From Bradyrhizobium sp. CB82 (GTDB lineage: Bacteria; Pseudomonadota; Alphaproteobacteria; Rhizobiales; Xanthobacteraceae): 64,000 nt of DNA. Position numbers and translations under genes: made by a program. The stretch is from contig NZ_CP121650.1 of NCBI RefSeq assembly GCF_029714405.1, forward strand, positions 4,717,001 through 4,781,000, in the 5' to 3' direction. Positions 1 to 64,000 of this stretch are shown piece after piece (position 1 is the first letter of the stretch; every line of letters begins with the position of its first letter). Below the pieces are notes generated by a model, which was given only the letters and a program-made list of their open reading frames with translations, was not told the DNA's origin and made no database searches.

Positions 1-218
1 CCAGTGTAGGCCACCACGCCACCACCATGATTGCCAGTCGAGTAGTCGAGATCATCCATATGGAATTGAAGCGACGTCGTTCCCTTTGGGACGCCCGAAA
101 GAGCGATGACAGGGGAAGGGCCTGCGCCACACCAGCGGAAACTCATCGAAAAAGCAGAAGCATCCGCAGTGCCAAGTGCGAAAAACGCGACCGCAAAAGC
201 CGCCAGCCGAAAGTGCAT
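1..218 (-). CDS. YbhB/YbcL-type (PEBP-like) secreted protein, 3' part outside the window
   Basis: This gene enters from the left edge; only the first 72 codons are present. The ATG at 218 follows a good ribosome-binding site (GAGGTAAG, 5 nt before). The first 20 or so residues (MHFRLAAFAVAFFALGTADA) form a clear Sec signal peptide. The mature part contains GVPKGTTSLQFHMDDLD and a HGGG motif near residue 65, which is the pattern of the phosphatidylethanolamine-binding-like YbhB/YbcL family, where it lines the anion-binding pocket. Its role is unknown; periplasmic location is inferred from the signal peptide. Confidence 0.75.
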   Translation of the reverse strand, partial: MHFRLAAFAVAFFALGTADASAFSMSFRWCGAGPSPVIALSGVPKGTTSLQFHMDDLDYSTGNHGGGVVAYT

Positions 219-355
219 GGTCTTACCTCGATTTGCATAATCCAACGGGGCCCGAGCTAAGCCGGCGTTACGTTAAGGCCGAGTTTATGGTTGGCGTCTA
301 CGATGCGGCCCCAGCGCCGTCTCGACATGCGGCGCGCTATCCATCTACGCGCCCG

Positions 356-631
356 CTACTTATTCGCTATGCCGCGTGCGATCCATCCAAAAAAGATACC
401 CGATGTAGCGGCAACGAAGACGGCAAAAGCAAGCGCCACTCGTCCGGCAAACAAGAAGCCCATGACCCCTCCCGAGTGCGCGCCCACGGCGAGGTACGCC
501 GCCAATTCCGGGTAAGATGGTGGCTCGTTCTCACTCTCACCAGGCAACGCCGGGTGGGGCTGCTCGTTATCACTCTTACGGCTCCTGGATCTTCGCCCCA
601 ATTGGATTGGATGGGGACTGCACTCTTTCAT
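356..631 (-). CDS. Hypothetical small membrane protein
   Basis: The open frame ends with a hydrophobic helix of about 20 residues (AGRVALAFAVFVAATSGIFF) followed by a short basic tail, so a single-pass inner-membrane protein is plausible. The start is uncertain: the ATG at 631 gives 91 residues, a TTG at 682 would give 108, and an internal ATG just before the helix gives about 37. No family is recognised. The last codons belong to a 35-bp sequence repeated at 1354-1388. Confidence 0.3.
   Translation of the reverse strand: MKECSPHPIQLGRRSRSRKSDNEQPHPALPGESENEPPSYPELAAYLAVGAHSGGVMGFLFAGRVALAFAVFVAATSGIFFGWIARGIANK
371..405. repeat. 35-bp repeat, copy A (partner at 1354-1388)
   Basis: The two copies match at 32 of 35 positions in the same orientation. 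Here the repeat covers the 3' coding end of the small membrane protein (SGIFFGWIARG on the minus strand). Confidence 0.6.
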
Positions 632-682
632 TTGCGCAAATGACTCCACTTCGAATCCAAAAACGCTTGGAACAGCGGGCAA

Positions 683-1318
683 CTATGCAACGTTGTTTTC
701 CGCCGGACTGTTAGTCGGCGGGTCGCTCAAAGACTCTCTAGCATTCCGATTTTCGATCCTCGGCGCACGTCTTGACGTGGGGCCTAACCGTTCGGACGGA
801 TCGCGCCCCAGCTTCAGCTTCAATTGTGCCAGGTCGATAAATTCGTCCGCCTGCCGCCGAAGTTCGTCGGCAATCATCGGCGTCTGGCTCGCGATAGTGG
901 ATACGACAGTCACCCGCACACCGCGCCGCTGCACGGCCTTGACCAGGGAGCGGAAATCACCGTCGCCAGAGAACAGGACCATCTGGTCGACATGCTCTGC
1001 CAGTTCCATGGCATCCACCGCAAGCTCGATGTCCATGTTGCCCTTGACCTTGCGTCGGCCGCTGGCGTCGATGAATTCCTTGGTTAGCTTGGTGACAACC
1101 GTGTAGCCGTTATAGTCGAGCCAATCGATGAGTGGCCGGACCGACGAACATTCCTGATCCTCGATAATCGTCGTGTAATAGAACGCCCGCAGCATCGTGC
1201 CGCGGCTCTGAAACTCCTCGAGCAGGCGCTTGTAGTCGATGTCGAATCCAAGCGCCTTGCTGGTCGCGTAGAGGTTGGCGCCGTCGATAAAGAGCGCGAT
1301 TTTTTCGGATGGTGCCAT
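683..1318 (-). CDS. NYN domain protein (LabA/DUF88 family, PIN-like)
   Basis: The 211-residue product opens with KIALFIDGANLY, the first acidic motif of NYN/LabA domains. It continues with NMDIELAVDAMELA and LFSGDGDFRSLVKAVQRRG, which carry the remaining conserved aspartates of a PIN-like metal-dependent ribonuclease fold. The basic, low-complexity tail (last 45 residues) is typical of alphaproteobacterial members. The ATG at 1318 (MAPSEK) was chosen because it sits directly before the domain; the frame is open for another 17 codons but those run into repeated sequence. Function is presumably RNA processing; the target is unknown. Confidence 0.85.
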   Translation of the reverse strand: MAPSEKIALFIDGANLYATSKALGFDIDYKRLLEEFQSRGTMLRAFYYTTIIEDQECSSVRPLIDWLDYNGYTVVTKLTKEFIDASGRRKVKGNMDIELAVDAMELAEHVDQMVLFSGDGDFRSLVKAVQRRGVRVTVVSTIASQTPMIADELRRQADEFIDLAQLKLKLGRDPSERLGPTSRRAPRIENRNARESLSDPPTNSPAENNVA

Positions 1319-1353
1319 TGGCGTTTGACCGCTGCCGCCAATCATTCGGTTCG

Positions 1354-1388
1354 GCCGCATGCAATCCATCCCAAAAAGATACCCGATG
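1354..1388. repeat. 35-bp repeat, copy B
   Basis: This matches 371-405 with three substitutions. In the same minus-strand frame it would encode SGIFLGWIACG, almost the same peptide as copy A, but a stop lies only about 20 codons upstream. It looks like the tail of a decayed paralogue of the 356-631 gene, left directly upstream of the NYN gene. Confidence 0.5.
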
Positions 1389-1393
1389 CTCGC

Positions 1394-1531
1394 TCATCCG
1401 AGTTTAAGAGATAATTCAAGATTGTCCCCTGTTAGAAGTCGAACAATGCCGTACAACACAAACAACGCAACAATCACAGCGTAGAGATAGGCCGCAAGTT
1501 GAGACCAGAATTCACCGTCACGGCTGAACAT
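1394..1531 (-). CDS. Putative 45-residue single-pass membrane protein
   Basis: A short frame (ATG at 1531, TGA at 1394-1396) encodes a polar N-terminus with two aromatic residues, then one strongly hydrophobic helix (AAYLYAVIVALFVLYGIV), then a short charged tail. The composition is protein-like, but no clear ribosome-binding site is visible and no family is recognised. The AAYL start of the helix echoes the ELAAYL segment in the 356-631 protein, so the two could be distant relatives. Confidence 0.35.
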   Translation of the reverse strand: MFSRDGEFWSQLAAYLYAVIVALFVLYGIVRLLTGDNLELSLKLG

Positions 1532-1642
1532 TTGCGCGTCACAGCAGCTCAGAAGCAATCGCTGCCATCGGTTACAACAAGGCGTGCTTGATCAGTCCAG
1601 CCCGTCATCAAGGTGTCTCCTAACCTATCCCGCGCTTCCAAC

Positions 1643-1683
1643 TAAAAATTAGGAGCCCCGCCCTTGGTGCAGAAGGGCGGGGC
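1643..1683 (-). terminator. Rho-independent terminator (minus strand)
   Basis: Perfect 11-bp arms (1655-1665 and 1673-1683, GC-rich) enclose a 7-nt loop. On the minus strand the stem is followed within a few bases by a TAATTTTTAG stretch. It would stop transcripts coming from the small gene at 1760-1936. Confidence 0.7.
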
Positions 1684-1759
1684 CGCTCCCCGTGCCCCCC
1701 CCCAGGGCGGGAAGCCACGCTGCTGAGAACAGCGCGCTATTTCGGCGTCGCTCAGAGAC

Positions 1760-1936
1760 TCATGGGCGTTCCGATTGTCGCCCCTCGTCGCTCTTTACGA
1801 CGTTGCGCAAGACAATTTCAGAAAGCTGCACGATCAGCTGTTTGAGACGCGCAATCTCTTGCTTGCAGCGCCTCAATTCGCGCTGTTCATCTGCCATCTC
1901 CGATGTTTCGGGGTCGCTGCTATCGCTGTCTGTCAT
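1760..1936 (-). CDS. Small coiled-coil protein, hypothetical
   Basis: This encodes 58 residues from the ATG at 1936: an acidic N-terminus (MTDSDSSDPE), then heptad-patterned EQRELRRCKQEIARLKQLIV, which should form a coiled coil or long amphipathic helix, and a charged tail. A further upstream start would give 79 residues. The strong minus-strand terminator about 75 bp downstream supports a real transcript. Its function cannot be inferred. Confidence 0.5.
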   Translation of the reverse strand: MTDSDSSDPETSEMADEQRELRRCKQEIARLKQLIVQLSEIVLRNVVKSDEGRQSERP

Positions 1937-2199
1937 GACCCAGCAATCTATACTGGTCCCATGGGCTGCGCCCCGAAAAACACAGTACGCAACGGACAAA
2001 CCATCTCATCTCAGCTTCATGTTGGAGCAGTTCGTACAAAAAGATTATGCCACTTGCACTCTATTGCGATGCTGCCGGAACAGAGCCCTCAACAAGGACC
2101 GACGTTTCCGTAACGATCGCTCCCCTGTTCGAATCTCGCGTAAAACCCGCACTGTCGCCTCTATGCGCCGCGTAACCGCAAGTCACTTCTTATGGACTG

Positions 2200-2508
2200 T
2201 CATGACCGTGCCGCCGTCACGCTGAGCTGAAGCCTCTGCCCATCCTCCAGCAAGAGAGATAGCAGTGGGCAGTCGCTGGTTGGCTTGCTGATAGAAATCG
2301 CGACCTTGCGCCGCCCAGAGTAGTATCTCAGAAGGGCTTCCTTCACGTCCTCTGCAAGGATTTCTCGAGGATCTGAAAGCACGGTGGCTAGCACGCTTTT
2401 TATCCTCCTTAGTTGTGAGCGGAATGCACATGAGTAGGCGAACCTCGACGTAGATGCCAATACCAATTCCGGGGAGATCAAGACCGGCTTGGAATTGATG
2501 TGCATCAT
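2200..2508 (-). CDS. Hypothetical protein, about 102 residues
   Basis: This is an open minus-strand frame with balanced composition. It contains a central charged helix region (DPREILAEDVKEALLRYY) and a beta-rich C-terminal stretch. No signal peptide, membrane helix or recognised domain is visible. The neighbourhood is low-GC and gene-poor; the frame could be a remnant. Confidence 0.35.
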   Translation of the reverse strand: MMHINSKPVLISPELVLASTSRFAYSCAFRSQLRRIKSVLATVLSDPREILAEDVKEALLRYYSGRRKVAISISKPTSDCPLLSLLLEDGQRLQLSVTAARS

Positions 2509-2796
2509 CTCCGCAAAGATGGTTGGGTTGCTGTCCCGCGCCCTGATGCAGAACCCTCTCGGCTCAAGTATTGACGAGATAGTATAGGGGGGCGTGAATG
2601 CGGATTTTTAGCGTTCTATGGGAGCTGAGCGACGAAAAAACTCGCAAACGTCGATCCGCGAGCGAAACACCTGCATCAACGTTTAGGGCGTGTACTCCGA
2701 AAGACGCGACCGTCGGCTTTTGTGGTCTAAGCGGAAATTTTCTGCTCAATCAGAGTATTGCAGGTTTTGAGCCACGAGCAACATTAGCCTGACAGG
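2509..2796. other. Intergenic stretch without a supported gene
   Basis: Short frames exist on both strands but none shows a domain, a ribosome-binding site or coding-like composition. Its right end is the breakpoint of the truncated substrate-binding-protein gene that follows. Confidence 0.4.
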
Positions 2797-3054
2797 TATC
2801 GCGTGCCGGCAATCTATCTGTTTCGCTTTTTCGCGGCTTCGGGCGGACTGATCTCTTATTGAAACGATCTGGTCGGACAAAACCGGCAAGCGGCTGACTA
2901 CGTCGACCGCGTTCTAAGAGGCGCGACACCCGCCGATCTTCCTGTTCAGTTGCCGACCAGGCGGGAGCTGGTAATCAATCTCAAGAAGGCGAATGCATTG
3001 AATCTCTCGATTCCGTGGTCGCTCCTCGTCAGCGCTGACGAAGTTATCGAATAG
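2797..3054 (+). pseudogene. C-terminal remnant of an ABC_sub_bind substrate-binding protein
   Basis: Translation gives RVPAIYLFRFFAASGGLISY, a TGA stop at 2860-2862 where this family has glycine, and then a continuing homologous tail ending in LLVSADEVIE. This matches the last 85 or so residues of the PF04392-type periplasmic protein encoded intact just downstream (which ends LLARADDVIE). The first two thirds are missing. It is probably the residue of a tandem duplicate. Confidence 0.8.
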
Positions 3055-3140
3055 CTAGATTGTTTGCCATTCGACTGTCGTAATTGGGAGACGATGATGT
3101 GCTCTACTGATGATTCAGGAACGTATCTGCAAGGTGGTTG

Positions 3141-4121
3141 ATGCGGCGGCGGGATGTCATCAAAGCGGTTCTGTGCTCGACGTTGACTTGGCCAGTTGCA
3201 GTTCATGCCCAACACTCGGCGTTACCCCGGAAAATCGGCGTTCTCGGCTCGGCCACACCTGAGTCGCAGGGGCAGTGGTTGGCAATATTCGCGGAGCGGC
3301 TGCGCGCTCTCGGTTGGTTAGAGGGGCGGGACATAACCATTGAATATCGCTGGGCCCGCGGTTACGCGCCGGCCTACAGCGAGATTGCAGCCGAGTTCGT
3401 GCGCCTAAATGTCGACCTGATAGTCACATCGGGTACCGCCCCGGTCCTTGCGGCTAAACAAGCGACTTCCGTCATTCCGATCGTGTTTGCGGCCGCGGGA
3501 GACCCGGTCGGGACAGGTCTCGTGGCCAGCCTTTCCCGACCTGGTTGCAATGTCACTGGCCTCTCGCTTCAACAACGCGATCTGGCTCCCAAACGAATGG
3601 CTCTCCTGCGCGAGGTGATGCCGACCCTTCGAGAGGTGGCGATCCTCGCGAATATCGGCAGTGCCGGAGCTGTGCTCGACATGCACGAAGCCGAAGCAGC
3701 CGCGCGCACGCTCGGCATCAGTTCGAGGAGCCTTGAGATACGACAACCCGAGCACATCGAGCCTGCGCTGCATTCAATCAGCGGAAGAGCGCAAGCGCTT
3801 TACGTAGTGATCGATCCGCTCATCAACACCGAGCGGAAAAGGATCAACGCGCTGGCGTTGAAGGAGGGATTTGGAACAATGCATGCAACTCGCGAACATG
3901 CCGAAGCGGACGGCTTGATGTCCTACGGAGCGAGCTACCCTGATCTTTGGCGTCGCACAGCTGATCTCGTGGACAAGATTCTTCGCGGAACAAAGGCTGC
4001 CGACATCCCCGTCGAGCAACCAACAAAGTTCGATCTTGTCATCAACCTAAAAACCGCCAAAGCGCTTGGCCTCAGCATATCACCCACACTCCTCGCCCGC
4101 GCTGACGATGTCATCGAATAA
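3141..4121 (+). CDS. ABC transporter substrate-binding protein (ABC_sub_bind, PF04392-like)
   Basis: The 326-residue protein opens with a twin-arginine-like signal (MRRRDVIKAV, cleavage near VHAQ). It then follows the family pattern: KIGVLG, a GWLEGRDITIEYRWA block, IVFAAAGDPVGTGLVASL, and a C-terminal LVINLKTAKALGL tail. An AAGGTGG ribosome-binding site precedes the ATG; a TTG one codon upstream is less likely. It would bind a small ligand in the periplasm, but no permease or ATPase gene lies beside it, so it is an orphan. Such orphan PF04392 proteins are numerous in bradyrhizobia; the ligand is unknown. Confidence 0.85.
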   Translation: MRRRDVIKAVLCSTLTWPVAVHAQHSALPRKIGVLGSATPESQGQWLAIFAERLRALGWLEGRDITIEYRWARGYAPAYSEIAAEFVRLNVDLIVTSGTAPVLAAKQATSVIPIVFAAAGDPVGTGLVASLSRPGCNVTGLSLQQRDLAPKRMALLREVMPTLREVAILANIGSAGAVLDMHEAEAAARTLGISSRSLEIRQPEHIEPALHSISGRAQALYVVIDPLINTERKRINALALKEGFGTMHATREHAEADGLMSYGASYPDLWRRTADLVDKILRGTKAADIPVEQPTKFDLVINLKTAKALGLSISPTLLARADDVIE

Positions 4122-4407
4122 GCCCGTTCATTTCTGGTATTGTTGACGGTTTCGGACCTCGTGCAATGTCCGCTGGCTGTTGCGGGCTTGCCGCCAAACT
4201 GTGCGCCATTTGATCCCCCAATCGGCGCCCAAGGTTTAACCCCTTCGCGAACCACGCAAGCATCTGAAACGGTTTTTCAATTCTGTCGCAGCGTGGGGTC
4301 GGTATCAGGCGCTGATTGGGGTCAACGCTCGGAGCCGAAACACATCCTCGCGATCTTCAATCGCGTCGAATCGATCTCATTCGACATCAACGCGCGTATA
4401 GCCAGCC

Positions 4408-4623
4408 TCATCCGTAGGTCGCACGAAGAAATGGCATCATCTTCTCGAGGATTTCGGCGCCGTGACGTTTGATTTCCCAGGTAAGGGCGTCGTTGAAGCC
4501 CGGCGCGTGACGATGAACGGCGTCTCTATCCACCGCAACCTTGATGGGAGTCCCATTGATCGTAACCCAACCGACCAACGCGTTGCCGTCCCACTCAACT
4601 TCAGCGATTTGCTCGCTCGTCAT
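4408..4623 (-). CDS. Small hypothetical protein (DUF1488-like length and layout)
   Basis: The 71-residue acidic/basic soluble protein has a beta-rich first half (WDGNALVGWVTINGTPIKVAVDRDAV) and a helical C-terminus (WEIKRHGAEILEKMMPFLRATYG). A GGGTGG motif sits 4 nt upstream of the ATG. I recognise the style from short conserved rhizobial proteins, but the DUF1488 link is only a guess. Confidence 0.55.
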   Translation of the reverse strand: MTSEQIAEVEWDGNALVGWVTINGTPIKVAVDRDAVHRHAPGFNDALTWEIKRHGAEILEKMMPFLRATYG

Positions 4624-5438
4624 GTCCCACCCATATCCAATTCCCGCGATTGATCGAAATGCAATCTTTCAAGTGACTGCTACCGGCGAAATTCGTCTTG
4701 GCATTTCAGAGGCGCCGAAAGAGCTCGTGCGCTTCTCCTAATGCGGAGCGCTTGTCAACCTCTGCCGACATTGTTCGAAGCAGGCCACACATCGGCACGA
4801 TTGGTACGAGACTTGCTGGGAATCGACGTGACTAAACGGCTCTCGGGCGAGACGAATTGCTTGCGCAAAACGCCGCGCCGCAACTGATTTGCGATTCCCC
4901 GCGACATGGAAAAATCCCGCCAGCGCCAAGGCGCTGGCGGAGGGAATCGTCGAACAAGCTGGCGTGGTTCTCGAAGCTGGCAGCGATGCTGACTAGCAGC
5001 CGATTGACGTATCGCCGCTTTCCCGCGGCTTTTGCAACCGAATGCAGAATTGCTGCATCTTCACCCCTAGAAACGCGCCACGCAAACGCAAGTGCAAGGG
5101 TATTTTGGCGGGCCCGTCAAGCCGCAAGGCCGGAGCGGGAGGATGGCGTTCGTTCGAAGCGTACCGATCTGTTGTCGGGGTAGCACACTCACGTGCGCGG
5201 CGCGGTTATTGGTACGTTCCGTACGGTGTTTGTCGGAGTCGCACCCATAGTTCCAGTATTGGTTGCTGGGTCGGGGAGGCGCGTTCAATGCTTTCCTCGT
5301 GCTCAACGGTGAGAGCGGTGGTCGATTTGTTGGAGGACGTACGTCGTATAGGTCGTCGATTTATCTATTTGAGATCGTTCACGGGAGGGGCTCTCGTGAG
5401 GGCAGATGCTGAAGTGAAATATCGCGTAAGGTAGTGGA
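4624..5438. other. 815-bp gene-poor leader before the polysaccharide locus
   Basis: No convincing gene is visible. On the minus strand, 4832-5116 is free of stops for 95 codons with protein-like composition (for instance DAAILHSVAKAAGKRRYVN) but lacks a normal start codon, so it may be a gene fragment. The promoter of the polysaccharide operon should lie toward the right end; no confident -35/-10 pair could be assigned. Confidence 0.4.
4911..4940 (-). terminator. Hairpin with U-tract (minus strand)
   Basis: Perfect 11-bp arms at 4917-4927 and 4930-4940 leave a 2-nt spacer (the real loop would open by one or two pairs). On the minus strand the stem is followed by GATTTTTCC. It resembles a rho-independent terminator, although it lies inside the stop-free frame described for this interval. 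Confidence 0.5.
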
Positions 5439-6566
5439 ATGCGAATGGCGGGGGTGGGCGCCATTACAGGTGTAGTCCGGGATGCAAGCCAAAGTGGCGG
5501 CGGCATGGCTGCTGTTGCGTTGTCTTTGCATCGTGCCTTGTTGGCGCAGCGAGTTGACGCTCGCTTGGTCTGCGGACTGGCGCCGGAACAAGATGTCGAA
5601 CATGTCTACGTGGCGGGCCGAACCGTTGGCTCCATTGGCGTGCTCCCAAAGAAATTGCTTTGCGGCGTGATCCATATTCACGGACTGTGGACCCCTTTTG
5701 AGTGCCTTGCGCAGCTACAAGCAAGGCGTAGTCGTGCCTTGCTGGTTATCAGTCCACATGGTGCGCTGTCGCCTCGCGCATTGGATCGCAAGCGAATAAA
5801 AAAGCTCATAGCCTGGACTCTCTACCAGCGTAGAATAGTTCAGCGTGCCCATTTGCTGATTGCAAATTCGGAACGGGAGCATGACCAGCTTCGGAGATCC
5901 GGGCTGACCCCTCCCATTGCCATCATTCCCAATGGGGTCGATGGCCCTAAAATGTCTGTCATATCGTCGGAGGACGCAAACGCGGAGAGGAAAAAGATCG
6001 TTCTTTTTCTTGCTCGCCTCTGTCCCACAAAAGGAATTCCCGACCTGCTGGAAGCGTGGCGCGGCCTCGAGGACCGCCGCGGCTATGAACTGCATGTCCA
6101 TGGTTTTGGCGACCCGAGCTATCGCGCCTACCTGGAGGTGCGAATCCGACAACTCGGTCTCCGTGGCGACGTGAAACTTCTCGGTCCACTATACGACCGG
6201 GACAAATGGGAGAAGCTTCATACCGCCTCCATCTATGTGCTGCCGTCTTACACTGAGAGCTTCGGGATCACGGTTGCCGAGGCACTATCAGCCGGCCTCC
6301 CTGTCATCACCACCAGCGCAACGCCTTGGGCGCACCTTGCGGGAAAGAACCTGGGTTGGATTGTCAAAAATGACATCGGTCAGTTGCGACAAGCGTTGCG
6401 AGAAGCATTGTCGCTGTCTCCATTTCAGCTGAAAGCGATAGCCGATGCGGCGCGGCGCTACGCGTTGCAGTTTTCATGGCCTGACATTGCCGGACGATAT
6501 CTTAAAACTTACGAATGGCTCTGCGATCAAGCAGCGTCCAAGCCTGAATGGGTGAGCTTGGTCTAA
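5439..6566 (+). CDS. GT4-family glycosyltransferase (first gene of the polysaccharide operon)
   Basis: The 375-residue GT-B enzyme is presumed to transfer a nucleotide-activated sugar onto the growing lipid-linked polysaccharide at the inner face of the membrane. Visible marks are the glycine-rich N-terminal acceptor loop (SQSGGGMAAVALSLHRALL), HIHGLWTPFE, the linker IPNGVD, the donor-domain start IVLFLARLCPTKGIPDLLEAW, and the E-x7-E-type PSYTESFGITVAEALSAGLP near residue 270. The start has a GTAAGG sequence at proper distance. It overlaps the next gene by one base (TAATG), implying translational coupling. The sugar specificity cannot be read from sequence. Confidence 0.88.
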   Translation: MRMAGVGAITGVVRDASQSGGGMAAVALSLHRALLAQRVDARLVCGLAPEQDVEHVYVAGRTVGSIGVLPKKLLCGVIHIHGLWTPFECLAQLQARRSRALLVISPHGALSPRALDRKRIKKLIAWTLYQRRIVQRAHLLIANSEREHDQLRRSGLTPPIAIIPNGVDGPKMSVISSEDANAERKKIVLFLARLCPTKGIPDLLEAWRGLEDRRGYELHVHGFGDPSYRAYLEVRIRQLGLRGDVKLLGPLYDRDKWEKLHTASIYVLPSYTESFGITVAEALSAGLPVITTSATPWAHLAGKNLGWIVKNDIGQLRQALREALSLSPFQLKAIADAARRYALQFSWPDIAGRYLKTYEWLCDQAASKPEWVSLV

Positions 6567-7786
6567 TGCGTATTTTGATTGTGACTCAATATTTTTGGCC
6601 GGAGTCATTTGTTGTCAACGACCTGGTTCGATGGCTGACCAAGGCCGGACATTCAGTGACGGTCGCGACCGGCAAGCCGAACTATCCGACCGGCGAACTC
6701 GCACCTGGTTATACGCGGGATAAGGTTCAATACGAAACGTTCGCCGGCACGCAAGTCTTCAGAATCCCGAGCCGGCCGCGACACCAGGCTACAGCGCTCA
6801 ACCTTGCCCTGAACTACCTGTCCTTCGCTTGGTCAGGTCTGCTATGGTTTCCGCGGCTGCTCAAAAGGCACGAGTTCGACGTTATCCTCGTGCTCGCGAT
6901 GCCGATAACGGCGGCGCTTCCAGCTATTCTTCTGCGCTGGCTCAAACGTTGCCATCTTGCGCTCTGGGTGCAGGACTTGTGGCCGCAGGTCGTGACGTCG
7001 ACCGGCTTTGTAGATAGCCGCCTCGTCGTCGCCACTCTTCATGTTCTAGTCAAATTCATTTATCGCGCCGCAGACACCGTTCTGGTCCAGTCAAACCAGT
7101 TCGTGGGGCCGATCGCCAAGATGATTCCAAAGAAGAAAATATTCGTCCTCCCGAATTTTGCTCCCCCCAGTGACGAAGAAGCGCTTCCATTGCCCCTTGC
7201 TATCGCGGGCTTGTTTCCGCGCCGGTTTTCGGTGGTGTTTGCAGGCAATCTTGGCAGAGCCCAGTCCCTGTCCACGATTGTCCACGCAGCGCGCATTCTT
7301 CGGCTTCACCCTGATATCCTGATCGTGGTCGCCGGAACGGGCAGCCATGCCGAGACGCTTAGAGAGGCAGTCACTGCTGCTAAGCTAACGAACGTTCAAA
7401 TGATCGGCATGCTGGATCGTCGTATGATGCCTGAATTGTTCAGGCACGCGGACTGCCTCCTCGTGACTCTTGGCAATCACCCAGCTCTCAACGCAACTAT
7501 TCCAAGCAAAATACAGGCTTACATGAAAGCGGGCAGGCCAATCGTCGGCGCCGTTAACGGCGCGGCCGCGGATCTGATCGAGCGGGCAGGGGTCGGCCTC
7601 ACGGGTCAAGCCGAAGATGGCGCTGGCCTCGCGCAAAACATAATCGCTCTTACGAAAATGCCTGCAATCAAACGGCAGGAAATGGGGCGAGCCGGCCGGG
7701 CGTATTACGAAAAGCACTTTGATGCCGATCAGGTGCTGAGCCGGCTACTGGGAATTTTGCAAAGGGAAATGAGTTGCCATGCCTAA
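6566..7786 (+). CDS. wbuB: WbuB-like GT4 glycosyltransferase (probable L-FucNAc transferase)
   Basis: The 406-residue enzyme begins MRILIVTQYFWPESFVVNDL, a start shared by WbuB-type enzymes, followed by GKPNYPTGELAPGY, LWVQDLWPQ, and the nucleotide-binding half from FSVVFAGNLGRAQSL. In E. coli O26, WbuB adds N-acetyl-L-fucosamine and is encoded beside fnlABC; here the next three genes form the same type of sugar pathway, which supports this assignment. The internal ATG at 6566 was preferred over an earlier one because it overlaps the previous stop by one base and starts exactly at the conserved N-terminus. It overlaps the next gene by 8 bp. Confidence 0.8.
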   Translation: MRILIVTQYFWPESFVVNDLVRWLTKAGHSVTVATGKPNYPTGELAPGYTRDKVQYETFAGTQVFRIPSRPRHQATALNLALNYLSFAWSGLLWFPRLLKRHEFDVILVLAMPITAALPAILLRWLKRCHLALWVQDLWPQVVTSTGFVDSRLVVATLHVLVKFIYRAADTVLVQSNQFVGPIAKMIPKKKIFVLPNFAPPSDEEALPLPLAIAGLFPRRFSVVFAGNLGRAQSLSTIVHAARILRLHPDILIVVAGTGSHAETLREAVTAAKLTNVQMIGMLDRRMMPELFRHADCLLVTLGNHPALNATIPSKIQAYMKAGRPIVGAVNGAAADLIERAGVGLTGQAEDGAGLAQNIIALTKMPAIKRQEMGRAGRAYYEKHFDADQVLSRLLGILQREMSCHA

Positions 7787-8648
7787 GAGTAAAGTCCTTA
7801 TCCTGGGCGCCAGCGGAATGTTAGGCGCAGCTGTATTCCGCTCCTTTCTTGCATCCGCCGATTTCGAGGTGGTTGGAACCATCAGGGACAGAGTTGCCCT
7901 CGGCTTCTTCTCATCCGTAGCATCCGCGCGTCTGCTGCAGTTGGATGTCCTTGACGAGGATGCTCTTGTCTCACTTCTGGATCGGGAGCGTCCTTCCGCC
8001 GTTATCAACTGTATCGGCCTGGTGAAGCAGCTTGCATCAGCGGCCGACCCGCTGATCACGCTCCCGATCAATGCGATCTTTCCGCACCGGCTGGCCCGCA
8101 TCTGCTCCTTGATTGGTGCCCGGCTGGTCCACATCAGCACAGATTGCGTCTTCTCCGGAGCCAAAGGAAATTACACGGAAGAGGACGTCACCGACGCGAA
8201 GGATCTCTATGGTCGATCGAAGCTTCTGGGCGAGCTCGTCGAATACGACCATGCCGTGACGTTGCGCACGTCGATCATCGGCCGAGAGCTCTACAGCGCA
8301 CGTTCCCTGGTGGAATGGTTTCTGTCCCAGCAGGGCGCCGTCAAGGGCTACGCGAAGGCTGTTTTTTCGGGGCTGCCGACCACGGAACTCGCCGCAGTTA
8401 TTCGCGATGTCGTCCTGCCGAGAAAAGATCTCGCGGGACTCTATCACGTCTCGGCGAGGCCGATCTGCAAGTTTGATCTGCTACATCTTCTCGCGCGCCA
8501 GTACGGAAAGCGAATTGAGATCCTCAGGGACGATCAGACGAAGATCGATCGTTCTCTGAACTCCGAGAAATTTCGCAGCGCGACCGGCTATCGAGCGGCC
8601 GACTGGCCGGAACTGATCAAGACAATGTACGAAACTGATTTGCGTTGA
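7779..8648 (+). CDS. SDR-family NDP-sugar reductase (RmlD/FnlB-like)
   Basis: The 289-residue protein has the Rossmann glycine motif (GASGMLG, residues 10-16) and the catalytic Tyr144-x3-Lys148 (YGRSK), preceded by HISTDCVFSG, a signature of RmlD-type 4-ketosugar reductases. FnlB/WbjC/CapF proteins carry an extra C-terminal cupin domain; this one is about 80 residues shorter and lacks it. Its place between wbuB and fnlA suggests it reduces the 4-keto intermediate made by the downstream dehydratase on the way to UDP-L-FucNAc or a related 6-deoxy amino sugar. dTDP-rhamnose synthesis is less likely because no rmlA, rmlB or rmlC is present. Confidence 0.82.
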   Translation: MPKSKVLILGASGMLGAAVFRSFLASADFEVVGTIRDRVALGFFSSVASARLLQLDVLDEDALVSLLDRERPSAVINCIGLVKQLASAADPLITLPINAIFPHRLARICSLIGARLVHISTDCVFSGAKGNYTEEDVTDAKDLYGRSKLLGELVEYDHAVTLRTSIIGRELYSARSLVEWFLSQQGAVKGYAKAVFSGLPTTELAAVIRDVVLPRKDLAGLYHVSARPICKFDLLHLLARQYGKRIEILRDDQTKIDRSLNSEKFRSATGYRAADWPELIKTMYETDLR

Positions 8649-8658
8649 GAGATGAATA

Positions 8659-9693
8659 ATGTTTGACAATAAGATTTTGATGATCACTGGCGGCACGGGA
8701 TCCTTTGGAAACGCCGTTCTGCGTCGGTTTCTCCACACGGAGATTGCAGAGATTCGCATTTTCAGCCGCGACGAGAAGAAGCAGGAGGATATGCGCACGG
8801 AGCTTAGGAATCCGAAGCTAAAGTTCATCTTGGGCGACGTTCGCGACTTCGAAAACGTTCGTGATGCGATGAAGGGGGCAGACTACATCTTCCATGCCGC
8901 AGCCCTGAAGCAGGTGCCATCCTGTGAGTTCTATCCGATAGAGGCCTTGCGCACCAATGTGATTGGCACGGAGAACGTGCTGCAGGCCGCAATAGAGACG
9001 GGCGTAGAGCGCGTTGTCTTCCTGAGCACAGACAAGGCTGTATACCCGATCAATGCCATGGGCCTGTCAAAGGCTATGGCCGAGAAGGTTGTCCTAGCGA
9101 AATCGAGGGTGGCTGGCGACACGATCATGTGCATTACCCGGTACGGCAATGTGATGGGCTCCCGCGGCTCCGTCATTCCCTTGTTTATGCAGCAGATCAA
9201 GAACGGCCTGCCGATCACCGTGACAGATCCCAATATGACCCGGTTCCTGATGTCGCTTGAAGAGTCGGTCGAGCTTGTTGTCCATGCTTACCAGCACAGC
9301 AGGCCAGGCGATATTTTTGTGCAGAAGGCGCCGGCTGCCACCATGGGTGATCTGGCGAGCGCACTGAAGGAGCTGTTCGAGGCGAGCAATCCGGTCAACA
9401 TCATCGGCACTCGGCATGGAGAGAAGCTGTTCGAGACGCTGATTGGCCGCGAAGAAATAATAAGAGCCAGTCACTCGGACCGGTACTTTCAGATCCCGGC
9501 GGACAACCGCGACTTGAATTACGACAAGTTCTTCGTGGAGGGTGAAGTGGAGCTCTCGACGGTGGATGACTACACGTCTCACAACACCTATCGCCTCACA
9601 GTTGAAGGCCTCAAGGAGCGCCTGTTGTCTCTGGATTTTGTCCGCGCCGAACTTGGACGATCGTCCCTTCGGCCCGCGCTTTCAGCATTGTGA
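8659..9693 (+). CDS. fnlA: UDP-GlcNAc 4,6-dehydratase/5-epimerase (FnlA/WbjB/CapE type)
   Basis: The 344-residue length matches the soluble FnlA/WbjB group. The N-terminus has GGTGSFG (residues 11-17) and RDEKKQEDMR; the middle has HAAALKQVPSCEF, STDKAVYPINAMGLSK and TRYGNVMGSRGSVIP. In place of the usual SDR Tyr-x3-Lys there is Met-x3-Lys (MGLSK), as I recall for CapE-type enzymes. It should remove water from UDP-GlcNAc and invert C5, the first step to UDP-L-FucNAc. It follows the reductase gene after 10 bp. A decayed second copy of part of this gene lies at 19744-20136. Confidence 0.88.
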   Translation: MFDNKILMITGGTGSFGNAVLRRFLHTEIAEIRIFSRDEKKQEDMRTELRNPKLKFILGDVRDFENVRDAMKGADYIFHAAALKQVPSCEFYPIEALRTNVIGTENVLQAAIETGVERVVFLSTDKAVYPINAMGLSKAMAEKVVLAKSRVAGDTIMCITRYGNVMGSRGSVIPLFMQQIKNGLPITVTDPNMTRFLMSLEESVELVVHAYQHSRPGDIFVQKAPAATMGDLASALKELFEASNPVNIIGTRHGEKLFETLIGREEIIRASHSDRYFQIPADNRDLNYDKFFVEGEVELSTVDDYTSHNTYRLTVEGLKERLLSLDFVRAELGRSSLRPALSAL

Positions 9694-9711
9694 AAAGGGG
9701 CAGCGCCGCAG

Positions 9712-10848
9712 ATGAAGGTGATGACATTGGTCGGAACGCGGCCGGAGCTCATCAAGATGAGCCGCGTCATTGCGGAATTCGATGCGAAACTTGATCATGT
9801 TCTTGTCCATTCGGGACAGAACTATGATTTCGAGCTGAATCAGATTTTCTTCGATGAACTTGGAATCCGCAAACCCGATCACTTTCTGGGAGTGAACAAC
9901 GAAACGCCTGCCAAGGCGATAGCGGATGTCATCGCGAAGACCGACGACGTCCTGAACACGGAAAGACCGGATGCCCTGTTGCTATACGGCGATACCAATA
10001 CCTGTCTCGCTGTGATCGCCGCGAAAAGGAAACAGATTCCCGTCTTCCATATGGAAGCCGGCAACAGATGTTTCGACCAGCGAGTGCCGGAGGAGTTGAA
10101 TCGGAAGGTATTGGATCATCTCAGCGACGTAAATCTCGTGCTCACAGAACACGCGCGCCGCTACCTGCTCGCGGAGGGGATCCGGCCGGAGACGATTATG
10201 AAGACCGGTTCCCACATGCAGGAGGTGCTTGAGTTCTACATGCCGAAGATCGAGGCGTCCGATGTTCTGACGCGACTAGGTTTGGAAGAACGAACATTCT
10301 TCCTTGTGAGCATCCACCGGGAGGAAAACGTCGATAGCGTCGAGCATTTGCGCGACATCCTCGGCACGTTACGGAATTTGGCGACCACCTATGGATACCC
10401 CGTTCTGGTTTCCACCCATCCCCGGACGCGGAAGCGGCTCGATGCGCTCGGACAGATCGAAATGGATGATCGGATTGTGTTCGCGAAGCCCTTCGGGTTT
10501 ATCGATTACATTCGTCTTCAGATGGGCGCCCTGTGCGTACTCTCCGACAGCGGCACCATCACCGAGGAAGCATCGCTGCTTAACCTGCCGGCGATAACAA
10601 TCCGAAATGCGCACGAGAGACCCGAAGGCATGGACGTCGGGACGCTCGTCATGAGTGGCCTGAAGAGCCGGCGCGTCTTGGAGGCCGTGCAGGTCGTCAT
10701 CAATCATCATCAAACAGGCTCCCGGACGTTCAAGGCAGTGCCAGACTACGAAACCGGTCCGGTCTCAAAGCAGGTGCTTCGCATCGTGTTGAGCTACGTC
10801 GACTACGTTAACAGAACCGTCTGGCACAAAGGTTCAGGCGGAGAATAG
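9712..10848 (+). CDS. fnlC: UDP-sugar 2-epimerase (FnlC/WbjD/CapG type)
   Basis: The 378-residue protein belongs to the WecB/NeuC fold: VGTRPELIKM at the start, HSGQNYDFELNQIFF, HMEAGNRCFDQRVPEE, SIHREENVD, and the C-terminal SDSGTITEEASLLNLP loop. In the UDP-L-FucNAc pathway this enzyme makes the final C2 inversion. It follows fnlA after 18 bp and closes the three-gene sugar-nucleotide module. Ordinary UDP-GlcNAc/ManNAc epimerases are related, but the neighbours favour the FnlC role. Confidence 0.87.
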   Translation: MKVMTLVGTRPELIKMSRVIAEFDAKLDHVLVHSGQNYDFELNQIFFDELGIRKPDHFLGVNNETPAKAIADVIAKTDDVLNTERPDALLLYGDTNTCLAVIAAKRKQIPVFHMEAGNRCFDQRVPEELNRKVLDHLSDVNLVLTEHARRYLLAEGIRPETIMKTGSHMQEVLEFYMPKIEASDVLTRLGLEERTFFLVSIHREENVDSVEHLRDILGTLRNLATTYGYPVLVSTHPRTRKRLDALGQIEMDDRIVFAKPFGFIDYIRLQMGALCVLSDSGTITEEASLLNLPAITIRNAHERPEGMDVGTLVMSGLKSRRVLEAVQVVINHHQTGSRTFKAVPDYETGPVSKQVLRIVLSYVDYVNRTVWHKGSGGE

Positions 10849-10928
10849 CGTTGTCAGGTACCGGCAATGCACTCTAGCAGCATATGGGCCGCTGGCTGAC
10901 TGCGCCTGCTAGACGCTTGAGGATATGA

Positions 10929-11417
10929 ATGTCTGCGCCAATGCGAAGCAATCTCGAAATCTGGAAAAGGCTCCGGGACGAGAATTATTTCGAGAAACGC
11001 CCCTCTAACGAAGCGGCGCAGGCGACACAATGGTTTCTCCCGCTTCGCAGCGACATGCGTCTTGCAGGCATCGGCCGCGGTTACGGGCGAGTGACGCTCT
11101 GGTTGGCCGCGCTCATGAAGCATGTCTACGGTATAGATGTCAGCGAAACGATCCTGAAAAAGGGCCGTCGCCTAGTTGTCCGAGCGCGGCGTCAGCAACC
11201 TTACAACGGTCCTTGCACCTTCGCGCAAGCCGTTCCGGTCGGCATCGACCGGGTATTCTCGATCGTGGTGATGCAGCATTTGACGCGCGACCTCATGCGC
11301 AAATACTTCACCGAACTCGGGCGAAAGCTGGTCCGCGGCGGCCAGCGTCGTCGCTCGGTTTCTGGACGTGGAGACGTCGGGCTACAACGCGTGGGGCGCA
11401 AGAAATGCCAGTTTTAG
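10929..11417 (+). pseudogene. SAM-dependent methyltransferase fragment, frameshifted
   Basis: The N-terminal half of a class I methyltransferase is recognisable: IWKRLRDENYFEKRP, a damaged motif I (LAGIGRGYGRVTLWLA, where EIGCGYGR is usual), and HVYGIDVSE. After KLVRGG near 11340 homology jumps to another frame (SVVARFLDVETSGYN), and the sequence then runs directly into the start of the next glycosyltransferase, so the C-terminus is gone. It is presumably an old O-methyltransferase gene of the locus, truncated when the GT2 gene arrived. Confidence 0.72.
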
Positions 11418-12985
11418 TCTCAATCATAGTTCCCGTGTTCAACGGGGCCAATTACATGCGAGCCGCGATCGATTCTGCTCTCGCTCAGTCTTGGCCAGCG
11501 ACAGAAGTCATCGTCGTTAACGATGGCTCGGCTGATGGGGGGGCCACGGCAGAGATTGCTCGATCATACGGTGACCGGATTCACTACATCGAGAAACCCA
11601 ATGGGGGCGTTGCCTCGGCACTCAACGCTGGTATCTCAGCTATGAAAGGCGATGTTTTTTGCTGGCTTTCTCACGACGATCGACACTGGCCCAACAAGAT
11701 CGAAAGACAAATGGCTGAGTGGGAAAAGCGCGGTCACAGCGACATCGTTCTGATAAGTGACTATCGCTTGATCAACGAACACAGCGACACAATTGCAGAC
11801 GTTCGCCTTGCACATGAGACACTAGCAGCCAAACCGCAATATACCCTTCTGCGAGGCTCGATTCACGGCTGCTCTGTCTTCGTTCCAAGGAAGTTGTTCG
11901 CCAAAGTCGGGACTTTCGACGAGAGCTTGCCGACGACCCAGGACTACGACCTGTGGCATCGCATGCAGCGTGCCGGCATTGAGTTCGTCCATATGCCAGA
12001 GATCTTAATCGACAGCCGATGGCACGCCGAACAGGGTTCAAAGAAAATCAATCATATCCACGAAGCAACGCAATTTTGGCTGCGTGTTGTCAAAGACATC
12101 GGAGTGGACGAACGAGAAGCACTAGAGGGAAGCAATTTCCGTTTCCTTGCTCAGATGGCAGACTTTTTGGCGACAAACGGGCTCACAGACGCAGCGGATT
12201 GCCTGATGGAACAGGCGAACCAGGGCCTTTCAGATATTCTCGTCTCAATCATAATACCGACTTACAATCGGTATCATCTTTTGGCAGGCGCCATCAGCAG
12301 CGCCTTGAAACAAACCCATCGTCGCATAGAAATCATTGTGGTTGACGACGGTTCGACCGATGATGCCTGCTCCTTAGAAACCATAGTTGCAAGACATGCT
12401 TCGCACATTCGGCTTCTGCGCCAAGCGAATTCAGGCCCCGCTGCCGCGAGGAATAGGGGGTGGATGGCGGCTAGGGGAAAGTACGTAGCGTTTCTCGATT
12501 CAGATGATCTATTTCTACCTCATAAAATCGAATCGCAACTGCGCTTTATGGAGGCCACTTGCGCTGCATTCAGCCACACCAGCTACTTCCGCCATTGGGC
12601 TCGCAAGCGCGGTCTCGTGCGCATCAACTCAGGAGCGGGGAATAAATTCCCCCAGATAATCGGCGGGTGTGGAATTGCCACGCCGACCGTCATGATGCTC
12701 AACAATCTCAAGGACAACTTTCAATTTCCGGAGGGCGTCCGCCTCGGCGAAGACATCATCTTGTGGCTACGCGTTGCGGCGAAACATGGGATTGAAGGGT
12801 TGGACAGTGCGCTAACCGTAGTCCGCGCCTCCCAAGAATCTACAGGATACGATACATCGAAGCTATCGAAAGGAATAGCCAACATTCTTGCGGCAGTACG
12901 TGAAGACGTTGACCTTGCCCGTCATGAAACGGAAGTTGCGAGATTAGCTCACGCCGCCAACACGATCGAGGCTCCGACGATATGA
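11405..12985 (+). CDS. Tandem two-domain GT2 glycosyltransferase
   Basis: The 526-residue protein has two complete GT-A domains in one chain. Domain 1 (about 1-250) has VSIIVPVFNGANYM, VIVVNDGSADGG and WLSHDD; domain 2 (about 278-520) has VSIIIPTYNRYHLL, IIVVDDGSTDD, AAARNRGW and FLDSDD. Both keep aspartates expected for metal and nucleotide binding, so each may be active and the protein could add two sugars in sequence. The ATG at 11405 was chosen because it lies just before domain 1; the frame is open for 125 codons upstream but those are antiparallel to sense in the methyltransferase fragment. The stop overlaps the next start (ATGA). Confidence 0.88.
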   Translation: MPVLVSIIVPVFNGANYMRAAIDSALAQSWPATEVIVVNDGSADGGATAEIARSYGDRIHYIEKPNGGVASALNAGISAMKGDVFCWLSHDDRHWPNKIERQMAEWEKRGHSDIVLISDYRLINEHSDTIADVRLAHETLAAKPQYTLLRGSIHGCSVFVPRKLFAKVGTFDESLPTTQDYDLWHRMQRAGIEFVHMPEILIDSRWHAEQGSKKINHIHEATQFWLRVVKDIGVDEREALEGSNFRFLAQMADFLATNGLTDAADCLMEQANQGLSDILVSIIIPTYNRYHLLAGAISSALKQTHRRIEIIVVDDGSTDDACSLETIVARHASHIRLLRQANSGPAAARNRGWMAARGKYVAFLDSDDLFLPHKIESQLRFMEATCAAFSHTSYFRHWARKRGLVRINSGAGNKFPQIIGGCGIATPTVMMLNNLKDNFQFPEGVRLGEDIILWLRVAAKHGIEGLDSALTVVRASQESTGYDTSKLSKGIANILAAVREDVDLARHETEVARLAHAANTIEAPTI

Positions 12986-14562
12986 TTTGGACTCCGCGCA
13001 ATGCGTTACGAATGATTTTCCACCGGCTGCCGCCAGTTCGTCGCTTGCGCTCTGCACTTCTGGATCAAAGCGTCGAATTGGTTGCGACAAGCCAAGCATT
13101 ATCGCAGCTGCGAATTGAAATTGCGCAATCGCAAACCAAATGTTCAATTGCAGCGACCGAATCCGCTCAGCTCAAAGATGAATTAGCGAGTGTCACCGAG
13201 AAGCTTGATGCAGCTTTAGCTCTGGCGTCATCGCTCGAGGTCGAACGGGATCTAGCGAATGGCGCGCTCCAAACCAAACTCTCAATCGCAACGGCCGAAT
13301 CCGCTCATCTCAAAGCTGATTTAGCGAGTGTTGCCGAGAAACTTGATGCAGCCTTAGCTCTCGCGTCATCGCTCGAGGTCGAACGGGATCTAGCAAATGG
13401 CGTGGTCCAAACCAAACTCTTAGTCGCAATGGCCGAATCCGCTCATCTCAAAGCTGGATTAGCGGGTGTCACCGAGAAGCTCGATGCAGCCTTAGCTCTC
13501 GCATCATCGCGCGAGGTTGAGCGGGATCTAGCGAAGGACGCGTTCCAAACCAAACTCTCGGGAGAGGTCTCAAGTCGTTTCGACGTAGTACTTCGTTCAA
13601 TAGGTGAGATTACTAGCGAGCACACTGACCTCGTTCTAAAAAAAGTCCACGTTGCGGCTCAAACGCAAGAGCAGAAAATCGAATTGTTAACCGCAAACGT
13701 CACCGCCATTGGTAGTCAAGCAGAAGCGCAGATGCGTGAAATACGAACCCGCCTCGAAGGAGATAGGCGGTCGGCCGACGGAAATGCCGTCGGTCTCTAT
13801 CTGGACTTGCTAGAGGGTTCGTTAACGGGAACGCTGCGTTCGGACGTTTCGCAGGCGCCTTGGGCGAAGAACGTGTTTGACCCCGCGCGTCGGGCGGTTG
13901 GACGAGATTGGCCGTCGCACGCAGAGACGATGATCGGTACCGCGCGGATGAAGAATTTGCGGGCGCTGACGCAGCGGGCTCTCGAGGAAAAAGTGCCCGG
14001 CGATCTGATCGAAACCGGCGTGTGGCGCGGCGGTGCATGTATTTACATGCGCGGCATTCTGGCAGCGGCCGGCGATACAAGCCGCCGGGTATTTGTCGCC
14101 GATAGCTTCCGCGGCCTTCCTGCTCCTGACGAAGCCGCCTACCCCGCGGACGCCGGCGACCAGCACCACACGTTCGATCAGCTCGCCGTCTCGCGCGCCG
14201 AAGTCGAGGCCAATTTTCGTCGGTACGCCCTGCTGGACGAACAGGTCGTGTTCTTGGAGGGATGGTTCAAGGACACCTTGCCGACCGCCCCCATCGAGAA
14301 ATTGGCAGTTCTGCGGCTCGATGGCGACATGTACGAAAGCACGATGGATACCCTCAACGCACTCTACGCGAAAGTATCTCCAGGCGGGTTCGTGATTGTC
14401 GACGACTACATTCTCAAGGCCTGCGCCCAGGCCGTGGATGACTTCCGAGCTCGTTATGGAATTTTAGCACCCATGCACGAAGTCGACGGCGCGGCGGTTT
14501 GGTGGCAGGTGCCAAAGGATTCGCCTGCCGGATCTCCAGCCAATCTCAGCGGTGAGGCATGA
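12982..14562 (+). CDS. Coiled-coil protein fused to a TylF/MycF-type O-methyltransferase
   Basis: The 526-residue protein has two parts. Residues 20-260 are a predicted coiled coil that contains three copies of a 46-residue repeat (each with EKLDAALALASS.EVERDLA). Residues 265-520 resemble the macrocin O-methyltransferase family (PF05711): LIETGVWRGGACIYMRGIL binds SAM, then FVADSFRGLP, and LRLDGDMYESTMDTL with FVIVDDY supplying metal-binding acidic residues. Stand-alone family members are about 250 residues. It probably methylates a sugar of the polysaccharide; the coiled coil may hold it to a partner or set a length, as in some chain-terminating methyltransferases (inference). It overlaps both neighbours by ATGA. 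Confidence 0.85.
   Translation: MIWTPRNALRMIFHRLPPVRRLRSALLDQSVELVATSQALSQLRIEIAQSQTKCSIAATESAQLKDELASVTEKLDAALALASSLEVERDLANGALQTKLSIATAESAHLKADLASVAEKLDAALALASSLEVERDLANGVVQTKLLVAMAESAHLKAGLAGVTEKLDAALALASSREVERDLAKDAFQTKLSGEVSSRFDVVLRSIGEITSEHTDLVLKKVHVAAQTQEQKIELLTANVTAIGSQAEAQMREIRTRLEGDRRSADGNAVGLYLDLLEGSLTGTLRSDVSQAPWAKNVFDPARRAVGRDWPSHAETMIGTARMKNLRALTQRALEEKVPGDLIETGVWRGGACIYMRGILAAAGDTSRRVFVADSFRGLPAPDEAAYPADAGDQHHTFDQLAVSRAEVEANFRRYALLDEQVVFLEGWFKDTLPTAPIEKLAVLRLDGDMYESTMDTLNALYAKVSPGGFVIVDDYILKACAQAVDDFRARYGILAPMHEVDGAAVWWQVPKDSPAGSPANLSGEA
13135..13548 (+). repeat. Three tandem 138-bp units inside the coiled-coil coding region
   Basis: Units start at 13135, 13273 and 13411, each beginning ACCAAA; a fourth ACCAAACTCTC start occurs at 13549 and then diverges. 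The units are nearly identical at DNA level, so the duplications are recent and copy number may vary between strains. The period is a multiple of three, keeping the frame. Confidence 0.9.
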
Positions 14563-15812
14563 ACCGCAGCGTTCCTCAGGAAAGCCTGCCTGTGGCCGGC
14601 GAACATCCATCACGTTTGCCGAAAATCGCCGTGGTCACCACGGCCGCGCCTCCGTCTGCGAGTGGACAAGCGAGAGTTCTGGAGCGTCTCATGGTACCTG
14701 CAAGAGTTGCTCCTCCGGTCTACCTCACGGATCAACTTCAAGCGCTCGAGGCCGAAGGCAACCGCTTCGGCAGCTATCATTCGCTTGGTCCTCCCCGCCA
14801 TCAATTGATATCTCCCGCACCGGAAGCGTTGCGGAAATTAAACAACTATGGTGGGTTGCTGCGCAGTGCGATGTCGAGAACGAAGGAAATCACATCGATC
14901 CTGCGAAACGAGTCGGTCGATGCGATCGTTGGCTGCACGGCCAGTCCGTTCGACCTTCCCGCAGCTTATTTTGCGTCGCGGCGGCTGAAAGTTCCCTTCG
15001 TCGCCTATCTGTTCGATGATCCCATCTTTCAGTGGGAGCCAGGCATCTACCGGTGGCTGGCGCGATTTTGGGAGCCGATATGGGGCCGCGGCGCCGCCGC
15101 CATAATCGCACCGAACGAAGTCCTGGCGAACGACGTGCGCGGGCGTCTCCCAGCGGCGAAGATCTATATTGTGAGAAATCCCGTTGACCCCGCGGGCTTC
15201 TCCAATGAGCCCACCGGCATACCGCAGGATGAGCCGGAACGACACGCCGGGCGACCCTGCCGATTACTGTACACGGGATCAGTGTATTCGGCGCAGGCGA
15301 GCGCCTTTCGCAATCTGAACGCGGCGCTTAACCGGTTGGCGGGCCGCTTCGAACTCGACGTCTACACCTCTCAGCCCATTACTGCGCTGGCCGCAAACGG
15401 CCTCGACGGCCCCTATGTGCGCCATCATGCACATACTCCTCAGTCGACCGCACTGTCGTTGCAACGAAATGCGGACGTCCTTTTTCTGCCGCTGTCATTC
15501 GACTCCGCGATCCCCGAGGCGATCCTATCGTCTTCGCCCGCCAAGCTCGGAGAATATCTTGCCGCCGGCACCCCTATCCTGGTTCATGCGCCCGCCGGGT
15601 CGTTTGCGACCGAGCTCCTGCGGAATGCTGACGCCGGCCTGATTGTCGACACCTCCGATCCGGATCGGCTGGTCGCGGCGTTGACCACGATTTCCAACGA
15701 CCCCAAACTTAGGCGCCGTCTCACCAAGAACGCAGCACTCCTTGCCGAGGAATTCCACGTGGAGCGGGCGCGAGATGCGTTTTGTTCAGTCATCTCGTCG
15801 TTGGATCGCTGA
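14559..15812 (+). CDS. Glycosyltransferase, GT-B fold
   Basis: The 417-residue protein has the two-lobed layout of GT4-like enzymes: an N-terminal VVTTAAPPSASGQARVLERL loop, the interdomain IVRNPVDPAGF, the donor-lobe start LLYTGSVYSAQ, and near the C-terminus PAKLGEYLAAGTPILVHAP in the donor-binding position. The usual E-x7-E is not obvious. It starts inside the stop of the methyltransferase fusion (ATGA overlap) and its stop abuts the next ATG, so it is part of the same operon. Specificity is unknown. Confidence 0.8.
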   Translation: MNRSVPQESLPVAGEHPSRLPKIAVVTTAAPPSASGQARVLERLMVPARVAPPVYLTDQLQALEAEGNRFGSYHSLGPPRHQLISPAPEALRKLNNYGGLLRSAMSRTKEITSILRNESVDAIVGCTASPFDLPAAYFASRRLKVPFVAYLFDDPIFQWEPGIYRWLARFWEPIWGRGAAAIIAPNEVLANDVRGRLPAAKIYIVRNPVDPAGFSNEPTGIPQDEPERHAGRPCRLLYTGSVYSAQASAFRNLNAALNRLAGRFELDVYTSQPITALAANGLDGPYVRHHAHTPQSTALSLQRNADVLFLPLSFDSAIPEAILSSSPAKLGEYLAAGTPILVHAPAGSFATELLRNADAGLIVDTSDPDRLVAALTTISNDPKLRRRLTKNAALLAEEFHVERARDAFCSVISSLDR

Positions 15813-17192
15813 ATGACCGTGCGGCGCAAGATACTCTTTGTAGCGATGCACAATAGCCCGCACACCGCGCGATGGATCGATATCGCGGCGGATCTGGGTT
15901 ACGACCTCCATATTTTTCCGCTCGAGCCGAGCACTCCACACCACAAGCTGCGGGATTTGACGCTTCACGTTCCGGTCCTGGACGAGCCGCCAAAAGAGGC
16001 CGTGAAGGAAGCCCGCCGGAAAGGTATCCGTTCTCGCGTCCTCAACTTCCTGCGTCTCCTGCGATCCGACCCAGCTCATGCCTTGAAGCGCATCAAGCAA
16101 GCAATGTTGATCAGTCCGGCAGCGGAAGTTATCGACGTTGAGTCGCCGCCCTTTGACACCACAAGTTCAGGCGTGAAAATTCGACACTTGTCGACTTTTC
16201 AGACTATCGGCGCCATTGCCGATGTCACGGAAACCGTTCGCCTCGGACGCGATGACGAGAGTGATCAAACCACACTGCGCATTCATGGTCCTGACGTGCT
16301 TGCCTCTCTCATCAGCAAGCTCAAGCCGGATTTGATCCACTCGATGGAGTTTCAACATTCGGCCTATCTCGTGCTCGCTGCGCGCGATCGTATTAAAGGT
16401 CCGTTTCCTCGCTGGCTCGCGACTAACTGGGGCAGCGATATCTTTTTATTCGGCCGGCAACCCGACCATGCGCGGCAGATCCGGCGGGTGTGCGAAGCTA
16501 TCGATCTCTACTCCTGCGAATGCCATCGCGACCTCGCACTTGGACGGGAATTCGGATATCGCGGACCGGACCTGCCGGTTCTGCCGAATTCCGGCGGCAT
16601 GGACATCAACCACGTCCTGTCGCTCCGTAATCCAGAGCCCCCCTCAAGGCGCAAGCTGATCATGGTCAAGGGTTATGATCATTTTGCCGGGCGCGCGATG
16701 GTGTCGCTTGCCGTGCTCGAGCGCTTTGCCGAGCAGCTGAAGGATCACACGATCGTTCTGTTCTCGATCAGCGCAAAACCACGCGTCCGCGCACTCGAAC
16801 TCGCCGAAGCAGGAACTCTCAAAATCAAGGTGATCGACTGGGCCACTCATGACGATATTCTGCGGCATTTCGGGCAGGCGCGAATCTATCTCGGAATCAG
16901 CATCTCTGACGCTATTTCGACGTCGGTGCTGGAAGCAATGGTGATGGGAGCTTTTCCGATCCAGACCAATACCTCGTGCTGTGAGGAATGGTTCGTTCAC
17001 GAAAAGACCGGCTTTGCCATCCCGCCTGACGATTTTGAGAAGATATGCGAGCGCTTCGCAAGCGCGTTGACCGACGACAATCTGGTTGACACTGCTGCCG
17101 TCGAGAATTTCGAAATCATAAAATCGAGACTGGCGGTCGAAGTGCTTCGTCCGAAAATGGATGAGTTCTACCGACGGGCATTTGCCCAATGA
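15813..17192 (+). CDS. Glycosyltransferase, GT4-like
   Basis: The 459-residue product begins immediately after the previous stop (TGA then ATG). It shows ILFVAMHNSPHTARWIDIAAD at the start, DLIHSMEFQHSAYL and LATNWGSDIFLFG in the middle, and SISDAISTSVLEAMVMGAFPIQTNTSC near residue 375, which corresponds to the E-x7-E donor loop of GT4 enzymes. An inserted segment around residues 50-100 makes it longer than its neighbours. Confidence 0.82.
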   Translation: MTVRRKILFVAMHNSPHTARWIDIAADLGYDLHIFPLEPSTPHHKLRDLTLHVPVLDEPPKEAVKEARRKGIRSRVLNFLRLLRSDPAHALKRIKQAMLISPAAEVIDVESPPFDTTSSGVKIRHLSTFQTIGAIADVTETVRLGRDDESDQTTLRIHGPDVLASLISKLKPDLIHSMEFQHSAYLVLAARDRIKGPFPRWLATNWGSDIFLFGRQPDHARQIRRVCEAIDLYSCECHRDLALGREFGYRGPDLPVLPNSGGMDINHVLSLRNPEPPSRRKLIMVKGYDHFAGRAMVSLAVLERFAEQLKDHTIVLFSISAKPRVRALELAEAGTLKIKVIDWATHDDILRHFGQARIYLGISISDAISTSVLEAMVMGAFPIQTNTSCCEEWFVHEKTGFAIPPDDFEKICERFASALTDDNLVDTAAVENFEIIKSRLAVEVLRPKMDEFYRRAFAQ

Positions 17193-17220
17193 TTGCGATC
17201 TGCGTGTTGGCTTTCAAAGC

Positions 17221-18477
17221 ATGAAGGTGCTTCAACTTAATTCATCGGACCTGATCGGAAGTCGTTTTAACGGCTTCGACGTTCGCCACCTACTCGCGGC
17301 GGACGGGATCGAAACGCATCATCTAGTCTGGAACAGGCTGAGCGATAGCGACTCCTCGAGCAAGTTTTTTGAAATTCCTCGCAGTCGCGACTTAACGAAA
17401 GTGCTAGGAAGAATCGAACGGGCGTATTCTTTCCATTCGCGTCTTCAGCTTCAATCGTTCACGCTGCCGCTACATCGCGCGTTCCGCGAAGCAGATGTGG
17501 TTCACTATCACATCATTCACGATGGCTATTTCGGCCTCGATGCGCTGCCCTGGCTCAGCCGACTCAAGCCGAGTATCTGGACTTGGCACGATCCCTGGCC
17601 GATGACGGGGCACTGCATCTACCCGCTGGGCTGCGAAAGGTGGAAGATCGGCTGTGGGGAATGCCCGAGGCTGGACCTCGTGTTCGAGATGCGCCGCGAT
17701 CGCACGGCCCAGGACTTTCAATGGAAGCAGCGGCTGATCCACAAGAGCGACATCGATGTTGTGGTTGCATCCGAGCATATGCGGCGGATGGTGCAATCTT
17801 CGCCGATCGGTCGAGCCCTCCGGCTGCATTGCATTCCCTTCGGCATCGAGCTGGAGAAATTCTGTCCAGGCGATGGCGCCGCCGCGCGCGCGCGCCTCGG
17901 GGTGCTGCCAAACCGGGTGGTGATAGGCGTGCGGGCTTTTCCCGATAGCCCGTATAAAGGCTTTGGTTTCTTCCTTGAAGCCCTGCGCCGTCTGGGAGAG
18001 ATCAATGTCCCGCTCTGCATTGTAGCGACCCACGCTAAGGCGCAGCTGAATGAATTCATCGGAAGGCATCAGATCATCGATTTGGGATGGACAAACGACG
18101 AGGCTTTGATTCTAGACACCTTCAAGGCTGCGGATTTCTTCGTCATGCCGTCGACCGCGGAAGCGTTCGGCATGATGGCGATCGAGGCGATGGCGTGCGG
18201 GAAACCGGTCATCGTATTTGACGGCACCTCCCTGCCTGAAGTCGCCCGGGCTCCTGATGTCGGTATATCGGTCCCGATGGGGGATATCGACGGCCTCGCC
18301 GCGGCCATATGCCGCCTTGCCGGGGATGAAGCGGAAAGACGTGCGCGAGGATCGGCGGGGCGGACCACCGCCGAAGATTTGTACGGCGATCGACTATTTG
18401 CCCGGCGGCTGGCCGGACTGTACCGGTCCGTGGCCGACAAGCATGCCTTGAACAGTCCCAGCGAGCCTGCGTCATAA
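17221..18477 (+). CDS. GT4-family glycosyltransferase
   Basis: The 418-residue enzyme begins MKVLQLNSSDLIGSRFNGFD. It carries WTWHDPWPMTGHCIYPLGCE with several cysteines nearby (a Cys cluster seen in some GT4 enzymes that act on amino sugars), IPFGIELEKF at the domain junction, and PSTAEAFGMMAIEAMACGKP with the E-x7-E motif near residue 320. The ATG at 17221 is preferred over a start 20 codons upstream, which would overlap the previous gene and precede the conserved N-terminus. The stop overlaps the next start by one base (TAATG). Confidence 0.88.
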   Translation: MKVLQLNSSDLIGSRFNGFDVRHLLAADGIETHHLVWNRLSDSDSSSKFFEIPRSRDLTKVLGRIERAYSFHSRLQLQSFTLPLHRAFREADVVHYHIIHDGYFGLDALPWLSRLKPSIWTWHDPWPMTGHCIYPLGCERWKIGCGECPRLDLVFEMRRDRTAQDFQWKQRLIHKSDIDVVVASEHMRRMVQSSPIGRALRLHCIPFGIELEKFCPGDGAAARARLGVLPNRVVIGVRAFPDSPYKGFGFFLEALRRLGEINVPLCIVATHAKAQLNEFIGRHQIIDLGWTNDEALILDTFKAADFFVMPSTAEAFGMMAIEAMACGKPVIVFDGTSLPEVARAPDVGISVPMGDIDGLAAAICRLAGDEAERRARGSAGRTTAEDLYGDRLFARRLAGLYRSVADKHALNSPSEPAS

Positions 18478-19697
18478 TGAAGACGCTACTGCTCACCGAC
18501 ATACCGCCCTCCAGCAATCTCACGGCCGGGATTGTCACAGCGCAAATGTGCCGGTTCGTCCCCGCCGGAGAATTGGCGATCTTTTGCGTGCAAAACCGTC
18601 ATCTGAGCCCGGAGCTTTATCCGGACCTGGCTGATATCCCGATACGCTTCGCGGTCAAACCTAACGAACTCAGCTGTCGCAGTATTCGGGGGATTTCGGT
18701 CGGATTGGCTGGCGCGACCGCAATCGAGACGTTCCGTCGCCGGACCAGGATTTCGCCGCTGGTGCGTCAGGCTGTCGCCTACGGCAAAGAACAGAACGTC
18801 TCATCCCTCTGGGTCATCCTTCAGGGCCAAACCATGGTCCGAATGGCCGCTGGGGTTGCAGACGGACTCGGCGTTCCGCTCCGAGCCCAGATTTGGGATC
18901 CGCTGGATTGGTGGCTCCGAGCTCACGGCGTCGATCGTTTCAACCGCAGATGGGATGTCGCCGCCTTCGACCGAACGATGCGGGCGGCGACGGCCTGTGC
19001 TGCCGCCTCGTGGGCCATGGCGGGGCAATACGAAGAGCTCTATGGGACACCGAGCCAGGCCATCATTGCCTCGCTCGATCGGTCTATCGCGCGACGGCCA
19101 GAGCCGGCCTTGCGAACCACCGGCGAGCTAGTGATCGGAATGGCCGGGCAATTTTATGCCAATGAAGAATGGCTTGCGCTCGTGAGGGCGCTCGAACTCG
19201 CTCGTTGGCAAGTGGCCGGCCGTCGAGTAACCATTCGCGTATTCGGGCATCAGCGCCCGGTAGCCATACCAGAGGATCATCTTGATTTTCTTGGTTGGCA
19301 ATCGCAGGCGAAATCCGTGGAGCTATTATCGGATACCTGCGACATTCTCTACTGTCCGTACCCCTATGCGACTTCGATGGCCGACGTCGCCAAACTCAGT
19401 TTTCCATCCAAAATCCCAACCTACCTCGCCTCGGGGAGACCAATCCTTTTCCACGGGCCGGACTATGCGAGTCCTGCGCAATACCTGAAATCGACGCGCG
19501 CCGGGTTCATTTGCCGGTCCATGGACCCCGACGCTGTATATGACGGCTTGATGCATTTGGTCGAGGATGCCCAGCTCTATGCGCGTCTCGCCCTTTCTGC
19601 TCAGGAATCCTTCATGGCGGACTTTACCCTCGAACGCATGGAAGCCGGCGTACGCCAGTTTCTTGGGTATCAAAAGCGGGACGTATGCCTTGGGTAG
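18477..19697 (+). CDS. Glycosyltransferase-like protein (GT4 superfamily)
   Basis: The 406-residue protein has a GT-B-like layout with LLLTDIPPSSNLTAGIVTAQM at the N-terminus, AQIWDPLDWWLRAHG, VIGMAGQFYANEEWLALVRALE at the donor lobe, and SFPSKIPTYLASGRPILFHGP in the nucleotide-sugar-binding position. It lacks a clean E-x7-E. It is coupled to the previous gene (TAATG) and is the last glycosyltransferase before a scar and the exporter genes. Confidence 0.75.
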   Translation: MKTLLLTDIPPSSNLTAGIVTAQMCRFVPAGELAIFCVQNRHLSPELYPDLADIPIRFAVKPNELSCRSIRGISVGLAGATAIETFRRRTRISPLVRQAVAYGKEQNVSSLWVILQGQTMVRMAAGVADGLGVPLRAQIWDPLDWWLRAHGVDRFNRRWDVAAFDRTMRAATACAAASWAMAGQYEELYGTPSQAIIASLDRSIARRPEPALRTTGELVIGMAGQFYANEEWLALVRALELARWQVAGRRVTIRVFGHQRPVAIPEDHLDFLGWQSQAKSVELLSDTCDILYCPYPYATSMADVAKLSFPSKIPTYLASGRPILFHGPDYASPAQYLKSTRAGFICRSMDPDAVYDGLMHLVEDAQLYARLALSAQESFMADFTLERMEAGVRQFLGYQKRDVCLG

Positions 19698-19743
19698 ACA
19701 TCAGATCGAAATTGGGGCAGGTACGCGCCAGTTGGGGATTTCC

Positions 19744-20136
19744 ATGCAGAAGGTTCTCGTGATTGGAGTTTCCGGGATGCTCGGAAGCCTCACCTGTCGT
19801 TCAGCGCGTCGTCGTGTTGTCGACCGACAAGGCGGTATGTCCCATCAATGCCATGGGCATGAGCAATGCGCTGATGGAAAAGCTGATGGTTGCCAAAGCA
19901 CGCTCCCTGGCACTCGACACGGGCACGATCCTGTGCGCCACCCGCTACGGAAATGTCACACCCTCCCGCGAGTCCGAGATTCCGCGTTTCGTGACGCAAG
20001 CGAAGGCCGGCCGTCCGATCACGCTGACCTATCGGACGACACCTCCGAAAATACGGAATTGCTCGATGTCGACTGGTTGGAAAACGTCCTTTTGAACCTG
20101 GATTTCATCCAGGACGAACTGTCCCGGAAAAACTGA
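19744..20136 (+). pseudogene. Chimeric remnant: start of an fnlB-like gene joined to pieces of fnlA
   Basis: The frame opens as an SDR reductase (MQKVLVIGVSGMLGS), then after about 15 codons switches to an internal piece of an FnlA-like dehydratase (RVVVLSTDKAVCPINAMGMS through GRPITLT). It then jumps past roughly 110 residues to the FnlA C-terminus (LNLDFIQDELSRKN), in another frame. Order and content match the intact reductase and fnlA at 7779-9693, but the residues differ enough to indicate a diverged second copy rather than a recent duplication. Several conserved residues are changed (MSNAL where the lysine should be). Confidence 0.82.
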
Positions 20137-20145
20137 ACCTCAACA

Positions 20146-20964
20146 ATGCGGCACCACCCAGCCTCGCTCGCCGAATTCGTCAAAGCATTGGGACGCCACC
20201 GCGTGCTGATCTTTCGTCTCGCGGCGCGGGAGTTCACGCAGCGGTTTCGCGGCAGCATGCTTGGCGCCACCTGGGCGGTGCTGATGCCGCTGTTCACGGC
20301 GGCAGTCTATACCTTCGTTTTCAGCAAGGTGTTCCAGGCGCGATGGCCAGGCATGTCTGACGGACCGTTCGACTTCGCGGTCATCTGTCTGACCGGAATG
20401 GTGGTCCATACGATATTCGCCGAGGCAGTGGCGCGCGCTCCTGCGCTTGTGCTTGGAAACGCAAGCTACGTCACAAAGGTGGTGTTCCCGCTCGAGATAT
20501 TGCCGGTCGTTACCGTCCTTACGGCGCTCGTGAACGCAGGCATCGGCATCGCCATCGTCCTCATCGGCAACCTTCTCCTGAACGGAAAGATCTATTTCAC
20601 GGTTCTGATGCTGCCGCTCGTGATTGCTCCTTATCTGCTGTTTGTGATCGGCTTGGTGTTCTTCTTTGCAGCCGCGGGCGTCTATCTGCGTGACCTTTCC
20701 CAACTTGTGTCCTTGCTCATCACCGTGACGTTGTTCCTGACGCCGATCTTCTTTCCGATCGAGGCCATTCCAGAATCGTTCAGACGCGCCATCCTACTCA
20801 ATCCACTCACCTTCGTGGTGCAACAAGCGCGCGACGTCACGATTTTCGGCCGGTGGCCGGATTTCGTCGGACTTACGATTTACAGTGTGGCGGCGCTGGC
20901 AGCGCTTGCGTGCGGATTTTGGATTTTTCAGAGGTTACGAAACGGATTCGCCGATGTCCTCTGA
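20146..20964 (+). CDS. wzm: ABC-2 polysaccharide export permease (Wzm-like)
   Basis: The 272-residue inner-membrane protein has about six hydrophobic segments and the family start LAAREFTQRFRGSMLGATWAV. A VYLRDLSQLVSLLITVTLFLTPIFF segment is the hallmark of Wzm/TagG/KpsM permeases. With Wzt it would flip the finished, lipid-linked polysaccharide to the periplasm. It overlaps the wzt start by 11 bp. Confidence 0.92.
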   Translation: MRHHPASLAEFVKALGRHRVLIFRLAAREFTQRFRGSMLGATWAVLMPLFTAAVYTFVFSKVFQARWPGMSDGPFDFAVICLTGMVVHTIFAEAVARAPALVLGNASYVTKVVFPLEILPVVTVLTALVNAGIGIAIVLIGNLLLNGKIYFTVLMLPLVIAPYLLFVIGLVFFFAAAGVYLRDLSQLVSLLITVTLFLTPIFFPIEAIPESFRRAILLNPLTFVVQQARDVTIFGRWPDFVGLTIYSVAALAALACGFWIFQRLRNGFADVL

Positions 20965-22405
20965 CCCGGCCATTTCGGCCAAAGGCCTCTCGAAGGCGTA
21001 TCTAATCTATTCCCAGCCAACGGACCGTCTGCTGCAGGGCGTAGTGCCGCGTCTGCAACGGTTCGTCCGCCCGGTGGCGCGCTGCTTCGGCGCTGAACTC
21101 GGCGAGAAGACCTATTTCAGCCGTCACTGGGCGTTGCAGGAGCTCGATTTCAGAGTAGCCCGCGGTGAGACTGTAGGCGTGATCGGCCGCAACGGATCAG
21201 GCAAGTCGACGCTGTTGCAATTAGTATGCGGCACCTTGACTCCGACGACCGGTGACGTTCAGGTCAAAGGGAGGGTCGCAGCGCTGTTGGAACTAGGGTC
21301 GGGTTTCAATCCGGAATATACGGGTCGCGAGAACGTGATTCTGAATGCCTCGGTGCTCGGACTGTCGCAGGAGGAGACTAGGGCACGAATGGACGACATA
21401 GTCGCCTTCGCAGATATCGGCGACTTCGTGGACCAGCCTGTCAAGACATATTCCAGCGGCATGGCGATGCGGTTGGCGTTCGCCGTGATCGCCCATGTCG
21501 ACGCCGATATTCTTATCATCGATGAGGCGCTGGCAGTCGGTGACGCCTATTTCCAGCAAAAATGCCTACGCTGGCTGCGGCAATTCCGAGAAACCGGCAC
21601 GGTTCTCTTTTGCGGCCATGACACCGGCGCCGTGATGAGTCTCTGCCAGCGCGCCCTCTGGCTCGACAAGGGACGACTGCAAATGGAGGGCTCCGCAAAG
21701 GATGTCTGCGAGGCCTACGCCGCGGCGATACAAGCCCAGGCGATGGGCCTGCCGGAAAATGTTGTTCGATTGGCCCGCCCACGGCCTCGTCAGGTAGCGG
21801 CCAGTCAGAACCAAACCTCCGACAAGGGGGCGGGGTCCTTGGCAATGTCTCTTGTTAAGGAAGACGGGGTGACCAGGAGGGCTCGGCCACCGGCGCCACA
21901 GGTGGAGCCAGCTATCTTCGATGCCCGCGAGGAGAGCAGCTCTTTCGGCAGCGGGCTTGCGGAAATTGTCGAAACAACGATGACAGCTCCGGACGGCACA
22001 CCACTGTCCTGGATCGAGGGCGGCGAGGCAGTCGCGATAACCATTCGGATCAAGATCGCCGCGGATATGGAAAGTCCCATCGTCGGCTTTCATGTCAAAG
22101 ATCGCCTCGGCCAACCATTGTTCGGGGACAACACATTTTTGAGCCATGCCGACCAAGGACTGGCTTTCCGGCAAGGACAGGAGGTCGCGGCCCGCTTCGT
22201 GTTCGTTCTCCCTAACCTCGCATCCGGACGCTACTCCGTCACGACGGCAATCGCCTCCGGCACTCTCGACGTCCATGTGCAGCATCATTGGCTACACGAC
22301 GCGCTGCTGTTCGACGTGCACTCGCGGCACCGTAACGGCGTTATGGTCGCGATACCTATGCAAGAAATGGAACTCAAGATAATCGAGACAAATCTGCGCG
22401 ATTGA
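20954..22405 (+). CDS. wzt: ABC exporter ATPase with C-terminal polysaccharide-binding-like domain (Wzt)
   Basis: The 483-residue protein has an ATPase domain with Walker A GRNGSGKS (about 78-85), signature YSSGMAMRLAFA, Walker B LIIDEALAVGD and the H-loop GHD. A linker (about 270-330) leads to a beta-rich C-terminal domain (FGSGLAEIVE through HHWLHDALLFDVHS) like the Wzt C-terminal domain, which in E. coli O8/O9a reads the capped non-reducing end of the O-antigen before export. The ATG at 20954 starts the conserved N-terminus; the longer frame lies inside wzm. A C-terminal domain here implies the chain carries a terminal modification, and the locus encodes a candidate methyltransferase. Confidence 0.92.
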   Translation: MSSDPAISAKGLSKAYLIYSQPTDRLLQGVVPRLQRFVRPVARCFGAELGEKTYFSRHWALQELDFRVARGETVGVIGRNGSGKSTLLQLVCGTLTPTTGDVQVKGRVAALLELGSGFNPEYTGRENVILNASVLGLSQEETRARMDDIVAFADIGDFVDQPVKTYSSGMAMRLAFAVIAHVDADILIIDEALAVGDAYFQQKCLRWLRQFRETGTVLFCGHDTGAVMSLCQRALWLDKGRLQMEGSAKDVCEAYAAAIQAQAMGLPENVVRLARPRPRQVAASQNQTSDKGAGSLAMSLVKEDGVTRRARPPAPQVEPAIFDAREESSSFGSGLAEIVETTMTAPDGTPLSWIEGGEAVAITIRIKIAADMESPIVGFHVKDRLGQPLFGDNTFLSHADQGLAFRQGQEVAARFVFVLPNLASGRYSVTTAIASGTLDVHVQHHWLHDALLFDVHSRHRNGVMVAIPMQEMELKIIETNLRD

Positions 22406-22520
22406 GTAGTCTATGAGCGCGCCTCGAAGCGGCCGCGGCTGACGCAACCTCACGCTTAGCTTACCACGGATCTGACGCGACAATGTATCCGCACCCCAGA
22501 TGCGCAGCGATGCGGCGGGC

Positions 22521-23876
22521 TTAGATGCAGGCTTCCTGGTGTGCGCCTTTCGAGGCGATGGCGGTGTTGCTCTGAATGCGGAGCACTTCTCCTCCTGCAA
22601 CCCCAACCGCTAGAACGTAGAGCCAACCCTCGTACGTATCCATCAAATGAGAGTTGAAAACCGAGCTTGCGATATTCTGTACTGTCGCCAGCATACCGAT
22701 CCAGGCGACCGGGGCGCTGATGCAGAAGAGTCGCAGATGGGCTATCCACATTACCCAAAGAATTATGATTCCGATGCTGCCCCACTGGACGGCAGCGGCA
22801 AGCGTCTGGTTGTGAGGATTTCTGACAATGACGGCCGAAACCCCTGCCTGGCCGATCGCATCTTGCTGGAAGAGACCTCGGATCGAACCGGTCCCGTGGC
22901 CCATGACGGGCGCCATTTCAAAAAATCGCAATGATTTGCGCCAAAATTCAAGTCTCATAGCTGCTGAAGGCTCGTTCTCTCCTATTGGAGCATCCGGCTG
23001 CACAGCCAATTCCGCGAAAATCGTGGAGACTTTTCGATGGAGGTTAGGAGATATCTGCCACAGTCCCCCGCAGATGATCGCTGCTCCGATCAGTCCTGCA
23101 ACGACTTGCCTTCGATTTACGTAGCGCACCGTCAACAGGACCAACATGATGGGGATATAAAAAAATGCGGTCCGAGCGACGTTGACGAAGGCGAGGTTGA
23201 CAAAGAATAGACTAGCGGTCGCTCCGAGGGCCGCAGCTGAATAGCGGTCTTTCCGAGACGCGGCCTCGAACGCGAGACCTGCCAAGGCAGTCGCAACGAA
23301 CGCAAATCCCTGACTTTGGTCGATATAATTTCTCACCGGAACGCCCGCGTAACCAACTTTTTCAACAATGGCCATCGAGGGCACTGCGTATGCTAGGAAG
23401 GAATACCCCAGCAAAATGACGTTCGATCCGACGAAGGCGGCGAATATCCATGTTGCCCGTCGACTGTACCGGAAGTGCAGCAACAGGAGCGGGAGCAGCA
23501 GCAGCTTGATCATCTTGTCGAGAGCGCCGAGCCGCTCTGAGCAAGGTACTCCGGTTGCCCAGGCCGTTCCGATGGCGGCAAGAACTACAAGCGCAATCGG
23601 CAAAGCTCCGGCAGGCTGACTTAAGGCTGCAACCAGCCGCTCCGTCTTGATCGTTGGCCAAATGAGAAAGAAAATTGCGATCCCAAATATGCTGGTTGCA
23701 CTGGTCGACCAAGGCAATACCGCCGCAAGGCCCAGCACCGCGACGTCAATGTTGCGACTTCGTAGAGCTCCCGCGCGGGCCAGCTCGGGGCCACTCCAGG
23801 TGGTACACGCGAGGGACGCTTCAGTCGCAAACCGGGATGTCGCGGCGTTGAGCTTGAGAGCTAACGATGTGAGCAT
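22521..23876 (-). CDS. O-antigen ligase (WaaL/Wzy superfamily membrane protein)
   Basis: The 451-residue polytopic membrane protein has about ten hydrophobic helices and a large periplasmic loop (about 290-370) that contains RLEFWRKSLRFFEMAPVMGHG and NPHNQTLAAAVQWG. The arginine and histidine are the features expected of PF04932 ligases. In an exporter-dependent pathway a ligase joins the polysaccharide to lipid A-core in the periplasm. The ATG at 23876 is preferred to a TTG four codons upstream. It converges with wzt, 115 bp apart; that gap shows no clear terminator. Confidence 0.87.
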   Translation of the reverse strand: MLTSLALKLNAATSRFATEASLACTTWSGPELARAGALRSRNIDVAVLGLAAVLPWSTSATSIFGIAIFFLIWPTIKTERLVAALSQPAGALPIALVVLAAIGTAWATGVPCSERLGALDKMIKLLLLPLLLLHFRYSRRATWIFAAFVGSNVILLGYSFLAYAVPSMAIVEKVGYAGVPVRNYIDQSQGFAFVATALAGLAFEAASRKDRYSAAALGATASLFFVNLAFVNVARTAFFYIPIMLVLLTVRYVNRRQVVAGLIGAAIICGGLWQISPNLHRKVSTIFAELAVQPDAPIGENEPSAAMRLEFWRKSLRFFEMAPVMGHGTGSIRGLFQQDAIGQAGVSAVIVRNPHNQTLAAAVQWGSIGIIILWVMWIAHLRLFCISAPVAWIGMLATVQNIASSVFNSHLMDTYEGWLYVLAVGVAGGEVLRIQSNTAIASKGAHQEACI

Positions 23877-24165
23877 CGGAAGAAACAATTTCTAGTCTTG
23901 GGATGGGAGCGAGAGCTCGAAACCTCTCCGCTGGTGGGTCGCTGATGACCTGCCGCCGGCGATTCACGGCGCATCAAAGATGAATGAGCGTACAGCTATC
24001 CCCGCAAACACTATGGTGCCTGTGGTGGTCGCGAAGTCAGGTATGTTCATCTTTTGACCGCCCCCGTTTGTGCAGGCCGACACTACCGCGCCATCACCGG
24101 CCGGGCATGCTCCCGTTGCCGTTTTCCACGCCAATCAGCACTTGCAAATTGTCCAGCTTACCGAC

Positions 24166-24607
24166 ATGAGACGTCGCGTGTCCGTGAACGGGGGTAGGGG
24201 ACGGGGCGACATCCTTGGGGCATCCGTGTTCAGCTGGCGGGACGACCTGGACGATAAGCAGCGGCTCGACCTCATGCTTGAAACGGCCATCGACCTCGCC
24301 GCCAACGGCTTCAACATGATCGACATACTGCGCGAATTCGCCAAGGTGAAGCAGTTCAGAGCGCTCGGAGATGAGAGCCAACCCATGTGCCGCGCCCTCA
24401 CGCAGGCATTGATCGGCAAAACCCTAAGCATCGGTGGCTCGATGAGCATCACTACGGCCCTCGACAAAGCGCCTGAAAGCCGGCCCCGGATACACCGGCA
24501 TGGTCCGCCAAGTCTATTCCAGACACGGCCATTTTCTTCTCGCCATCACGGATGCTGGCCGATCCTATCTAGATCAGCAGCAGGCCCGGCGGATCCTGGC
24601 GCGTTGA
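24166..24607 (+). pseudogene. Island gene of unknown function, probably frameshifted
   Basis: The first part encodes a helical segment (DDKQRLDLMLETAIDLAANGF, then ILREFAKVKQFRALGDE) with good coding character. After DKAPESRP near 24485 the frame becomes low-quality, while the adjacent frame gives a sensible continuation (GYTGMVRQVYSRHGHFLLAI and DAGRSYLDQQQARRILAR, stop at 24607). A run of four C at the junction suggests a one-base slip. Read without the shift, the frame continues to 24672. The last part could instead be a separate 35-residue gene starting at 24500. No family recognised. Confidence 0.4.
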
Positions 24608-24708
24608 AGGCTGCTCTACGGCCCTCGGATGGGCTGATCCGAAGGCACGACATCCGCGCGCAGGCCTGCTAGAACACACGCCGGGCGTGGGCGTGTTGGG
24701 AATCAGCA

Positions 24709-24966
24709 ATGGCAACGGACGAGGCAAACGCCAAACTGGCGGCGCATCTGCAGGACACCTTCGACATCGCATCGCAGTACGTTGACGCTGCAGGGTCCGA
24801 CCCGCATGTCGCATTCGTGAAGGCGATCGGCGTGCTCGCCGGCGTGCTTTACATCTGCGCCCACGAGGCCGATCGCGAAGCGAAGATCGCGGAGGCGGCC
24901 GACCTGCTCCGGGACCACATCAAGGTGCTCGACGAAGTCGCCGGCTTCGGCGCTGAAATGCACTAA
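24709..24966 (+). CDS. Hypothetical small helical protein
   Basis: The 85-residue soluble, acidic protein appears mostly helical (ANAKLAAHLQDTFDIASQYV, then AEAADLLRDHIKVLDEVAGF). It is the first of three closely packed genes on the plus strand. No family recognised; the high-GC codon use matches the next two genes. Confidence 0.6.
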   Translation: MATDEANAKLAAHLQDTFDIASQYVDAAGSDPHVAFVKAIGVLAGVLYICAHEADREAKIAEAADLLRDHIKVLDEVAGFGAEMH

Positions 24967-24976
24967 CCCTCCATAG

Positions 24977-25270
24977 ATGAACACACCGCCGTCATCGAAA
25001 ATCCGCTTCCGCGTTGATCCCGGCGACGTGCCTGCGGAGAAGGCCGCGCGCCGCTTGCACCTCACGCTCCACGAATTTCAGAAGGTGTTGCCCGACCTGC
25101 TCAAGCGCGGCTTCCCAGCCGCTGATCAGACGACGGGCATGTTCGATCTCGATGCCATCGACGCATGGCGGAAGAGTCGGCACCGCGCCTTGTACGACGC
25201 CCAGGCGGCTCTTCCGCCTGCACCGCCCCGGCGGCGGATAGGAGAGTTTTCGAAGAGGCACGGCGAATGA
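24977..25270 (+). CDS. Putative helix-turn-helix / excisionase-like small protein
   Basis: The 97-residue basic protein has EKAARRLHLTLHEFQKVLPD, a likely winged-helix or MerR/AlpA-like recognition unit, then RGFPAADQTTGMFDLDAIDAW, which resembles the second half of excisionase-type DNA-binding domains. It starts 10 bp after the previous gene and its stop overlaps the next start (ATGA). Small proteins of this style are common cargo of integrative elements; a regulatory or directionality role is possible but unproven. Confidence 0.6.
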   Translation: MNTPPSSKIRFRVDPGDVPAEKAARRLHLTLHEFQKVLPDLLKRGFPAADQTTGMFDLDAIDAWRKSRHRALYDAQAALPPAPPRRRIGEFSKRHGE

Positions 25271-25755
25271 AGAAGGTGCTTTTTATCCTGGTCGCGGCCT
25301 TCGTCGGCTTGGTCATGGTGCTGGTCTTCAACACGGAGAACGAGCGGCAGATACGCATCGACCAGGCAACCACGCCAGAGCAACTTGCGGCAGCGCTTCT
25401 GGACGGCGGCAAATCGCAGGTGACGTTTGATAATGGCGTCCTGGTAGTCGGACACACCCTCGACGCTGTCCTTTCGGCTAGCACGGCCGTGAGCGGCTTC
25501 AACGTGAACGTCGCGCGGATGGTGCCGGTCATCTTCGCCAGATTCCCGCAGGTGAATTCGATCATTTTCCGGGAAAGTGGACCCTTCCACGACATCCGCG
25601 GCAACGAATCGACCGAGGAGATGCTGAGGATCGCGTTCATGCGGGAGGACTCCGACCGCATTCATTGGGACAGGATCAGTTACGACAACATCCCCAAACT
25701 AGGCGAGAATTATTGGATGCACCCCGGCCTGCGCCGCGCGCTGAGCTCGAACTAG
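25267..25755 (+). CDS. Membrane-anchored hypothetical protein
   Basis: The 162-residue protein has a single N-terminal hydrophobic segment (VLFILVAAFVGLVMVLVF, residues 4-21), with the remaining ~140 residues presumably outside the cytoplasm. The soluble part (GVLVVGHTLDAVLSAS, FPQVNSIIFRESGPFHDIRG) suggests an alternating alpha/beta fold but no family is recognised. The ATG at 25267 was chosen because it overlaps the previous stop by 4 bp and starts directly at the membrane segment. Confidence 0.6.
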   Translation: MKKVLFILVAAFVGLVMVLVFNTENERQIRIDQATTPEQLAAALLDGGKSQVTFDNGVLVVGHTLDAVLSASTAVSGFNVNVARMVPVIFARFPQVNSIIFRESGPFHDIRGNESTEEMLRIAFMREDSDRIHWDRISYDNIPKLGENYWMHPGLRRALSSN

Positions 25756-25941
25756 GGTTTGGCACGGCGGGGCGTTTCCCCTCTTGCCCTTCCATATCCC
25801 CAACGCCTCTGGGCCATCCGGCAGCGCAGCCGGCTGGGCTGTGTTCAAGCGATATTCATCGTCAAAGTAGCGCTTGACCGCCGGCGTATACCGTCCGCCC
25901 ATCAGCGCGTCGATTTTGGGGAAGCCGCGTCGTTCGAGCAA
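25699..25941 (-). CDS. Small HTH-like protein, start possibly damaged
   Basis: The frame encodes LLERRGFPKIDALMGGRYTP followed by AVKRYFDDEY, which resembles the short helix-turn-helix proteins found with phage and island integrases. Only a TTG start is available (25941). Upstream, the sequence MCDMMG in the neighbouring frame looks like the missing N-terminus, so a frameshift near 25960 is likely. It overlaps the 3' end of the membrane-anchored gene on the other strand. Confidence 0.4.
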   Translation of the reverse strand: MLERRGFPKIDALMGGRYTPAVKRYFDDEYRLNTAQPAALPDGPEALGIWKGKRGNAPPCQTLVRAQRAAQAGVHPIILA

Positions 25942-26135
25942 AGGGGCGATCTGCTTCCCGGCCCATCATGTCGCACATCTCGGCGGGGACGTCGTCGGGC
26001 ACATTGTCGATTGGGCGCATGCCTGGGCTCCGTGGATGCCGGCCTGAGGCGAAGACGCTCGCGGCGCGCATAGCGGCCGAGCCGAGGAAGTTCACCGCGG
26101 ATGTGATCGCATGCCCATTTCTGGGGGGGAATACT

Positions 26136-26616
26136 ATGCGCAATTTGGGTCTGGCGGCTCTTGCCGTCGCGCTTGCCGGCTGCGCTTCATCTTCAGCCGA
26201 TATCGCGGCCACTTACGTGTCGCCGGTCAGTTACCAGAGCTTCACGTGTCAGCAGCTTGGAATGGAAGCTCAAGCCACTCGGCGCGAGCGGCAGCTTTAT
26301 CGGGCGCACAAGATAGCCAACGCACAAAGGATGTTGTCGCTACGACCGCCGCCGTCGTGATCTTCTGGCCTGCAGCTTTCCTTGTGGGTGGCGACAAGCA
26401 GACCGCGGCAGAGCTTGGGCAGATGAAAGGGCAGTTGGTCGCGATCGAGCAGGCCTCGATTGCCAAGAAGTGCAGCATCCAATTCCAGGGCAAGCCTGAT
26501 GGCGCGACCGCGGCCACGGCCGAACCCGAGCCGCCACAGCAGGTCGCACAATCCAAGCCTCGCGCAAAGTCAAAGCCTCGAGGGCCACGCCACAGCCCGA
26601 ACCGGCTAAGCAATAG
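26136..26616 (+). pseudogene. Broken lipoprotein gene (two frame changes)
   Basis: The start is a textbook lipoprotein signal (MRNLGLAALAVALAGCASSS, lipobox LAGC with cysteine at residue 16). After GMEAQA near 26275 the original frame ends early at 26360. The expected continuation (SARAAALSGAQDSQRTKD, VIFWPAAFLVGGD, QLVAIEQASIAKKC) is in the next frame, consistent with one missing base. A second shift near 26580 restores a plausible end (ATPQPEPAKQ, stop at 26616). I know the intact form as a conserved small rhizobial lipoprotein of unknown function. Confidence 0.72.
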
Positions 26617-26698
26617 GACTGCGAAGTTCTTCGAGCATGTCCTGACGTGCCGCCAAACCTTGCGGCAGGGCTGACAAAGAAATTTACGCGATAGCGGC

Positions 26699-27568
26699 CT
26701 AAGCAGCCCGCAAGCTGTTGCTGATGGTTGGGCCTTCAAAGATCTTGATCGCTCCGGCGCGGCGGATGTCGTGCTCGTACATGCAGCGCAAGAGCCACAA
26801 CCGCTGCCACAGGTCGTCCGACGAGTTCAGCTTCGTCACTGAGAGACCGAGGCGCATAGCTTCGTCGGCATCAATGACTGAACCGTGAGACGGGTACTGT
26901 TGGCGCGACGCTAACGCTTGGACCACAGAATTTATCTCTCCGGGCTGCTTGCCCTTCATCATGCCGGTGCCGAGAAGGGTTTCTGCCAGCTTCATGGTCT
27001 GCGCGATGGCGTGCTGTGCAGCCTGCATAAAGACCGGGTCGACACCTTGCACTCCGATCAAAAAATGCGCCGGAACGATATTGTTTGGTCCGAGAGAAAT
27101 GAACGGATCAGCTGGGCCAAGTTCCGAGGCGGGTCCCATGATGACATTTGATCCGACGAGCGCGAGCATCGTTCCGTTGCTCTTTGCTCGGCATGGAACG
27201 ACCACCCTGAGATCTGGTGCGAGAGTGCGAAGCAACGATGCAATCTTCTCGGTGGGATCCGTGTAGCCGCCGGGGGTCTCAATGAGAAGATCCACCGGGC
27301 CGCCTTTGGCGTCACGCAACATCTCGGTGAAATAGACTTCGTCACCGAGGCTGATTTGCGCCCGTTGGTCGGCCATGGAGGCAAAGTAAACAAGCAAGGT
27401 CCGGCCCGTTACGGCCTGGATATCGCGTATCAGTAATTGCCGGAGATACCTGTCCTTCTCCGCGACCCAAAACAGCGGAGATTGCTTAGGCAAACTCGTC
27501 GACCGCGGAAATTGCTCCTCGGCCGCTGCTGGTACGGGCACGGGTGGTGCCGGCGGGTCTCCAGCCAT
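26699..27568 (-). CDS. Serine dehydrogenase proteinase family (SDH_sah, ClpP/SppA-like fold)
   Basis: The 289-residue protein has a ClpP/SppA-like core: DLLIETPGGYTDPTEKI (oxyanion region), VVPCRAKSNGTMLALVGSN with the presumed nucleophilic serine in KSNGT, and the family block IMGPASELGPADPFI. The C-terminal helices follow GMMKGKQ. A proline-rich N-terminus of about 25 residues precedes the domain. Without a signal peptide it is presumably cytoplasmic or membrane-associated. The ATG at 27568 lies one base after the stop of the small upstream gene, so they are coupled. It sits beside the broken integrase, hence probably island cargo. Substrates are unknown. Confidence 0.85.
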   Translation of the reverse strand: MAGDPPAPPVPVPAAAEEQFPRSTSLPKQSPLFWVAEKDRYLRQLLIRDIQAVTGRTLLVYFASMADQRAQISLGDEVYFTEMLRDAKGGPVDLLIETPGGYTDPTEKIASLLRTLAPDLRVVVPCRAKSNGTMLALVGSNVIMGPASELGPADPFISLGPNNIVPAHFLIGVQGVDPVFMQAAQHAIAQTMKLAETLLGTGMMKGKQPGEINSVVQALASRQQYPSHGSVIDADEAMRLGLSVTKLNSSDDLWQRLWLLRCMYEHDIRRAGAIKIFEGPTISNSLRAA

Positions 27569-27569
27569 G

Positions 27570-27767
27570 CTATTCCGTGGGTGTCGTCGCCGATCGCTGA
27601 CGAATTGATTCCGCAAGATCTCGCAAATTGACCTGCGGGCTCTGCTCGGCATCGTAGGTATGCGGATCAATCCTCACGGGTGGAGAAACAAACCCCAAAA
27701 GGGTGCTGTAGTTTTGATCGGGACGCTCATCTACCGGGCCGTGCAGACGGCCGGTTGCCATAGACAT
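27570..27767 (-). CDS. Small protein translationally coupled to the SDH_sah protease
   Basis: This encodes 65 residues with a good ribosome-binding site (GGAGACCACC before the ATG at 27767). The sequence is polar and probably disordered (HTYDAEQSPQVNLRDLAESI near the C-terminus). Its stop is separated from the protease start by a single base. It could be an adaptor or substrate of the protease, but this rests only on the coupling. Confidence 0.65.
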   Translation of the reverse strand: MSMATGRLHGPVDERPDQNYSTLLGFVSPPVRIDPHTYDAEQSPQVNLRDLAESIRQRSATTPTE

Positions 27768-27947
27768 GGTGGTCTCCCTCTGCGACTCAGAAAATGCCCT
27801 AATTCAAATCCGAACATCTCTGCAATTAACGTCGCGTTAATGAAGAAGTTCGGTGGCCATGCAAGGGAAGTAAAGGCACACAGGATGCCTGACTCGTCAA
27901 CTTAATTTGACGCTTTACAAGCGAACGCGGCCCATACCGGCGCAGAA

Positions 27948-28440
27948 TCAGGCCCTCATCGGCACCACGTTGCCTGCCTTGGCTGGCACGGGACCGGCGC
28001 AATAGGTCGCCCAATCGGCGATCATGCGCAGCCGCTTCTCGCGCATGTTGCCGCGGCGGTAAGTCGCCTCGACCTTGTCTGACACGTTGTGCGCAAGTGC
28101 CATCTCGGACATCTCGTTCGGGAAGCCGGTCTGCTCGGTGCACCAGTCCTTGAAGGTCGAACGAAAGCCGTGGACGGTCAAGTCCTCGCCGAAGCCCATG
28201 CCCTCCAACAGCTCGAGCATGGCCATGTTGGACAGCGGTCGCCGTCCTCATGGGCGAACAGACATTCGCCGCGATCTGGCAGGTGGCCCAGGATCTCGAG
28301 CGCGCGGTCCGACAGCGGGACGACGTGGTCACGCTTGCGGGCGCCCTTCTTGTTGCCCTTCAGGCGGGTGGCGGGGACCGTCCAGGTGGTCACCACCCGG
28401 TCAACCTCGGTCCACACCGCGCCGATCGTGTCGCTTCTGT
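27948..28440 (-). pseudogene. Tyrosine recombinase (phage/island integrase) remnant
   Basis: The catalytic domain of a P4/IntS-like integrase is recognisable: TTWTVPATRLKGNKKGARKR, VVPLSDRALEILG, then LTVHGFRSTFKDWCTEQTGF with the H-x2-R box, and VEATYRRGNMREKR with the nucleophilic tyrosine. Homology shifts frame near 28230 (DGDR to PLSNMAMLELL), and the N-terminal half, including the first catalytic arginine region, is missing. It points at the 3' end of the tRNA-Arg gene 250 bp away, the usual place for the integrase of a tRNA-targeting island. It can no longer excise the element by itself. Confidence 0.85.
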
Positions 28441-28687
28441 GTATAATCAGGGTGTTTTCGGCTGGTGGCGAATCGAGGCGAATTAATGCGCTGGCGGAGA
28501 CGTGATCCGTCAGCTCTCGGCGCGCGCCGACGCTTGTGCGCCGGTGGACGAGAGGAGCCCATGTCGCGCACCATGTCGCGCCGATTTGCCGGGAGCGCAG
28601 GGGAGGCATTGAGAATTCAAGGGAATTTTGCGCAACAGGCGCAACACGATTCGAGGGCCTAAATATTCCCTAAGTCATTGATTTTTC

Positions 28688-28764
28688 TGGCGATCCCGGC
28701 AGGACTCGAACCTGCAACCCGCGGAGTAGAAATCCGCTACTCTATCCAGTTGAGCTACGGGACC
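28688..28764 (-). tRNA. tRNA-Arg (anticodon TCT)
   Basis: The 77-nt cloverleaf has a 7-bp acceptor stem (GGTCCCG with CGGGATC, one G-U pair), D arm, anticodon stem GCGGA/TCCGC around loop TTTCTAC, a T arm with GGTTCGAGTCC, and an encoded 3' CCA. The anticodon TCT reads AGA/AGG arginine codons. The tRNA 3' end faces the broken integrase and the low-GC region, so it is the likely attachment site of the island on its left. Confidence 0.95.
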
Positions 28765-29146
28765 GTCTGGACGGCCCCGGGGGATGGGGCCCGGCGACGT
28801 CTTTAGCACGCCAAATATGAAAAATCCGCGCCCCCGCCAAGTCCGGATCGAACCGTTTTCCTCAAGTCAGCGACAAAGCAGAGCGATGGACTTTTCACGG
28901 TCCCGTTCTGCGCCAGCTGCGCTTAGACGTAGCACGCGCGTCCGGGACTCTGTCCACCGGCTGATTTTGTCCGGTGCTGCCATGGCTGAGGCGGCGCCAG
29001 GGGCGGCACTTCGGAGGCCCACTCGGGCTTGCTTGCCAATGGCGCATGCGACGTTTTGCTATTCTGGTTCCATCGCCTTGGGTCTGTCACCTTTCCGCGC
29101 ATTTCATCGCGCACGCGGCGCTCGCCCGCGCTCCCGGGAGTCCATC
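28765..29146. other. 382-bp interval between tRNA-Arg and the macroglobulin gene
   Basis: This is the divergent promoter region of the two genes. The plus-strand macroglobulin frame is open back to 28784 but those codons have no coding character. No small gene or clear promoter box is visible. Confidence 0.4.
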
Positions 29147-32100
29147 ATGATCGATTTGGTTCGCGCCGTCACAATCTGCGCAACGCTGGTGCTCGGCCTG
29201 GTATCGGCGCAGGCGGCCGACAAGGCCTTCAAGCGCGACGATCTCGCCGATGCCGCGATCAAGCTGGAGGCGCAGATCAAAACCGAGGCGGGGCCGGTTG
29301 CCAAGACCAACGCGACCCTGCGCACCGACGCGGATGCCGCCTTCCGGCGCAACGATGGCCGCAGCGGCCTTTCGATCCTCGGCCAGATCGCCGCCACCAC
29401 GCCTGAGGATGCCGGCAACTGGCTGCGCCTTGCGCGCGTCATCTTCCAGATCGTGCCGAAGAGCTCGAGCGAGCAGACCTTTCTGCTCGAGCGCGCCTCG
29501 ACTGCCGCCTACATCGCCTATCAGCGCGCCGGCAATGCGGGCGAGGAGGCTGATGCGCTCGCAGTCCTCGGCAAGTCGCTCGCCGAGCGGAAATTGTGGC
29601 GGCCGGCGCTGGATGCGCTGCGGCTGTCGCTCGACATGCGGGAGGTCGCCGACGTCCGCGGCCAATATGAGAAGCTGCGCGACGAGCATGGCTTCCGGCT
29701 GCTCGACTATACCGTCGATTCCGACTCGGCGAGCCCGCGCGCCTGCTTCCAGTTCTCCGAGGAATTGGCCAAGCGCACCGATTTCGCGCCGTTCCTGGCG
29801 CTCGCAGGCACCGACAAGCCGGCACTGTCGGCCGAGGGCAAGCAGCTCTGCGTCGACGGCCTGAAGCATGGCGAACGCTACAACATCAACTTACGCGCCG
29901 GCCTGCCTTCGACGGTGAAGGAGGGGCTGCCGAAATCGGCCGAGTTCAACATCTATGTGCGCGACCGCAAGCCGTTCGTGCGCTTCACCAGCCGGGCCTA
30001 TGTGCTGCCGCGGACAGGTCAGCGGGGCATTCCCGTGGTCAGCGTCAATACGCCGGCGGTCAACATCAACGTGTTCCGGATCGGCGACCGCAACCTGATC
30101 AACACGGTCGTCGACAGCGACTTCCAGAAAACCCTGTCGCGCTACCAGCTCTCCGATCTCGGTGGCGAGCGCGGTGTAAAAGTCTGGTCCGGCGAACTTT
30201 CGACCGCGATGACGCTGAACCAGGACGTCACCACCGCATTCCCGGTCGACCAGGCACTCGGCGATCTCCAGCCCGGCGTGTACGTGATGACGGCAACGGC
30301 CAAGGGGCCGGGCAGCGACGACGATTACCAGCTCGCAACGCAATGGTTCATTGTCTCCGACCTCGGGATCACTGCGTACTCCGGCAACGACGGCATCCAT
30401 GTGTTCGTCAACTCGCTGGCGTCGACTGAACCTGTGGCGAAGGCCGAGGTGCGCCTGGTCGCCCGCAACAACGAGATTTTGGCGACCCGCAAGAGCGACG
30501 AGGCCGGCCATGTACTGTTCGAGGCGGGCTTGGCGCGCGGCGAGGGCGGGCTATCACCTGCGCTGCTCACCGTCAGCGGCGAGAAGGCCGACTATGCCTT
30601 CCTCAGCCTGAAAACCAGCGCCTTCGATCTGTCCGATCGTGGCGTTGCGGGACGCGCGGTACCGCCCGGCGCCGACGCCTTCGTCTATGCCGAGCGCGGC
30701 GTCTACCGCTCCAACGAGACCGTGTACCTGACCGCGCTGTTGCGCGACGGGCAGGGCAATGCCGTCACCGGCGGACCGCTCACGCTGGTGATCGAGCGTC
30801 CCGACGGCGTCGAATTCCGCCGCGCCGTACTGTCCGACCAGGGCGCCGGCGGCCGCACGCTCTCCGTTCCGCTCAACTCCGCGGTCCCGACCGGGACCTG
30901 GCGGGTGCGCGCCTTCACCGATCCGAAGGGCTCATCAGTCGGCGAGACCACCTTCATGGTCGAGGATTACGTCCCAGATAGAATCGAGTTCGATCTCAGC
31001 GCCAGGGACAAGCTGATCAAGGCGAATGCCCCGGTTGAACTGAAGGTCGACGGCCATTTCCTCTATGGCGCGCCCGCCTCGGGCCTCCAGCTCGAAGGCG
31101 ACATGCTCGTGGCGCCTGCCGCGGAGCGGCCCGGCTTTGCCGGCTACCAGTTCGGCGTTGCCGACGAGGAGACCACCAGCAACGAACGCACGCCGCTCGA
31201 AAACCTCCCGGAGGCCGACGCCAATGGCGTGGCGACCTTCCCGGTCACGCTGGACAAGCAGCCGGCCTCGAGCCGGCCGCAAGAGGCGCAGATCTTCGTC
31301 CGCATGGCGGAGACTGGCGGTCGCGCGGTCGAGCGCAAGCTCGTGCTGCCGGTCGCACCCGCCGCCGCGATGATCGGCGTCAAGCCGCTGTTCGGCGACC
31401 GGAACGTTGCCGAAGGCGACAAGGCCGAGTTCGACATCGTGTTCGTCTCGCCCGAGGGCAAGACGCTTCCCCGCGACGGCCTGCGCTACGAGCTCCTCAA
31501 GCTGGAGTCGCGCTACCAGTGGTATCGCCAGAACAATTACTGGGAGTACGAGCCGGTCAAGTCCACCTCGCGCGTCGCTGATGGCGATCTCACCATTGCC
31601 GCCGACAGGCCCTCGCGCATTTCACTGAATCCCCAGCCGGGCCGCTACCGGCTGGACGTGAAATCGAACGACGCGGATGGTCCGGTGACGTCGGTGCAGT
31701 TCGATGTCGGCTGGTATTCGGACGGCAGCGCCGACACGCCCGACCTTTTGGAGACCTCGATCGACAAGCCGCAATACGGCTCTGGCGACACCATGACGGT
31801 GTCGGTGAATGCGCGTAGCGCCGGCAAACTCATCATCAACGTGCTCGGCGATCGCCTGCTGACAACGCAGACCGTCGACGTCAAGGAGGGCACCGCGCAG
31901 CTCAAGATCCCCGTCGGCAACGACTGGGGCACCGGCGCCTATGTGGTGGCGACCCTGCGCCGACCGCTCGATGCGGCTGCCCGGCGCATGCCGGGGCGGG
32001 CGATCGGGCTGAAATGGTTCGGCATCGACAAGCAGACGCGCACGCTCGCGGTGAAGCTGACGCCGCCGGCGCTGATCCGGCCGAACTCGATGCTGAAGAT

Positions 32101-34351
32101 CCCGGTGAAGCTCGACGGGCTCAATCCGGGCGAGGACGCCAAGATCGTCATCGCGGCGGTCGACGTCGGCATTCTCAACCTCACCAACTACAAGCCCCCG
32201 GCGCCCGATGATTATTATCTCGGCCAGCGGAGCCTGACTGCCGAGATCCGCGATCTCTACGGCCAGCTCATCGACGGCATGCAGGGCACGCGCGGCCAGA
32301 TCAAGTCCGGCGGCGACGCCGGTGGTGCCGAGCTCCAGGGCTCGCCGCCCACACAAAAGCCGCTCGCGCTCTATTCTGGCATCGTCACAGTGGCCGCCGA
32401 CGGCACCGCGGAAGTGAGCTTCGACATTCCAGAGTTCGCCGGCACCGCGCGCGTCATGGCGGTGGCGTGGACCGCCACGAAGCTTGGCCGCGCCACGACC
32501 GACGTCGTGATCCGCGACCCCGTGGTGCTCACGGCGACTCTGCCGCGCTTCCTGCTCAATGGCGACCACGGCACGGTCAACCTCGAGATTGACAATGTCG
32601 ACGGCCAGGCCGGCGACTACACGATTTCCGTGAAGACAGGCGGCCCGGTGAAGATGACCGGCAGTCCCGCGACCACGGTCAAGCTCGCCGCCAAGCAGCG
32701 CAACTCGTTCTCGCTTGCGCTCGATGCGACTGCGGCGGGGCAGGCGACGCTCGACGTCGATATGAAGGGGCCGAACGGGCTGGTGCTCGCGCGGCACTAT
32801 GCGCTCGATGTCAAGGCGGCGACGCAAGTGCTGGCGCGCCGCTCGATCCGGACGCTTGCGAAGGGCGAGAGCCTGACGCTGACGTCAGACATGTTCTCCG
32901 ACCTCGTGCCGGGCACCGGCAGCGTCTCCGTCTCGGCGAGCCTGTCGACCGCGCTCGACGCCGCGACGATCCTCAAGGCGCTCGATCGCTATCCCTATGG
33001 CTGCTCGGAGCAGATCACGAGCCGCGCCATGCCGTTGCTCTACGTCAACGAGCTCGCGGCCGGCGCGCACCTTGCCATGGACACCGAGGTCGACCAGCGC
33101 ATCCGCGACGCGATCGAGCGGCTCCTGGCGCGCCAGGGCTCGAATGGATCGTTCGGCTTGTGGTCAGCGGGCGGCGACGACGCCTGGCTCGACGCCTACG
33201 TAACGGACTTCCTCACCCGCGCCCGTGAAAAAGGCTTTGTGGTGCCCGACGTGCTGTTCAAGAACGCGCTCGATCGCATCCGCAACTCCGTCGTCAATGC
33301 CAACGAGCCGGAAAAGGACGGCGGCCGCGATCTCGCCTACGGCCTCTACGTGCTCGCGCGTAACGGTACGGCTCCGATCGGCGACCTCCGCTATCTCGCC
33401 GACACCAAGCTGAACAATCTGGCGACGCCGATCGCCAAATCGCAGCTTGCGGCGGCGCTCGCGCTCGTCGGCGACCGCAACCGCGCCGAGCGGGTCTACG
33501 GCGCAGCACTCGATAGCCTCGCGCCCAAGCCCGCGCTGGAGTTCGGCCGCAGCGACTACGGCTCGCAGCTCCGCGATGCCGCAGCCCTCGTCTCGCTCGC
33601 CAGCGAAGGCAACGCGCCGAAGGCGACGCTGACGCAGGCCGTATCCCGTGTCGAGACTGCGCGCGGACTGACGTCCTACACGTCGACGCAGGAGAATGCG
33701 TGGCTGGTGCTGGCCGCGCGGGCGCTGGCGAAAGAGAATATGTCGCTCGATGTCGACGGCCAGCCGGTCAAGACCGCGCTGTACCGCAGCTACAAGGCGG
33801 CGACGCTGGACGGCAAGCCGCTGAAGATCACCAACACCGGTGACGCTCCGATACAGGCCGTGGTCTCGGTCTCGGGCTCGCCGGTGACGCCGGAGCCTGC
33901 GGCTTCAAACGGCTTCAAGATCGAGCGCAACTACTTCACGCTCGACGGCAAGCCCGCCGACATCGGCAAGGTCAGGCAGAACGACCGCTTTGCGGTGGTG
34001 CTGAAGATCACCGAAGCGAAACCGGAATACGGGCACATCATGGTGTCGGACTATCTGCCAGCGGGTCTCGAGATCGACAATCCAAAGCTGGTCTCGTCGG
34101 GCGACAGCGGCACGCTCGACTGGATCGAGGACGGCCAGGAGCCCGAGGATACCGAATTCCGCGACGATCGCTTCACCGCAGCAGTCGATCGGGCCTCGGA
34201 CTCCAAGTCGGTCTTCACCGTCGCCTATGTCGTGCGCGCGGTCTCGCCCGGTAAATACGTGCTGCCGCAGGCCTATGTCGAGGACATGTACAATCCCTCG
34301 CGCTATGGCCGCACGGGCACGGGCTCCGTCGAGGTGCGGACGGCGAAGTGA
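29147..34351 (+). CDS. Bacterial alpha-2-macroglobulin family protein with thioester motif
   Basis: The 1734-residue protein starts with a signal peptide (MIDLVRAVTICATLVLGLVS, cleavage near AQA). The ATG at 29147 follows GGGAG and begins that signal. A tandem array of macroglobulin beta domains fills the centre. The thioester loop is YGCSEQ with Cys1286 and Gln1289 (the common form is CGEQ or CLEQ), followed by helical repeats of the TED domain and a receptor-binding-like C-terminus (MVSDYLPAGLEIDNP). Bacterial macroglobulins trap proteases in the periplasm; pairing with PBP1C, as here, is standard and suggests guarding of the wall after envelope breach. The stop overlaps the pbpC start (TGATG). 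Confidence 0.93.
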   Translation: MIDLVRAVTICATLVLGLVSAQAADKAFKRDDLADAAIKLEAQIKTEAGPVAKTNATLRTDADAAFRRNDGRSGLSILGQIAATTPEDAGNWLRLARVIFQIVPKSSSEQTFLLERASTAAYIAYQRAGNAGEEADALAVLGKSLAERKLWRPALDALRLSLDMREVADVRGQYEKLRDEHGFRLLDYTVDSDSASPRACFQFSEELAKRTDFAPFLALAGTDKPALSAEGKQLCVDGLKHGERYNINLRAGLPSTVKEGLPKSAEFNIYVRDRKPFVRFTSRAYVLPRTGQRGIPVVSVNTPAVNINVFRIGDRNLINTVVDSDFQKTLSRYQLSDLGGERGVKVWSGELSTAMTLNQDVTTAFPVDQALGDLQPGVYVMTATAKGPGSDDDYQLATQWFIVSDLGITAYSGNDGIHVFVNSLASTEPVAKAEVRLVARNNEILATRKSDEAGHVLFEAGLARGEGGLSPALLTVSGEKADYAFLSLKTSAFDLSDRGVAGRAVPPGADAFVYAERGVYRSNETVYLTALLRDGQGNAVTGGPLTLVIERPDGVEFRRAVLSDQGAGGRTLSVPLNSAVPTGTWRVRAFTDPKGSSVGETTFMVEDYVPDRIEFDLSARDKLIKANAPVELKVDGHFLYGAPASGLQLEGDMLVAPAAERPGFAGYQFGVADEETTSNERTPLENLPEADANGVATFPVTLDKQPASSRPQEAQIFVRMAETGGRAVERKLVLPVAPAAAMIGVKPLFGDRNVAEGDKAEFDIVFVSPEGKTLPRDGLRYELLKLESRYQWYRQNNYWEYEPVKSTSRVADGDLTIAADRPSRISLNPQPGRYRLDVKSNDADGPVTSVQFDVGWYSDGSADTPDLLETSIDKPQYGSGDTMTVSVNARSAGKLIINVLGDRLLTTQTVDVKEGTAQLKIPVGNDWGTGAYVVATLRRPLDAAARRMPGRAIGLKWFGIDKQTRTLAVKLTPPALIRPNSMLKIPVKLDGLNPGEDAKIVIAAVDVGILNLTNYKPPAPDDYYLGQRSLTAEIRDLYGQLIDGMQGTRGQIKSGGDAGGAELQGSPPTQKPLALYSGIVTVAADGTAEVSFDIPEFAGTARVMAVAWTATKLGRATTDVVIRDPVVLTATLPRFLLNGDHGTVNLEIDNVDGQAGDYTISVKTGGPVKMTGSPATTVKLAAKQRNSFSLALDATAAGQATLDVDMKGPNGLVLARHYALDVKAATQVLARRSIRTLAKGESLTLTSDMFSDLVPGTGSVSVSASLSTALDAATILKALDRYPYGCSEQITSRAMPLLYVNELAAGAHLAMDTEVDQRIRDAIERLLARQGSNGSFGLWSAGGDDAWLDAYVTDFLTRAREKGFVVPDVLFKNALDRIRNSVVNANEPEKDGGRDLAYGLYVLARNGTAPIGDLRYLADTKLNNLATPIAKSQLAAALALVGDRNRAERVYGAALDSLAPKPALEFGRSDYGSQLRDAAALVSLASEGNAPKATLTQAVSRVETARGLTSYTSTQENAWLVLAARALAKENMSLDVDGQPVKTALYRSYKAATLDGKPLKITNTGDAPIQAVVSVSGSPVTPEPAASNGFKIERNYFTLDGKPADIGKVRQNDRFAVVLKITEAKPEYGHIMVSDYLPAGLEIDNPKLVSSGDSGTLDWIEDGQEPEDTEFRDDRFTAAVDRASDSKSVFTVAYVVRAVSPGKYVLPQAYVEDMYNPSRYGRTGTGSVEVRTAK

Positions 34352-36561
34352 TGAGCGAAGCGGCAGGTTCCTCTCGTCATTCCGGGGCGGTGCGAAGTAC
34401 CGAGCCCCAATGCGCAATTGCGCATTGTGGAATCTCGAGATTCCGGGCCTGGTCCTTCGGACCATCCCGGAATGACGGCAGCGAAGGCGGGCGCGGAATC
34501 GCGCGTGTCCTCTCGGCTGCCGCCCTCACGTTCATCCTCGCCACCTGCGCCTTCGTAGCCTGGGTCATCTCCCTCGGCCCTCTGCCACTCGACGAGGCGC
34601 GCCAGGTCTCGACCACCATCGTCGATCGCAACGGCAAGCTGCTGCGTGCCTATGCGATGGCCGACGGGCGCTGGCGGTTGCCGGTCGAGACCAAAGCGAA
34701 CGTCGATCCGGCTTATGTGAAGCTGCTGCTCGCCTATGAAGACCAGCGCTTCTACGCTCATGACGGCGTCGATCCGCTCGCGCTCGGGCGCGCCGCGATC
34801 CAGCTCGCGACGCGCGGCCACATCGTCTCAGGCGGCTCGACCATCACGATGCAGCTCGCGCGGCTGATGGAGCCGCGGCGGCAGCGTTCGCTCTATGCAA
34901 AAGTGCGGCAGATCGTGCGCGCGATCGAGCTGGAGCGTAGCCTGAGCAAGGACCAGATCCTCGATCTCTATCTCGCATTGGCGCCCTATGGCGGCAATCT
35001 CGAGGGCATTCGCGCCGCGTCCATCGCCTATCTCGGCAAGGAGCCCAAGCGGCTGTCGCTCGCTGAAGCCGCGCTTCTGGTCGCATTGCCGCAATCGCCG
35101 GAAACGCGTCGGCTCGACCGCTATCCCGAGGCGGCGCGCATCGCGCGCGACCGCGTCCTCGACCGCATGGTCGAGGAGCACCAGATCAGCGCCGATGATG
35201 CGAAGCAGGCGAAGGCCGTGCCCGTGCCGATGCTGCGCAAGCCGATGCCGATCCTGGCGCCGCATGCCTCCGATACCGCGCTTGCAACCGTCAAGGATAC
35301 GCCCGTCATCAGGCTGACGTTGGATGCCAACCTCCAGAAGGTGCTGGAGCCGCTCGCACGCGATCGCGCCATCGCGCTCGGGCCGAACATCTCGGTTGGC
35401 ATCATCGTCGTCGACAACGAGAGCGGCGACGTGCTGGCGCGCGTCGGCTCCGCCGATTATTTCGACGAGAGCCGGGCCGGGCAGGTCGACATGACCCGCG
35501 CGCTGCGTTCACCGGGCTCGACCCTGAAGCCGTTCATCTATGGCCTCGCTTTCGAGGACGGCTTCGTCCACCCCGACAGCCTCATCGACGATCGCCCGGT
35601 CCGCTTCGGCTCCTACGCGCCCGAAAATTTCGACATGACGTTCCAGGGCACGGTGCCGGTGAAGAAGGCGCTGCAGCTGTCGCTGAACGTGCCGGCAATC
35701 GTGCTGCTGGACCGTGTCGGCCCCAACCGCCTGACCTCGCGGTTGCGGCAAGCCGGCGGCAATCTGGTGCTCCCCAAGGACGAGGCGCCGGGTCTCGCCA
35801 TGGGGCTCGGCGGAGTCGGCGTCACGCTACAGGATCTTGCGCAACTCTATGCAGGTCTCGCCAGGCTCGGAACCACGCGCCCCTTGCGCGAGGTCATGAC
35901 CGACAGGGACGCGCGCGAGCCGCTGCGGCTGCTCGACCAGGTCGCGGCCTGGCAGGTCGGCAACGTGCTCCTCGGTACGCCGCCCCCCGAAAACGCCGCC
36001 CACAACCGCATCGCCTTCAAGACCGGCACCTCCTACGGCTATCGCGACGCCTGGTCGGTCGGCTTCGATGGCCGCATGACCATCGCCGTCTGGGTCGGCC
36101 GTCCCGACGGCGCGCCGGTTCCCGGACTGATCGGCCGTGCGGCGGCTGCGCCGATCCTGTTTGATGCCTTCGCCCGAAGCGGAAAGTTGCCGGTTCCGCT
36201 GCCCAAGCCGCCCAAGGGAACCCTGATCGCCAATAACGCCCAGCTGCCGTTACCCCTGAGGCGGTTCCGCCCCGTCGGGGAGCTCGTCCGCACCAGCGGC
36301 GAGCAGGCGCCCCACATCCAGTTTCCCCTCAACGGCTCCCGGATCGACGTCGACCGCTCGGCCGGCGCCGATGCAGCCGCCATGCCTGTGAAGGTCGCTG
36401 GCGGCGTTCTGCCCATGACGATTCTGGTCAATGGAACCGCTCTCGGCGAGATCGACGGACGGCGCCAGCGCCTAATTGATCCGCCCGGGCCGGGCTTTGC
36501 CAGGCTCACCGTGATCGACGCCATGGGCGCCGCCGACACAGTTGTCATTCGAATTCAATGA
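34351..36561 (+). CDS. pbpC: Penicillin-binding protein 1C (transglycosylase/transpeptidase)
   Basis: The product has about 736 residues: a membrane anchor near residues 54-76, a glycosyltransferase (GT51) domain with AYEDQRFYAHDGVDPLALGR and GGSTITMQLARL, a transpeptidase domain with RSPGSTLKPF (SxxK serine) and KTGTS, and the C-terminal PBP1C domain. It polymerises and cross-links peptidoglycan, here paired with the macroglobulin. The N-terminal ~40 residues before the anchor are encoded by a palindromic repeat (34375-34477). No ATG, GTG or TTG in this frame lies between that repeat and the anchor, so the repeat must be translated if the start is the ATG overlapping the previous stop; a GTG one codon earlier is the alternative. 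Confidence 0.92.
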   Translation: MSEAAGSSRHSGAVRSTEPQCAIAHCGISRFRAWSFGPSRNDGSEGGRGIARVLSAAALTFILATCAFVAWVISLGPLPLDEARQVSTTIVDRNGKLLRAYAMADGRWRLPVETKANVDPAYVKLLLAYEDQRFYAHDGVDPLALGRAAIQLATRGHIVSGGSTITMQLARLMEPRRQRSLYAKVRQIVRAIELERSLSKDQILDLYLALAPYGGNLEGIRAASIAYLGKEPKRLSLAEAALLVALPQSPETRRLDRYPEAARIARDRVLDRMVEEHQISADDAKQAKAVPVPMLRKPMPILAPHASDTALATVKDTPVIRLTLDANLQKVLEPLARDRAIALGPNISVGIIVVDNESGDVLARVGSADYFDESRAGQVDMTRALRSPGSTLKPFIYGLAFEDGFVHPDSLIDDRPVRFGSYAPENFDMTFQGTVPVKKALQLSLNVPAIVLLDRVGPNRLTSRLRQAGGNLVLPKDEAPGLAMGLGGVGVTLQDLAQLYAGLARLGTTRPLREVMTDRDAREPLRLLDQVAAWQVGNVLLGTPPPENAAHNRIAFKTGTSYGYRDAWSVGFDGRMTIAVWVGRPDGAPVPGLIGRAAAAPILFDAFARSGKLPVPLPKPPKGTLIANNAQLPLPLRRFRPVGELVRTSGEQAPHIQFPLNGSRIDVDRSAGADAAAMPVKVAGGVLPMTILVNGTALGEIDGRRQRLIDPPGPGFARLTVIDAMGAADTVVIRIQ
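34375..34477. repeat. 103-bp palindromic repeat element read in frame within pbpC
   Basis: Perfect 12-bp terminal inverted arms (34375-34386 and 34466-34477) enclose three internal palindromes: 34409-34426 around CAATTG, 34429-34444 around CTCGAG, and 34450-34464 (a short stem-loop with TTCG). The whole can fold as a branched hairpin. Sequences of this type (beginning CGTCATTCCGGGGC) are, from memory, abundant intergenic repeats in Bradyrhizobium and relatives. Here it lies inside coding sequence and contributes about 34 codons to PbpC. Confidence 0.88.
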
Positions 36562-36613
36562 TCCCCGGCTTAAGCGGTTGTAACGGGTAGTGGTTTCAGC
36601 GTATGCGGAACCA

Positions 36614-38356
36614 ATGGCCGACACCCGTACCCGTCCCCGTTTTGGGGAGCCCCGCGAGCAGAAAACCCCCGTAAATCCGGGCAACCGTTTCGTGCGGGTG
36701 ATCGATGCCGCAACCGGCAGTCATCCCCGCGCAATCGGCTTCCTGGTGATCTGTGCGCTGCTTCTGCTCTTGCCCGGCTTCTTCACAATTCCGCCCGTCG
36801 ATCGGGACGAGGCGCGTTTTGCGCAGGCGACCAAGCAGATGGTCGAGAGCGGCGATTATGTCGACATCCGCTTCCAGGACGACGTCCGCTACAAGAAGCC
36901 GGTCGGCATCTACTGGCTGCAATCGGCCGCCGTTCACACCGCTTCCGCGCTCGGGCTGCCGCGCGCGGACCTGCGCATCTGGGTCTACCGGTTGCCGTCG
37001 CTGGTCGGCGCGATCGGTGCGGTGCTGATGACCTATTGGACCGCGCTCGGCTTCGTCACACGACGGGCCGCCGTGCTTGCGGCTCTGATGATGTGCGCAT
37101 CGGTCCTGCTCGGCGTCGAGGCGCGGCTCGCCAAGACCGACGCGGTGCTGCTCTTCACCGTGGTTGCGGCGATGGGAGCGATGGCGCGGGTCTATCTCGC
37201 CTGGCAGCGCGGCGAGGACGAGGCGCATCCGCCGTGGAGCTACCCCGCAATCTTCTGGACCGCGATCGCCGTCGGCATCCTGATCAAGGGGCCACTGATC
37301 CTGATGTTCGCAGCGCTCACCATCATCGTGCTGGCGATCCAGGACCGTGACGCATCGTGGCTCTGGCGGCTGCGCCCGCTCTGGGGCCTGATGTGGGTGC
37401 TGGTGCTGGTGCTGCCCTGGTTCATCGCCATCTTCTGGCGTGCGGGCGATGCCTTCTTCGCCGATTCCGTCGGCGGCGACATGCTGAGCAAGCTCGGCGC
37501 CCAGGAATCCCATGGCGCGCCGCCCGGACTCTATCTGGTGCTGTTCTGGATCACCTTCTGGCCGGGCGCGCCGCTTGCGGCGATGGCGGCGCCGGCGGTG
37601 TGGCGGGCACGGCGGGAGCCCGGCGCGCAATATCTGCTGGCGTGGCTGATCCCGTCCTGGATCGTGTTCGAGGCGGTGCTGACCAAGCTGCCGCACTACG
37701 TGCTGCCACTGTACCCGGCGATCGCGATTCTCACGGCCGGTGCCATTGAGCGTCGCGTACTGTCGCGCTCCTGGCTGATGCGCGGCTCGGCCTGGTGGTT
37801 CGCAATTCCCGCGCTCGGCTCGATCATGGCGGTCGTCGGCGCGGTCATGCTCACGCGCCAGCCGGCTTTCGCCGCATGGCCGTTCATCGCGGCGGCGCTG
37901 ATCTTCGGCCTTTTCGCCTGGTGGCTCTACGACAACAACCGCGCCGAACGCTCGCTGCTCAATGCGCTGGTTGCGGCGCTGATGCTGGCCGTCGTGGTCT
38001 ACGGCCTGGTCCTGCCGTCACTCACTCCGCTGTTTCCGAGCGTCGAGATCGCGCGCGAATTGCGCAACGTGCGTTGCGTCGGCCCGAAGGCGGCTTCCGC
38101 CGGCTATCACGAGCCGAGCCTGGTCTTCCTGACGGGCACGTCGACGCTGCTGACCGACGGATCGGGTGCTGCCGACTTCCTCAGCCAAGGAAGCTGCCGC
38201 TTTGCGTTCATCGAGCAGCGTTCCGAGCGCAGCTTCGTCCAGCGTGCCGAGGCGATCGGGCTCCGTTACCGCGTCGGCTCGCGCATCGACGGCTACAACT
38301 TCTCGCAAGGGCGCGCGATCTCGATTGCGATCTTCCGCTCGGAGGGGTCTGAGTAG
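36614..38356 (+). CDS. GT39-family membrane glycosyltransferase (ArnT/Rgt-like)
   Basis: The 580-residue polytopic protein has the first-loop signature DRDEARFAQATKQM (catalytic acidic residue), about 11-12 transmembrane helices and a C-terminal periplasmic domain. Enzymes of this family move a sugar from a polyprenyl-phosphate carrier onto lipid A, core or protein at the periplasmic face (ArnT for aminoarabinose, Rgt proteins for galacturonic acid in rhizobia). The downstream GT2 and LAB_N genes support a lipid-modification role. The ATG at 36614 (MADTRTR) fits better than one eight codons earlier. Confidence 0.87.
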   Translation: MADTRTRPRFGEPREQKTPVNPGNRFVRVIDAATGSHPRAIGFLVICALLLLLPGFFTIPPVDRDEARFAQATKQMVESGDYVDIRFQDDVRYKKPVGIYWLQSAAVHTASALGLPRADLRIWVYRLPSLVGAIGAVLMTYWTALGFVTRRAAVLAALMMCASVLLGVEARLAKTDAVLLFTVVAAMGAMARVYLAWQRGEDEAHPPWSYPAIFWTAIAVGILIKGPLILMFAALTIIVLAIQDRDASWLWRLRPLWGLMWVLVLVLPWFIAIFWRAGDAFFADSVGGDMLSKLGAQESHGAPPGLYLVLFWITFWPGAPLAAMAAPAVWRARREPGAQYLLAWLIPSWIVFEAVLTKLPHYVLPLYPAIAILTAGAIERRVLSRSWLMRGSAWWFAIPALGSIMAVVGAVMLTRQPAFAAWPFIAAALIFGLFAWWLYDNNRAERSLLNALVAALMLAVVVYGLVLPSLTPLFPSVEIARELRNVRCVGPKAASAGYHEPSLVFLTGTSTLLTDGSGAADFLSQGSCRFAFIEQRSERSFVQRAEAIGLRYRVGSRIDGYNFSQGRAISIAIFRSEGSE

Positions 38357-38357
38357 G

Positions 38358-39197
38358 ATGTCAACCGACGTCGCACATCGCTCCGGCTATGGCGCGCAGT
38401 TGCTGCTGCTGTCCGGCCGCGCGCTGACGCAGCTCGTACGCGCGCCCTCGCATTCCCGGCGCGCAGAGGCGGCGCGCCGGCTGGCGCGGCATTCACTGTG
38501 GCTGAGTGTTGCCGGCGCGGCCGTGATCATCGCGCTGATGCTCGCGTTCGACACGTCCGAGATCCAGATGATGCCCGCGCGCGGCACGCCCGGCCTGTGG
38601 CCGATCAAAATCCTCACCGATTTCGGCAAGGACGAGTACGTGCTGACGGCGCTCGCCGCCGCGCTCGTGACCGTGGGACTGATTGCGGCAGGCGGACACG
38701 GCACCTCGCGGGTGCTGCTGCTCGGCTTCGGCACGCGGTTGCAGTACATCTTCTTTTCCGTGCTGTTTTCGGTGCTGGTCGGCGAGATCCTGAAATTCGT
38801 CATCGGGCGGGGGCGGCCCTTCGTCGGCGGCAAGGCCAATCCCTTCAACTTCGTTCCGTTCAGCGGGACCGAAGCCCATTACAGCCTGCCGTCCGGGCAT
38901 GCGGTGACGGCGTTCGCGCTGGCCTTTGCGGTGAGCGCACTCTGGCCGCGGCTGCGTGTGCTCATCTTTACCTACGCCATCGTGATTGCACTGACGCGGC
39001 TGGTGCTGCTCGCCCATCACCCGAGTGACGTGGTGGCCGGCGCCCTGGTCGGTATCGTCGGCGCCATGGCCATCCGCTACTGGTTCGCGGCGCGCCGGCT
39101 CGGCTTCGCTATCCGGAGCGACGGGGCGATCGTGGCGCTTCCGGGGCCGGTGTTCGTCCGCCTCAAAAGGGTTGCCCGCGGGGCATCCGCCCCATAA
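38358..39197 (+). CDS. PAP2-family membrane phosphatase (LpxE/LpxF-like)
   Basis: The 279-residue integral membrane protein carries all three phosphatase motifs: KFVIGRGRP, SLPSGHAVTA, and RLVLLAHHPSDVVAG. It starts one base after the GT39 stop. Members remove phosphate from lipid A, phosphatidylglycerol phosphate or undecaprenyl pyrophosphate; next to a lipid glycosyltransferase set, lipid A dephosphorylation or carrier-lipid recycling are the best guesses. Confidence 0.88.
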   Translation: MSTDVAHRSGYGAQLLLLSGRALTQLVRAPSHSRRAEAARRLARHSLWLSVAGAAVIIALMLAFDTSEIQMMPARGTPGLWPIKILTDFGKDEYVLTALAAALVTVGLIAAGGHGTSRVLLLGFGTRLQYIFFSVLFSVLVGEILKFVIGRGRPFVGGKANPFNFVPFSGTEAHYSLPSGHAVTAFALAFAVSALWPRLRVLIFTYAIVIALTRLVLLAHHPSDVVAGALVGIVGAMAIRYWFAARRLGFAIRSDGAIVALPGPVFVRLKRVARGASAP

Positions 39198-39260
39198 AAG
39201 CGGCTGCCTGCCGACCGGACCGGTTCCCGCTGCGGGCCAATTCCAACCACGAGCATCGAT

Positions 39261-39992
39261 TTGTCGTTCCAGCCCTCGGTTTCCATCGTCGTCCCGGTGC
39301 GCAATGAGGCGGACAATATCGCGCCCCTGATCGAAGAGATTGGCGCTGCGCTCGATGGCCGCTGGGCCTATGAGATCGTCTACGTCAATGACGGCTCGAC
39401 CGACGCGACCGGCGAGAGGCTGTCCGCCATCATGAGGCAGCGGGGCAATCTGCGTCAGCTCCGCCATGCCAGATCGACCGGGCAGTCGGCGGCGGTGCGC
39501 AGCGGCGTGCGGGCGGCGCGCGGCGCGATCGTGGCAACCCTCGACGGCGACGGCCAGAACAATCCGGCCTTCCTGCCGGACCTGATCGCGGCAGTCGAGA
39601 AGAGCGAGCGCGTCGGGCTCGCCGCCGGCCAGCGGGTCGGGCGCAAGGATACCGGCTTCAAGAAGCTGCAGTCGCGTATCGCCAACGGCGTGCGCGGCAC
39701 GATCCTGAAGGACGGCACGCGCGACACCGGGTGTGGTCTGAAAGCCTTCCGCCGCGAGGTGTTTCTGATGCTACCCTATTTCGACGGGCTGCATCGCTTC
39801 CTGCCGGCGCTGGTGCGCCGGGAGGGTTTCGAGATCGCCTATGTCGACGTGATCGACCGGCCGCGCCGCGCCGGCGTGTCAAATTACGGTTTCTTCGACA
39901 GGCTATGGATCGGGATCATGGATCTCGCCGGCGTGTGGTGGCTGATCCGACGCAAGAAGCCGACACCAGATGTGACTGAGGTGAAGGCATGA
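39261..39992 (+). CDS. GT2 dolichyl-phosphate-mannose-synthase-like glycosyltransferase
   Basis: The 243-residue enzyme has VSIVVPVRNEADNI, IVYVNDGSTDAT, TLDGDGQNNPAFLPD and the C-terminal RAGVSNYGFFDRLWIG, as in polyprenyl-phosphate sugar transferases (ArnC, DPM1). It would load a sugar onto a polyprenyl phosphate for the GT39 enzyme. The start appears to be TTG at 39261; no ATG lies nearby in frame before the domain. The stop overlaps the LAB_N start (ATGA). Confidence 0.88.
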   Translation: MSFQPSVSIVVPVRNEADNIAPLIEEIGAALDGRWAYEIVYVNDGSTDATGERLSAIMRQRGNLRQLRHARSTGQSAAVRSGVRAARGAIVATLDGDGQNNPAFLPDLIAAVEKSERVGLAAGQRVGRKDTGFKKLQSRIANGVRGTILKDGTRDTGCGLKAFRREVFLMLPYFDGLHRFLPALVRREGFEIAYVDVIDRPRRAGVSNYGFFDRLWIGIMDLAGVWWLIRRKKPTPDVTEVKA

Positions 39993-40327
39993 TCATCCAA
40001 TACGGCCAGGCGCTGAGCAACTATCTCTATGACGTCTTCGTCGCCAAGTTCGACTTCTGGCTCGCGTTCGGTCTGGTCGCGCAGCTGTTCTTCACGGCGC
40101 GCTTTCTCGTGCAATGGATCGCGAGCGAGCGTGCCGGAAACAGCGTGGTGCCGATGGCCTTCTGGTTCTGCTCCATGGGCGGCGGGCTGATGACGCTGGT
40201 CTATGGCATCGTGAAGCGCGAGCCGGTCATCATCCTCGGACAGGCGCTCGCGACCATCATTTACATTCGCAACATCATGCTGATCTGGAAGAACCGTGGT
40301 CGCGCCTCGAAGACGCTGGATCGCTGA
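39989..40327 (+). CDS. LAB_N domain protein (LpxB N-terminal-domain homologue)
   Basis: The 112-residue protein has three hydrophobic helices and the typical FFTARFLVQWIASERAGNSV and VPMAFWFCSMGGGLMTLVYG blocks of PF07578. Stand-alone LAB_N proteins are usually encoded with GT2/GT39 lipid glycosylation enzymes and are thought to act as small membrane partners, perhaps moving the lipid-linked sugar across the membrane. Translational coupling (ATGA) to the GT2 gene fits this. Confidence 0.9.
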   Translation: MIIQYGQALSNYLYDVFVAKFDFWLAFGLVAQLFFTARFLVQWIASERAGNSVVPMAFWFCSMGGGLMTLVYGIVKREPVIILGQALATIIYIRNIMLIWKNRGRASKTLDR

Positions 40328-40388
40328 TCCTTATCCGCATGTAAGATGACATCGGTCGGACGGAGACCGAGACATCCGTCAGGTCGGC

Positions 40389-40817
40389 ATGAACAAGCTA
40401 GCGGTCGTCCTCTTCTCGTCAGTCCTGCTGGTCGGTTTGCTGCTGCTTGCGCTCGGCCTCTTCAAGGTCGGCGGCACGGTCGCATTTCTCGCGCGAGCCG
40501 AGCGGACGGAGGCCCGTTTCGTGGGGGCCGTCGCGCGGAGCGCCGGAAATCATGGCGGAACGTTTCTCTATCCAAGATTCCGATTCCTGACGGTCGACGG
40601 CCGATCGATCACCTTCACGTCCTCGTCAGGCTCGACCGATCAGCCCTATTCCGATGGCGAGCGCGTGGAGATTGTCTATGATCCTCGGCGGCCCGAGGAT
40701 GCGCGCCTACCGTCGTTCCTGACGTTGTGGATAGCCCCAGTCCTGCTTTGCTGTGGTGGCTTTCTGCTCACTGGCGGGGCCATATTTTTTCGACGCCAGT
40801 TCAAAATGACGCGGTAG
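40389..40817 (+). CDS. DUF3592 membrane protein
   Basis: The 142-residue protein has a hydrophobic helix at each end (residues 5-30 and 112-133). Between them is a beta-rich domain with FRFLTVDGRSITFTSSSGST and VEIVYDPRRPEDARL, the DUF3592 pattern. Its function is unknown. It is not obviously part of the lipid cluster (62-bp gap) and converges with the transporter gene. Confidence 0.8.
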   Translation: MNKLAVVLFSSVLLVGLLLLALGLFKVGGTVAFLARAERTEARFVGAVARSAGNHGGTFLYPRFRFLTVDGRSITFTSSSGSTDQPYSDGERVEIVYDPRRPEDARLPSFLTLWIAPVLLCCGGFLLTGGAIFFRRQFKMTR

Positions 40818-40847
40818 GCGCGGCGCCCCAAGCTTTGCGACTTCTAT

Positions 40848-42539
40848 TCAGCGCGGCAAGACCGACGCCGCGTCGGACGCGGGCAGGGTGGCCGTCTCGG
40901 CCTCGTTTCCGCGGTAGGGCTCGCCCGCCGCATCTAGCACGGGATAGGCCACCGAGCAGATGTGCGAGTGGATGCGGCGCAAGTCGCGCAGCACGTCCAG
41001 ATGCAGCGAGGTGGTCTCGATGGTCTCGGGGCGCCCTTCGCGCAGGCGATCGAGATGCCGCTCGACGGCGGCGAGCTCGGTGTTGCGCAGCGCAGCCTTT
41101 TCCGCCAGCAGCTTGCGCGCCTCGTTGGCGTCGCCCGACATGAACACACCAAAGGCGATGCGCAGCGAGTCCATCGTCCGCTTGTGGAAGGCTGCCAGCT
41201 CCTCGGCGCCCTCGGCCGAGAACTGGAAGCGGCGCTTGATCTTCTTGGTGGCGAGTTCGCTCAAATTCTTGTCGATGATGTCGCCGATATGCTCGAGATT
41301 GATGGCGAAGGAGATGATCTCCATCGCGCGCCGGCCCTCGCCCTCGTCCAGGCTGCCACGCGTCAGTTTCGTCACGTAGAGCTTGATGGACTCGTCGAGG
41401 CTGTCGACGATGTTGTCCGTTCTCGAGACCTGGTCGACCAACGCACGGTCGCCCGTCATCATCGCCGCCATCACCTTGCGCAGCATGACCTCGACGAGAT
41501 CGCCCATGCGCAGCGTTTCGCGGGCAGCGTCCGCCAGCGCCAGAGAGGGTGTCTCGAGCGCAGTCTCGTCGAGATAACGCGGGCGGGCAGGATCTTCCTG
41601 GCGTACGCGATCGGGAAACAGCCAAGTCAGCAGGCGCGACAGGGCATCGAGTTGCCCGATGAAGATCACAGCAGTTGCAACATTGAAGGCGACATGGAAG
41701 GCGGCCGTCATCTTGGCGAGGTCGGGCTGCCAGAAGTGCAGTTGGTCGGCGATCGCATGAAGGAACGGCAGCAGCAGCGCGATCCCGGCCACGCGATTGA
41801 TCAGGTTGCCGACCGGCAGACGATAGCTGGCCGGATCGTCACGCCGCGCCCCCTCGAACACGGGATTGGTCGCGCTGCCGAGATTGGCGCCGAGAACGAG
41901 CGCCAGCGCGGCATAGGGCGAGATGAATTGGGAATAGGCCAGCGACATGATCAGAAGCACGCTGGCGACGCTCGAATGCACCGCCCAGGTGGTGACGGCG
42001 GCGATGACGATGCAGAGCACGGGATCGCCGGTGATGGCCGACATCACGACGCGGACGCCAGGCGCATTCTCGGCCGGCGCCAGCGTATCCAGGAGGATAT
42101 GCAGCGACAGCAACATCAGGCCGAGGCCGATCGAGACGCGGCCGATGTCCTTGATCCGCGAGCGTGGCCCTGCGCGGAAGGCTACGAGCCCGAGCACGAA
42201 CAGAACCGGAGCTATGGCCGCGATGTTGAAGGACAGCACCTGCACGATCAGCGTGGTGCCGACATTGGCACCGAGCATGATGGCCAGCGCGGCAACCAGG
42301 CTTACGAGGCCTTCCGCCGCGAACGAACTCGTGATCAGGGCGGTCGCCGTGCTGCTCTGAAGCAGCGCGGTCAGTCCGAGCCCGGCCGCAAATGCGCTGA
42401 AGCGGTTGCTCAGCGCTCGCCCGAGCAGCCGCCGCAGGTCGGGACCGAAAGCGCGCAAGATGCCGCTGTGGACCATATGCAGGCCCCACAGCAGCAGCGC
42501 CACGCCGCCCATCAGGTCGAGCAGAACCATGCTTCCCAT
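40848..42539 (-). CDS. Na+/phosphate cotransporter family protein with PhoU-like domain
   Basis: The 563-residue protein has two inverted Na/Pi repeats, the first with LLQSSTATALITSSF and the second with the variant WAVHSSVASVLLIMSLAYS (histidine where Gln is usual). A C-terminal helical PhoU-like domain follows from about residue 350. Relatives (YjbB, NptA) export or import phosphate with sodium. The changed second motif could affect ion coupling (inference). Confidence 0.9.
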   Translation of the reverse strand: MGSMVLLDLMGGVALLLWGLHMVHSGILRAFGPDLRRLLGRALSNRFSAFAAGLGLTALLQSSTATALITSSFAAEGLVSLVAALAIMLGANVGTTLIVQVLSFNIAAIAPVLFVLGLVAFRAGPRSRIKDIGRVSIGLGLMLLSLHILLDTLAPAENAPGVRVVMSAITGDPVLCIVIAAVTTWAVHSSVASVLLIMSLAYSQFISPYAALALVLGANLGSATNPVFEGARRDDPASYRLPVGNLINRVAGIALLLPFLHAIADQLHFWQPDLAKMTAAFHVAFNVATAVIFIGQLDALSRLLTWLFPDRVRQEDPARPRYLDETALETPSLALADAARETLRMGDLVEVMLRKVMAAMMTGDRALVDQVSRTDNIVDSLDESIKLYVTKLTRGSLDEGEGRRAMEIISFAINLEHIGDIIDKNLSELATKKIKRRFQFSAEGAEELAAFHKRTMDSLRIAFGVFMSGDANEARKLLAEKAALRNTELAAVERHLDRLREGRPETIETTSLHLDVLRDLRRIHSHICSVAYPVLDAAGEPYRGNEAETATLPASDAASVLPR

Positions 42540-42671
42540 GCTCCGCGTCCTTCGGAATTGAGAAGGGTCAGGCTATTCCCAAACGACCGCGGATCAACGA
42601 TTTTGTTGCAACGTGCCGGCATCAACCTTTGTTGCGGCGCGTTTGTTGAGCGGGATGCCCAATCTCGAAGC

Positions 42672-43865
42672 TCAAATTGCCGCGTTGAAGGCAGCAAAGC
42701 CGCGATCGAGATCGGCCTTGAGGTCCTCGACGCTCTCGAGCCCGATGTGCAGACGCAGCGTCGGACCGCCCGGAGCCCACTTCGTTGCCGTGCGATAACT
42801 GTCGCAGTCGAAGGGAATGGCAAGGCTCTCGAAGCCGCCCCAGGAATAGCCCATGCCGAACAGCTTGAGGCTATCGAGCATGGCATCGACGGCCTTCTGC
42901 GGCGCGGGCTTCAGCACGAGGCTGAACAGGCCGGACGCGCCGGTGAAGTCGCGCTTCCAGATCGCGTGGCCAGGATCGGTCTCGAGCGCGGGATGGAGCA
43001 CGCGCGCGACCTCTGGCCGCGTGGCGAGCCAGCGCGCCATCTCCAGCCCCGAGCGATAATGCTGCGCCAGCCGCACCGACAGCGTGCGCAGGCCGCGCAG
43101 CGCGAGGAAGACGTCGTCGGGACCTGCGCAGACACCAAGCAGGCGGATGGCCTCAGTCACGAGCGGCCAGGCCCTGGCATTGGCGGAGATGGTGCCGAAC
43201 ATGACGTCGGAATGGCCGCCGATATATTTGGTCGCAGCCTGCATGCTGATGTCGACACCCTGGTCGAGCGAGCGATGGTAGAGCGGCGTCGCCCAGGTGT
43301 TGTCGTCGATGACGAGCGCGTCACGGGCATGTGCGACCTCAGCGATCGCGCGAATGTCGGGCATCTCGAAGGACTGCGAGCCCGGCGCTTCCACCAGCAC
43401 CGCGCGCGTGTTGGGCCTGAACAGCGTCTCGATCTGCGCGCCGATCAATGGATCGAAATAGGTGGTCTCGATGCCGTAGCGCGCGAGCAGGCCGTTGCAG
43501 AAATTGCGGGAGGGCCGATAGACGTTGTCGCAGACGAGCAGATGATCGCCCGCCTTCAGCACCGCGAGCAGGGTGGTGGTGATCGCAGCCAGGCCCGACG
43601 GCGCGATGCCGACGCCGGCGCAGTTCGGTCCCTCCAGCGCCATCAGCGTCTCCTGGAGCGCCTTGGTGGTGGGAGTGCCGTGGCGGCCATACTGGAACTC
43701 GCCGCGATGGGCGTGCAGGTCCTCGGCGGTCGGATAGAGCACGGTCGAGCCGTGCACGACCGGCGGATTGACAAAACCCTTCTGCGCCTGGGTGTCGCGG
43801 CCGGAGGTCACCAGCCGGGTGTCGGGATGTTGCGAGAAGGGCTTCGCGCCCGCAGAAGAATCCAT
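42672..43865 (-). CDS. metC: Cystathionine beta-lyase (PLP-dependent)
   Basis: The 397-residue cytosolic enzyme of the Cys/Met metabolism family has the pyridoxal-phosphate lysine at about Lys213 in QAATKYIGGHSD, the YGRHGTPT region, and a SGLAAITTTLLAVLKAGDHLL block. It cleaves cystathionine to homocysteine, pyruvate and ammonia. IGLESVEDLKADLDRGF closes the chain in the expected way. A cysteine synthase gene a few kilobases away makes sulfur amino-acid metabolism a local theme. Confidence 0.9.
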   Translation of the reverse strand: MDSSAGAKPFSQHPDTRLVTSGRDTQAQKGFVNPPVVHGSTVLYPTAEDLHAHRGEFQYGRHGTPTTKALQETLMALEGPNCAGVGIAPSGLAAITTTLLAVLKAGDHLLVCDNVYRPSRNFCNGLLARYGIETTYFDPLIGAQIETLFRPNTRAVLVEAPGSQSFEMPDIRAIAEVAHARDALVIDDNTWATPLYHRSLDQGVDISMQAATKYIGGHSDVMFGTISANARAWPLVTEAIRLLGVCAGPDDVFLALRGLRTLSVRLAQHYRSGLEMARWLATRPEVARVLHPALETDPGHAIWKRDFTGASGLFSLVLKPAPQKAVDAMLDSLKLFGMGYSWGGFESLAIPFDCDSYRTATKWAPGGPTLRLHIGLESVEDLKADLDRGFAAFNAAI

Positions 43866-43936
43866 GCGTTTGCCTTCAAAACTGGGATCGTCGGCGCGGA
43901 AAGTCCCCGCCCGGGACGGCGGTTAACCGCAACTGG

Positions 43937-43966
43937 TAATAACAGATCACAGAAGAGTCCCGTCAA
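43937..43966 (-). promoter_or_regulatory. Possible sigma-70-type promoter of the cystathionine beta-lyase gene
   Basis: On the minus strand TTGACG (43961-43966) and TTATTA (43937-43942) are separated by 18 bp and lie about 75 bp upstream of the start codon. The boxes fit the consensus moderately; there is no experimental support. Confidence 0.3.
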
Positions 43967-44137
43967 CCCCTTGACCCGGCTCGCCAGTCGTTCTGTGATG
44001 CGCACGTGCTATTCTGTCGCCGCATGTTGAGGGGCTTGCCGCGACCTTCGATCCACCGCCTGGGGACCATGCCTGAGAGCCTGGCGTCCAATGGTTTCGG
44101 CGGGGGATCAATGGGGTTGGCCCACAGCTTGCACGAT

Positions 44138-44193
44138 GTTCAGCGAAAGATGTTCAGCAAAAGACGTTCAGCGAAAGATGTTCAACGAACGTT
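44138..44193 (+). repeat. Four tandem 14-bp repeats upstream of aapJ
   Basis: The unit GTTCAGCGAAAGAT is repeated four times head to tail: unit 3 is identical to unit 1, unit 2 has two changes, and unit 4 is degenerate at its end. It ends 63 bp before the aapJ start, in the 391-bp gap between the divergent metC and aap genes. It may be a regulator-binding array or a slipped-strand repeat. Confidence 0.75.
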
Positions 44194-44256
44194 CCCATAC
44201 GCCCTTAGAGACGACCGCACGTCGCCCCAAACGACGCCCTTGAAAGGCATCAGCCC

Positions 44257-45273
44257 ATGAAACGCGTAACTCTGGTTCTCACCCTTGCTCTGGCCGCAGG
44301 CCTGTCCGCCCCGGCCGCCCATGCGCAAACGCTCAAGACCATCAAGGACAGGGGCATGCTGTCCTGCGGCGTCAGCCAGGGCCTGCCGGGCTTCTCGTCG
44401 CCGGACGACAAGGGCAACTGGACCGGGCTCGACGTCGACCTCTGCCGCGCGGTCGCGGCCGCCATCTTCAACGATCCGACGAAAGTCAAATACGTGCCGA
44501 CGTCCGCCAAGGACCGTTTCACCGCGCTGCAATCCGGCGAGATCGACCTGCTCTCGCGCAACACCACCTGGACGATCTCGCGCGATACCTCGCTCGGCGC
44601 CAATTTCGCCGGCGTGAACTACTATGACGGCCAGGGCTTCATGGTGAAGAAGTCACTCAAGGTGAATTCGGCGCTGGAACTCAACAGTGCCTCGGTCTGC
44701 GTCCAGACCGGCACCACCACCGAGCAAAATCTCGCCGACTACTTCAAGGCCAACAACATGAAGTACGAGGTGATCGCGTTCGCCACCAACGACGAGACGG
44801 TCAAGGCCTACGAATCCGGGCGCTGCGACGTCTTTACCACGGACCAGTCGGGCCTCTACGCCAACCGCCTGAAGCTTGCCAATCCCAACGACCACATGGT
44901 GCTCCCGGAAATCATCTCCAAGGAGCCGCTCGGCCCGATGGTGCGCCACGGCGATGATCAGTGGTTCGACATCGTGAAATGGACCCAGTTCGCGATGGTC
45001 ACGGCCGAAGAGCTCGGCATCACCTCCAAGAACGTCGACGAGAAGGCGAAGTCGGACAATCCGGAATTGAAGCGCGTCCTCGGCACCGACGGCAATTTCG
45101 GCGAACAGCTCGGCCTGACCAAGGATTGGGTGGTCCGGATCGTGAAGCTGGTCGGCAATTACGGCGAGGTGTTCGACCGCAACGTCGGCTCCGGCTCACC
45201 GCTCGGCATCGCCCGCGGCCTCAACAGTCTCTGGAACAAGGGCGGCCTCCAATACGCTCCGCCGATCCGCTGA
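44257..45273 (+). CDS. aapJ: General L-amino acid ABC transporter, periplasmic binding protein
   Basis: The 338-residue protein has a signal peptide (first 23 residues, cleavage AHA-Q). The binding-protein pattern includes LSCGVSQGLPGFSSPDDKGN, DLCRAVAAAIF, the STAKDRF-like SAKDRFTALQSGEIDLLSRN, and CDVFTTDQSGLYANR. AapJ delivers a wide range of L-amino acids in rhizobia. It is the first gene of the aapJQMP operon. Confidence 0.95.
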   Translation: MKRVTLVLTLALAAGLSAPAAHAQTLKTIKDRGMLSCGVSQGLPGFSSPDDKGNWTGLDVDLCRAVAAAIFNDPTKVKYVPTSAKDRFTALQSGEIDLLSRNTTWTISRDTSLGANFAGVNYYDGQGFMVKKSLKVNSALELNSASVCVQTGTTTEQNLADYFKANNMKYEVIAFATNDETVKAYESGRCDVFTTDQSGLYANRLKLANPNDHMVLPEIISKEPLGPMVRHGDDQWFDIVKWTQFAMVTAEELGITSKNVDEKAKSDNPELKRVLGTDGNFGEQLGLTKDWVVRIVKLVGNYGEVFDRNVGSGSPLGIARGLNSLWNKGGLQYAPPIR

Positions 45274-45297
45274 TTGTCAAGCCCACGGCTTGCGGCG

Positions 45298-46503
45298 ATG
45301 AGCACCGAGGCCCGAAAACCACCGCCGCAGATCGCGCTGAAGCTAAGGCGCGCTCTCGGTGGTAAGGCTGGCTGGAATGGCGTCGCCGTCCAGCTCGCCT
45401 TCGCCGCGATCCTGGGCTGGATGGCCTATGAGATCATCTCCAACGCCCGCGCCAATCTGGAAAACCAGCACATTGCTGCGGGTTTCGGATTCCTGAGGAA
45501 CAATGCGGGCTTCGACGTCAATCAGACCCTGATCCCCTACACCGGCTCGGACACGTTCCTGCGTGTGTTCGTGGTCGGACTCCTGAACACGCTGGTCGTC
45601 TCGGTGGTGGGCATTGTCTTCGCCACAGTGATCGGCTTCATCGTCGCGCTGTGCCGGCTCTCGCCCAACTGGCTGCTGTCGCGTGTCGGCGAGATCTATG
45701 TGGAGATCATTCGCAACCTGCCGCTCCTGTTCCAGCTTCTGTTCTGGTACCTTGCGGTGCTCGCGGCATTGCCCAACCCACGGCAGAGCATCTCGCTGCT
45801 GGGCATCGCCTTCATCAGCAACCGCGGACTGGTCATTCCACGTCCGATCGGCGAGAGCGGATTGGAGGCGTTCCTGGTGGTGCTGGCACTCGGTATCGTC
45901 GCTTCGCTGGCGCTGCGCATCTATGCGCGGCGGGAGCTGTATCAGCGCGGCCACATGATCCGCATCTGGCCTTACGTGCTGGGCCTTCTGTTCGGGCTGC
46001 CGCTCGTCACGATACTGATATTCGGTCTGCCGTTCACCTTCGAGCTGCCGCAGCTCAAGGGCTTCAATTTCGCCGGCGGCTCGCGGATCATCCCGGAATT
46101 CGTGGCCCTGTCGGTGGCGCTGTCGACTTATACAGCCGCCTTCATCGCCGAGATCGTGCGCGCCGGCATCCTGTCCGTGCACAAGGGGCAGATGGAGGCG
46201 GGATCATCGCTGGGCTTAAGCCGCGGCAGCACGCTGCGGCTGATCGTGGTGCCGCAGGCCATGCGCGTCATCGTGCCACCGCTGACCAACCAGTATCTCA
46301 ACCTCACCAAGAACTCCTCGCTGGCCGTCGGCATCGGCTATCCTGATCTGGTCTCCGTGTTCGCCGGTACCTCGCTGAGCCAGACCGGGCAGGCCATCGA
46401 GATCATCGCCATGACCATGGCGGTCTACCTCCTGATCTCGCTCTTCACCAGCGCGGTCATGAGCGTCTATGGGTGGCGCATCAACCGGAGCCTGGGAGCA
46501 TGA
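45298..46503 (+). CDS. aapQ: General L-amino acid ABC transporter, permease
   Basis: The 401-residue inner-membrane protein of the HisMQ type has an N-terminal TLVVSVVGIVFATVIGF region, IVEIIRNLPLLFQLLF-like EIIRNLPLLFQLLFWYL, and the EAA loop EAGSSLGLSRGSTLRLIVVP, which contacts the ATPase. The ATG at 45298 gives the conserved MSTEARKP start; the TTG upstream is not needed. It overlaps aapM by ATGA. Confidence 0.94.
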   Translation: MSTEARKPPPQIALKLRRALGGKAGWNGVAVQLAFAAILGWMAYEIISNARANLENQHIAAGFGFLRNNAGFDVNQTLIPYTGSDTFLRVFVVGLLNTLVVSVVGIVFATVIGFIVALCRLSPNWLLSRVGEIYVEIIRNLPLLFQLLFWYLAVLAALPNPRQSISLLGIAFISNRGLVIPRPIGESGLEAFLVVLALGIVASLALRIYARRELYQRGHMIRIWPYVLGLLFGLPLVTILIFGLPFTFELPQLKGFNFAGGSRIIPEFVALSVALSTYTAAFIAEIVRAGILSVHKGQMEAGSSLGLSRGSTLRLIVVPQAMRVIVPPLTNQYLNLTKNSSLAVGIGYPDLVSVFAGTSLSQTGQAIEIIAMTMAVYLLISLFTSAVMSVYGWRINRSLGA

Positions 46504-48020
46504 CGGACATCACCGCGTCATCCTTCGTTCGCCACGACCTGGTTGCCGAGCGGCCTGCGCCGGTGAAGACCACCGGCTTCGTCGGCCTTGTGCGCACGCG
46601 CCTGCTGAGCTCGCCGACCAACATTCTCCTGACGATCCTCGGCGCGTTGCTGCTCTGGTACACCGTCATTCCCGCGTTCAAATTCCTGCTCATCGACGCC
46701 GTCTGGACCGGCAAGGACCGTACGGCGTGCCTGCCGGAAAATGCCGGATATTCGGTCGGTGCCTGCTGGCCCTATATCCAGGCGAAGCTTCCGCAGCTCA
46801 TCTACGGCTTCTATCCCGAGGCGGAACGCTGGCGGGTCAATGTGACCTTCATCCTGGCGGCACTCCTCTTGCTGCCGCTGCTGATACCGCGCCTGCCGGC
46901 GAAGGGGCTCAATGCCGGTCTGTTCTTCTTCGCCCTTCCGGTGGTCGCATTCTTTCTAATGCACGGCGGCGGTATCACCGGCTTCGGCCTGAGCTGGACC
47001 GCCGACCTGCTGCAACTGTTCGACGACAGTGTCATCGGCGCGGGACAGGTGCTGGTCGGCCTCGGCAAGAGTTCGGCCATCGGGCCGCTGCTCTGGGTCG
47101 TCGGAAACTTCATCGTGCTGGTCGGCACCGCGATTCAATGGCTGATCTTCCCGCTGACCTGGCTGCGGGATCAGATCCACGCGAGTGGCCAGTCGGTCTG
47201 GATCGATTTCGCGATCACGACGGTCGTCGTCTCGTTGATCCTGTTCTTCCTCGGCGGCGGAATGCGCACCGGCTGGCGCGCGCTCGCATCGAGCATCGCG
47301 ACCTTCTTCGGCATCGCGATCGTGATCAAGCTGATGGGCCTCGACCACGGCGGCCTGCCGATCGTCGATACGCGTCTGTGGGGCGGGCTCCTGGTGACGC
47401 TGGTGGTTGCCGTGACCGGCATCGTCACCTCCATGCCGATCGGCGTCGCGCTGGCACTCGGGCGCCGCTCGACGATCCCGCTGATCCGGATCTTCTCGAT
47501 CGCCTATATCGAGTTCTGGCGCGGCGTGCCGCTGATCACTGTGCTGTTCTTTGCCACCTACATGCTGCCCTTGTTCCTGCCGGGTAACTTCACGGTCGAC
47601 GGCCTGGTGCGCGCCCTGATCGGCATTGCGCTGTTTACCGGCGCCTATCAGGCCGAAAATATCCGAGGTGGGCTCGCTGCGGTTCCGCGCGGGCAGGGCG
47701 AGGCGGCTTCCGCATTGGGGCTGTCCTGGTGGAAGACCACCTCGCTGATCGTGCTCCCGCAGGCCCTGCGCCACGTCATCCCGAGCCTCGTCAACAGCTT
47801 CATATCGCTGTTCAAGGACACCTCACTGGTCTCGATCGTGGCGCTGTTCGACCTGCTCGGCTCGCTCAGGGCATCCTTCTCCGACCCGGTCTGGTCGACG
47901 CCGTCGACAGCGTTCACCGGCTTTGCCTTCGCCGGGGTCCTCTACTTCCTCTTCTGCTTTGGAATGTCGCGTTACTCGCTCTTCGTCGAGAACCGGCTCA
48001 ACGCCCATCGCCGCAACTGA
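46500..48020 (+). CDS. aapM: General L-amino acid ABC transporter, permease
   Basis: The 506-residue permease partner has [19 protein letters not shown] and the EAA loop [21 protein letters not shown]. It is longer than classical AapM, with extra hydrophobic helices between residues 120 and 290 before the core permease domain. The ATG overlaps the aapQ stop. Confidence 0.93.
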
Positions 48021-48031
48021 ACGGAGTCATC

Positions 48032-48772
48032 ATGTCCGCCAGCCCGATCGTCAAGATTTCCGGCCTCAACAAGTGGTACGGCGACTTTCACGTCCTGCGC
48101 GACGTCGATCTCGAAGTCGAGAAGGGCGAGCGCATCGTGATCTGCGGGCCGTCGGGCTCGGGCAAGTCGACGCTGATCCGCTGCATCAATGCGCTGGAGG
48201 AGTTTCAGGAAGGCGAGATCGTCGTCGACGGCATCGAGCTCGGACCGAACCTCAAGCACGTCGACGCGGTGCGGCGCGAGGTCGGCATGGTGTTCCAGAG
48301 CTTTAATCTGTTCCCGCACCTCACGGTCCTCGACAATTGCACGCTGGCGCCGATCTGGGTGCGCAACATCCCGAAGAAGGATGCCGAGGCGACCGCGATG
48401 AAATTCCTGGAGCGCGTGAAAATCCCGCACCAGGCCAACAAGTTTCCGGGCCAGATGTCCGGCGGCCAGCAGCAACGCGTCGCGATCGCACGCGCGCTCA
48501 CCATGAACCCGAAGGTGATGCTGTTCGACGAGCCCACCTCGGCGCTCGACCCCGAAATGGTCAAGGAGGTGCTCGACACCATGGTCGACCTCGCCAAGGA
48601 GGGCATGACCATGCTGGTCGTGACCCACGAGATGGGCTTTGCGAAGGAGGTCGCCAACCGCGTGGTGTTCATGGACGCCGGTCAGATCATCGAATCCAAC
48701 ACGCCGCAGGAATTCTTCGCGCACCCGCAGCACGCGCGCTCACAGCTGTTCCTGAGCCAGATTTTGCGGTAG
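48032..48772 (+). CDS. aapP: General L-amino acid ABC transporter, ATPase
   Basis: The 246-residue ATPase has Walker A GPSGSGKS (39-46), Q-loop [10 protein letters not shown], signature [15 protein letters not shown], Walker [14 protein letters not shown] and H-loop [12 protein letters not shown] ribosome-binding site precedes the ATG at 48032. It closes the aap operon and converges on cysK. Confidence 0.95.
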
Positions 48773-48787
48773 GCGCGAATGGTGGAT

Positions 48788-48818
48788 GGCGAGTAGCGAA
48801 TAGGGATTTCTACTCGCC
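48788..48818. terminator. Inverted repeat between convergent aapP and cysK
   Basis: Nine-bp arms (48788-48796 and 48810-48818, GGCGAGTAG/CTACTCGCC) enclose 13 nt. Further short matches to GCGAAT flank it. It may act as a bidirectional terminator although no strong T-tract follows. Confidence 0.4.
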
Positions 48819-48844
48819 ATTCGCTACCCCCAATTCGCTCGCCT

Positions 48845-49879
48845 CTACACGAACGGCGGCTTGATGTTGCTGCGCTTCTCAAGCCACGTCGGCACTGGCA
48901 GATTCTTGGCGCGCATGAAGTCCGAATTGAAAAGCTTCGACTGGTAGCGGCTGCCGGAATCGGCGAGCACGGTGACGATGGTCTTGTCGGGCCCGAGCTT
49001 CTTCGCAAGGTGAATGGCGCCGGCGATGTTGATGCCGGTCGAGCCGCCGAGGCATAGACCCTCGTGCTGGAGCAGGTCGTAGATCAGGTTGACCGCTTCG
49101 TCGTCGGGAATGAGGAAGGCATCGTCGACCTTCGCGGTCTCCACGATCGCGGTCGCGCGGTTGAGCCCGATGCCTTCGGTGATCGAACCGCCGGGCGTCG
49201 CCTTGGCGTCGCCGGTCCGGAAATACTCGTACATCCCCGCGCCGTGCGGATCGGCGCAGGCGATGCTCACGTTCTTGTTCTTTTCCTTCAGATAACGGCT
49301 GACGCCGGCGAGCGTGCCGCCGCTGCCGACCGAGCAGACGAAGCCGTCGACCTTGCCGCCGGTCTGCTCCCAGATCTCGGGACCGGTGGATTCGAAATGC
49401 GCCTTGGCATTGTCGAGGTTGTTCCACTGATCGGCGAACAGCACGCCGTTCGGCTCGCTCCTACGCAGCTCGTCGGCGAGCCTGCGGCCGACATGCTGGT
49501 AGCTGTTGGGATTGGCGTAAGGCAGCGCTGGCACCTCGACGAGCTCGGCGCCGCATAGCTTCAGAAAATCCTTCTTCTCCTGGCTCTGGGTCTCCGGAAT
49601 CACGATCAGCGTGCGGTAGCCGCGCGCGCTCGCCACGACCGCGAGGCCAATGCCGGTGTTGCCGGCGGTTGCCTCGACCACGAGGCCGCCCGGCCTCAGC
49701 TCGCCGCGCTTCTCGGCCTCCAAAATCATCCATTTGCCGGCGCGGTCTTTCACCGACTGGCCGGGATTCATGAATTCGGCCTTGCCGAGAATGGTGCAGC
49801 CGGTCAGTTCGGACGCACGCTTGAGCTTGATGAGGGGGGTGTTGCCGATGGCTTCGACAACGTCGTTTTTGATGGTCAT
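48845..49879 (-). CDS. cysK: Cysteine synthase A (O-acetylserine sulfhydrylase)
   Basis: The 344-residue PLP enzyme has the lysine at about position 44 in PGQSVKDRAG, the substrate loop EATAGNTGIGLA, the glycine-rich phosphate loop VGSGGTLAG and the C-terminal GLCLGGSTGIN. It forms cysteine from O-acetylserine and sulfide. The ATG at 49879 is preferred over a TTG three codons upstream. It is slightly longer than E. coli CysK; a cystathionine beta-synthase activity cannot be excluded. Confidence 0.9.
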   Translation of the reverse strand: MTIKNDVVEAIGNTPLIKLKRASELTGCTILGKAEFMNPGQSVKDRAGKWMILEAEKRGELRPGGLVVEATAGNTGIGLAVVASARGYRTLIVIPETQSQEKKDFLKLCGAELVEVPALPYANPNSYQHVGRRLADELRRSEPNGVLFADQWNNLDNAKAHFESTGPEIWEQTGGKVDGFVCSVGSGGTLAGVSRYLKEKNKNVSIACADPHGAGMYEYFRTGDAKATPGGSITEGIGLNRATAIVETAKVDDAFLIPDDEAVNLIYDLLQHEGLCLGGSTGINIAGAIHLAKKLGPDKTIVTVLADSGSRYQSKLFNSDFMRAKNLPVPTWLEKRSNIKPPFV

Positions 49880-49963
49880 GTCAGGCAATTACCGGCTGGT
49901 TCTGTGAAGTGGGCGAAACCCTAAAGTAGGGTCTCCGGCCACACAAGGCGAGGGCGCAAAGTC

Positions 49964-51193
49964 TTAATGCTGCTTTGCGAAGACGACCTGCCGGACGTCG
50001 ATATTCCCGGAAAGGAAACCGGCCTCACAATAGGAGAGATAGTACTCCCAAAGACGCCGGAACCGATCGTCGAAACCGAGCGGCACGAGGTTCGGCCAGG
50101 CGCTGCGGAAGTTATTTCGCCACGTGGCGAGCGTCTTGGCATAATCTTGCCCAAAGATGCGCTCCCGGATGACAGGCACGCCAAACGTCTCGCCCAGCGA
50201 CTTGAGCACCGCGGGCGAGGGCAGCATGCCGCCGGGAAACACGTAGCGCTGGATGAAGTCGACCTCGCGCCGATAGGTCTGAAACAGCCCGTCCTGGATG
50301 GTGATGGCCTGGATGCCGGCAAGGCCGCCCGGCAGCAGGCGATCACGCAATTGCGCGAAATATTTCGGCCAAAACTGCTCGCCGACGGCCTCGATCATCT
50401 CGATCGAGGCGATGCGGTCGTACCGGTCGCGCTCATCGCGGTAGTCCTGAAGGCGGATCTCGACCTTCTCGGCGAGACCGGCGCTCTGGATGCGCCTCTG
50501 CGCAAAGTCGCGCTGCTCGGTCGAGATCGTCAGTCCCACGACGCGCGCGCCAAAGGTCTTGGCCGCGTATTCGGCGAATCCACCCCAGCCGCAGCCGATC
50601 TCGAGCAGCTTCTGTCCAGGCCTCAGATCGATGGCTTCGGCGAGCCTGCGATACTTGTTGGTCTGGGCTGCCGTGAGATCGGTGGTGTTCTCCTCGAACA
50701 GCGCCGAGGAATAGGTCATGCTCGGATCGAGCCAGGCCGAATAGAAGGCGTTGCCGATGTCGTAATGGGCATGGATGTTGCGCCGCGCCTGACGCCTGGT
50801 GTTGCGGTTGAACCAGTGCCGGAGCACCTGGACGAGGCGCATCACCGGCTTGTCGCGGAGCATGGCCTGGATCAGGTCGTGGTTGACGCAAAAGAGATAG
50901 AGGAACTGCGTGAGATCGGGCGTGTCCCAATCGCCGGCGAGATAGGCTTCCGCAATCCCGATATCGCCGCCATTGATCAGGCGCGGCGCAAAACCGTAAT
51001 TGTGCAGCCGCATCACCGCATTCGGGCCGGGTTCGAGGCCGCCGAGCCGGACGAGGCGGCCGTCAGGCAGGATCACGTCGAGCGTGCCGCGCCTCAGGCG
51101 TGAGCCGAAGGCAAGCGCGAGACGAACCAGACGCGGCAGGTCGGCGAGGACCGTCTCGACATTGTCGGGGGTGATCGGGATCGCGTTCGACAT
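49964..51193 (-). CDS. cfa: Cyclopropane-fatty-acyl-phospholipid synthase family methyltransferase
   Basis: The 409-residue enzyme has NIHAHYDIGNAFYSAWLDPS (bicarbonate/lipid region), SAM motif LLEIGCGWGGFAEYAA, and VGEQFWPKYFAQLRDRLLPG. It adds a methylene or methyl group from SAM to unsaturated acyl chains in membrane lipids. AGGTGA lies 5 nt before the ATG at 51193; an ATG two codons earlier is the alternative. It is the last gene of a set with DUF1365 and an FAD oxidase, both of which are broken here; clusters of this make are linked in other bacteria to unusual fatty acids and oxidative stress. Confidence 0.9.
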   Translation of the reverse strand: MSNAIPITPDNVETVLADLPRLVRLALAFGSRLRRGTLDVILPDGRLVRLGGLEPGPNAVMRLHNYGFAPRLINGGDIGIAEAYLAGDWDTPDLTQFLYLFCVNHDLIQAMLRDKPVMRLVQVLRHWFNRNTRRQARRNIHAHYDIGNAFYSAWLDPSMTYSSALFEENTTDLTAAQTNKYRRLAEAIDLRPGQKLLEIGCGWGGFAEYAAKTFGARVVGLTISTEQRDFAQRRIQSAGLAEKVEIRLQDYRDERDRYDRIASIEMIEAVGEQFWPKYFAQLRDRLLPGGLAGIQAITIQDGLFQTYRREVDFIQRYVFPGGMLPSPAVLKSLGETFGVPVIRERIFGQDYAKTLATWRNNFRSAWPNLVPLGFDDRFRRLWEYYLSYCEAGFLSGNIDVRQVVFAKQH

Positions 51194-51277
51194 CGGCATC
51201 ACCTGAACTGGCACTGTCCGACCGCTCAGGCAGCCGCGCCGATCCCGGGTTCGACCCGAGAGCGCCCCCACAGGCGG

Positions 51278-52150
51278 TTAGCGACGAAGAGTATAAGCGC
51301 GCGTTTCGGCGGCCGCCAAGCCGCTTTGCAAGCCGGGTTGAACGGCAGCGCCGTCGGCGAGCCGCCCTGCGACATTCGGTCGAGGCATCAGCCGCGCGCC
51401 CTTGAGCCAGAGCCGCAAGGCTTCCCAGTGGATCGCCGCCATCACCTTGAGGGGCACGAGCGGCAACCCGACGAACGACCGCAACAACGCCCGCGAGGTC
51501 AGCGCGCGGCGGCGGCCGCTCAATGTCGCAGCGAGCAAGTGGGCCGTCGCGGTCGGTTTCGAGGATGCGCAGGCGGACGGTGTCGGCTGGCGGCAGGACG
51601 CGGAAATGGTAGCGCGCCTCCATCGCGATGAAGGGTGAGACGTGGAATTGCTTGTCCTGCTGCTGCCGCAGACCGGCGGCGCTCATCTCGCCTGGTACGA
51701 CCGGCAGGACGTAAGGATGGATATCGCCAAAGGTGTTGCGCACCTCGTAGATGACCAGCACGAGCTCGCCGCATGCGCGATAACAAAAACACACCGACAG
51801 AGGATTGAAGCCGTAGCCGAGCAGGCGGGGATAGCAGAGTAGCAGAGCAGCATCACGCGCCCGCCGGTCAGATCGACATCGTGCCGCGCGGCGCAGCGCT
51901 GGGCGTGGGCGCGCAAGGAAGCCCCGTCACGCTCGACGTGATCGGCCTCGTGGAAACTGTAGAGGCCTGCGCGATTGACGCCGAAGAGGGCCGATTGCCG
52001 GCCTGCCTCCTCGAGCCGGTCGAGATCGATCAGGAGGCTCATGACGCGATAGCTGAAGCGGTGGCCGATCGGCTTCAACCGCGCATGCATGACGTCGCCG
52101 ACATAGAGCGATACGGCGTCGTTTGCGAGCAGGGTGGCTTCTGTCGCCAT
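51278..52150 (-). pseudogene. DUF1365 gene with two frameshifts
   Basis: The N-terminus (VSLYVGDVMHARLKPIGHRF, DLDRLEEAG) is in frame from the ATG at 52150, which has GGAG upstream. At 51832-51847 an 8-bp tandem duplication (TAGCAGAG twice on the plus strand) throws it out of frame; the expected sequence resumes in another frame (YRACGELVLVIYEVRNTFGD, VSPFIAMEARYHFRV). Near 51540 one extra base restores the first frame (LLRSFVGLPLVPLKVMAAIH). The net change is nine bases, so the two ends agree but about 95 codons between are misread. The intact family is about 260 residues and works with FAD oxidase and Cfa partners. Confidence 0.85.
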
Positions 52151-52154
52151 CGTG

Positions 52155-52667
52155 CTACTCCGCAGCTTGCGCCAGCTCGACCGGCACCTCACGCCAGGGC
52201 GCGACCGCGCCGAGCGCCTCGGCGACGCGAAGGCCCGAGCGCAGGCCATCCTCGTGAAAGCCGTAGCCGGTCCATGCACCGCAGAACCAGGTATGCCGGC
52301 GTCCCTGGATCGCGTCGAGCCGCTTCTGGGCGGCGAAAGCCGCGGCATTATGCTCGCAGACATCGTTGCCGCCCCCGCGCCATTCGAATCGTCCGGCGTC
52401 AGCGGATACGGCAAAGCTCATGCAGCTCCCTACCGTCTCGACGCCGAGATGGGCGAACATCGCAGTCAGGTCAGGATAGTTGAGCTCGTTATAGACGATG
52501 AAGCCGGTATCGACGGCAATCGGCGTGCCATCATAATCGACGGGGACGGTGTGGCTGTGCCCGCCGGCACGCAGCTCACGCTCATAAACCGTCACCGGAT
52601 AGCGTCGTGAGAGCGTCCAGGCCGCCGCGTTGCCGGCAATGCCCGTTCCGACGACAGCGATGCGCAT
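52155..52667 (-). pseudogene. FAD-dependent amine-oxidase-like protein with large in-frame internal deletion
   Basis: The frame is open (170 codons, ATG at 52667) but contains only the two ends of a protein family (COG2907) that is normally about 420-450 residues. The N-terminal FAD motif GTGIAGNAAAW and HSHTVPVDYDGTPIAVDTGF run to about residue 100, then GRFEWRGGG joins directly to the C-terminal QKRLDAIQGRRHTWFCGAWT and GYGFHEDGLRSGL. Around 250 residues are missing, including the substrate domain, so activity is very unlikely. The stop is 4 bp before the DUF1365 start. Confidence 0.82.
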
Positions 52668-53068
52668 GTGCAATGCCCCTGCCGATTGATGTCGGACGAG
52701 CAACGGTGCGCCGCGGCGCAGGTTTCAGTGGAGTGCGGCCCCGTTTGTGGCCGTCCCGACCCCGCTGTGGCGACAATGTCACATGAAATGTTGGTAAGCT
52801 TGCCGCTGCCGAGGAGCGCGTCGAAATGCAAGAAGGCCTATAAAACTAGGCAAAACCTCTTTGTTTCGCGACTTCGTGAAGCCTGTTTGCGGCGCGGGCT
52901 TCGCAACTGCGGGACTGTCCGCCCCGGTCACGCCCCGCTAATATGCGGCACGCGTCCAGGAAAGCATCACGCTGTGAACGAAACGGAGACCACGCCCCAA
53001 CTGACGCGCCGCGAATCGGCTAATCCGAGCGCGCGGTGGCAGTTGCGTCTGCCCGGCAGGGGGTGGAT
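52668..53068. other. Divergent promoter region between the FAD-oxidase and efflux operons
   Basis: About 400 bp of mixed composition holds promoters for both directions. Several short frames exist but none with a ribosome-binding site or a recognisable product. No operator-like palindrome stood out. Confidence 0.4.
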
Positions 53069-54547
53069 GTGACCCGAAGATTCCCGATGGTCGCCGTGCG
53101 GCGATCGTACGGTCCCGAACCCCGGCTGCTGGGCGCAGCGAGCCGGGTGGTGGTGCTTGGCCTGGCACTGAGCTCCGCCGGCTGCGTGCTGACGCAGGAT
53201 TTGCCCGATCCGGCGCTCGACGTGCCCAGCCAATATAAATATGCCGGCAAGCCCGACGCGCCGCCGCCGCTCGACTGGTGGCGCGGCTTCCGATCGGCGG
53301 AGCTGACGCAGTTGATGGAGGAGGCGCAGACCGTCAATCTGGACATCGCCGCCGCCGTTTCACGCATCTTCGAGGCAGATGCCCAGGCGCGACAGGCCGG
53401 TGCAGCCCTGCTGCCGAGTGTGTCCGGCTCGGGTTCGGAGACCTATTCGCGCACCTCCGGCTCATCGGCCTCCGGTCTCACCATTGGCGGTCGCGAGGTC
53501 GTCAACTACTCGGCTTCGCTGAGCGCGAGCTACCAGCTCGACTTCTGGGGCCAGAATCGCGATGCCCTCCAGTCGGCCGAAGAGACGGCTCACGCCAATC
53601 GCTTTGATCGCGACGTCGTGGCGCTGACGACGCTGACCAGCGTGGCCAACGCCTATTTCCAGGTGCTGACCGCGCAGGATCGCTTGCGCACCTCGCAAAG
53701 CAATATCGCCAGCGCCGAGCGGATCCTCGATGCCATCAAGGAGCGGCGCAAGGCAGGCACGGGTACCGACCTCGACGTCGCCCAGCAGGAGAGCGTGCTG
53801 GCGAATCAGAAGGCATTGGTGCCGCCGCTGCGGCAGACGCTCGACCAGAACATCAACGCGCTGGCTGTGCTGGTGTCGCGCCCGCGGGAGAGCGTACGCA
53901 TCTCGGGCGGCTCGCTGAACCGGATCGCAATCCCGCGCGTCACGCCCGGGCTGCCGTCCGAACTGTTGACACAGCGGCCCGATATTCGCCGGCAGGAAGC
54001 GCAGCTCGCCTCCGCCACCGCCAATATCGGCAATGCCCGCGCGCAGTTTTTTCCGACCATCCAGCTCACCGGGAATGGCGGCTATCAGAGCTCTGCGCTG
54101 GTGTCGCTGTTCCAGCCGCACGCGGCCTTCTTCCAGCTGGTCGGCAGCGCGACGCAGCCGATCTTCGACGGCGGCAAGATCCTCGGCAATTTCGAAAATG
54201 CCAAGGCGCGTCAGGACGAGTTGCTCCAGACCTACCGCAAGACGATCATCCAGGCCTTCGCGGATGTCGACAACGCGCTGTATTCGATCAAGCAGACCAC
54301 GATCAAGCTGCAGCTGCAGCGCGTGGTGGTGGCGGCCTCGCGCCGCGCGTTCGATCTCGCCGAACAGCAATTGCACGCGGGCACCGCCGACATCGTGACG
54401 GTGCTCAATACCCAGCTGACGTTGTTCCAGGCAGAAGATGCGCTGTCGCAGGCGCAACTCGCCCGCCTGCTCGCGATCGTCAGTCTGTACCAGGCATTGG
54501 GCGGCGGTTGGGAGCCGAGAATGGAGAAGCCGGTCAATGCTCTTTAA
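53069..54547 (+). CDS. Outer-membrane efflux lipoprotein (NodT/OprM type)
   Basis: The 492-residue protein has a lipobox (LALSSAGC, cysteine near residue 39) and two TolC-like repeats: LDWWRGFRSAELTQLMEEA, SYQLDFWGQNRDALQSAEET, and LLTQRPDIRRQEAQLASATA with ARAQFFPTIQLTG. It forms the outer-membrane channel of the RND pump encoded downstream. A GTG at 53069 was chosen because AGGGGGTGG lies at proper distance; an ATG at 53087 or a GTG at 53036 are alternatives. It overlaps the adaptor gene by 11 bp. Confidence 0.9.
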   Translation: MTRRFPMVAVRRSYGPEPRLLGAASRVVVLGLALSSAGCVLTQDLPDPALDVPSQYKYAGKPDAPPPLDWWRGFRSAELTQLMEEAQTVNLDIAAAVSRIFEADAQARQAGAALLPSVSGSGSETYSRTSGSSASGLTIGGREVVNYSASLSASYQLDFWGQNRDALQSAEETAHANRFDRDVVALTTLTSVANAYFQVLTAQDRLRTSQSNIASAERILDAIKERRKAGTGTDLDVAQQESVLANQKALVPPLRQTLDQNINALAVLVSRPRESVRISGGSLNRIAIPRVTPGLPSELLTQRPDIRRQEAQLASATANIGNARAQFFPTIQLTGNGGYQSSALVSLFQPHAAFFQLVGSATQPIFDGGKILGNFENAKARQDELLQTYRKTIIQAFADVDNALYSIKQTTIKLQLQRVVVAASRRAFDLAEQQLHAGTADIVTVLNTQLTLFQAEDALSQAQLARLLAIVSLYQALGGGWEPRMEKPVNAL

Positions 54548-55988
54548 GCCGGACACGAAGGAAGGCGCGAAGGAAGAGGCGGGCAAGCGCAGCACGTCCC
54601 GGCGCGGCCGCCGCTTTGTTTCCACACTGATCACGCTCGCGATCCTCGGCGGGCTCGGCTATTTCGGCTGGACCGCATGGCACCAGAAGCCTGCGAATGA
54701 CCCCAATGCGCGGCCCGATCTGCCCGTGCCGGTGCTGGCGGCGTCCCCACGTGTCCAGGACGTGCCGGTCTATCTCGACGGCGTCGGCGCGATCCGCGCG
54801 CTCAACACCGTCACCGTGCGTTCGCAGGTCGACGGCAAGCTGATCGCGGTGAATTTCATCGAGGGCCAGGACGTCAAGAAGGGCGACGTGCTCGCCGAGA
54901 TCGATCCCGCGATCTACCAGGCACAGTATGACCAGGCCGTGGCGAAGAAGGCGCAGGACCAGGCCCAGCTCGCCAACCAGCGTATCGACCTCACACGCTA
55001 CGAGCAGCTCGCTGCCTCCAACGCCGGCTCCAAGCAGCAGGCCGACACCCAGCGCGCGCTGGTCGCGCAGACCGAGGCGCTGGTCAAGGCCGACCAGGCC
55101 GCGATCGACAATGCGTCTGCGACGCTGAGCTATACCAAGATCGTGGCGCCGCTCTCGGGCCGCGCGGGTCTACGCCAAGTCGACCAGGGCAACATCATCC
55201 ACGCCTCCGACACCACGGGCCTGGTCGTCATCACGCAGTTGCAACCGATCGCGGTGTGGTTCAGCCTGCCGCAACAGCAGATCATGCGGGTCAACGCGGC
55301 GGCGTCGAAGGGCGCGCTACAGGTCGACGTGTTCGGCAATGACGGTGTCACGGTGATCGATAGCGGCAAGCTGACCGGCATCGACAACCAGGTCGATCCG
55401 ACCACCGGCACGCTCAAGCTCAAGGCGGAATTCCCCAACGCCCGCTACCAGCTCTGGCCGGGCCAGTTCGTCAATGTTCGTCTAAAGGTCGAGACGCTGC
55501 CGAAAGCGCTGGTGGTGCCGACATCGGCCGTGCAGCGCGGTCCAGTCGGAACCTTCAGCTATGTGATCGGCGAGGGCGATATCGTCTCGGCAAAACCCGT
55601 GACGGTGACGCAGCAGAACGAGCATGACGCCGTGATCGCAAGCGGCCTGGCGCCGACCGATCGCGTCGTCACCACCGGCTTTGCCAATCTCTCCGACGGC
55701 TCCAAGGTGATCGTCGGCCGCGACGACCAGACGCCGTCGGCCGACCTTGCGCCGCGCAAGCGCACCCGCGCGCCACAGGGCAAGGAAGGCCCGAAGGACG
55801 GGGAGGCCAAGGATGGCGCCAGGGATAGCGCCAAGGATGGCCAGGCCAAAGACGGTCAGGCGAAGGAGGGGCAAGGCAAGGATGGTGAACGCCGCGCCAA
55901 GCGGCAAAGCGGTGAGGGCGATCAGAAGGGCCAGACCGGACCGGCGCAGGGGGCAGATTCATCGGGCAGTGGAGCGAAGCAGCCATGA
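54537..55988 (+). CDS. RND efflux periplasmic adaptor (MdtA-like)
   Basis: The 483-residue membrane-fusion protein has an N-terminal anchor (FVSTLITLAILGGLGYFGW, about 28-46) and VRSQVDGKLIAVNFIEGQDV lipoyl half-motif. A coiled-coil hairpin (residues 120-190), the second lipoyl half (YTKIVAPLSGRAGLRQVDQG), and a beta-barrel with GTLKLKAEFPN follow. The last 75 residues are an unusual Lys/Asp/Gly-rich low-complexity tail (repeats of KDG.AKDG type). It links the inner-membrane pump to the outer channel. Confidence 0.9.
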   Translation: MLFKPDTKEGAKEEAGKRSTSRRGRRFVSTLITLAILGGLGYFGWTAWHQKPANDPNARPDLPVPVLAASPRVQDVPVYLDGVGAIRALNTVTVRSQVDGKLIAVNFIEGQDVKKGDVLAEIDPAIYQAQYDQAVAKKAQDQAQLANQRIDLTRYEQLAASNAGSKQQADTQRALVAQTEALVKADQAAIDNASATLSYTKIVAPLSGRAGLRQVDQGNIIHASDTTGLVVITQLQPIAVWFSLPQQQIMRVNAAASKGALQVDVFGNDGVTVIDSGKLTGIDNQVDPTTGTLKLKAEFPNARYQLWPGQFVNVRLKVETLPKALVVPTSAVQRGPVGTFSYVIGEGDIVSAKPVTVTQQNEHDAVIASGLAPTDRVVTTGFANLSDGSKVIVGRDDQTPSADLAPRKRTRAPQGKEGPKDGEAKDGARDSAKDGQAKDGQAKEGQGKDGERRAKRQSGEGDQKGQTGPAQGADSSGSGAKQP

Positions 55989-56015
55989 TCCCGACCTCGA
56001 CCGACTGATCGCGTC

Positions 56016-59000
56016 ATGGGCGTCTCCGAACCCTTCATTCGCCGGCCGATTGCGACCTTCCTGCTCGGCATCGCGCTGCTGATCGGCGGCGCGCTCGGCT
56101 ATTTCTCACTCCCGGTCTCCGCGCTGCCGCAGGTCGACTTCCCGACCGTGCAGGTAACGACGCAACTGCCCGGCGCGAGCCCCGACGTCATCGCCTCGCT
56201 CATTACGGCGCCGCTGGAGCGGCAGCTTGGCCAGATCCCGTCGCTGTCGGCGATGAACTCGACGAGTTCCTTCGGCGTCAGCCAGATCTCGCTGCAATTC
56301 GATCTCAACCGCGACATCGACGGTGCGACGCAGGACGTGCAAGCCGCGATCAACGCAGCCGCCGGCGTGCTGCCCAGGACGCTGCCTTACCCGCCGACCT
56401 ACGCCAAGGTGAACCCGGCGGATGCGCCGGTCATGACGCTCGCGTTGCGCTCTGACACGATCTCTCTGCGGGTGATGAGCGACATCGCGGATACGATCCT
56501 GGCACAGCGGCTGAGCCAGATTTCCGGTGTTGGCCGCGTCTCTGTGCTTGGCGGGCTGAAGCCTGCGGTGCGCATCCAGGCCGACCTCGCGCGGCTTGCC
56601 GCCTACGGCATCGCCATGGAGGATCTGCGCAACGCGATCGCAGGCGCCAACGTCTCGGGTCCGAAGGGTTCGCTCGACGGCGCGCAACAGTCCTACCTGA
56701 TCGCTGCGAACGACCAGATCGCCGCGGCAGACGCCTACCGGCCGATCATCGTGGCCTACCGCAACGGCTCGCCCGTCACCATCGGGGATATCGCGCAGAT
56801 CGTCGACGGCCTGGAAAACGACCGAACCGGCGGCTGGTACCAGGGCACGCCGGCGGTGATCATCGACATCCAGCGCCAGCCGGGCGCCAATGTGATCGAC
56901 GTGGTCAGCCAGATCCGGGCCGAGATTCCGAAGGTCCAGCGCGCGATCCCGGCTGGCGTGAACCTGACCGTGGTCTCGGACCGGACCGTGACCATCCGGG
57001 CCTCAGTCCACGACGTGCAGTTCACGCTGATCCTCGCCGTCGTGCTGGTGACCCTGGTCGTGCTGCTGTTCCTGCGCTCGCTGCGCGCAACCGTGATCGC
57101 CGGCGTCGCACTGCCGCTATCGCTGATCACCAGCTTCGGCATCATGTATTTCGCCGGCTTCAGTCTGGACAATCTGTCGCTGATGGCGCTGACCATCGGC
57201 ACAGGTTTCGTGGTCGACGACGCCATCGTGATGATCGAGAACATCGTCCGCCACATGGAGAACGGCGAGAGCGCGATGCAGGCCTCACTCAAAGGCGCCA
57301 GCGAGATCGGCTTCACCGTGATCTCGCTGACGGTGTCGCTGATCGCCGTGTTCATCCCGCTTCTGTTCATGTCGGGCCTTGTCGGACGCATGTTCCGCGA
57401 ATTCGCGCTGACGCTGACGATCGCGGTCGTCACCTCGGCCGCGGTCTCGCTGACGCTGACGCCGATGATGTGCTCGCGCCTCCTCAAGCACGCCCACGAA
57501 GAGATGGTCGTGCCGGGGCTTACCACGGTCAGTCGCTTCATCGACTGGACAGTCGGCTTTTACCACCGGAGCCTTTTATGGGTGCTGGAACGCCAGCGCG
57601 CGACGTTGGTCGTGACCTTTGCCACGCTGATTGCAACCCTCGCCCTTTACGTCATCGCGCCCAAGGGCTTTCTGCCGCTCCAGGATACCGCCTCGATCAC
57701 CGCGGTGACGGAGGCTGGTCCTGATGTGTCGTTCGCGGAGATGCAGAAACGGCAGACCGAGGCCGCCGACGTCATCAAGGCCGACCCTGACGTGATCGGC
57801 GTCGTCTCCGTGATCGGCGCCGGCTCGGTCAACCCGACGACCAACGTCGGACGCCTCGTCATGACGCTGAAACCACGCGGCGAACGACGCGACGATGTCG
57901 GCGTGGTGGTGGCCCGGCTGAAGGCGAAGGTCGCAAGCATCCCCGGCATGACTGTGTACTTCCAGCCGGTCCAGGACGTGCAGATCTCGACGCAGTCGAG
58001 CCGCTCGCAATATCAGTACACGCTGACCGGCACCGACGCGGCGCTGGTCTCGGAGTGGTCGCGAAAGCTGGTTGCGGAGATGCGGCGCGATCCCTTGTTC
58101 CGCGATGTCTCCTCGGAAGCGCAGGAAGGTGGCCTTCGGGCGCAGCTCAATATCGACCGCACACGCGCCGGCCAGCTCGGCGTCAACCTGCAAGGGGTCA
58201 CCGACACGCTGAACGATTCGTTCGCACAGCGGCAGATTTCCACGATCTACGGCCAGGCCAACCAATATCGCGTCGTGCTGGAGGCCTTGCCGATGTACCA
58301 GCGCGATCCCTCGATCCTATCAAAGCTCTATCTGCCGGGCGCGGCCGGCGCGCAGGTGCCGCTGTCGGCGGTGGCGACGCTGACGCGCACCACGGCGCCG
58401 CTTGCGATCTCTCACCAGGCGCAATTCCCTGCCGTCTCGCTCAGCTTCAATCTGGCGCCGGGCGCCGCCCTCGGTGACGCTGTCGAGGCCGTGAAGGCGA
58501 TCGAGACCCGCATCGGCATGCCCCGCAACATCGTCGGCGTCTACGCGGGCGATGCCGCCGAATTCGCCAAGGCGCTCGCCGGGCAGCCCTGGCTGCTGCT
58601 CGCTGCCGTCATCACGATCTACATCGTGCTGGGCGTGCTCTATGAGAGCTACATCCATCCGATCACGATTCTCTCGACGCTGCCGTCCGCCGGCGTCGGC
58701 GCGATTGTTGCGCTGGTGCTGTTTGGACAGGACCTCTCCGTGATCGGGCTGATCGGCATCATCCTCTTGATGGGCATCGTCAAAAAGAACGCCATCATGA
58801 TGATCGACTTCGCGCTGGAAGCTGAGCGCGGGCAGGGGCTACCACCCATAGAAGCGATCGTGCAGGCCTGCCTGTTACGTTTCCGCCCGATCATGATGAC
58901 GACGTTGGCGGCGCTGTTCGGTGCGCTTCCGCTCGCGATCGAAAGCGGCACGGGCTCGGAGCTGCGGTTTCCGCTCGGCATCTCCATCATCGGCGGCCTG

Positions 59001-59144
59001 CTGCTCAGCCAGTTGCTGACGCTCTACACCACGCCGGTGATCTATCTCGCGCTCGACCGGATCAACCGTCGCCTAGAGTACATGCTGCCGCCGCCCGAGC
59101 CGGAGGGACCGCCGGCCGCCGGCGCGACCGAGGGGATGCAGTGA
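56016..59144 (+). CDS. RND efflux pump subunit (MdtB-like)
   Basis: The 1042-residue, 12-helix proton-driven transporter starts PFIRRPIATFLLGIALL, has FVVDDAIVMIEN (about 400-411) with the paired aspartates of helix 4 needed for proton relay, and in the second half GIVKKNAIMMIDFALEAERG. Two related RND genes in a row with one adaptor mark the MdtBC (heteromeric) type. The start follows the adaptor stop by 27 bp; its own stop overlaps the next gene. Confidence 0.93.
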   Translation: MGVSEPFIRRPIATFLLGIALLIGGALGYFSLPVSALPQVDFPTVQVTTQLPGASPDVIASLITAPLERQLGQIPSLSAMNSTSSFGVSQISLQFDLNRDIDGATQDVQAAINAAAGVLPRTLPYPPTYAKVNPADAPVMTLALRSDTISLRVMSDIADTILAQRLSQISGVGRVSVLGGLKPAVRIQADLARLAAYGIAMEDLRNAIAGANVSGPKGSLDGAQQSYLIAANDQIAAADAYRPIIVAYRNGSPVTIGDIAQIVDGLENDRTGGWYQGTPAVIIDIQRQPGANVIDVVSQIRAEIPKVQRAIPAGVNLTVVSDRTVTIRASVHDVQFTLILAVVLVTLVVLLFLRSLRATVIAGVALPLSLITSFGIMYFAGFSLDNLSLMALTIGTGFVVDDAIVMIENIVRHMENGESAMQASLKGASEIGFTVISLTVSLIAVFIPLLFMSGLVGRMFREFALTLTIAVVTSAAVSLTLTPMMCSRLLKHAHEEMVVPGLTTVSRFIDWTVGFYHRSLLWVLERQRATLVVTFATLIATLALYVIAPKGFLPLQDTASITAVTEAGPDVSFAEMQKRQTEAADVIKADPDVIGVVSVIGAGSVNPTTNVGRLVMTLKPRGERRDDVGVVVARLKAKVASIPGMTVYFQPVQDVQISTQSSRSQYQYTLTGTDAALVSEWSRKLVAEMRRDPLFRDVSSEAQEGGLRAQLNIDRTRAGQLGVNLQGVTDTLNDSFAQRQISTIYGQANQYRVVLEALPMYQRDPSILSKLYLPGAAGAQVPLSAVATLTRTTAPLAISHQAQFPAVSLSFNLAPGAALGDAVEAVKAIETRIGMPRNIVGVYAGDAAEFAKALAGQPWLLLAAVITIYIVLGVLYESYIHPITILSTLPSAGVGAIVALVLFGQDLSVIGLIGIILLMGIVKKNAIMMIDFALEAERGQGLPPIEAIVQACLLRFRPIMMTTLAALFGALPLAIESGTGSELRFPLGISIIGGLLLSQLLTLYTTPVIYLALDRINRRLEYMLPPPEPEGPPAAGATEGMQ

Positions 59145-62100
59145 TGGCGTCGATCTCGGAGCCCTTCATCCGCAGGCCGGTGGCCACCACGCTGCTGTCG
59201 ATCGGACTGTTCCTGCTGGGTGTCGTGGCCTACGAATTCCTCCCCGTGGCCGCCGTCCCGAACGTCGACTTCCCTGCGATCTTCGTGTTCGCCAACCGTC
59301 CCGGCGCCGATCCGTCGGTGATGGCGGCAACCGTCGCAGCACCTCTGGAACGGCGGCTCGGCGAGATCGCCGGCATCAACCAGATCACTTCGACGAGCTC
59401 GATCGGCCTGACCAACATCCAGCTCCAGTTCAACATCGGGCGCGACACCGACCGCGCCGCGCGCGATGTGCAGGCGGCGATCAATGCCGCGCTGTCCGAT
59501 CTGCCCAGCGACTTGCCGTCGCTGCCGCGCTTTCGGAAAGCGAATACGGCCGCGGCCCCGGTCTTCGTCCTGGCACTGACCTCGAAGACGATCTCCACCG
59601 CCGCGATCTATGACATCGCCGATTCCGTGCTGGCGCAGCGCATCTCGCAGGTGCCGGGGGTGGGCAATGTGACAATCTCTGGCGCGGACCAGCCGGCAGT
59701 CCGCATCCAGCTCAACCCGGTCGCGCTGTCCAATGCCGGCATTGCCACCGACGACGTCCGCACCGCGATCATCAACGCCAATCCGCTCGGGCCCGTCGGC
59801 ATCTTCAACGGCGAGCGGCAGAGCGAGACGCTCGCGCTCAACCGGCAAATGCGCACGGCCAAGGAATTTCGCGACATCATCATCAAGAGCTCGAATGGCA
59901 ATTTCGTGCGCCTCGCCGACGTCGCCGAGATTGGGGATTCCGTCAAGAACGCCCGCTCGATCGCCTGGTTCAACAAGCAGCCGGCGGTGGTCATCCAGAT
60001 CACCAAGCAGGGCGATGCGAACGTTATCGACACCGTCGACCGGGTCAAGGCGCTGATCCCTGAGCTGAAGCAGTGGATTCCGGCGGGCGTGGAGATATCG
60101 ACGCTGGTCGACCGCACCGGAACGATCCGCGCGAGCGTCGAGGATATGCAGTGGACGCTGCTGGCGACGGCCATCCTGGTCATGGTCGTGGTGTTCGTGT
60201 TCCTGCGTCGGATCACGCCGACGATCGCAGCCGGTATTTCCGTGCCGCTTGCGCTCGCCGGGACTTGTGCCGGGATGTGGGTCGCCGGCTTCTCGATCGA
60301 CAATCTGTCGCTGATGGCGCTCGCGATCTCCGTCGGCTTTGTGGTCGACGACGCCATCGTCATGATCGAGAACATGTTCCGCAACCTCGAGCACGGCATG
60401 CGGCCGTTCCAGGCGGCACGGGAGGGGGCGAAGCAGATCGGCTTCACCGTGCTGTCGATCAGCCTGTCGCTGATCGCGGCGTTCACGCCGCTGATCTTCA
60501 TGGACGGCATCGTGGGACGCCTGCTGCGCGAATTCTCGCTGACGCTGACTTTTGCGATCGTGGTCTCGACGCTGGTGTCACTCACCGTCACGCCGATGAT
60601 CTGCGCCCATTACATCCGGCAGACCACCTCGGGCTCGGCGACGCTGTTCGATCGTATCATCGAAGGCTCCCTGTCGCGCATCGTTGCCTTCTATGCGCGC
60701 ACCTTGCGCGCGGGGCTGGAATTTCCACTGCTGACCTTGCTCGTGTTCTTCTCCACCATCGGGTTGACGGTGACGCTCTACATCAAGGTCCCCAAGGGCT
60801 ATTTTCCGACCGACGATTCCGGTTTCGTGATCGGCGCGACGCGTGCCTCCGCCGACATCTCGTTCCAGTCGATGCTGGGGTTGCAGCAGCAGCTCGCCGA
60901 TATCGTGCTCGCGGATCGCGCGGTCGCCGGCATCGCCTCGGTGCTGCCGAGCGGCGGCGGGCCGGGCGGGGCCGCCTCGAACCGCGGCACCATGTTCATC
61001 AGCCTGAAGCCGCCGGCCGAGCGTGACTACATCTCCACCGAGACGGTGATCGACCGGCTGCGCCGCAATCTCTATCGCGTCGCCGGCATCCGATTGTTCA
61101 TGTTTGCGGCGCAGGATGTCCGCGCCGGCGGTCGGCAGAGCGACTCCAACTACCAGTACACGCTGTCGAGCACCGATCTCGACCTCTTGCAGCAGTGGGC
61201 GCCGATCGTCGCCAAGCGCATGGAGACGGTCGAAGGCATCACCGACGTTTCCGCCGATCGCGATCCCGGCGGCTTGCAGCTTACCCTTGCGATCGATCGG
61301 CAGGCCGCTTCACGCCTCGGCGTCCGCGTGCAGGACATCGACAACGCGCTCAACAACGCGTTTTCGCAGCGTCAGATCTCGATCGTCTACACCCAGCGCA
61401 ACCAGTACATGATCGTGCTGGAGACGGACCCGAAATTCCAGGTCGATCCGTCCAATCTGGATCGCATCTATGTCGCCGGCGCCGGCGACGTGCAGGTCCC
61501 GCTGTCGGCCGTGGTCCGCGCCCAGCGCGGGCTCGCCGCGCTCGCCGTGTTTCACTCGCAGGGATTTCCCTCGACGACCGTGTCGTTCAACACCTTGCCC
61601 GACGTGCCGCTGCAGAGCGCCATCCAAAACATCCAGCGCGCGGTCGAAGAGCTGCACATGCCGGAAGGCATTCGCGGCAGCTTTGACGGCAATGCCGGCG
61701 ATTTCGCCAGGACCAGCGGCCGTCAGCCACTCCTGATCCTGGGCGCGCTGGTTGCGATGTACATCGTGCTGGGCGTGCTCTATGAGAGCCTCGCCCATCC
61801 CCTGACCATCATCTCGACGCTGCCATCGGCGGGGCTCGGCGCGCTGCTTGCCTTGCAGCTCACCAACACGCCGCTGACCGTGATCGCCTTCGTCGGCATC
61901 ATTCTGTTGATCGGGATCGTCAAGAAGAACGGCATCATGATGGTCGACTTCGCGCTCGACGCCGAGCGGCAGCGCGGTCTGTCGTCGGCCGATGCGATTT
62001 TCGAGGCGTGCCAGGCGCGCTTCCGCCCGATCCTGATGACGACGATGGCGGCGCTGTTCGCCGGCATTCCGCTCGTCATCGCGACGGGGCCCGGCACGGA

Positions 62101-62248
62101 ACTGCGCCGTCCGCTCGGCATCACCATCATCGGCGGGCTGTTCGTGTCGCAGATCCTGACGCTCTACACGACGCCGGTGATCTATCTGCTGATCGATCGC
62201 CTGCGCCGCCGCTCCGAGCCGGGCGCCGTTCATGCGCCAGCGGAATAA
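59144..62248 (+). CDS. RND efflux pump subunit (MdtC-like)
   Basis: The 1034-residue partner begins PFIRRPVATTLLSIGLFLLG, with FVVDDAIVMIENMFRNLEHG (about 398 on) and GIVKKNGIMMVDFALDAERQ. The ATG at 59144 overlaps the previous stop (TGATG); a GTG one codon earlier is possible. In the E. coli MdtABC pump, MdtB and MdtC form a mixed trimer that exports bile salts and novobiocin; the substrates here are unknown. Confidence 0.93.
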   Translation: MASISEPFIRRPVATTLLSIGLFLLGVVAYEFLPVAAVPNVDFPAIFVFANRPGADPSVMAATVAAPLERRLGEIAGINQITSTSSIGLTNIQLQFNIGRDTDRAARDVQAAINAALSDLPSDLPSLPRFRKANTAAAPVFVLALTSKTISTAAIYDIADSVLAQRISQVPGVGNVTISGADQPAVRIQLNPVALSNAGIATDDVRTAIINANPLGPVGIFNGERQSETLALNRQMRTAKEFRDIIIKSSNGNFVRLADVAEIGDSVKNARSIAWFNKQPAVVIQITKQGDANVIDTVDRVKALIPELKQWIPAGVEISTLVDRTGTIRASVEDMQWTLLATAILVMVVVFVFLRRITPTIAAGISVPLALAGTCAGMWVAGFSIDNLSLMALAISVGFVVDDAIVMIENMFRNLEHGMRPFQAAREGAKQIGFTVLSISLSLIAAFTPLIFMDGIVGRLLREFSLTLTFAIVVSTLVSLTVTPMICAHYIRQTTSGSATLFDRIIEGSLSRIVAFYARTLRAGLEFPLLTLLVFFSTIGLTVTLYIKVPKGYFPTDDSGFVIGATRASADISFQSMLGLQQQLADIVLADRAVAGIASVLPSGGGPGGAASNRGTMFISLKPPAERDYISTETVIDRLRRNLYRVAGIRLFMFAAQDVRAGGRQSDSNYQYTLSSTDLDLLQQWAPIVAKRMETVEGITDVSADRDPGGLQLTLAIDRQAASRLGVRVQDIDNALNNAFSQRQISIVYTQRNQYMIVLETDPKFQVDPSNLDRIYVAGAGDVQVPLSAVVRAQRGLAALAVFHSQGFPSTTVSFNTLPDVPLQSAIQNIQRAVEELHMPEGIRGSFDGNAGDFARTSGRQPLLILGALVAMYIVLGVLYESLAHPLTIISTLPSAGLGALLALQLTNTPLTVIAFVGIILLIGIVKKNGIMMVDFALDAERQRGLSSADAIFEACQARFRPILMTTMAALFAGIPLVIATGPGTELRRPLGITIIGGLFVSQILTLYTTPVIYLLIDRLRRRSEPGAVHAPAE

Positions 62249-62286
62249 CGGTTGTTGGAGCCCTGGGCCGAGCGTATAGCGGCTGG

Positions 62287-63027
62287 ATGTCGTACCCGTC
62301 TGACGTCACCGCCGCAGCGCCCGAACCCGTCGCCGAATGTCCGCACTGCCAGAAGCCGATACCGCTGTGCATCTGCGACAGCGTCACGCCGCTCGACAGC
62401 CGCGTCGCGCTCCTGATCCTTCAGCATCCGCAGGAGCAGGACAGGGCGCTCGGCACTGCGCGGCTGACGGCGCGGCATTTTACCGATGCGACGCTGCGGG
62501 TCGGGCTGTCGTGGCCGAGCCTTGCCAAGGCGCTCGGGCGGCCGGTCGCGGATCCCGCCCGCTGGGCGGTGCTCTATCTCGGATCGGCGCGCGCCACCGA
62601 TCTCGATAGCGACGCCGACATCATCGCGCTCACGCGCAAGGGCGAGATCGCCGACAATCAGCGCGCCATCCTGAACAGGATCGAGGGCGTGGTGCTGCTC
62701 GACGGCACCTGGAGCCAGGCCAAGGCGCTCTGGTGGCGCAATCCATGGATGCTGAAGTGCCAGCGCGTGATTCTCAATCCCGCGAGGCCCTCGCGTTATG
62801 GGCGCTTGCGCCGCGAGCCGCGCCGCGACGGGCTCGCCACCATCGAGGCGGCAGCCATGATGCTCGCGAGCCTCCAGCGGCGGCCCGACATCGCCGCGAC
62901 GCTGCAAGCGAGTTTTGAACGGATGTTAACACGCTATCGCGAAGTGCTGGCCGAGACGCCCGAACTTGCACCAAAACCGGCAGGCCGTGGCCGCCGGCGC
63001 GATTTCCGCCGCAACCGCCGCGGCTGA
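62287..63027 (+). CDS. tRNA-uridine aminocarboxypropyltransferase (DTW domain, TapT-like)
   Basis: The 246-residue protein has a cysteine cluster near the N-terminus (CPHCQKPIPLCICD, likely zinc) and the DTW-family block LLDGTWSQAKALWW (about 137-150) followed by NPARPSRYGRLRREPR. Enzymes of this family place the acp3 group on U47 of tRNA using SAM. The ATG at 62287 starts just before the cysteine cluster. The C-terminus is strongly basic, suiting RNA binding. It is separate from the efflux operon in function though only 38 bp downstream. Confidence 0.88.
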   Translation: MSYPSDVTAAAPEPVAECPHCQKPIPLCICDSVTPLDSRVALLILQHPQEQDRALGTARLTARHFTDATLRVGLSWPSLAKALGRPVADPARWAVLYLGSARATDLDSDADIIALTRKGEIADNQRAILNRIEGVVLLDGTWSQAKALWWRNPWMLKCQRVILNPARPSRYGRLRREPRRDGLATIEAAAMMLASLQRRPDIAATLQASFERMLTRYREVLAETPELAPKPAGRGRRRDFRRNRRG

Positions 63028-63353
63028 CCTGACCGCCGAGGGCTTGCCCGCTGCGGAGCGGGCAGTACAGACCCGAGGGGATTTCGCCATCCCGTGATCG
63101 GGTCCAGGCACCAAGCTGGCGCATATGGTTGGATAGCGGCACCCCCGCCGCAATCTGAACGACCTTCCACAACCGATCGGGAAGTCGGATGAAGGCGGTT
63201 GCCTAAGTCCTTGATCCCCTATATCAGTCCGGCCGCAGCGAGGGAAAATGCCGGACCTTGTCGGAAATTTTCGGTCATCCGATCGGTGCTGGTGTCACCA
63301 GGATGAAGGTCTGCAACAATCCGTAGCCCGGCTGGAGCGAAGCGCAATCCAGG
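63028..63353. other. Intergenic region with hairpin and degenerate REP
   Basis: A 7-bp hairpin (63046-63052 with 63057-63063) just after the TapT-like gene could be part of a terminator but lacks a T-run. No gene is visible up to the ATPase remnant. Confidence 0.35.
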
Positions 63354-63357
63354 ATGT
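63324..63357. repeat. Degenerate REP-like sequence
   Basis: The stretch from GTAGCCCGGCTGGAGCGAAG to CAATCCAGGATG resembles a dispersed rhizobial repeat I know as GTAGCCCGGATGGAGCGAAG...ATCCGGG, whose arms are here imperfect. It overlaps the possible start of the following remnant. Confidence 0.45.
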
Positions 63358-63783
63358 TCGAGCGCCTCGCGAAGGATGCAGGGTTACCGATCTATCAGCG
63401 CCTCGTTGCCGGGCCACAAAGCCGGAAAGTAAGGACGAAACGCCCGCTCAGGAGCGGCGGAGAGGCTGACATCTATCAGGTGATGCTGCTCGCATTGGCC
63501 GAAACGGGACCGAAGCCTTCGATTTCCTACGAGGAATTGAGAACTAATCTTAATGCGCTGCTCGTCGAGATGATGCCCCAGAAACACGAAATTACCTCGG
63601 CGCTGAAACATATCGCTATAATTGCAATGAAGCCTGAGTTCTGAAGCGGCGATAGACTGGGATGACGATAAGCGTGAGGTTAACGTTAGCGATCCTTATT
63701 TGAGGTTCTATCTGCGATGGCAAGTCCGATCACGACGCAAGCGTGAAATCCCGCGCCTGTTGCCCGGCTCTGGGGACAGCTAG
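63354..63783 (+). pseudogene. C-terminal remnant of an AAA+ ATPase (COG1672-like), frameshifted
   Basis: The frame from 63354 contains GEADIYQVMLLALAE and ISYEELRTNLNALLVEMMPQ followed by KHEITSALKHI, the winged-helix part that follows the ATPase core in this family. It stops at 63642-63644, but the expected continuation lies in the next frame (AAIDWDDDKREVNVSDPYLR, FYLRWQ, stop at 63783), so one base was gained or lost near 63630. No Walker motifs are present: the N-terminal two thirds are missing. An old insertion-and-decay event is likely. Confidence 0.65.
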
Positions 63784-63916
63784 GCGCCGCTTCCGCAGCC
63801 CACTCTACGAGACCAGTGGCAATCGCGCCACACGCGGCTAAGCCGAAATCTCGCGCTCGGCCCGCCACCTTAGTCAATGGGGCCGGCCTGATTTGTTCGC
63901 CAACTATATCGGTCAC
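63686..63916 (-). CDS. Hypothetical small protein
   Basis: A GTG start at 63916 follows GAGGTACCAAA, a fair ribosome-binding site. The 76-residue product has a mildly hydrophobic middle (DFGLAACGAIATGLVEWAAE). Its 3' half lies antisense to the ATPase remnant, which lowers confidence. From 63917 to the window end nothing is recognised. Confidence 0.3.
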   Translation of the reverse strand: MTDIVGEQIRPAPLTKVAGRARDFGLAACGAIATGLVEWAAEAAPSCPQSRATGAGFHACVVIGLAIADRTSNKDR

Positions 63917-64000
63917 TTTGGTACCTCAAAGTTGTATGAGCCTTTAGCGAACACTATTCCCGCCCGTGAAAGTGTCGGTGTATTGTAAAGAACACCGTTG

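Follow-up and report, generated by a model that had tools for sequence, protein, structure and literature searches.

The window, a stretch of 64,000 nucleotides from Bradyrhizobium sp. CB82, carries a gene set that from its sequence is an ABC-transporter (Wzm/Wzt) O-antigen cluster (Table 1). Among the 14 cluster proteins scanned in Pfam there was no Wzx- or Wzz-type match (E ≤ 0.001) and no match to a second methyltransferase family besides TylF. Wzt ends in a Wzt_C domain (PF14524, E = 1.3e-35), the only one detected in this genome; the listed start of its ORF overlaps wzm, and the true start is probably later. The initial annotation had placed the coiled-coil/TylF gene next to this Wzt: the domain, the common cluster and the common strand were all found, but the two genes are not adjacent, as Wzt lies 6.3 kb downstream, beyond four GT4-like genes and wzm. 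The immediate neighbour of the coiled-coil/TylF gene is the double-GT2 gene, whose stop codon overlaps the next ATG by 4 bases (ATGA).

Table 1. Features of the O-antigen cluster and of the coiled-coil/TylF gene in the window.
Feature	Coordinates	Strand	Basis
GT4 glycosyltransferase	5439..6566	+	Pfam
GT4 glycosyltransferase	6548..7786	+	Pfam
RmlD-like reductase, FnlB-like position	7779..8648	+	Pfam, NCBIfam
FnlA-like UDP-GlcNAc 4,6-dehydratase/5-epimerase	8659..9693	+	below TIGR04130 cutoff
Non-hydrolysing UDP-GlcNAc 2-epimerase type, FnlC-like position	9712..10848	+	above TIGR00236 cutoff
Double GT2 glycosyltransferase, candidate polymerase	11030..12985	+	Pfam; its homologs and those of P0001 are fused in L111-L113
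Coiled-coil/TylF protein P0001, 526 aa, proposed methyl chain terminator	12982..14562	+	ORF list, Pfam, AlphaFold2
Basic N-terminal segment, residues 1-30, proposed membrane/polymerase end	12982..13071	+	alignment, moment; function inferred
Long helices, coiled coil, residues 17-259 (17-171 and 179-259)	13030..13758	+	AlphaFold2, COILS-type score
46-residue repeat unit 1	13132..13269	+	Tandem Repeats Finder, unit comparison
46-residue repeat unit 2	13270..13407	+	Tandem Repeats Finder, unit comparison
46-residue repeat unit 3	13408..13545	+	Tandem Repeats Finder, unit comparison
Predicted helix break, residues 172-178, low confidence	13495..13515	+	AlphaFold2
TylF/NovP/MycF/SpnH-like O-methyltransferase domain, residues 271-509	13792..14508	+	Pfam, PDB, Foldseek, motif alignment
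D447-G448-D449 (DGD motif)	14320..14328	+	invariant in 36 homologs; aligns with SpnH, NovP, MycF
D474-D475 (DDY motif)	14401..14406	+	invariant in 36 homologs; aligns with SpnH, NovP, MycF
GT4-like glycosyltransferase	14559..15812	+	Pfam
GT4-like glycosyltransferase	15813..17192	+	Pfam
GT4 glycosyltransferase	17161..18477	+	Pfam
GT4-like glycosyltransferase	18477..19697	+	weak Pfam match, below cutoff
Wzm, ABC-2 type membrane subunit	20146..20964	+	Pfam
Wzt, ABC ATPase with C-terminal Wzt_C (domain ~21935-22336)	20885..22405	+	Pfam
O-antigen ligase-like (Wzy_C) protein	22521..23888	-	Pfam

The fusion of an N-terminal coil to a C-terminal TylF domain, claimed from the ORF translation, is borne out, and the ORF occupies exactly the coordinates in Table 1. 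Structure prediction had been proposed as a check, and AlphaFold2 gives two long helices followed by the TylF domain, with pLDDT mostly 56-77 in the helices, about 43 in the gap between them and mostly above 90 in the TylF domain. Fully extended, the rod is estimated at ~36 nm. With a COILS-type predictor (with a hand-entered MTK matrix, and liable to miss polar C-terminal coils) 131 residues score above 0.5, while none of 133 TylF-domain stretches and none of 60 shuffles score as coil. P0001 alone among the 14 cluster proteins scores positive; with 0/13 for the others, coils are ruled out as a common trait of the cluster enzymes. The basic N-terminal segment has an RRxPxLRR-like consensus in a 36-sequence alignment, a moderate amphipathic moment (0.54) and a net charge of +4 over the first 40 residues.

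The catalytic domain is, on sequence and fold similarity, a predicted sugar O-methyltransferase of the TylF/NovP type. It matches PF05711 over residues 290-509 (E = 3.4e-99), and among the top 8 Foldseek rows NovP, MycF and SpnH align with TM-scores to target of 0.93-0.95 and 46-51% identity (NovP: 0.95, 51%). All three share the DGD and DDY motifs, of which D447-G448-D449 presumably has a metal/base role and D474-D475 a metal role; they differ in acting on small natural products, and their solved chains (250-283 residues) have no long coil. The Pfam scan found no kinase domain in P0001, and NCBIfam assigned it no name.

Tandem Repeats Finder places an array at 13132-13559 (period 138, 3.1 copies) within the coil, the strongest of three in the window (scores 646, 89 and 58). 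It consists of three full units followed by the 14-base beginning of a fourth, and its strength and reading frame rule out a chance or frame artefact. The duplication is clear because lag-138 identity drops to 0.23-0.37 outside the array. The units are pairwise 0.88, 0.83 and 0.86 identical in DNA and 0.80, 0.72 and 0.76 in protein, so that the initial annotation was right about three 138-bp repeats but overstated their likeness in calling them near-identical.

The same annotation had suggested comparing repeat number between strains. Between relatives with conserved ends we find three versus one of the 46-residue unit, seven, five, four or three units of period 28, and three versus two of period 42. 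The one-unit relative, P0003, has a C-terminal part 94% identical to that of the window protein and comes with no genomic context; its rod would measure 226 Å against 361 Å with three units, both of the same order as WbdD. As rods differ in length from one relative to another, this gene has the look of a natural chain-length dial. These differences could in principle be assembly artefacts, repeats collapsed or expanded in metagenomic contigs. P0003, P0034, P0036, P0038 and P0135 do stem from metagenomic or context-poor contigs, some of 2.8-4.5 kb, and miscounting is possible in P0036 because its units reach 100% identity in protein. However, the window units differ by 12-17% in DNA and belong to a genome of two contigs, L150 with its 8 units lies in another two-contig genome and P0143 with 3 units on a 5.2-Mb contig, and we therefore regard this explanation as very unlikely.

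Of the 24 repeat periods, 20 are divisible by 7; the remainder (11, 18, 29 and 46) can each be composed of 7s and 11s, a property that many larger integers have by chance. With most periods divisible by seven, the register of the coil is kept. This bears on whether the coil is just an oligomerisation stalk, its repeats gained and lost by neutral drift with no effect on chain length. Repetitive coding DNA easily gains and loses units, and the coil sequence is weakly constrained because coils are diverse even where catalytic domains are 92% identical: P0004 has such a domain, while its N-terminal part is 27% identical to that of P0001, an unrelated coil. Drift of this kind is nevertheless unlikely in our view, given the rarity of register-breaking periods, the presence of an N-terminal coil in 108 of the 136 homologs (themselves retrieved with coiled-coil queries) and the preference of coils for the neighbourhood of Wzt_C.

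That preference was evaluated over 115 TylF loci, where Wzt_C is nearby for 9/10 coiled-coil TylF genes and 10/105 without a coil (p = 1.2e-7). First-methionine trimming hides the coils of L032, L041 and L151; with untrimmed starts the counts are 9/13 and 10/102 (p = 6.6e-6), and lowering the coil threshold from 28 to 21 residues gives, also untrimmed, 10/14 and 9/101. At the 41 loci with at least two GT ORFs the figures are 7/7 and 5/34, with L036, L047, L155 and L174 excluded by hand from the C-tail class, because other domains occupy their tails. In L036, TylF is followed by a coil-like stretch, and the locus has Wzm and Wzt but no Wzt_C match. Phylogenetic independence of the association is weak: of four well-supported independent contrasts, made with a coil label widened to include C-terminal tails, three to four go in the expected direction and none against it (p 0.125-0.25). 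Coiled-coil TylF loci with no Wzt_C within 10 kb are L032, L041, L102 and L151; except for L032, each is a short contig or lies at a contig end, and the four genomes have no Wzt_C match apart from one below cutoff in that of L041. These counts rest on the best 80 of 159 relatives and, in the protein searches, on the best 120 of 2523, of 651 and of 880 matches. Three duplicate loci were dropped, L115 (a repeat of L031) was unused and other matches from the genus were kept with 1.5-kb flanks. Wzm, Wzt and Wzt_C were detected with profiles grown from the window's own proteins, and Pfam confirmation of Wzt_C is confined to the window, L111, L150, L085 and the L031 genome.

In three genomes of the same genus (L111-L113) homologs of the window's two overlapping genes form one open frame, GT2-GT2-coil-TylF, directly upstream of wzm-wzt, with the N-terminal end of the coil joined to the GT2 modules and the opposite end to TylF. 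The two homologs are separate neighbouring genes in L150, and in L031 the coil-TylF protein is kept with no adjacent double-GT2 homolog; GT4-coil-TylF is probably a further architecture. The reversal of domain order relative to WbdD, noted from the start, is real, yet other lineages have the TylF-coil order, likewise near Wzt_C. With the COILS-type predictor, 6/9 TylF proteins with 85-160 aa tails near Wzt_C score no coil, yet in one of these, L085, AlphaFold2 models the tail as an 89-residue helix.

WbdD of E. coli O8/O9/O9a and K. pneumoniae O3/O5 resembles P0001 as a methyltransferase on a coiled-coil rod within an O-antigen cluster with Wzm and a Wzt that has a carbohydrate-binding module (CBM). 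P0001 nevertheless falls outside the WbdD family proper: its methyltransferase is of the TylF family, with no WbdD among 7 PDB sequence matches (E ≤ 0.001); it has no kinase match; and its coil is N-terminal where that of WbdD is C-terminal. One report describes a WbdD coil of ~200 Å whose lengthening or shortening changes the modal chain length (PMC5082667), and another describes the O8 form as a simple methyltransferase (PMC3482155). In a third, ORF6 of K. pneumoniae O7 combines a methyltransferase-kinase, a coiled coil and two GT2 modules in one protein (PMC11231755). L111-L113 likewise combine a methyltransferase, a coil and two GT2 modules within a single open frame, in an order that is the mirror image of the O7 terminator; they and the window differ from it in having TylF instead of a CgnL-like methyltransferase and no kinase match, and the window further in having the modules divided between two genes that overlap. 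In K. pneumoniae O12, WbbB also has a coil between terminator and polymerase modules, but its terminator is N-terminal and a Kdo transferase rather than a methyltransferase (PMC11231755). Searches of the open-licence PMC literature found no report of TylF with O-antigen and a coiled coil, none pairing MycF with TylF as sugar O-methyltransferases, and nothing on topic for macrocin O-methyltransferase with lipopolysaccharide, for Bradyrhizobium O-antigen with O-methyl and fucosamine, or for coiled-coil tandem repeats and chain length, such absence being weak evidence. Coiled-coil chain terminators, a functional class that includes WbdD, WbbB and the Klebsiella O4 and O7 proteins, are already known, while the TylF chemistry, the reversed order and the natural variants in ruler length look new.

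O-methyl deoxysugars occur inside rhizobial O-chains. TylF could methylate an internal sugar of each repeat unit, in which case the coil would be only a scaffold that keeps TylF tethered to the glycosyltransferases, and the chain would be ended by a different enzyme. TylF relatives act on a sugar hydroxyl whose position the sequence does not fix, and K. pneumoniae O1 is described as having a terminal group without length control (PMC11231755). A scaffold, however, has no need for long rods that change by register-keeping steps, no other cluster protein among the 14 offers a coil or methyltransferase family match, and Wzt_C would, by analogy, imply a terminal group to be read, so that we hold internal methylation to be quite unlikely.

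We propose instead, with a probability of roughly three in four, that P0001 terminates the chains of an O-antigen that depends on the ABC transporter, combining methyl capping with a coil ruler. Against this reading count the weak phylogenetic independence of the Wzt_C association, the four coiled-coil loci with no nearby Wzt_C, the missing double-GT2 neighbour in L031, the moderate amphipathicity of the N-terminal segment and the possibility that the coil simply oligomerises or scaffolds. The initial analogy to a cap-and-ruler enzyme is supported by comparison, through the single coil scored in the cluster, the Wzt_C association, the fusions and the repeat-number variants; terminal methylation, ruler action and an N-terminus that recruits the polymerase are what we infer from it. 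The N-terminal end of P0001 would sit at the membrane beside the glycosyltransferases that polymerise the chain, of which the neighbouring double-GT2 protein is the likeliest candidate, and the rod-like coil would keep the C-terminal methyltransferase at a fixed distance. Once the non-reducing end of the growing chain reached that distance, its last sugar would receive a methyl ether, which would halt growth and mark the chain for the C-terminal domain of Wzt and for export. Gain or loss of 46-residue units (~7 nm each) would keep the register and shift the catalytic domain, and repeat number should therefore set the modal chain length.

In this soil bacterium, a relative of legume symbionts, the enzyme probably adds a methyl cap to the sugar chains of the cell surface. 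On a wider view, about which we are evenly divided, TylF enzymes with a ruler on either side may form a widespread undescribed class of terminators, in which register-keeping gain and loss of units provides a fast-evolving dial for chain length and rulers are swapped under near-identical catalytic domains. In the reports cited here, the molecular-ruler model rests on insertions and truncations engineered into the WbdD coil. Natural pairs that differ in unit number (one versus three, two versus three or three to seven) but hardly at their ends would be ready-made tests of it among soil and plant-associated bacteria, and for structural work the fusion proteins offer polymerase, ruler and terminator in a single chain. 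If the proposal is true, terminator and cap chemistry could be guessed from sequence where the annotation says only TylF or macrocin O-methyltransferase.

The tandem array (period 138, 3.1 copies, Tandem Repeats Finder), the Pfam match to the sugar O-methyltransferase family TylF (PF05711, residues 290–509, E = 3.4e-99) and the predicted helices all agree with the initial annotation of the window protein (P0001) as a coiled coil with 46-residue tandem repeats fused to TylF. The three units also stand, but 'near-identical' overstates their likeness, as they share 83–88% identity in DNA and 72–80% in protein; the duplication is clear, though not of very recent date. AlphaFold2 (36-sequence alignment) provided the structure prediction of the fusion suggested at that stage: long helices (residues 17–171 and 179–259, moderate confidence), then a methyltransferase domain predicted with high confidence. 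In the top eight Foldseek rows the structural matches are NovP, MycF and SpnH (target TM 0.93–0.95, identity 46–51%). D447-G-D449 and D474-D475, which align with solved enzymes of this type and show no variation across the 36 sequences, presumably bind metal.

Repeat number, which was also to be compared, differs between relatives: the 46-residue unit is present three times in P0001 and once in its homolog P0003 (length gap 91, two units minus one residue), a 28-residue unit seven, five, four and three times in P0036, P0030, P0038 and P0034, and a 42-residue unit three times in P0143 and twice in P0135 (gap 35, one unit minus a 7-residue change). P0036 and P0030 are exactly 56 residues apart, and the other members of the 28-residue set differ by smaller changes as well. 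In all three sets the first 45–60 residues are 67–98% identical and the last 230–237 are 94–98% identical. Locus L150, on a two-contig genome from a family other than the window's, has eight units of 28. P0004 and P0001 are 92% identical in the catalytic domain and 27% in the N-terminal part, and a similar difference separates P0053 from both P0062 and P0072. An N-terminal coil is found in 108 of 136 homologs, which were collected using coiled-coil queries; 24 of these 108, some of them close relatives of each other, have strong tandem repeats, against none after shuffling each once. The periods are multiples of 7 in 20 of the 24 (11, 18, 29 and 46 in the other four), and therefore register is preserved even as length and sequence drift. 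At 1.485 Å per residue, the fully extended rod is estimated at ~36 nm in the window protein and ~23 nm in the one-unit version; a passage of PMC5082667 quotes ~20 nm for the WbdD coil.

All cluster genes up to and including that for Wzt lie on one strand: two GT4 proteins, an RmlD-like reductase, an FnlA-like dehydratase/epimerase, a UDP-GlcNAc 2-epimerase-type enzyme (these last three probably a UDP-L-FucNAc set), the double-GT2 protein, whose stop overlaps the coiled-coil/TylF ATG, and, downstream, four GT4-like proteins, Wzm, and Wzt with its C-terminal domain Wzt_C (PF14524). An O-antigen ligase-like gene follows on the opposite strand. P0001 alone scores as coiled coil among 14 cluster proteins, and the window's Wzt is the single Wzt_C match in the 10.1-Mb genome.

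Coordinates of features in the window and in collected TylF loci
Sequence	Position	Strand	Feature
Window	11030–12985	+	double-GT2 protein
Window	12982–14562	+	coiled-coil/TylF ORF, 526 residues
Window	13132–13559		tandem array
Window	28784–36561		bacterial alpha-2-macroglobulin (1855 aa), then penicillin-binding protein (transglycosylase, transpeptidase, BiPBP_C), 4-base overlap; an ordinary pairing
Window	44135–44190		14-bp unit in four tandem copies (GATGTTCAGCGAAA or a variant of it; 4 matches, 0.5 expected), just upstream of solute-binding protein ORF at 44257
Window	54438–62248		HlyD-like adaptor, two AcrB-type RND proteins in succession
L043	9167–11185		TylF-coil, long N-terminal extension, adjoins Wzt_C
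L066	9233–11149		as L043; Sulfotransfer_2 match in extension (Pfam; of the two, L066 scanned)
L174	2592–4340		TylF, then 283-aa C-terminal region resembling a second methyltransferase (by eye); Wzt_C at 4 kb

Coiled TylF proteins tend to lie near Wzt_C. The 115 distinct TylF loci comprise 80 from named genome contigs (the best 80 of the 159 relatives), the window, four refetched out of the genus sample (242 genomes) and 33 that reached E <= 1e-40 in samples at the level of order (397 genomes), class (385) and phylum (398), minus three duplicates. With first-methionine trimming, Wzt_C is within 10 kb of 9/10 coiled and 10/105 uncoiled TylF (p = 1.2e-7), and with untrimmed proteins of 9/13 and 10/102 (p = 6.6e-6), p values that overstate the case because the loci are related. 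Only four independent phylogenetic contrasts are well supported, none opposing the trend (p 0.125–0.25). When the count is confined to loci that carry two or more glycosyltransferase ORFs (41 loci), Wzt_C is near 7/7 coiled and 5/34 uncoiled TylF, and four of these five have long C-terminal tails. Coiled TylF lacks Wzt_C within 10 kb at L032, L041, L102 and L151; whole-genome searches gave no match for L151 or for L032 and L102, whose coiled-coil proteins sit in genomes without any Wzt_C match, and for L041 solely one below cutoff.

The order coil-TylF is found in the window, L031 and L150. A double-GT2 homolog adjoins the L150 gene on the same strand; none lies beside that of L031. In three genomes of the window's genus (L111–L113) a single open frame of about 1134–1157 codons joins GT2 modules, coil and TylF, with wzm-wzt immediately downstream; Pfam finds two GT2 stretches and TylF in both fusions scanned (L111, L113). 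Identity to the window proteins is 34–38% in the GT2 part and 58–64% in TylF. P0139 combines GT4-type domains and TylF (Pfam), with an intervening coil judged by eye. P0113 and P0121 are annotated at source as glycosyltransferases, but have no glycosyltransferase domain among Pfam matches at E <= 0.001. Seven loci near Wzt_C (L038, L040, L043, L055, L064, L066, L085; Nitrospira, Nitrosospira, Pseudomonas and unplaced MAGs) encode TylF followed by a coil-like tail, most ending in an SSTSWRxTxPLR-like motif; the L085 tail is predicted as a helix (residues 277–365, mean pLDDT 70, AlphaFold2, six-sequence alignment). Since both orders exist, fusion of the same methyltransferase to a rod has taken place at its N-terminal as well as its C-terminal side.

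Passages of PMC11231755 describe an extended coiled coil as a marker characteristic of, and common to, ABC-dependent O-antigen chain terminators; they place the terminator on the side distal to the polymerase, and have the terminal group recognised by the transporter's CBM. The word TylF is absent from the paper's main text. As described there, WbdD, WbbB, O4 ORF7 and O7 ORF6 all carry the terminating module on the N-terminal side of the coil, whereas P0001 carries it on the C-terminal side, as the reversal relative to WbdD proposed initially had it. P0001 is not a WbdD homolog, but on this evidence it would work like the known coiled-coil terminators. A search confined to the open-access literature found no TylF protein described as an O-antigen chain terminator. 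The coiled-coil/TylF gene is a real feature, and we consider it best read, with a probability of roughly three in four, as an enzyme that sets a methyl cap and carries a ruler made of repeats. Coiled-coil terminators are a known kind; this one looks new in its enzyme family, in its reversed order and in the natural variation of ruler length.
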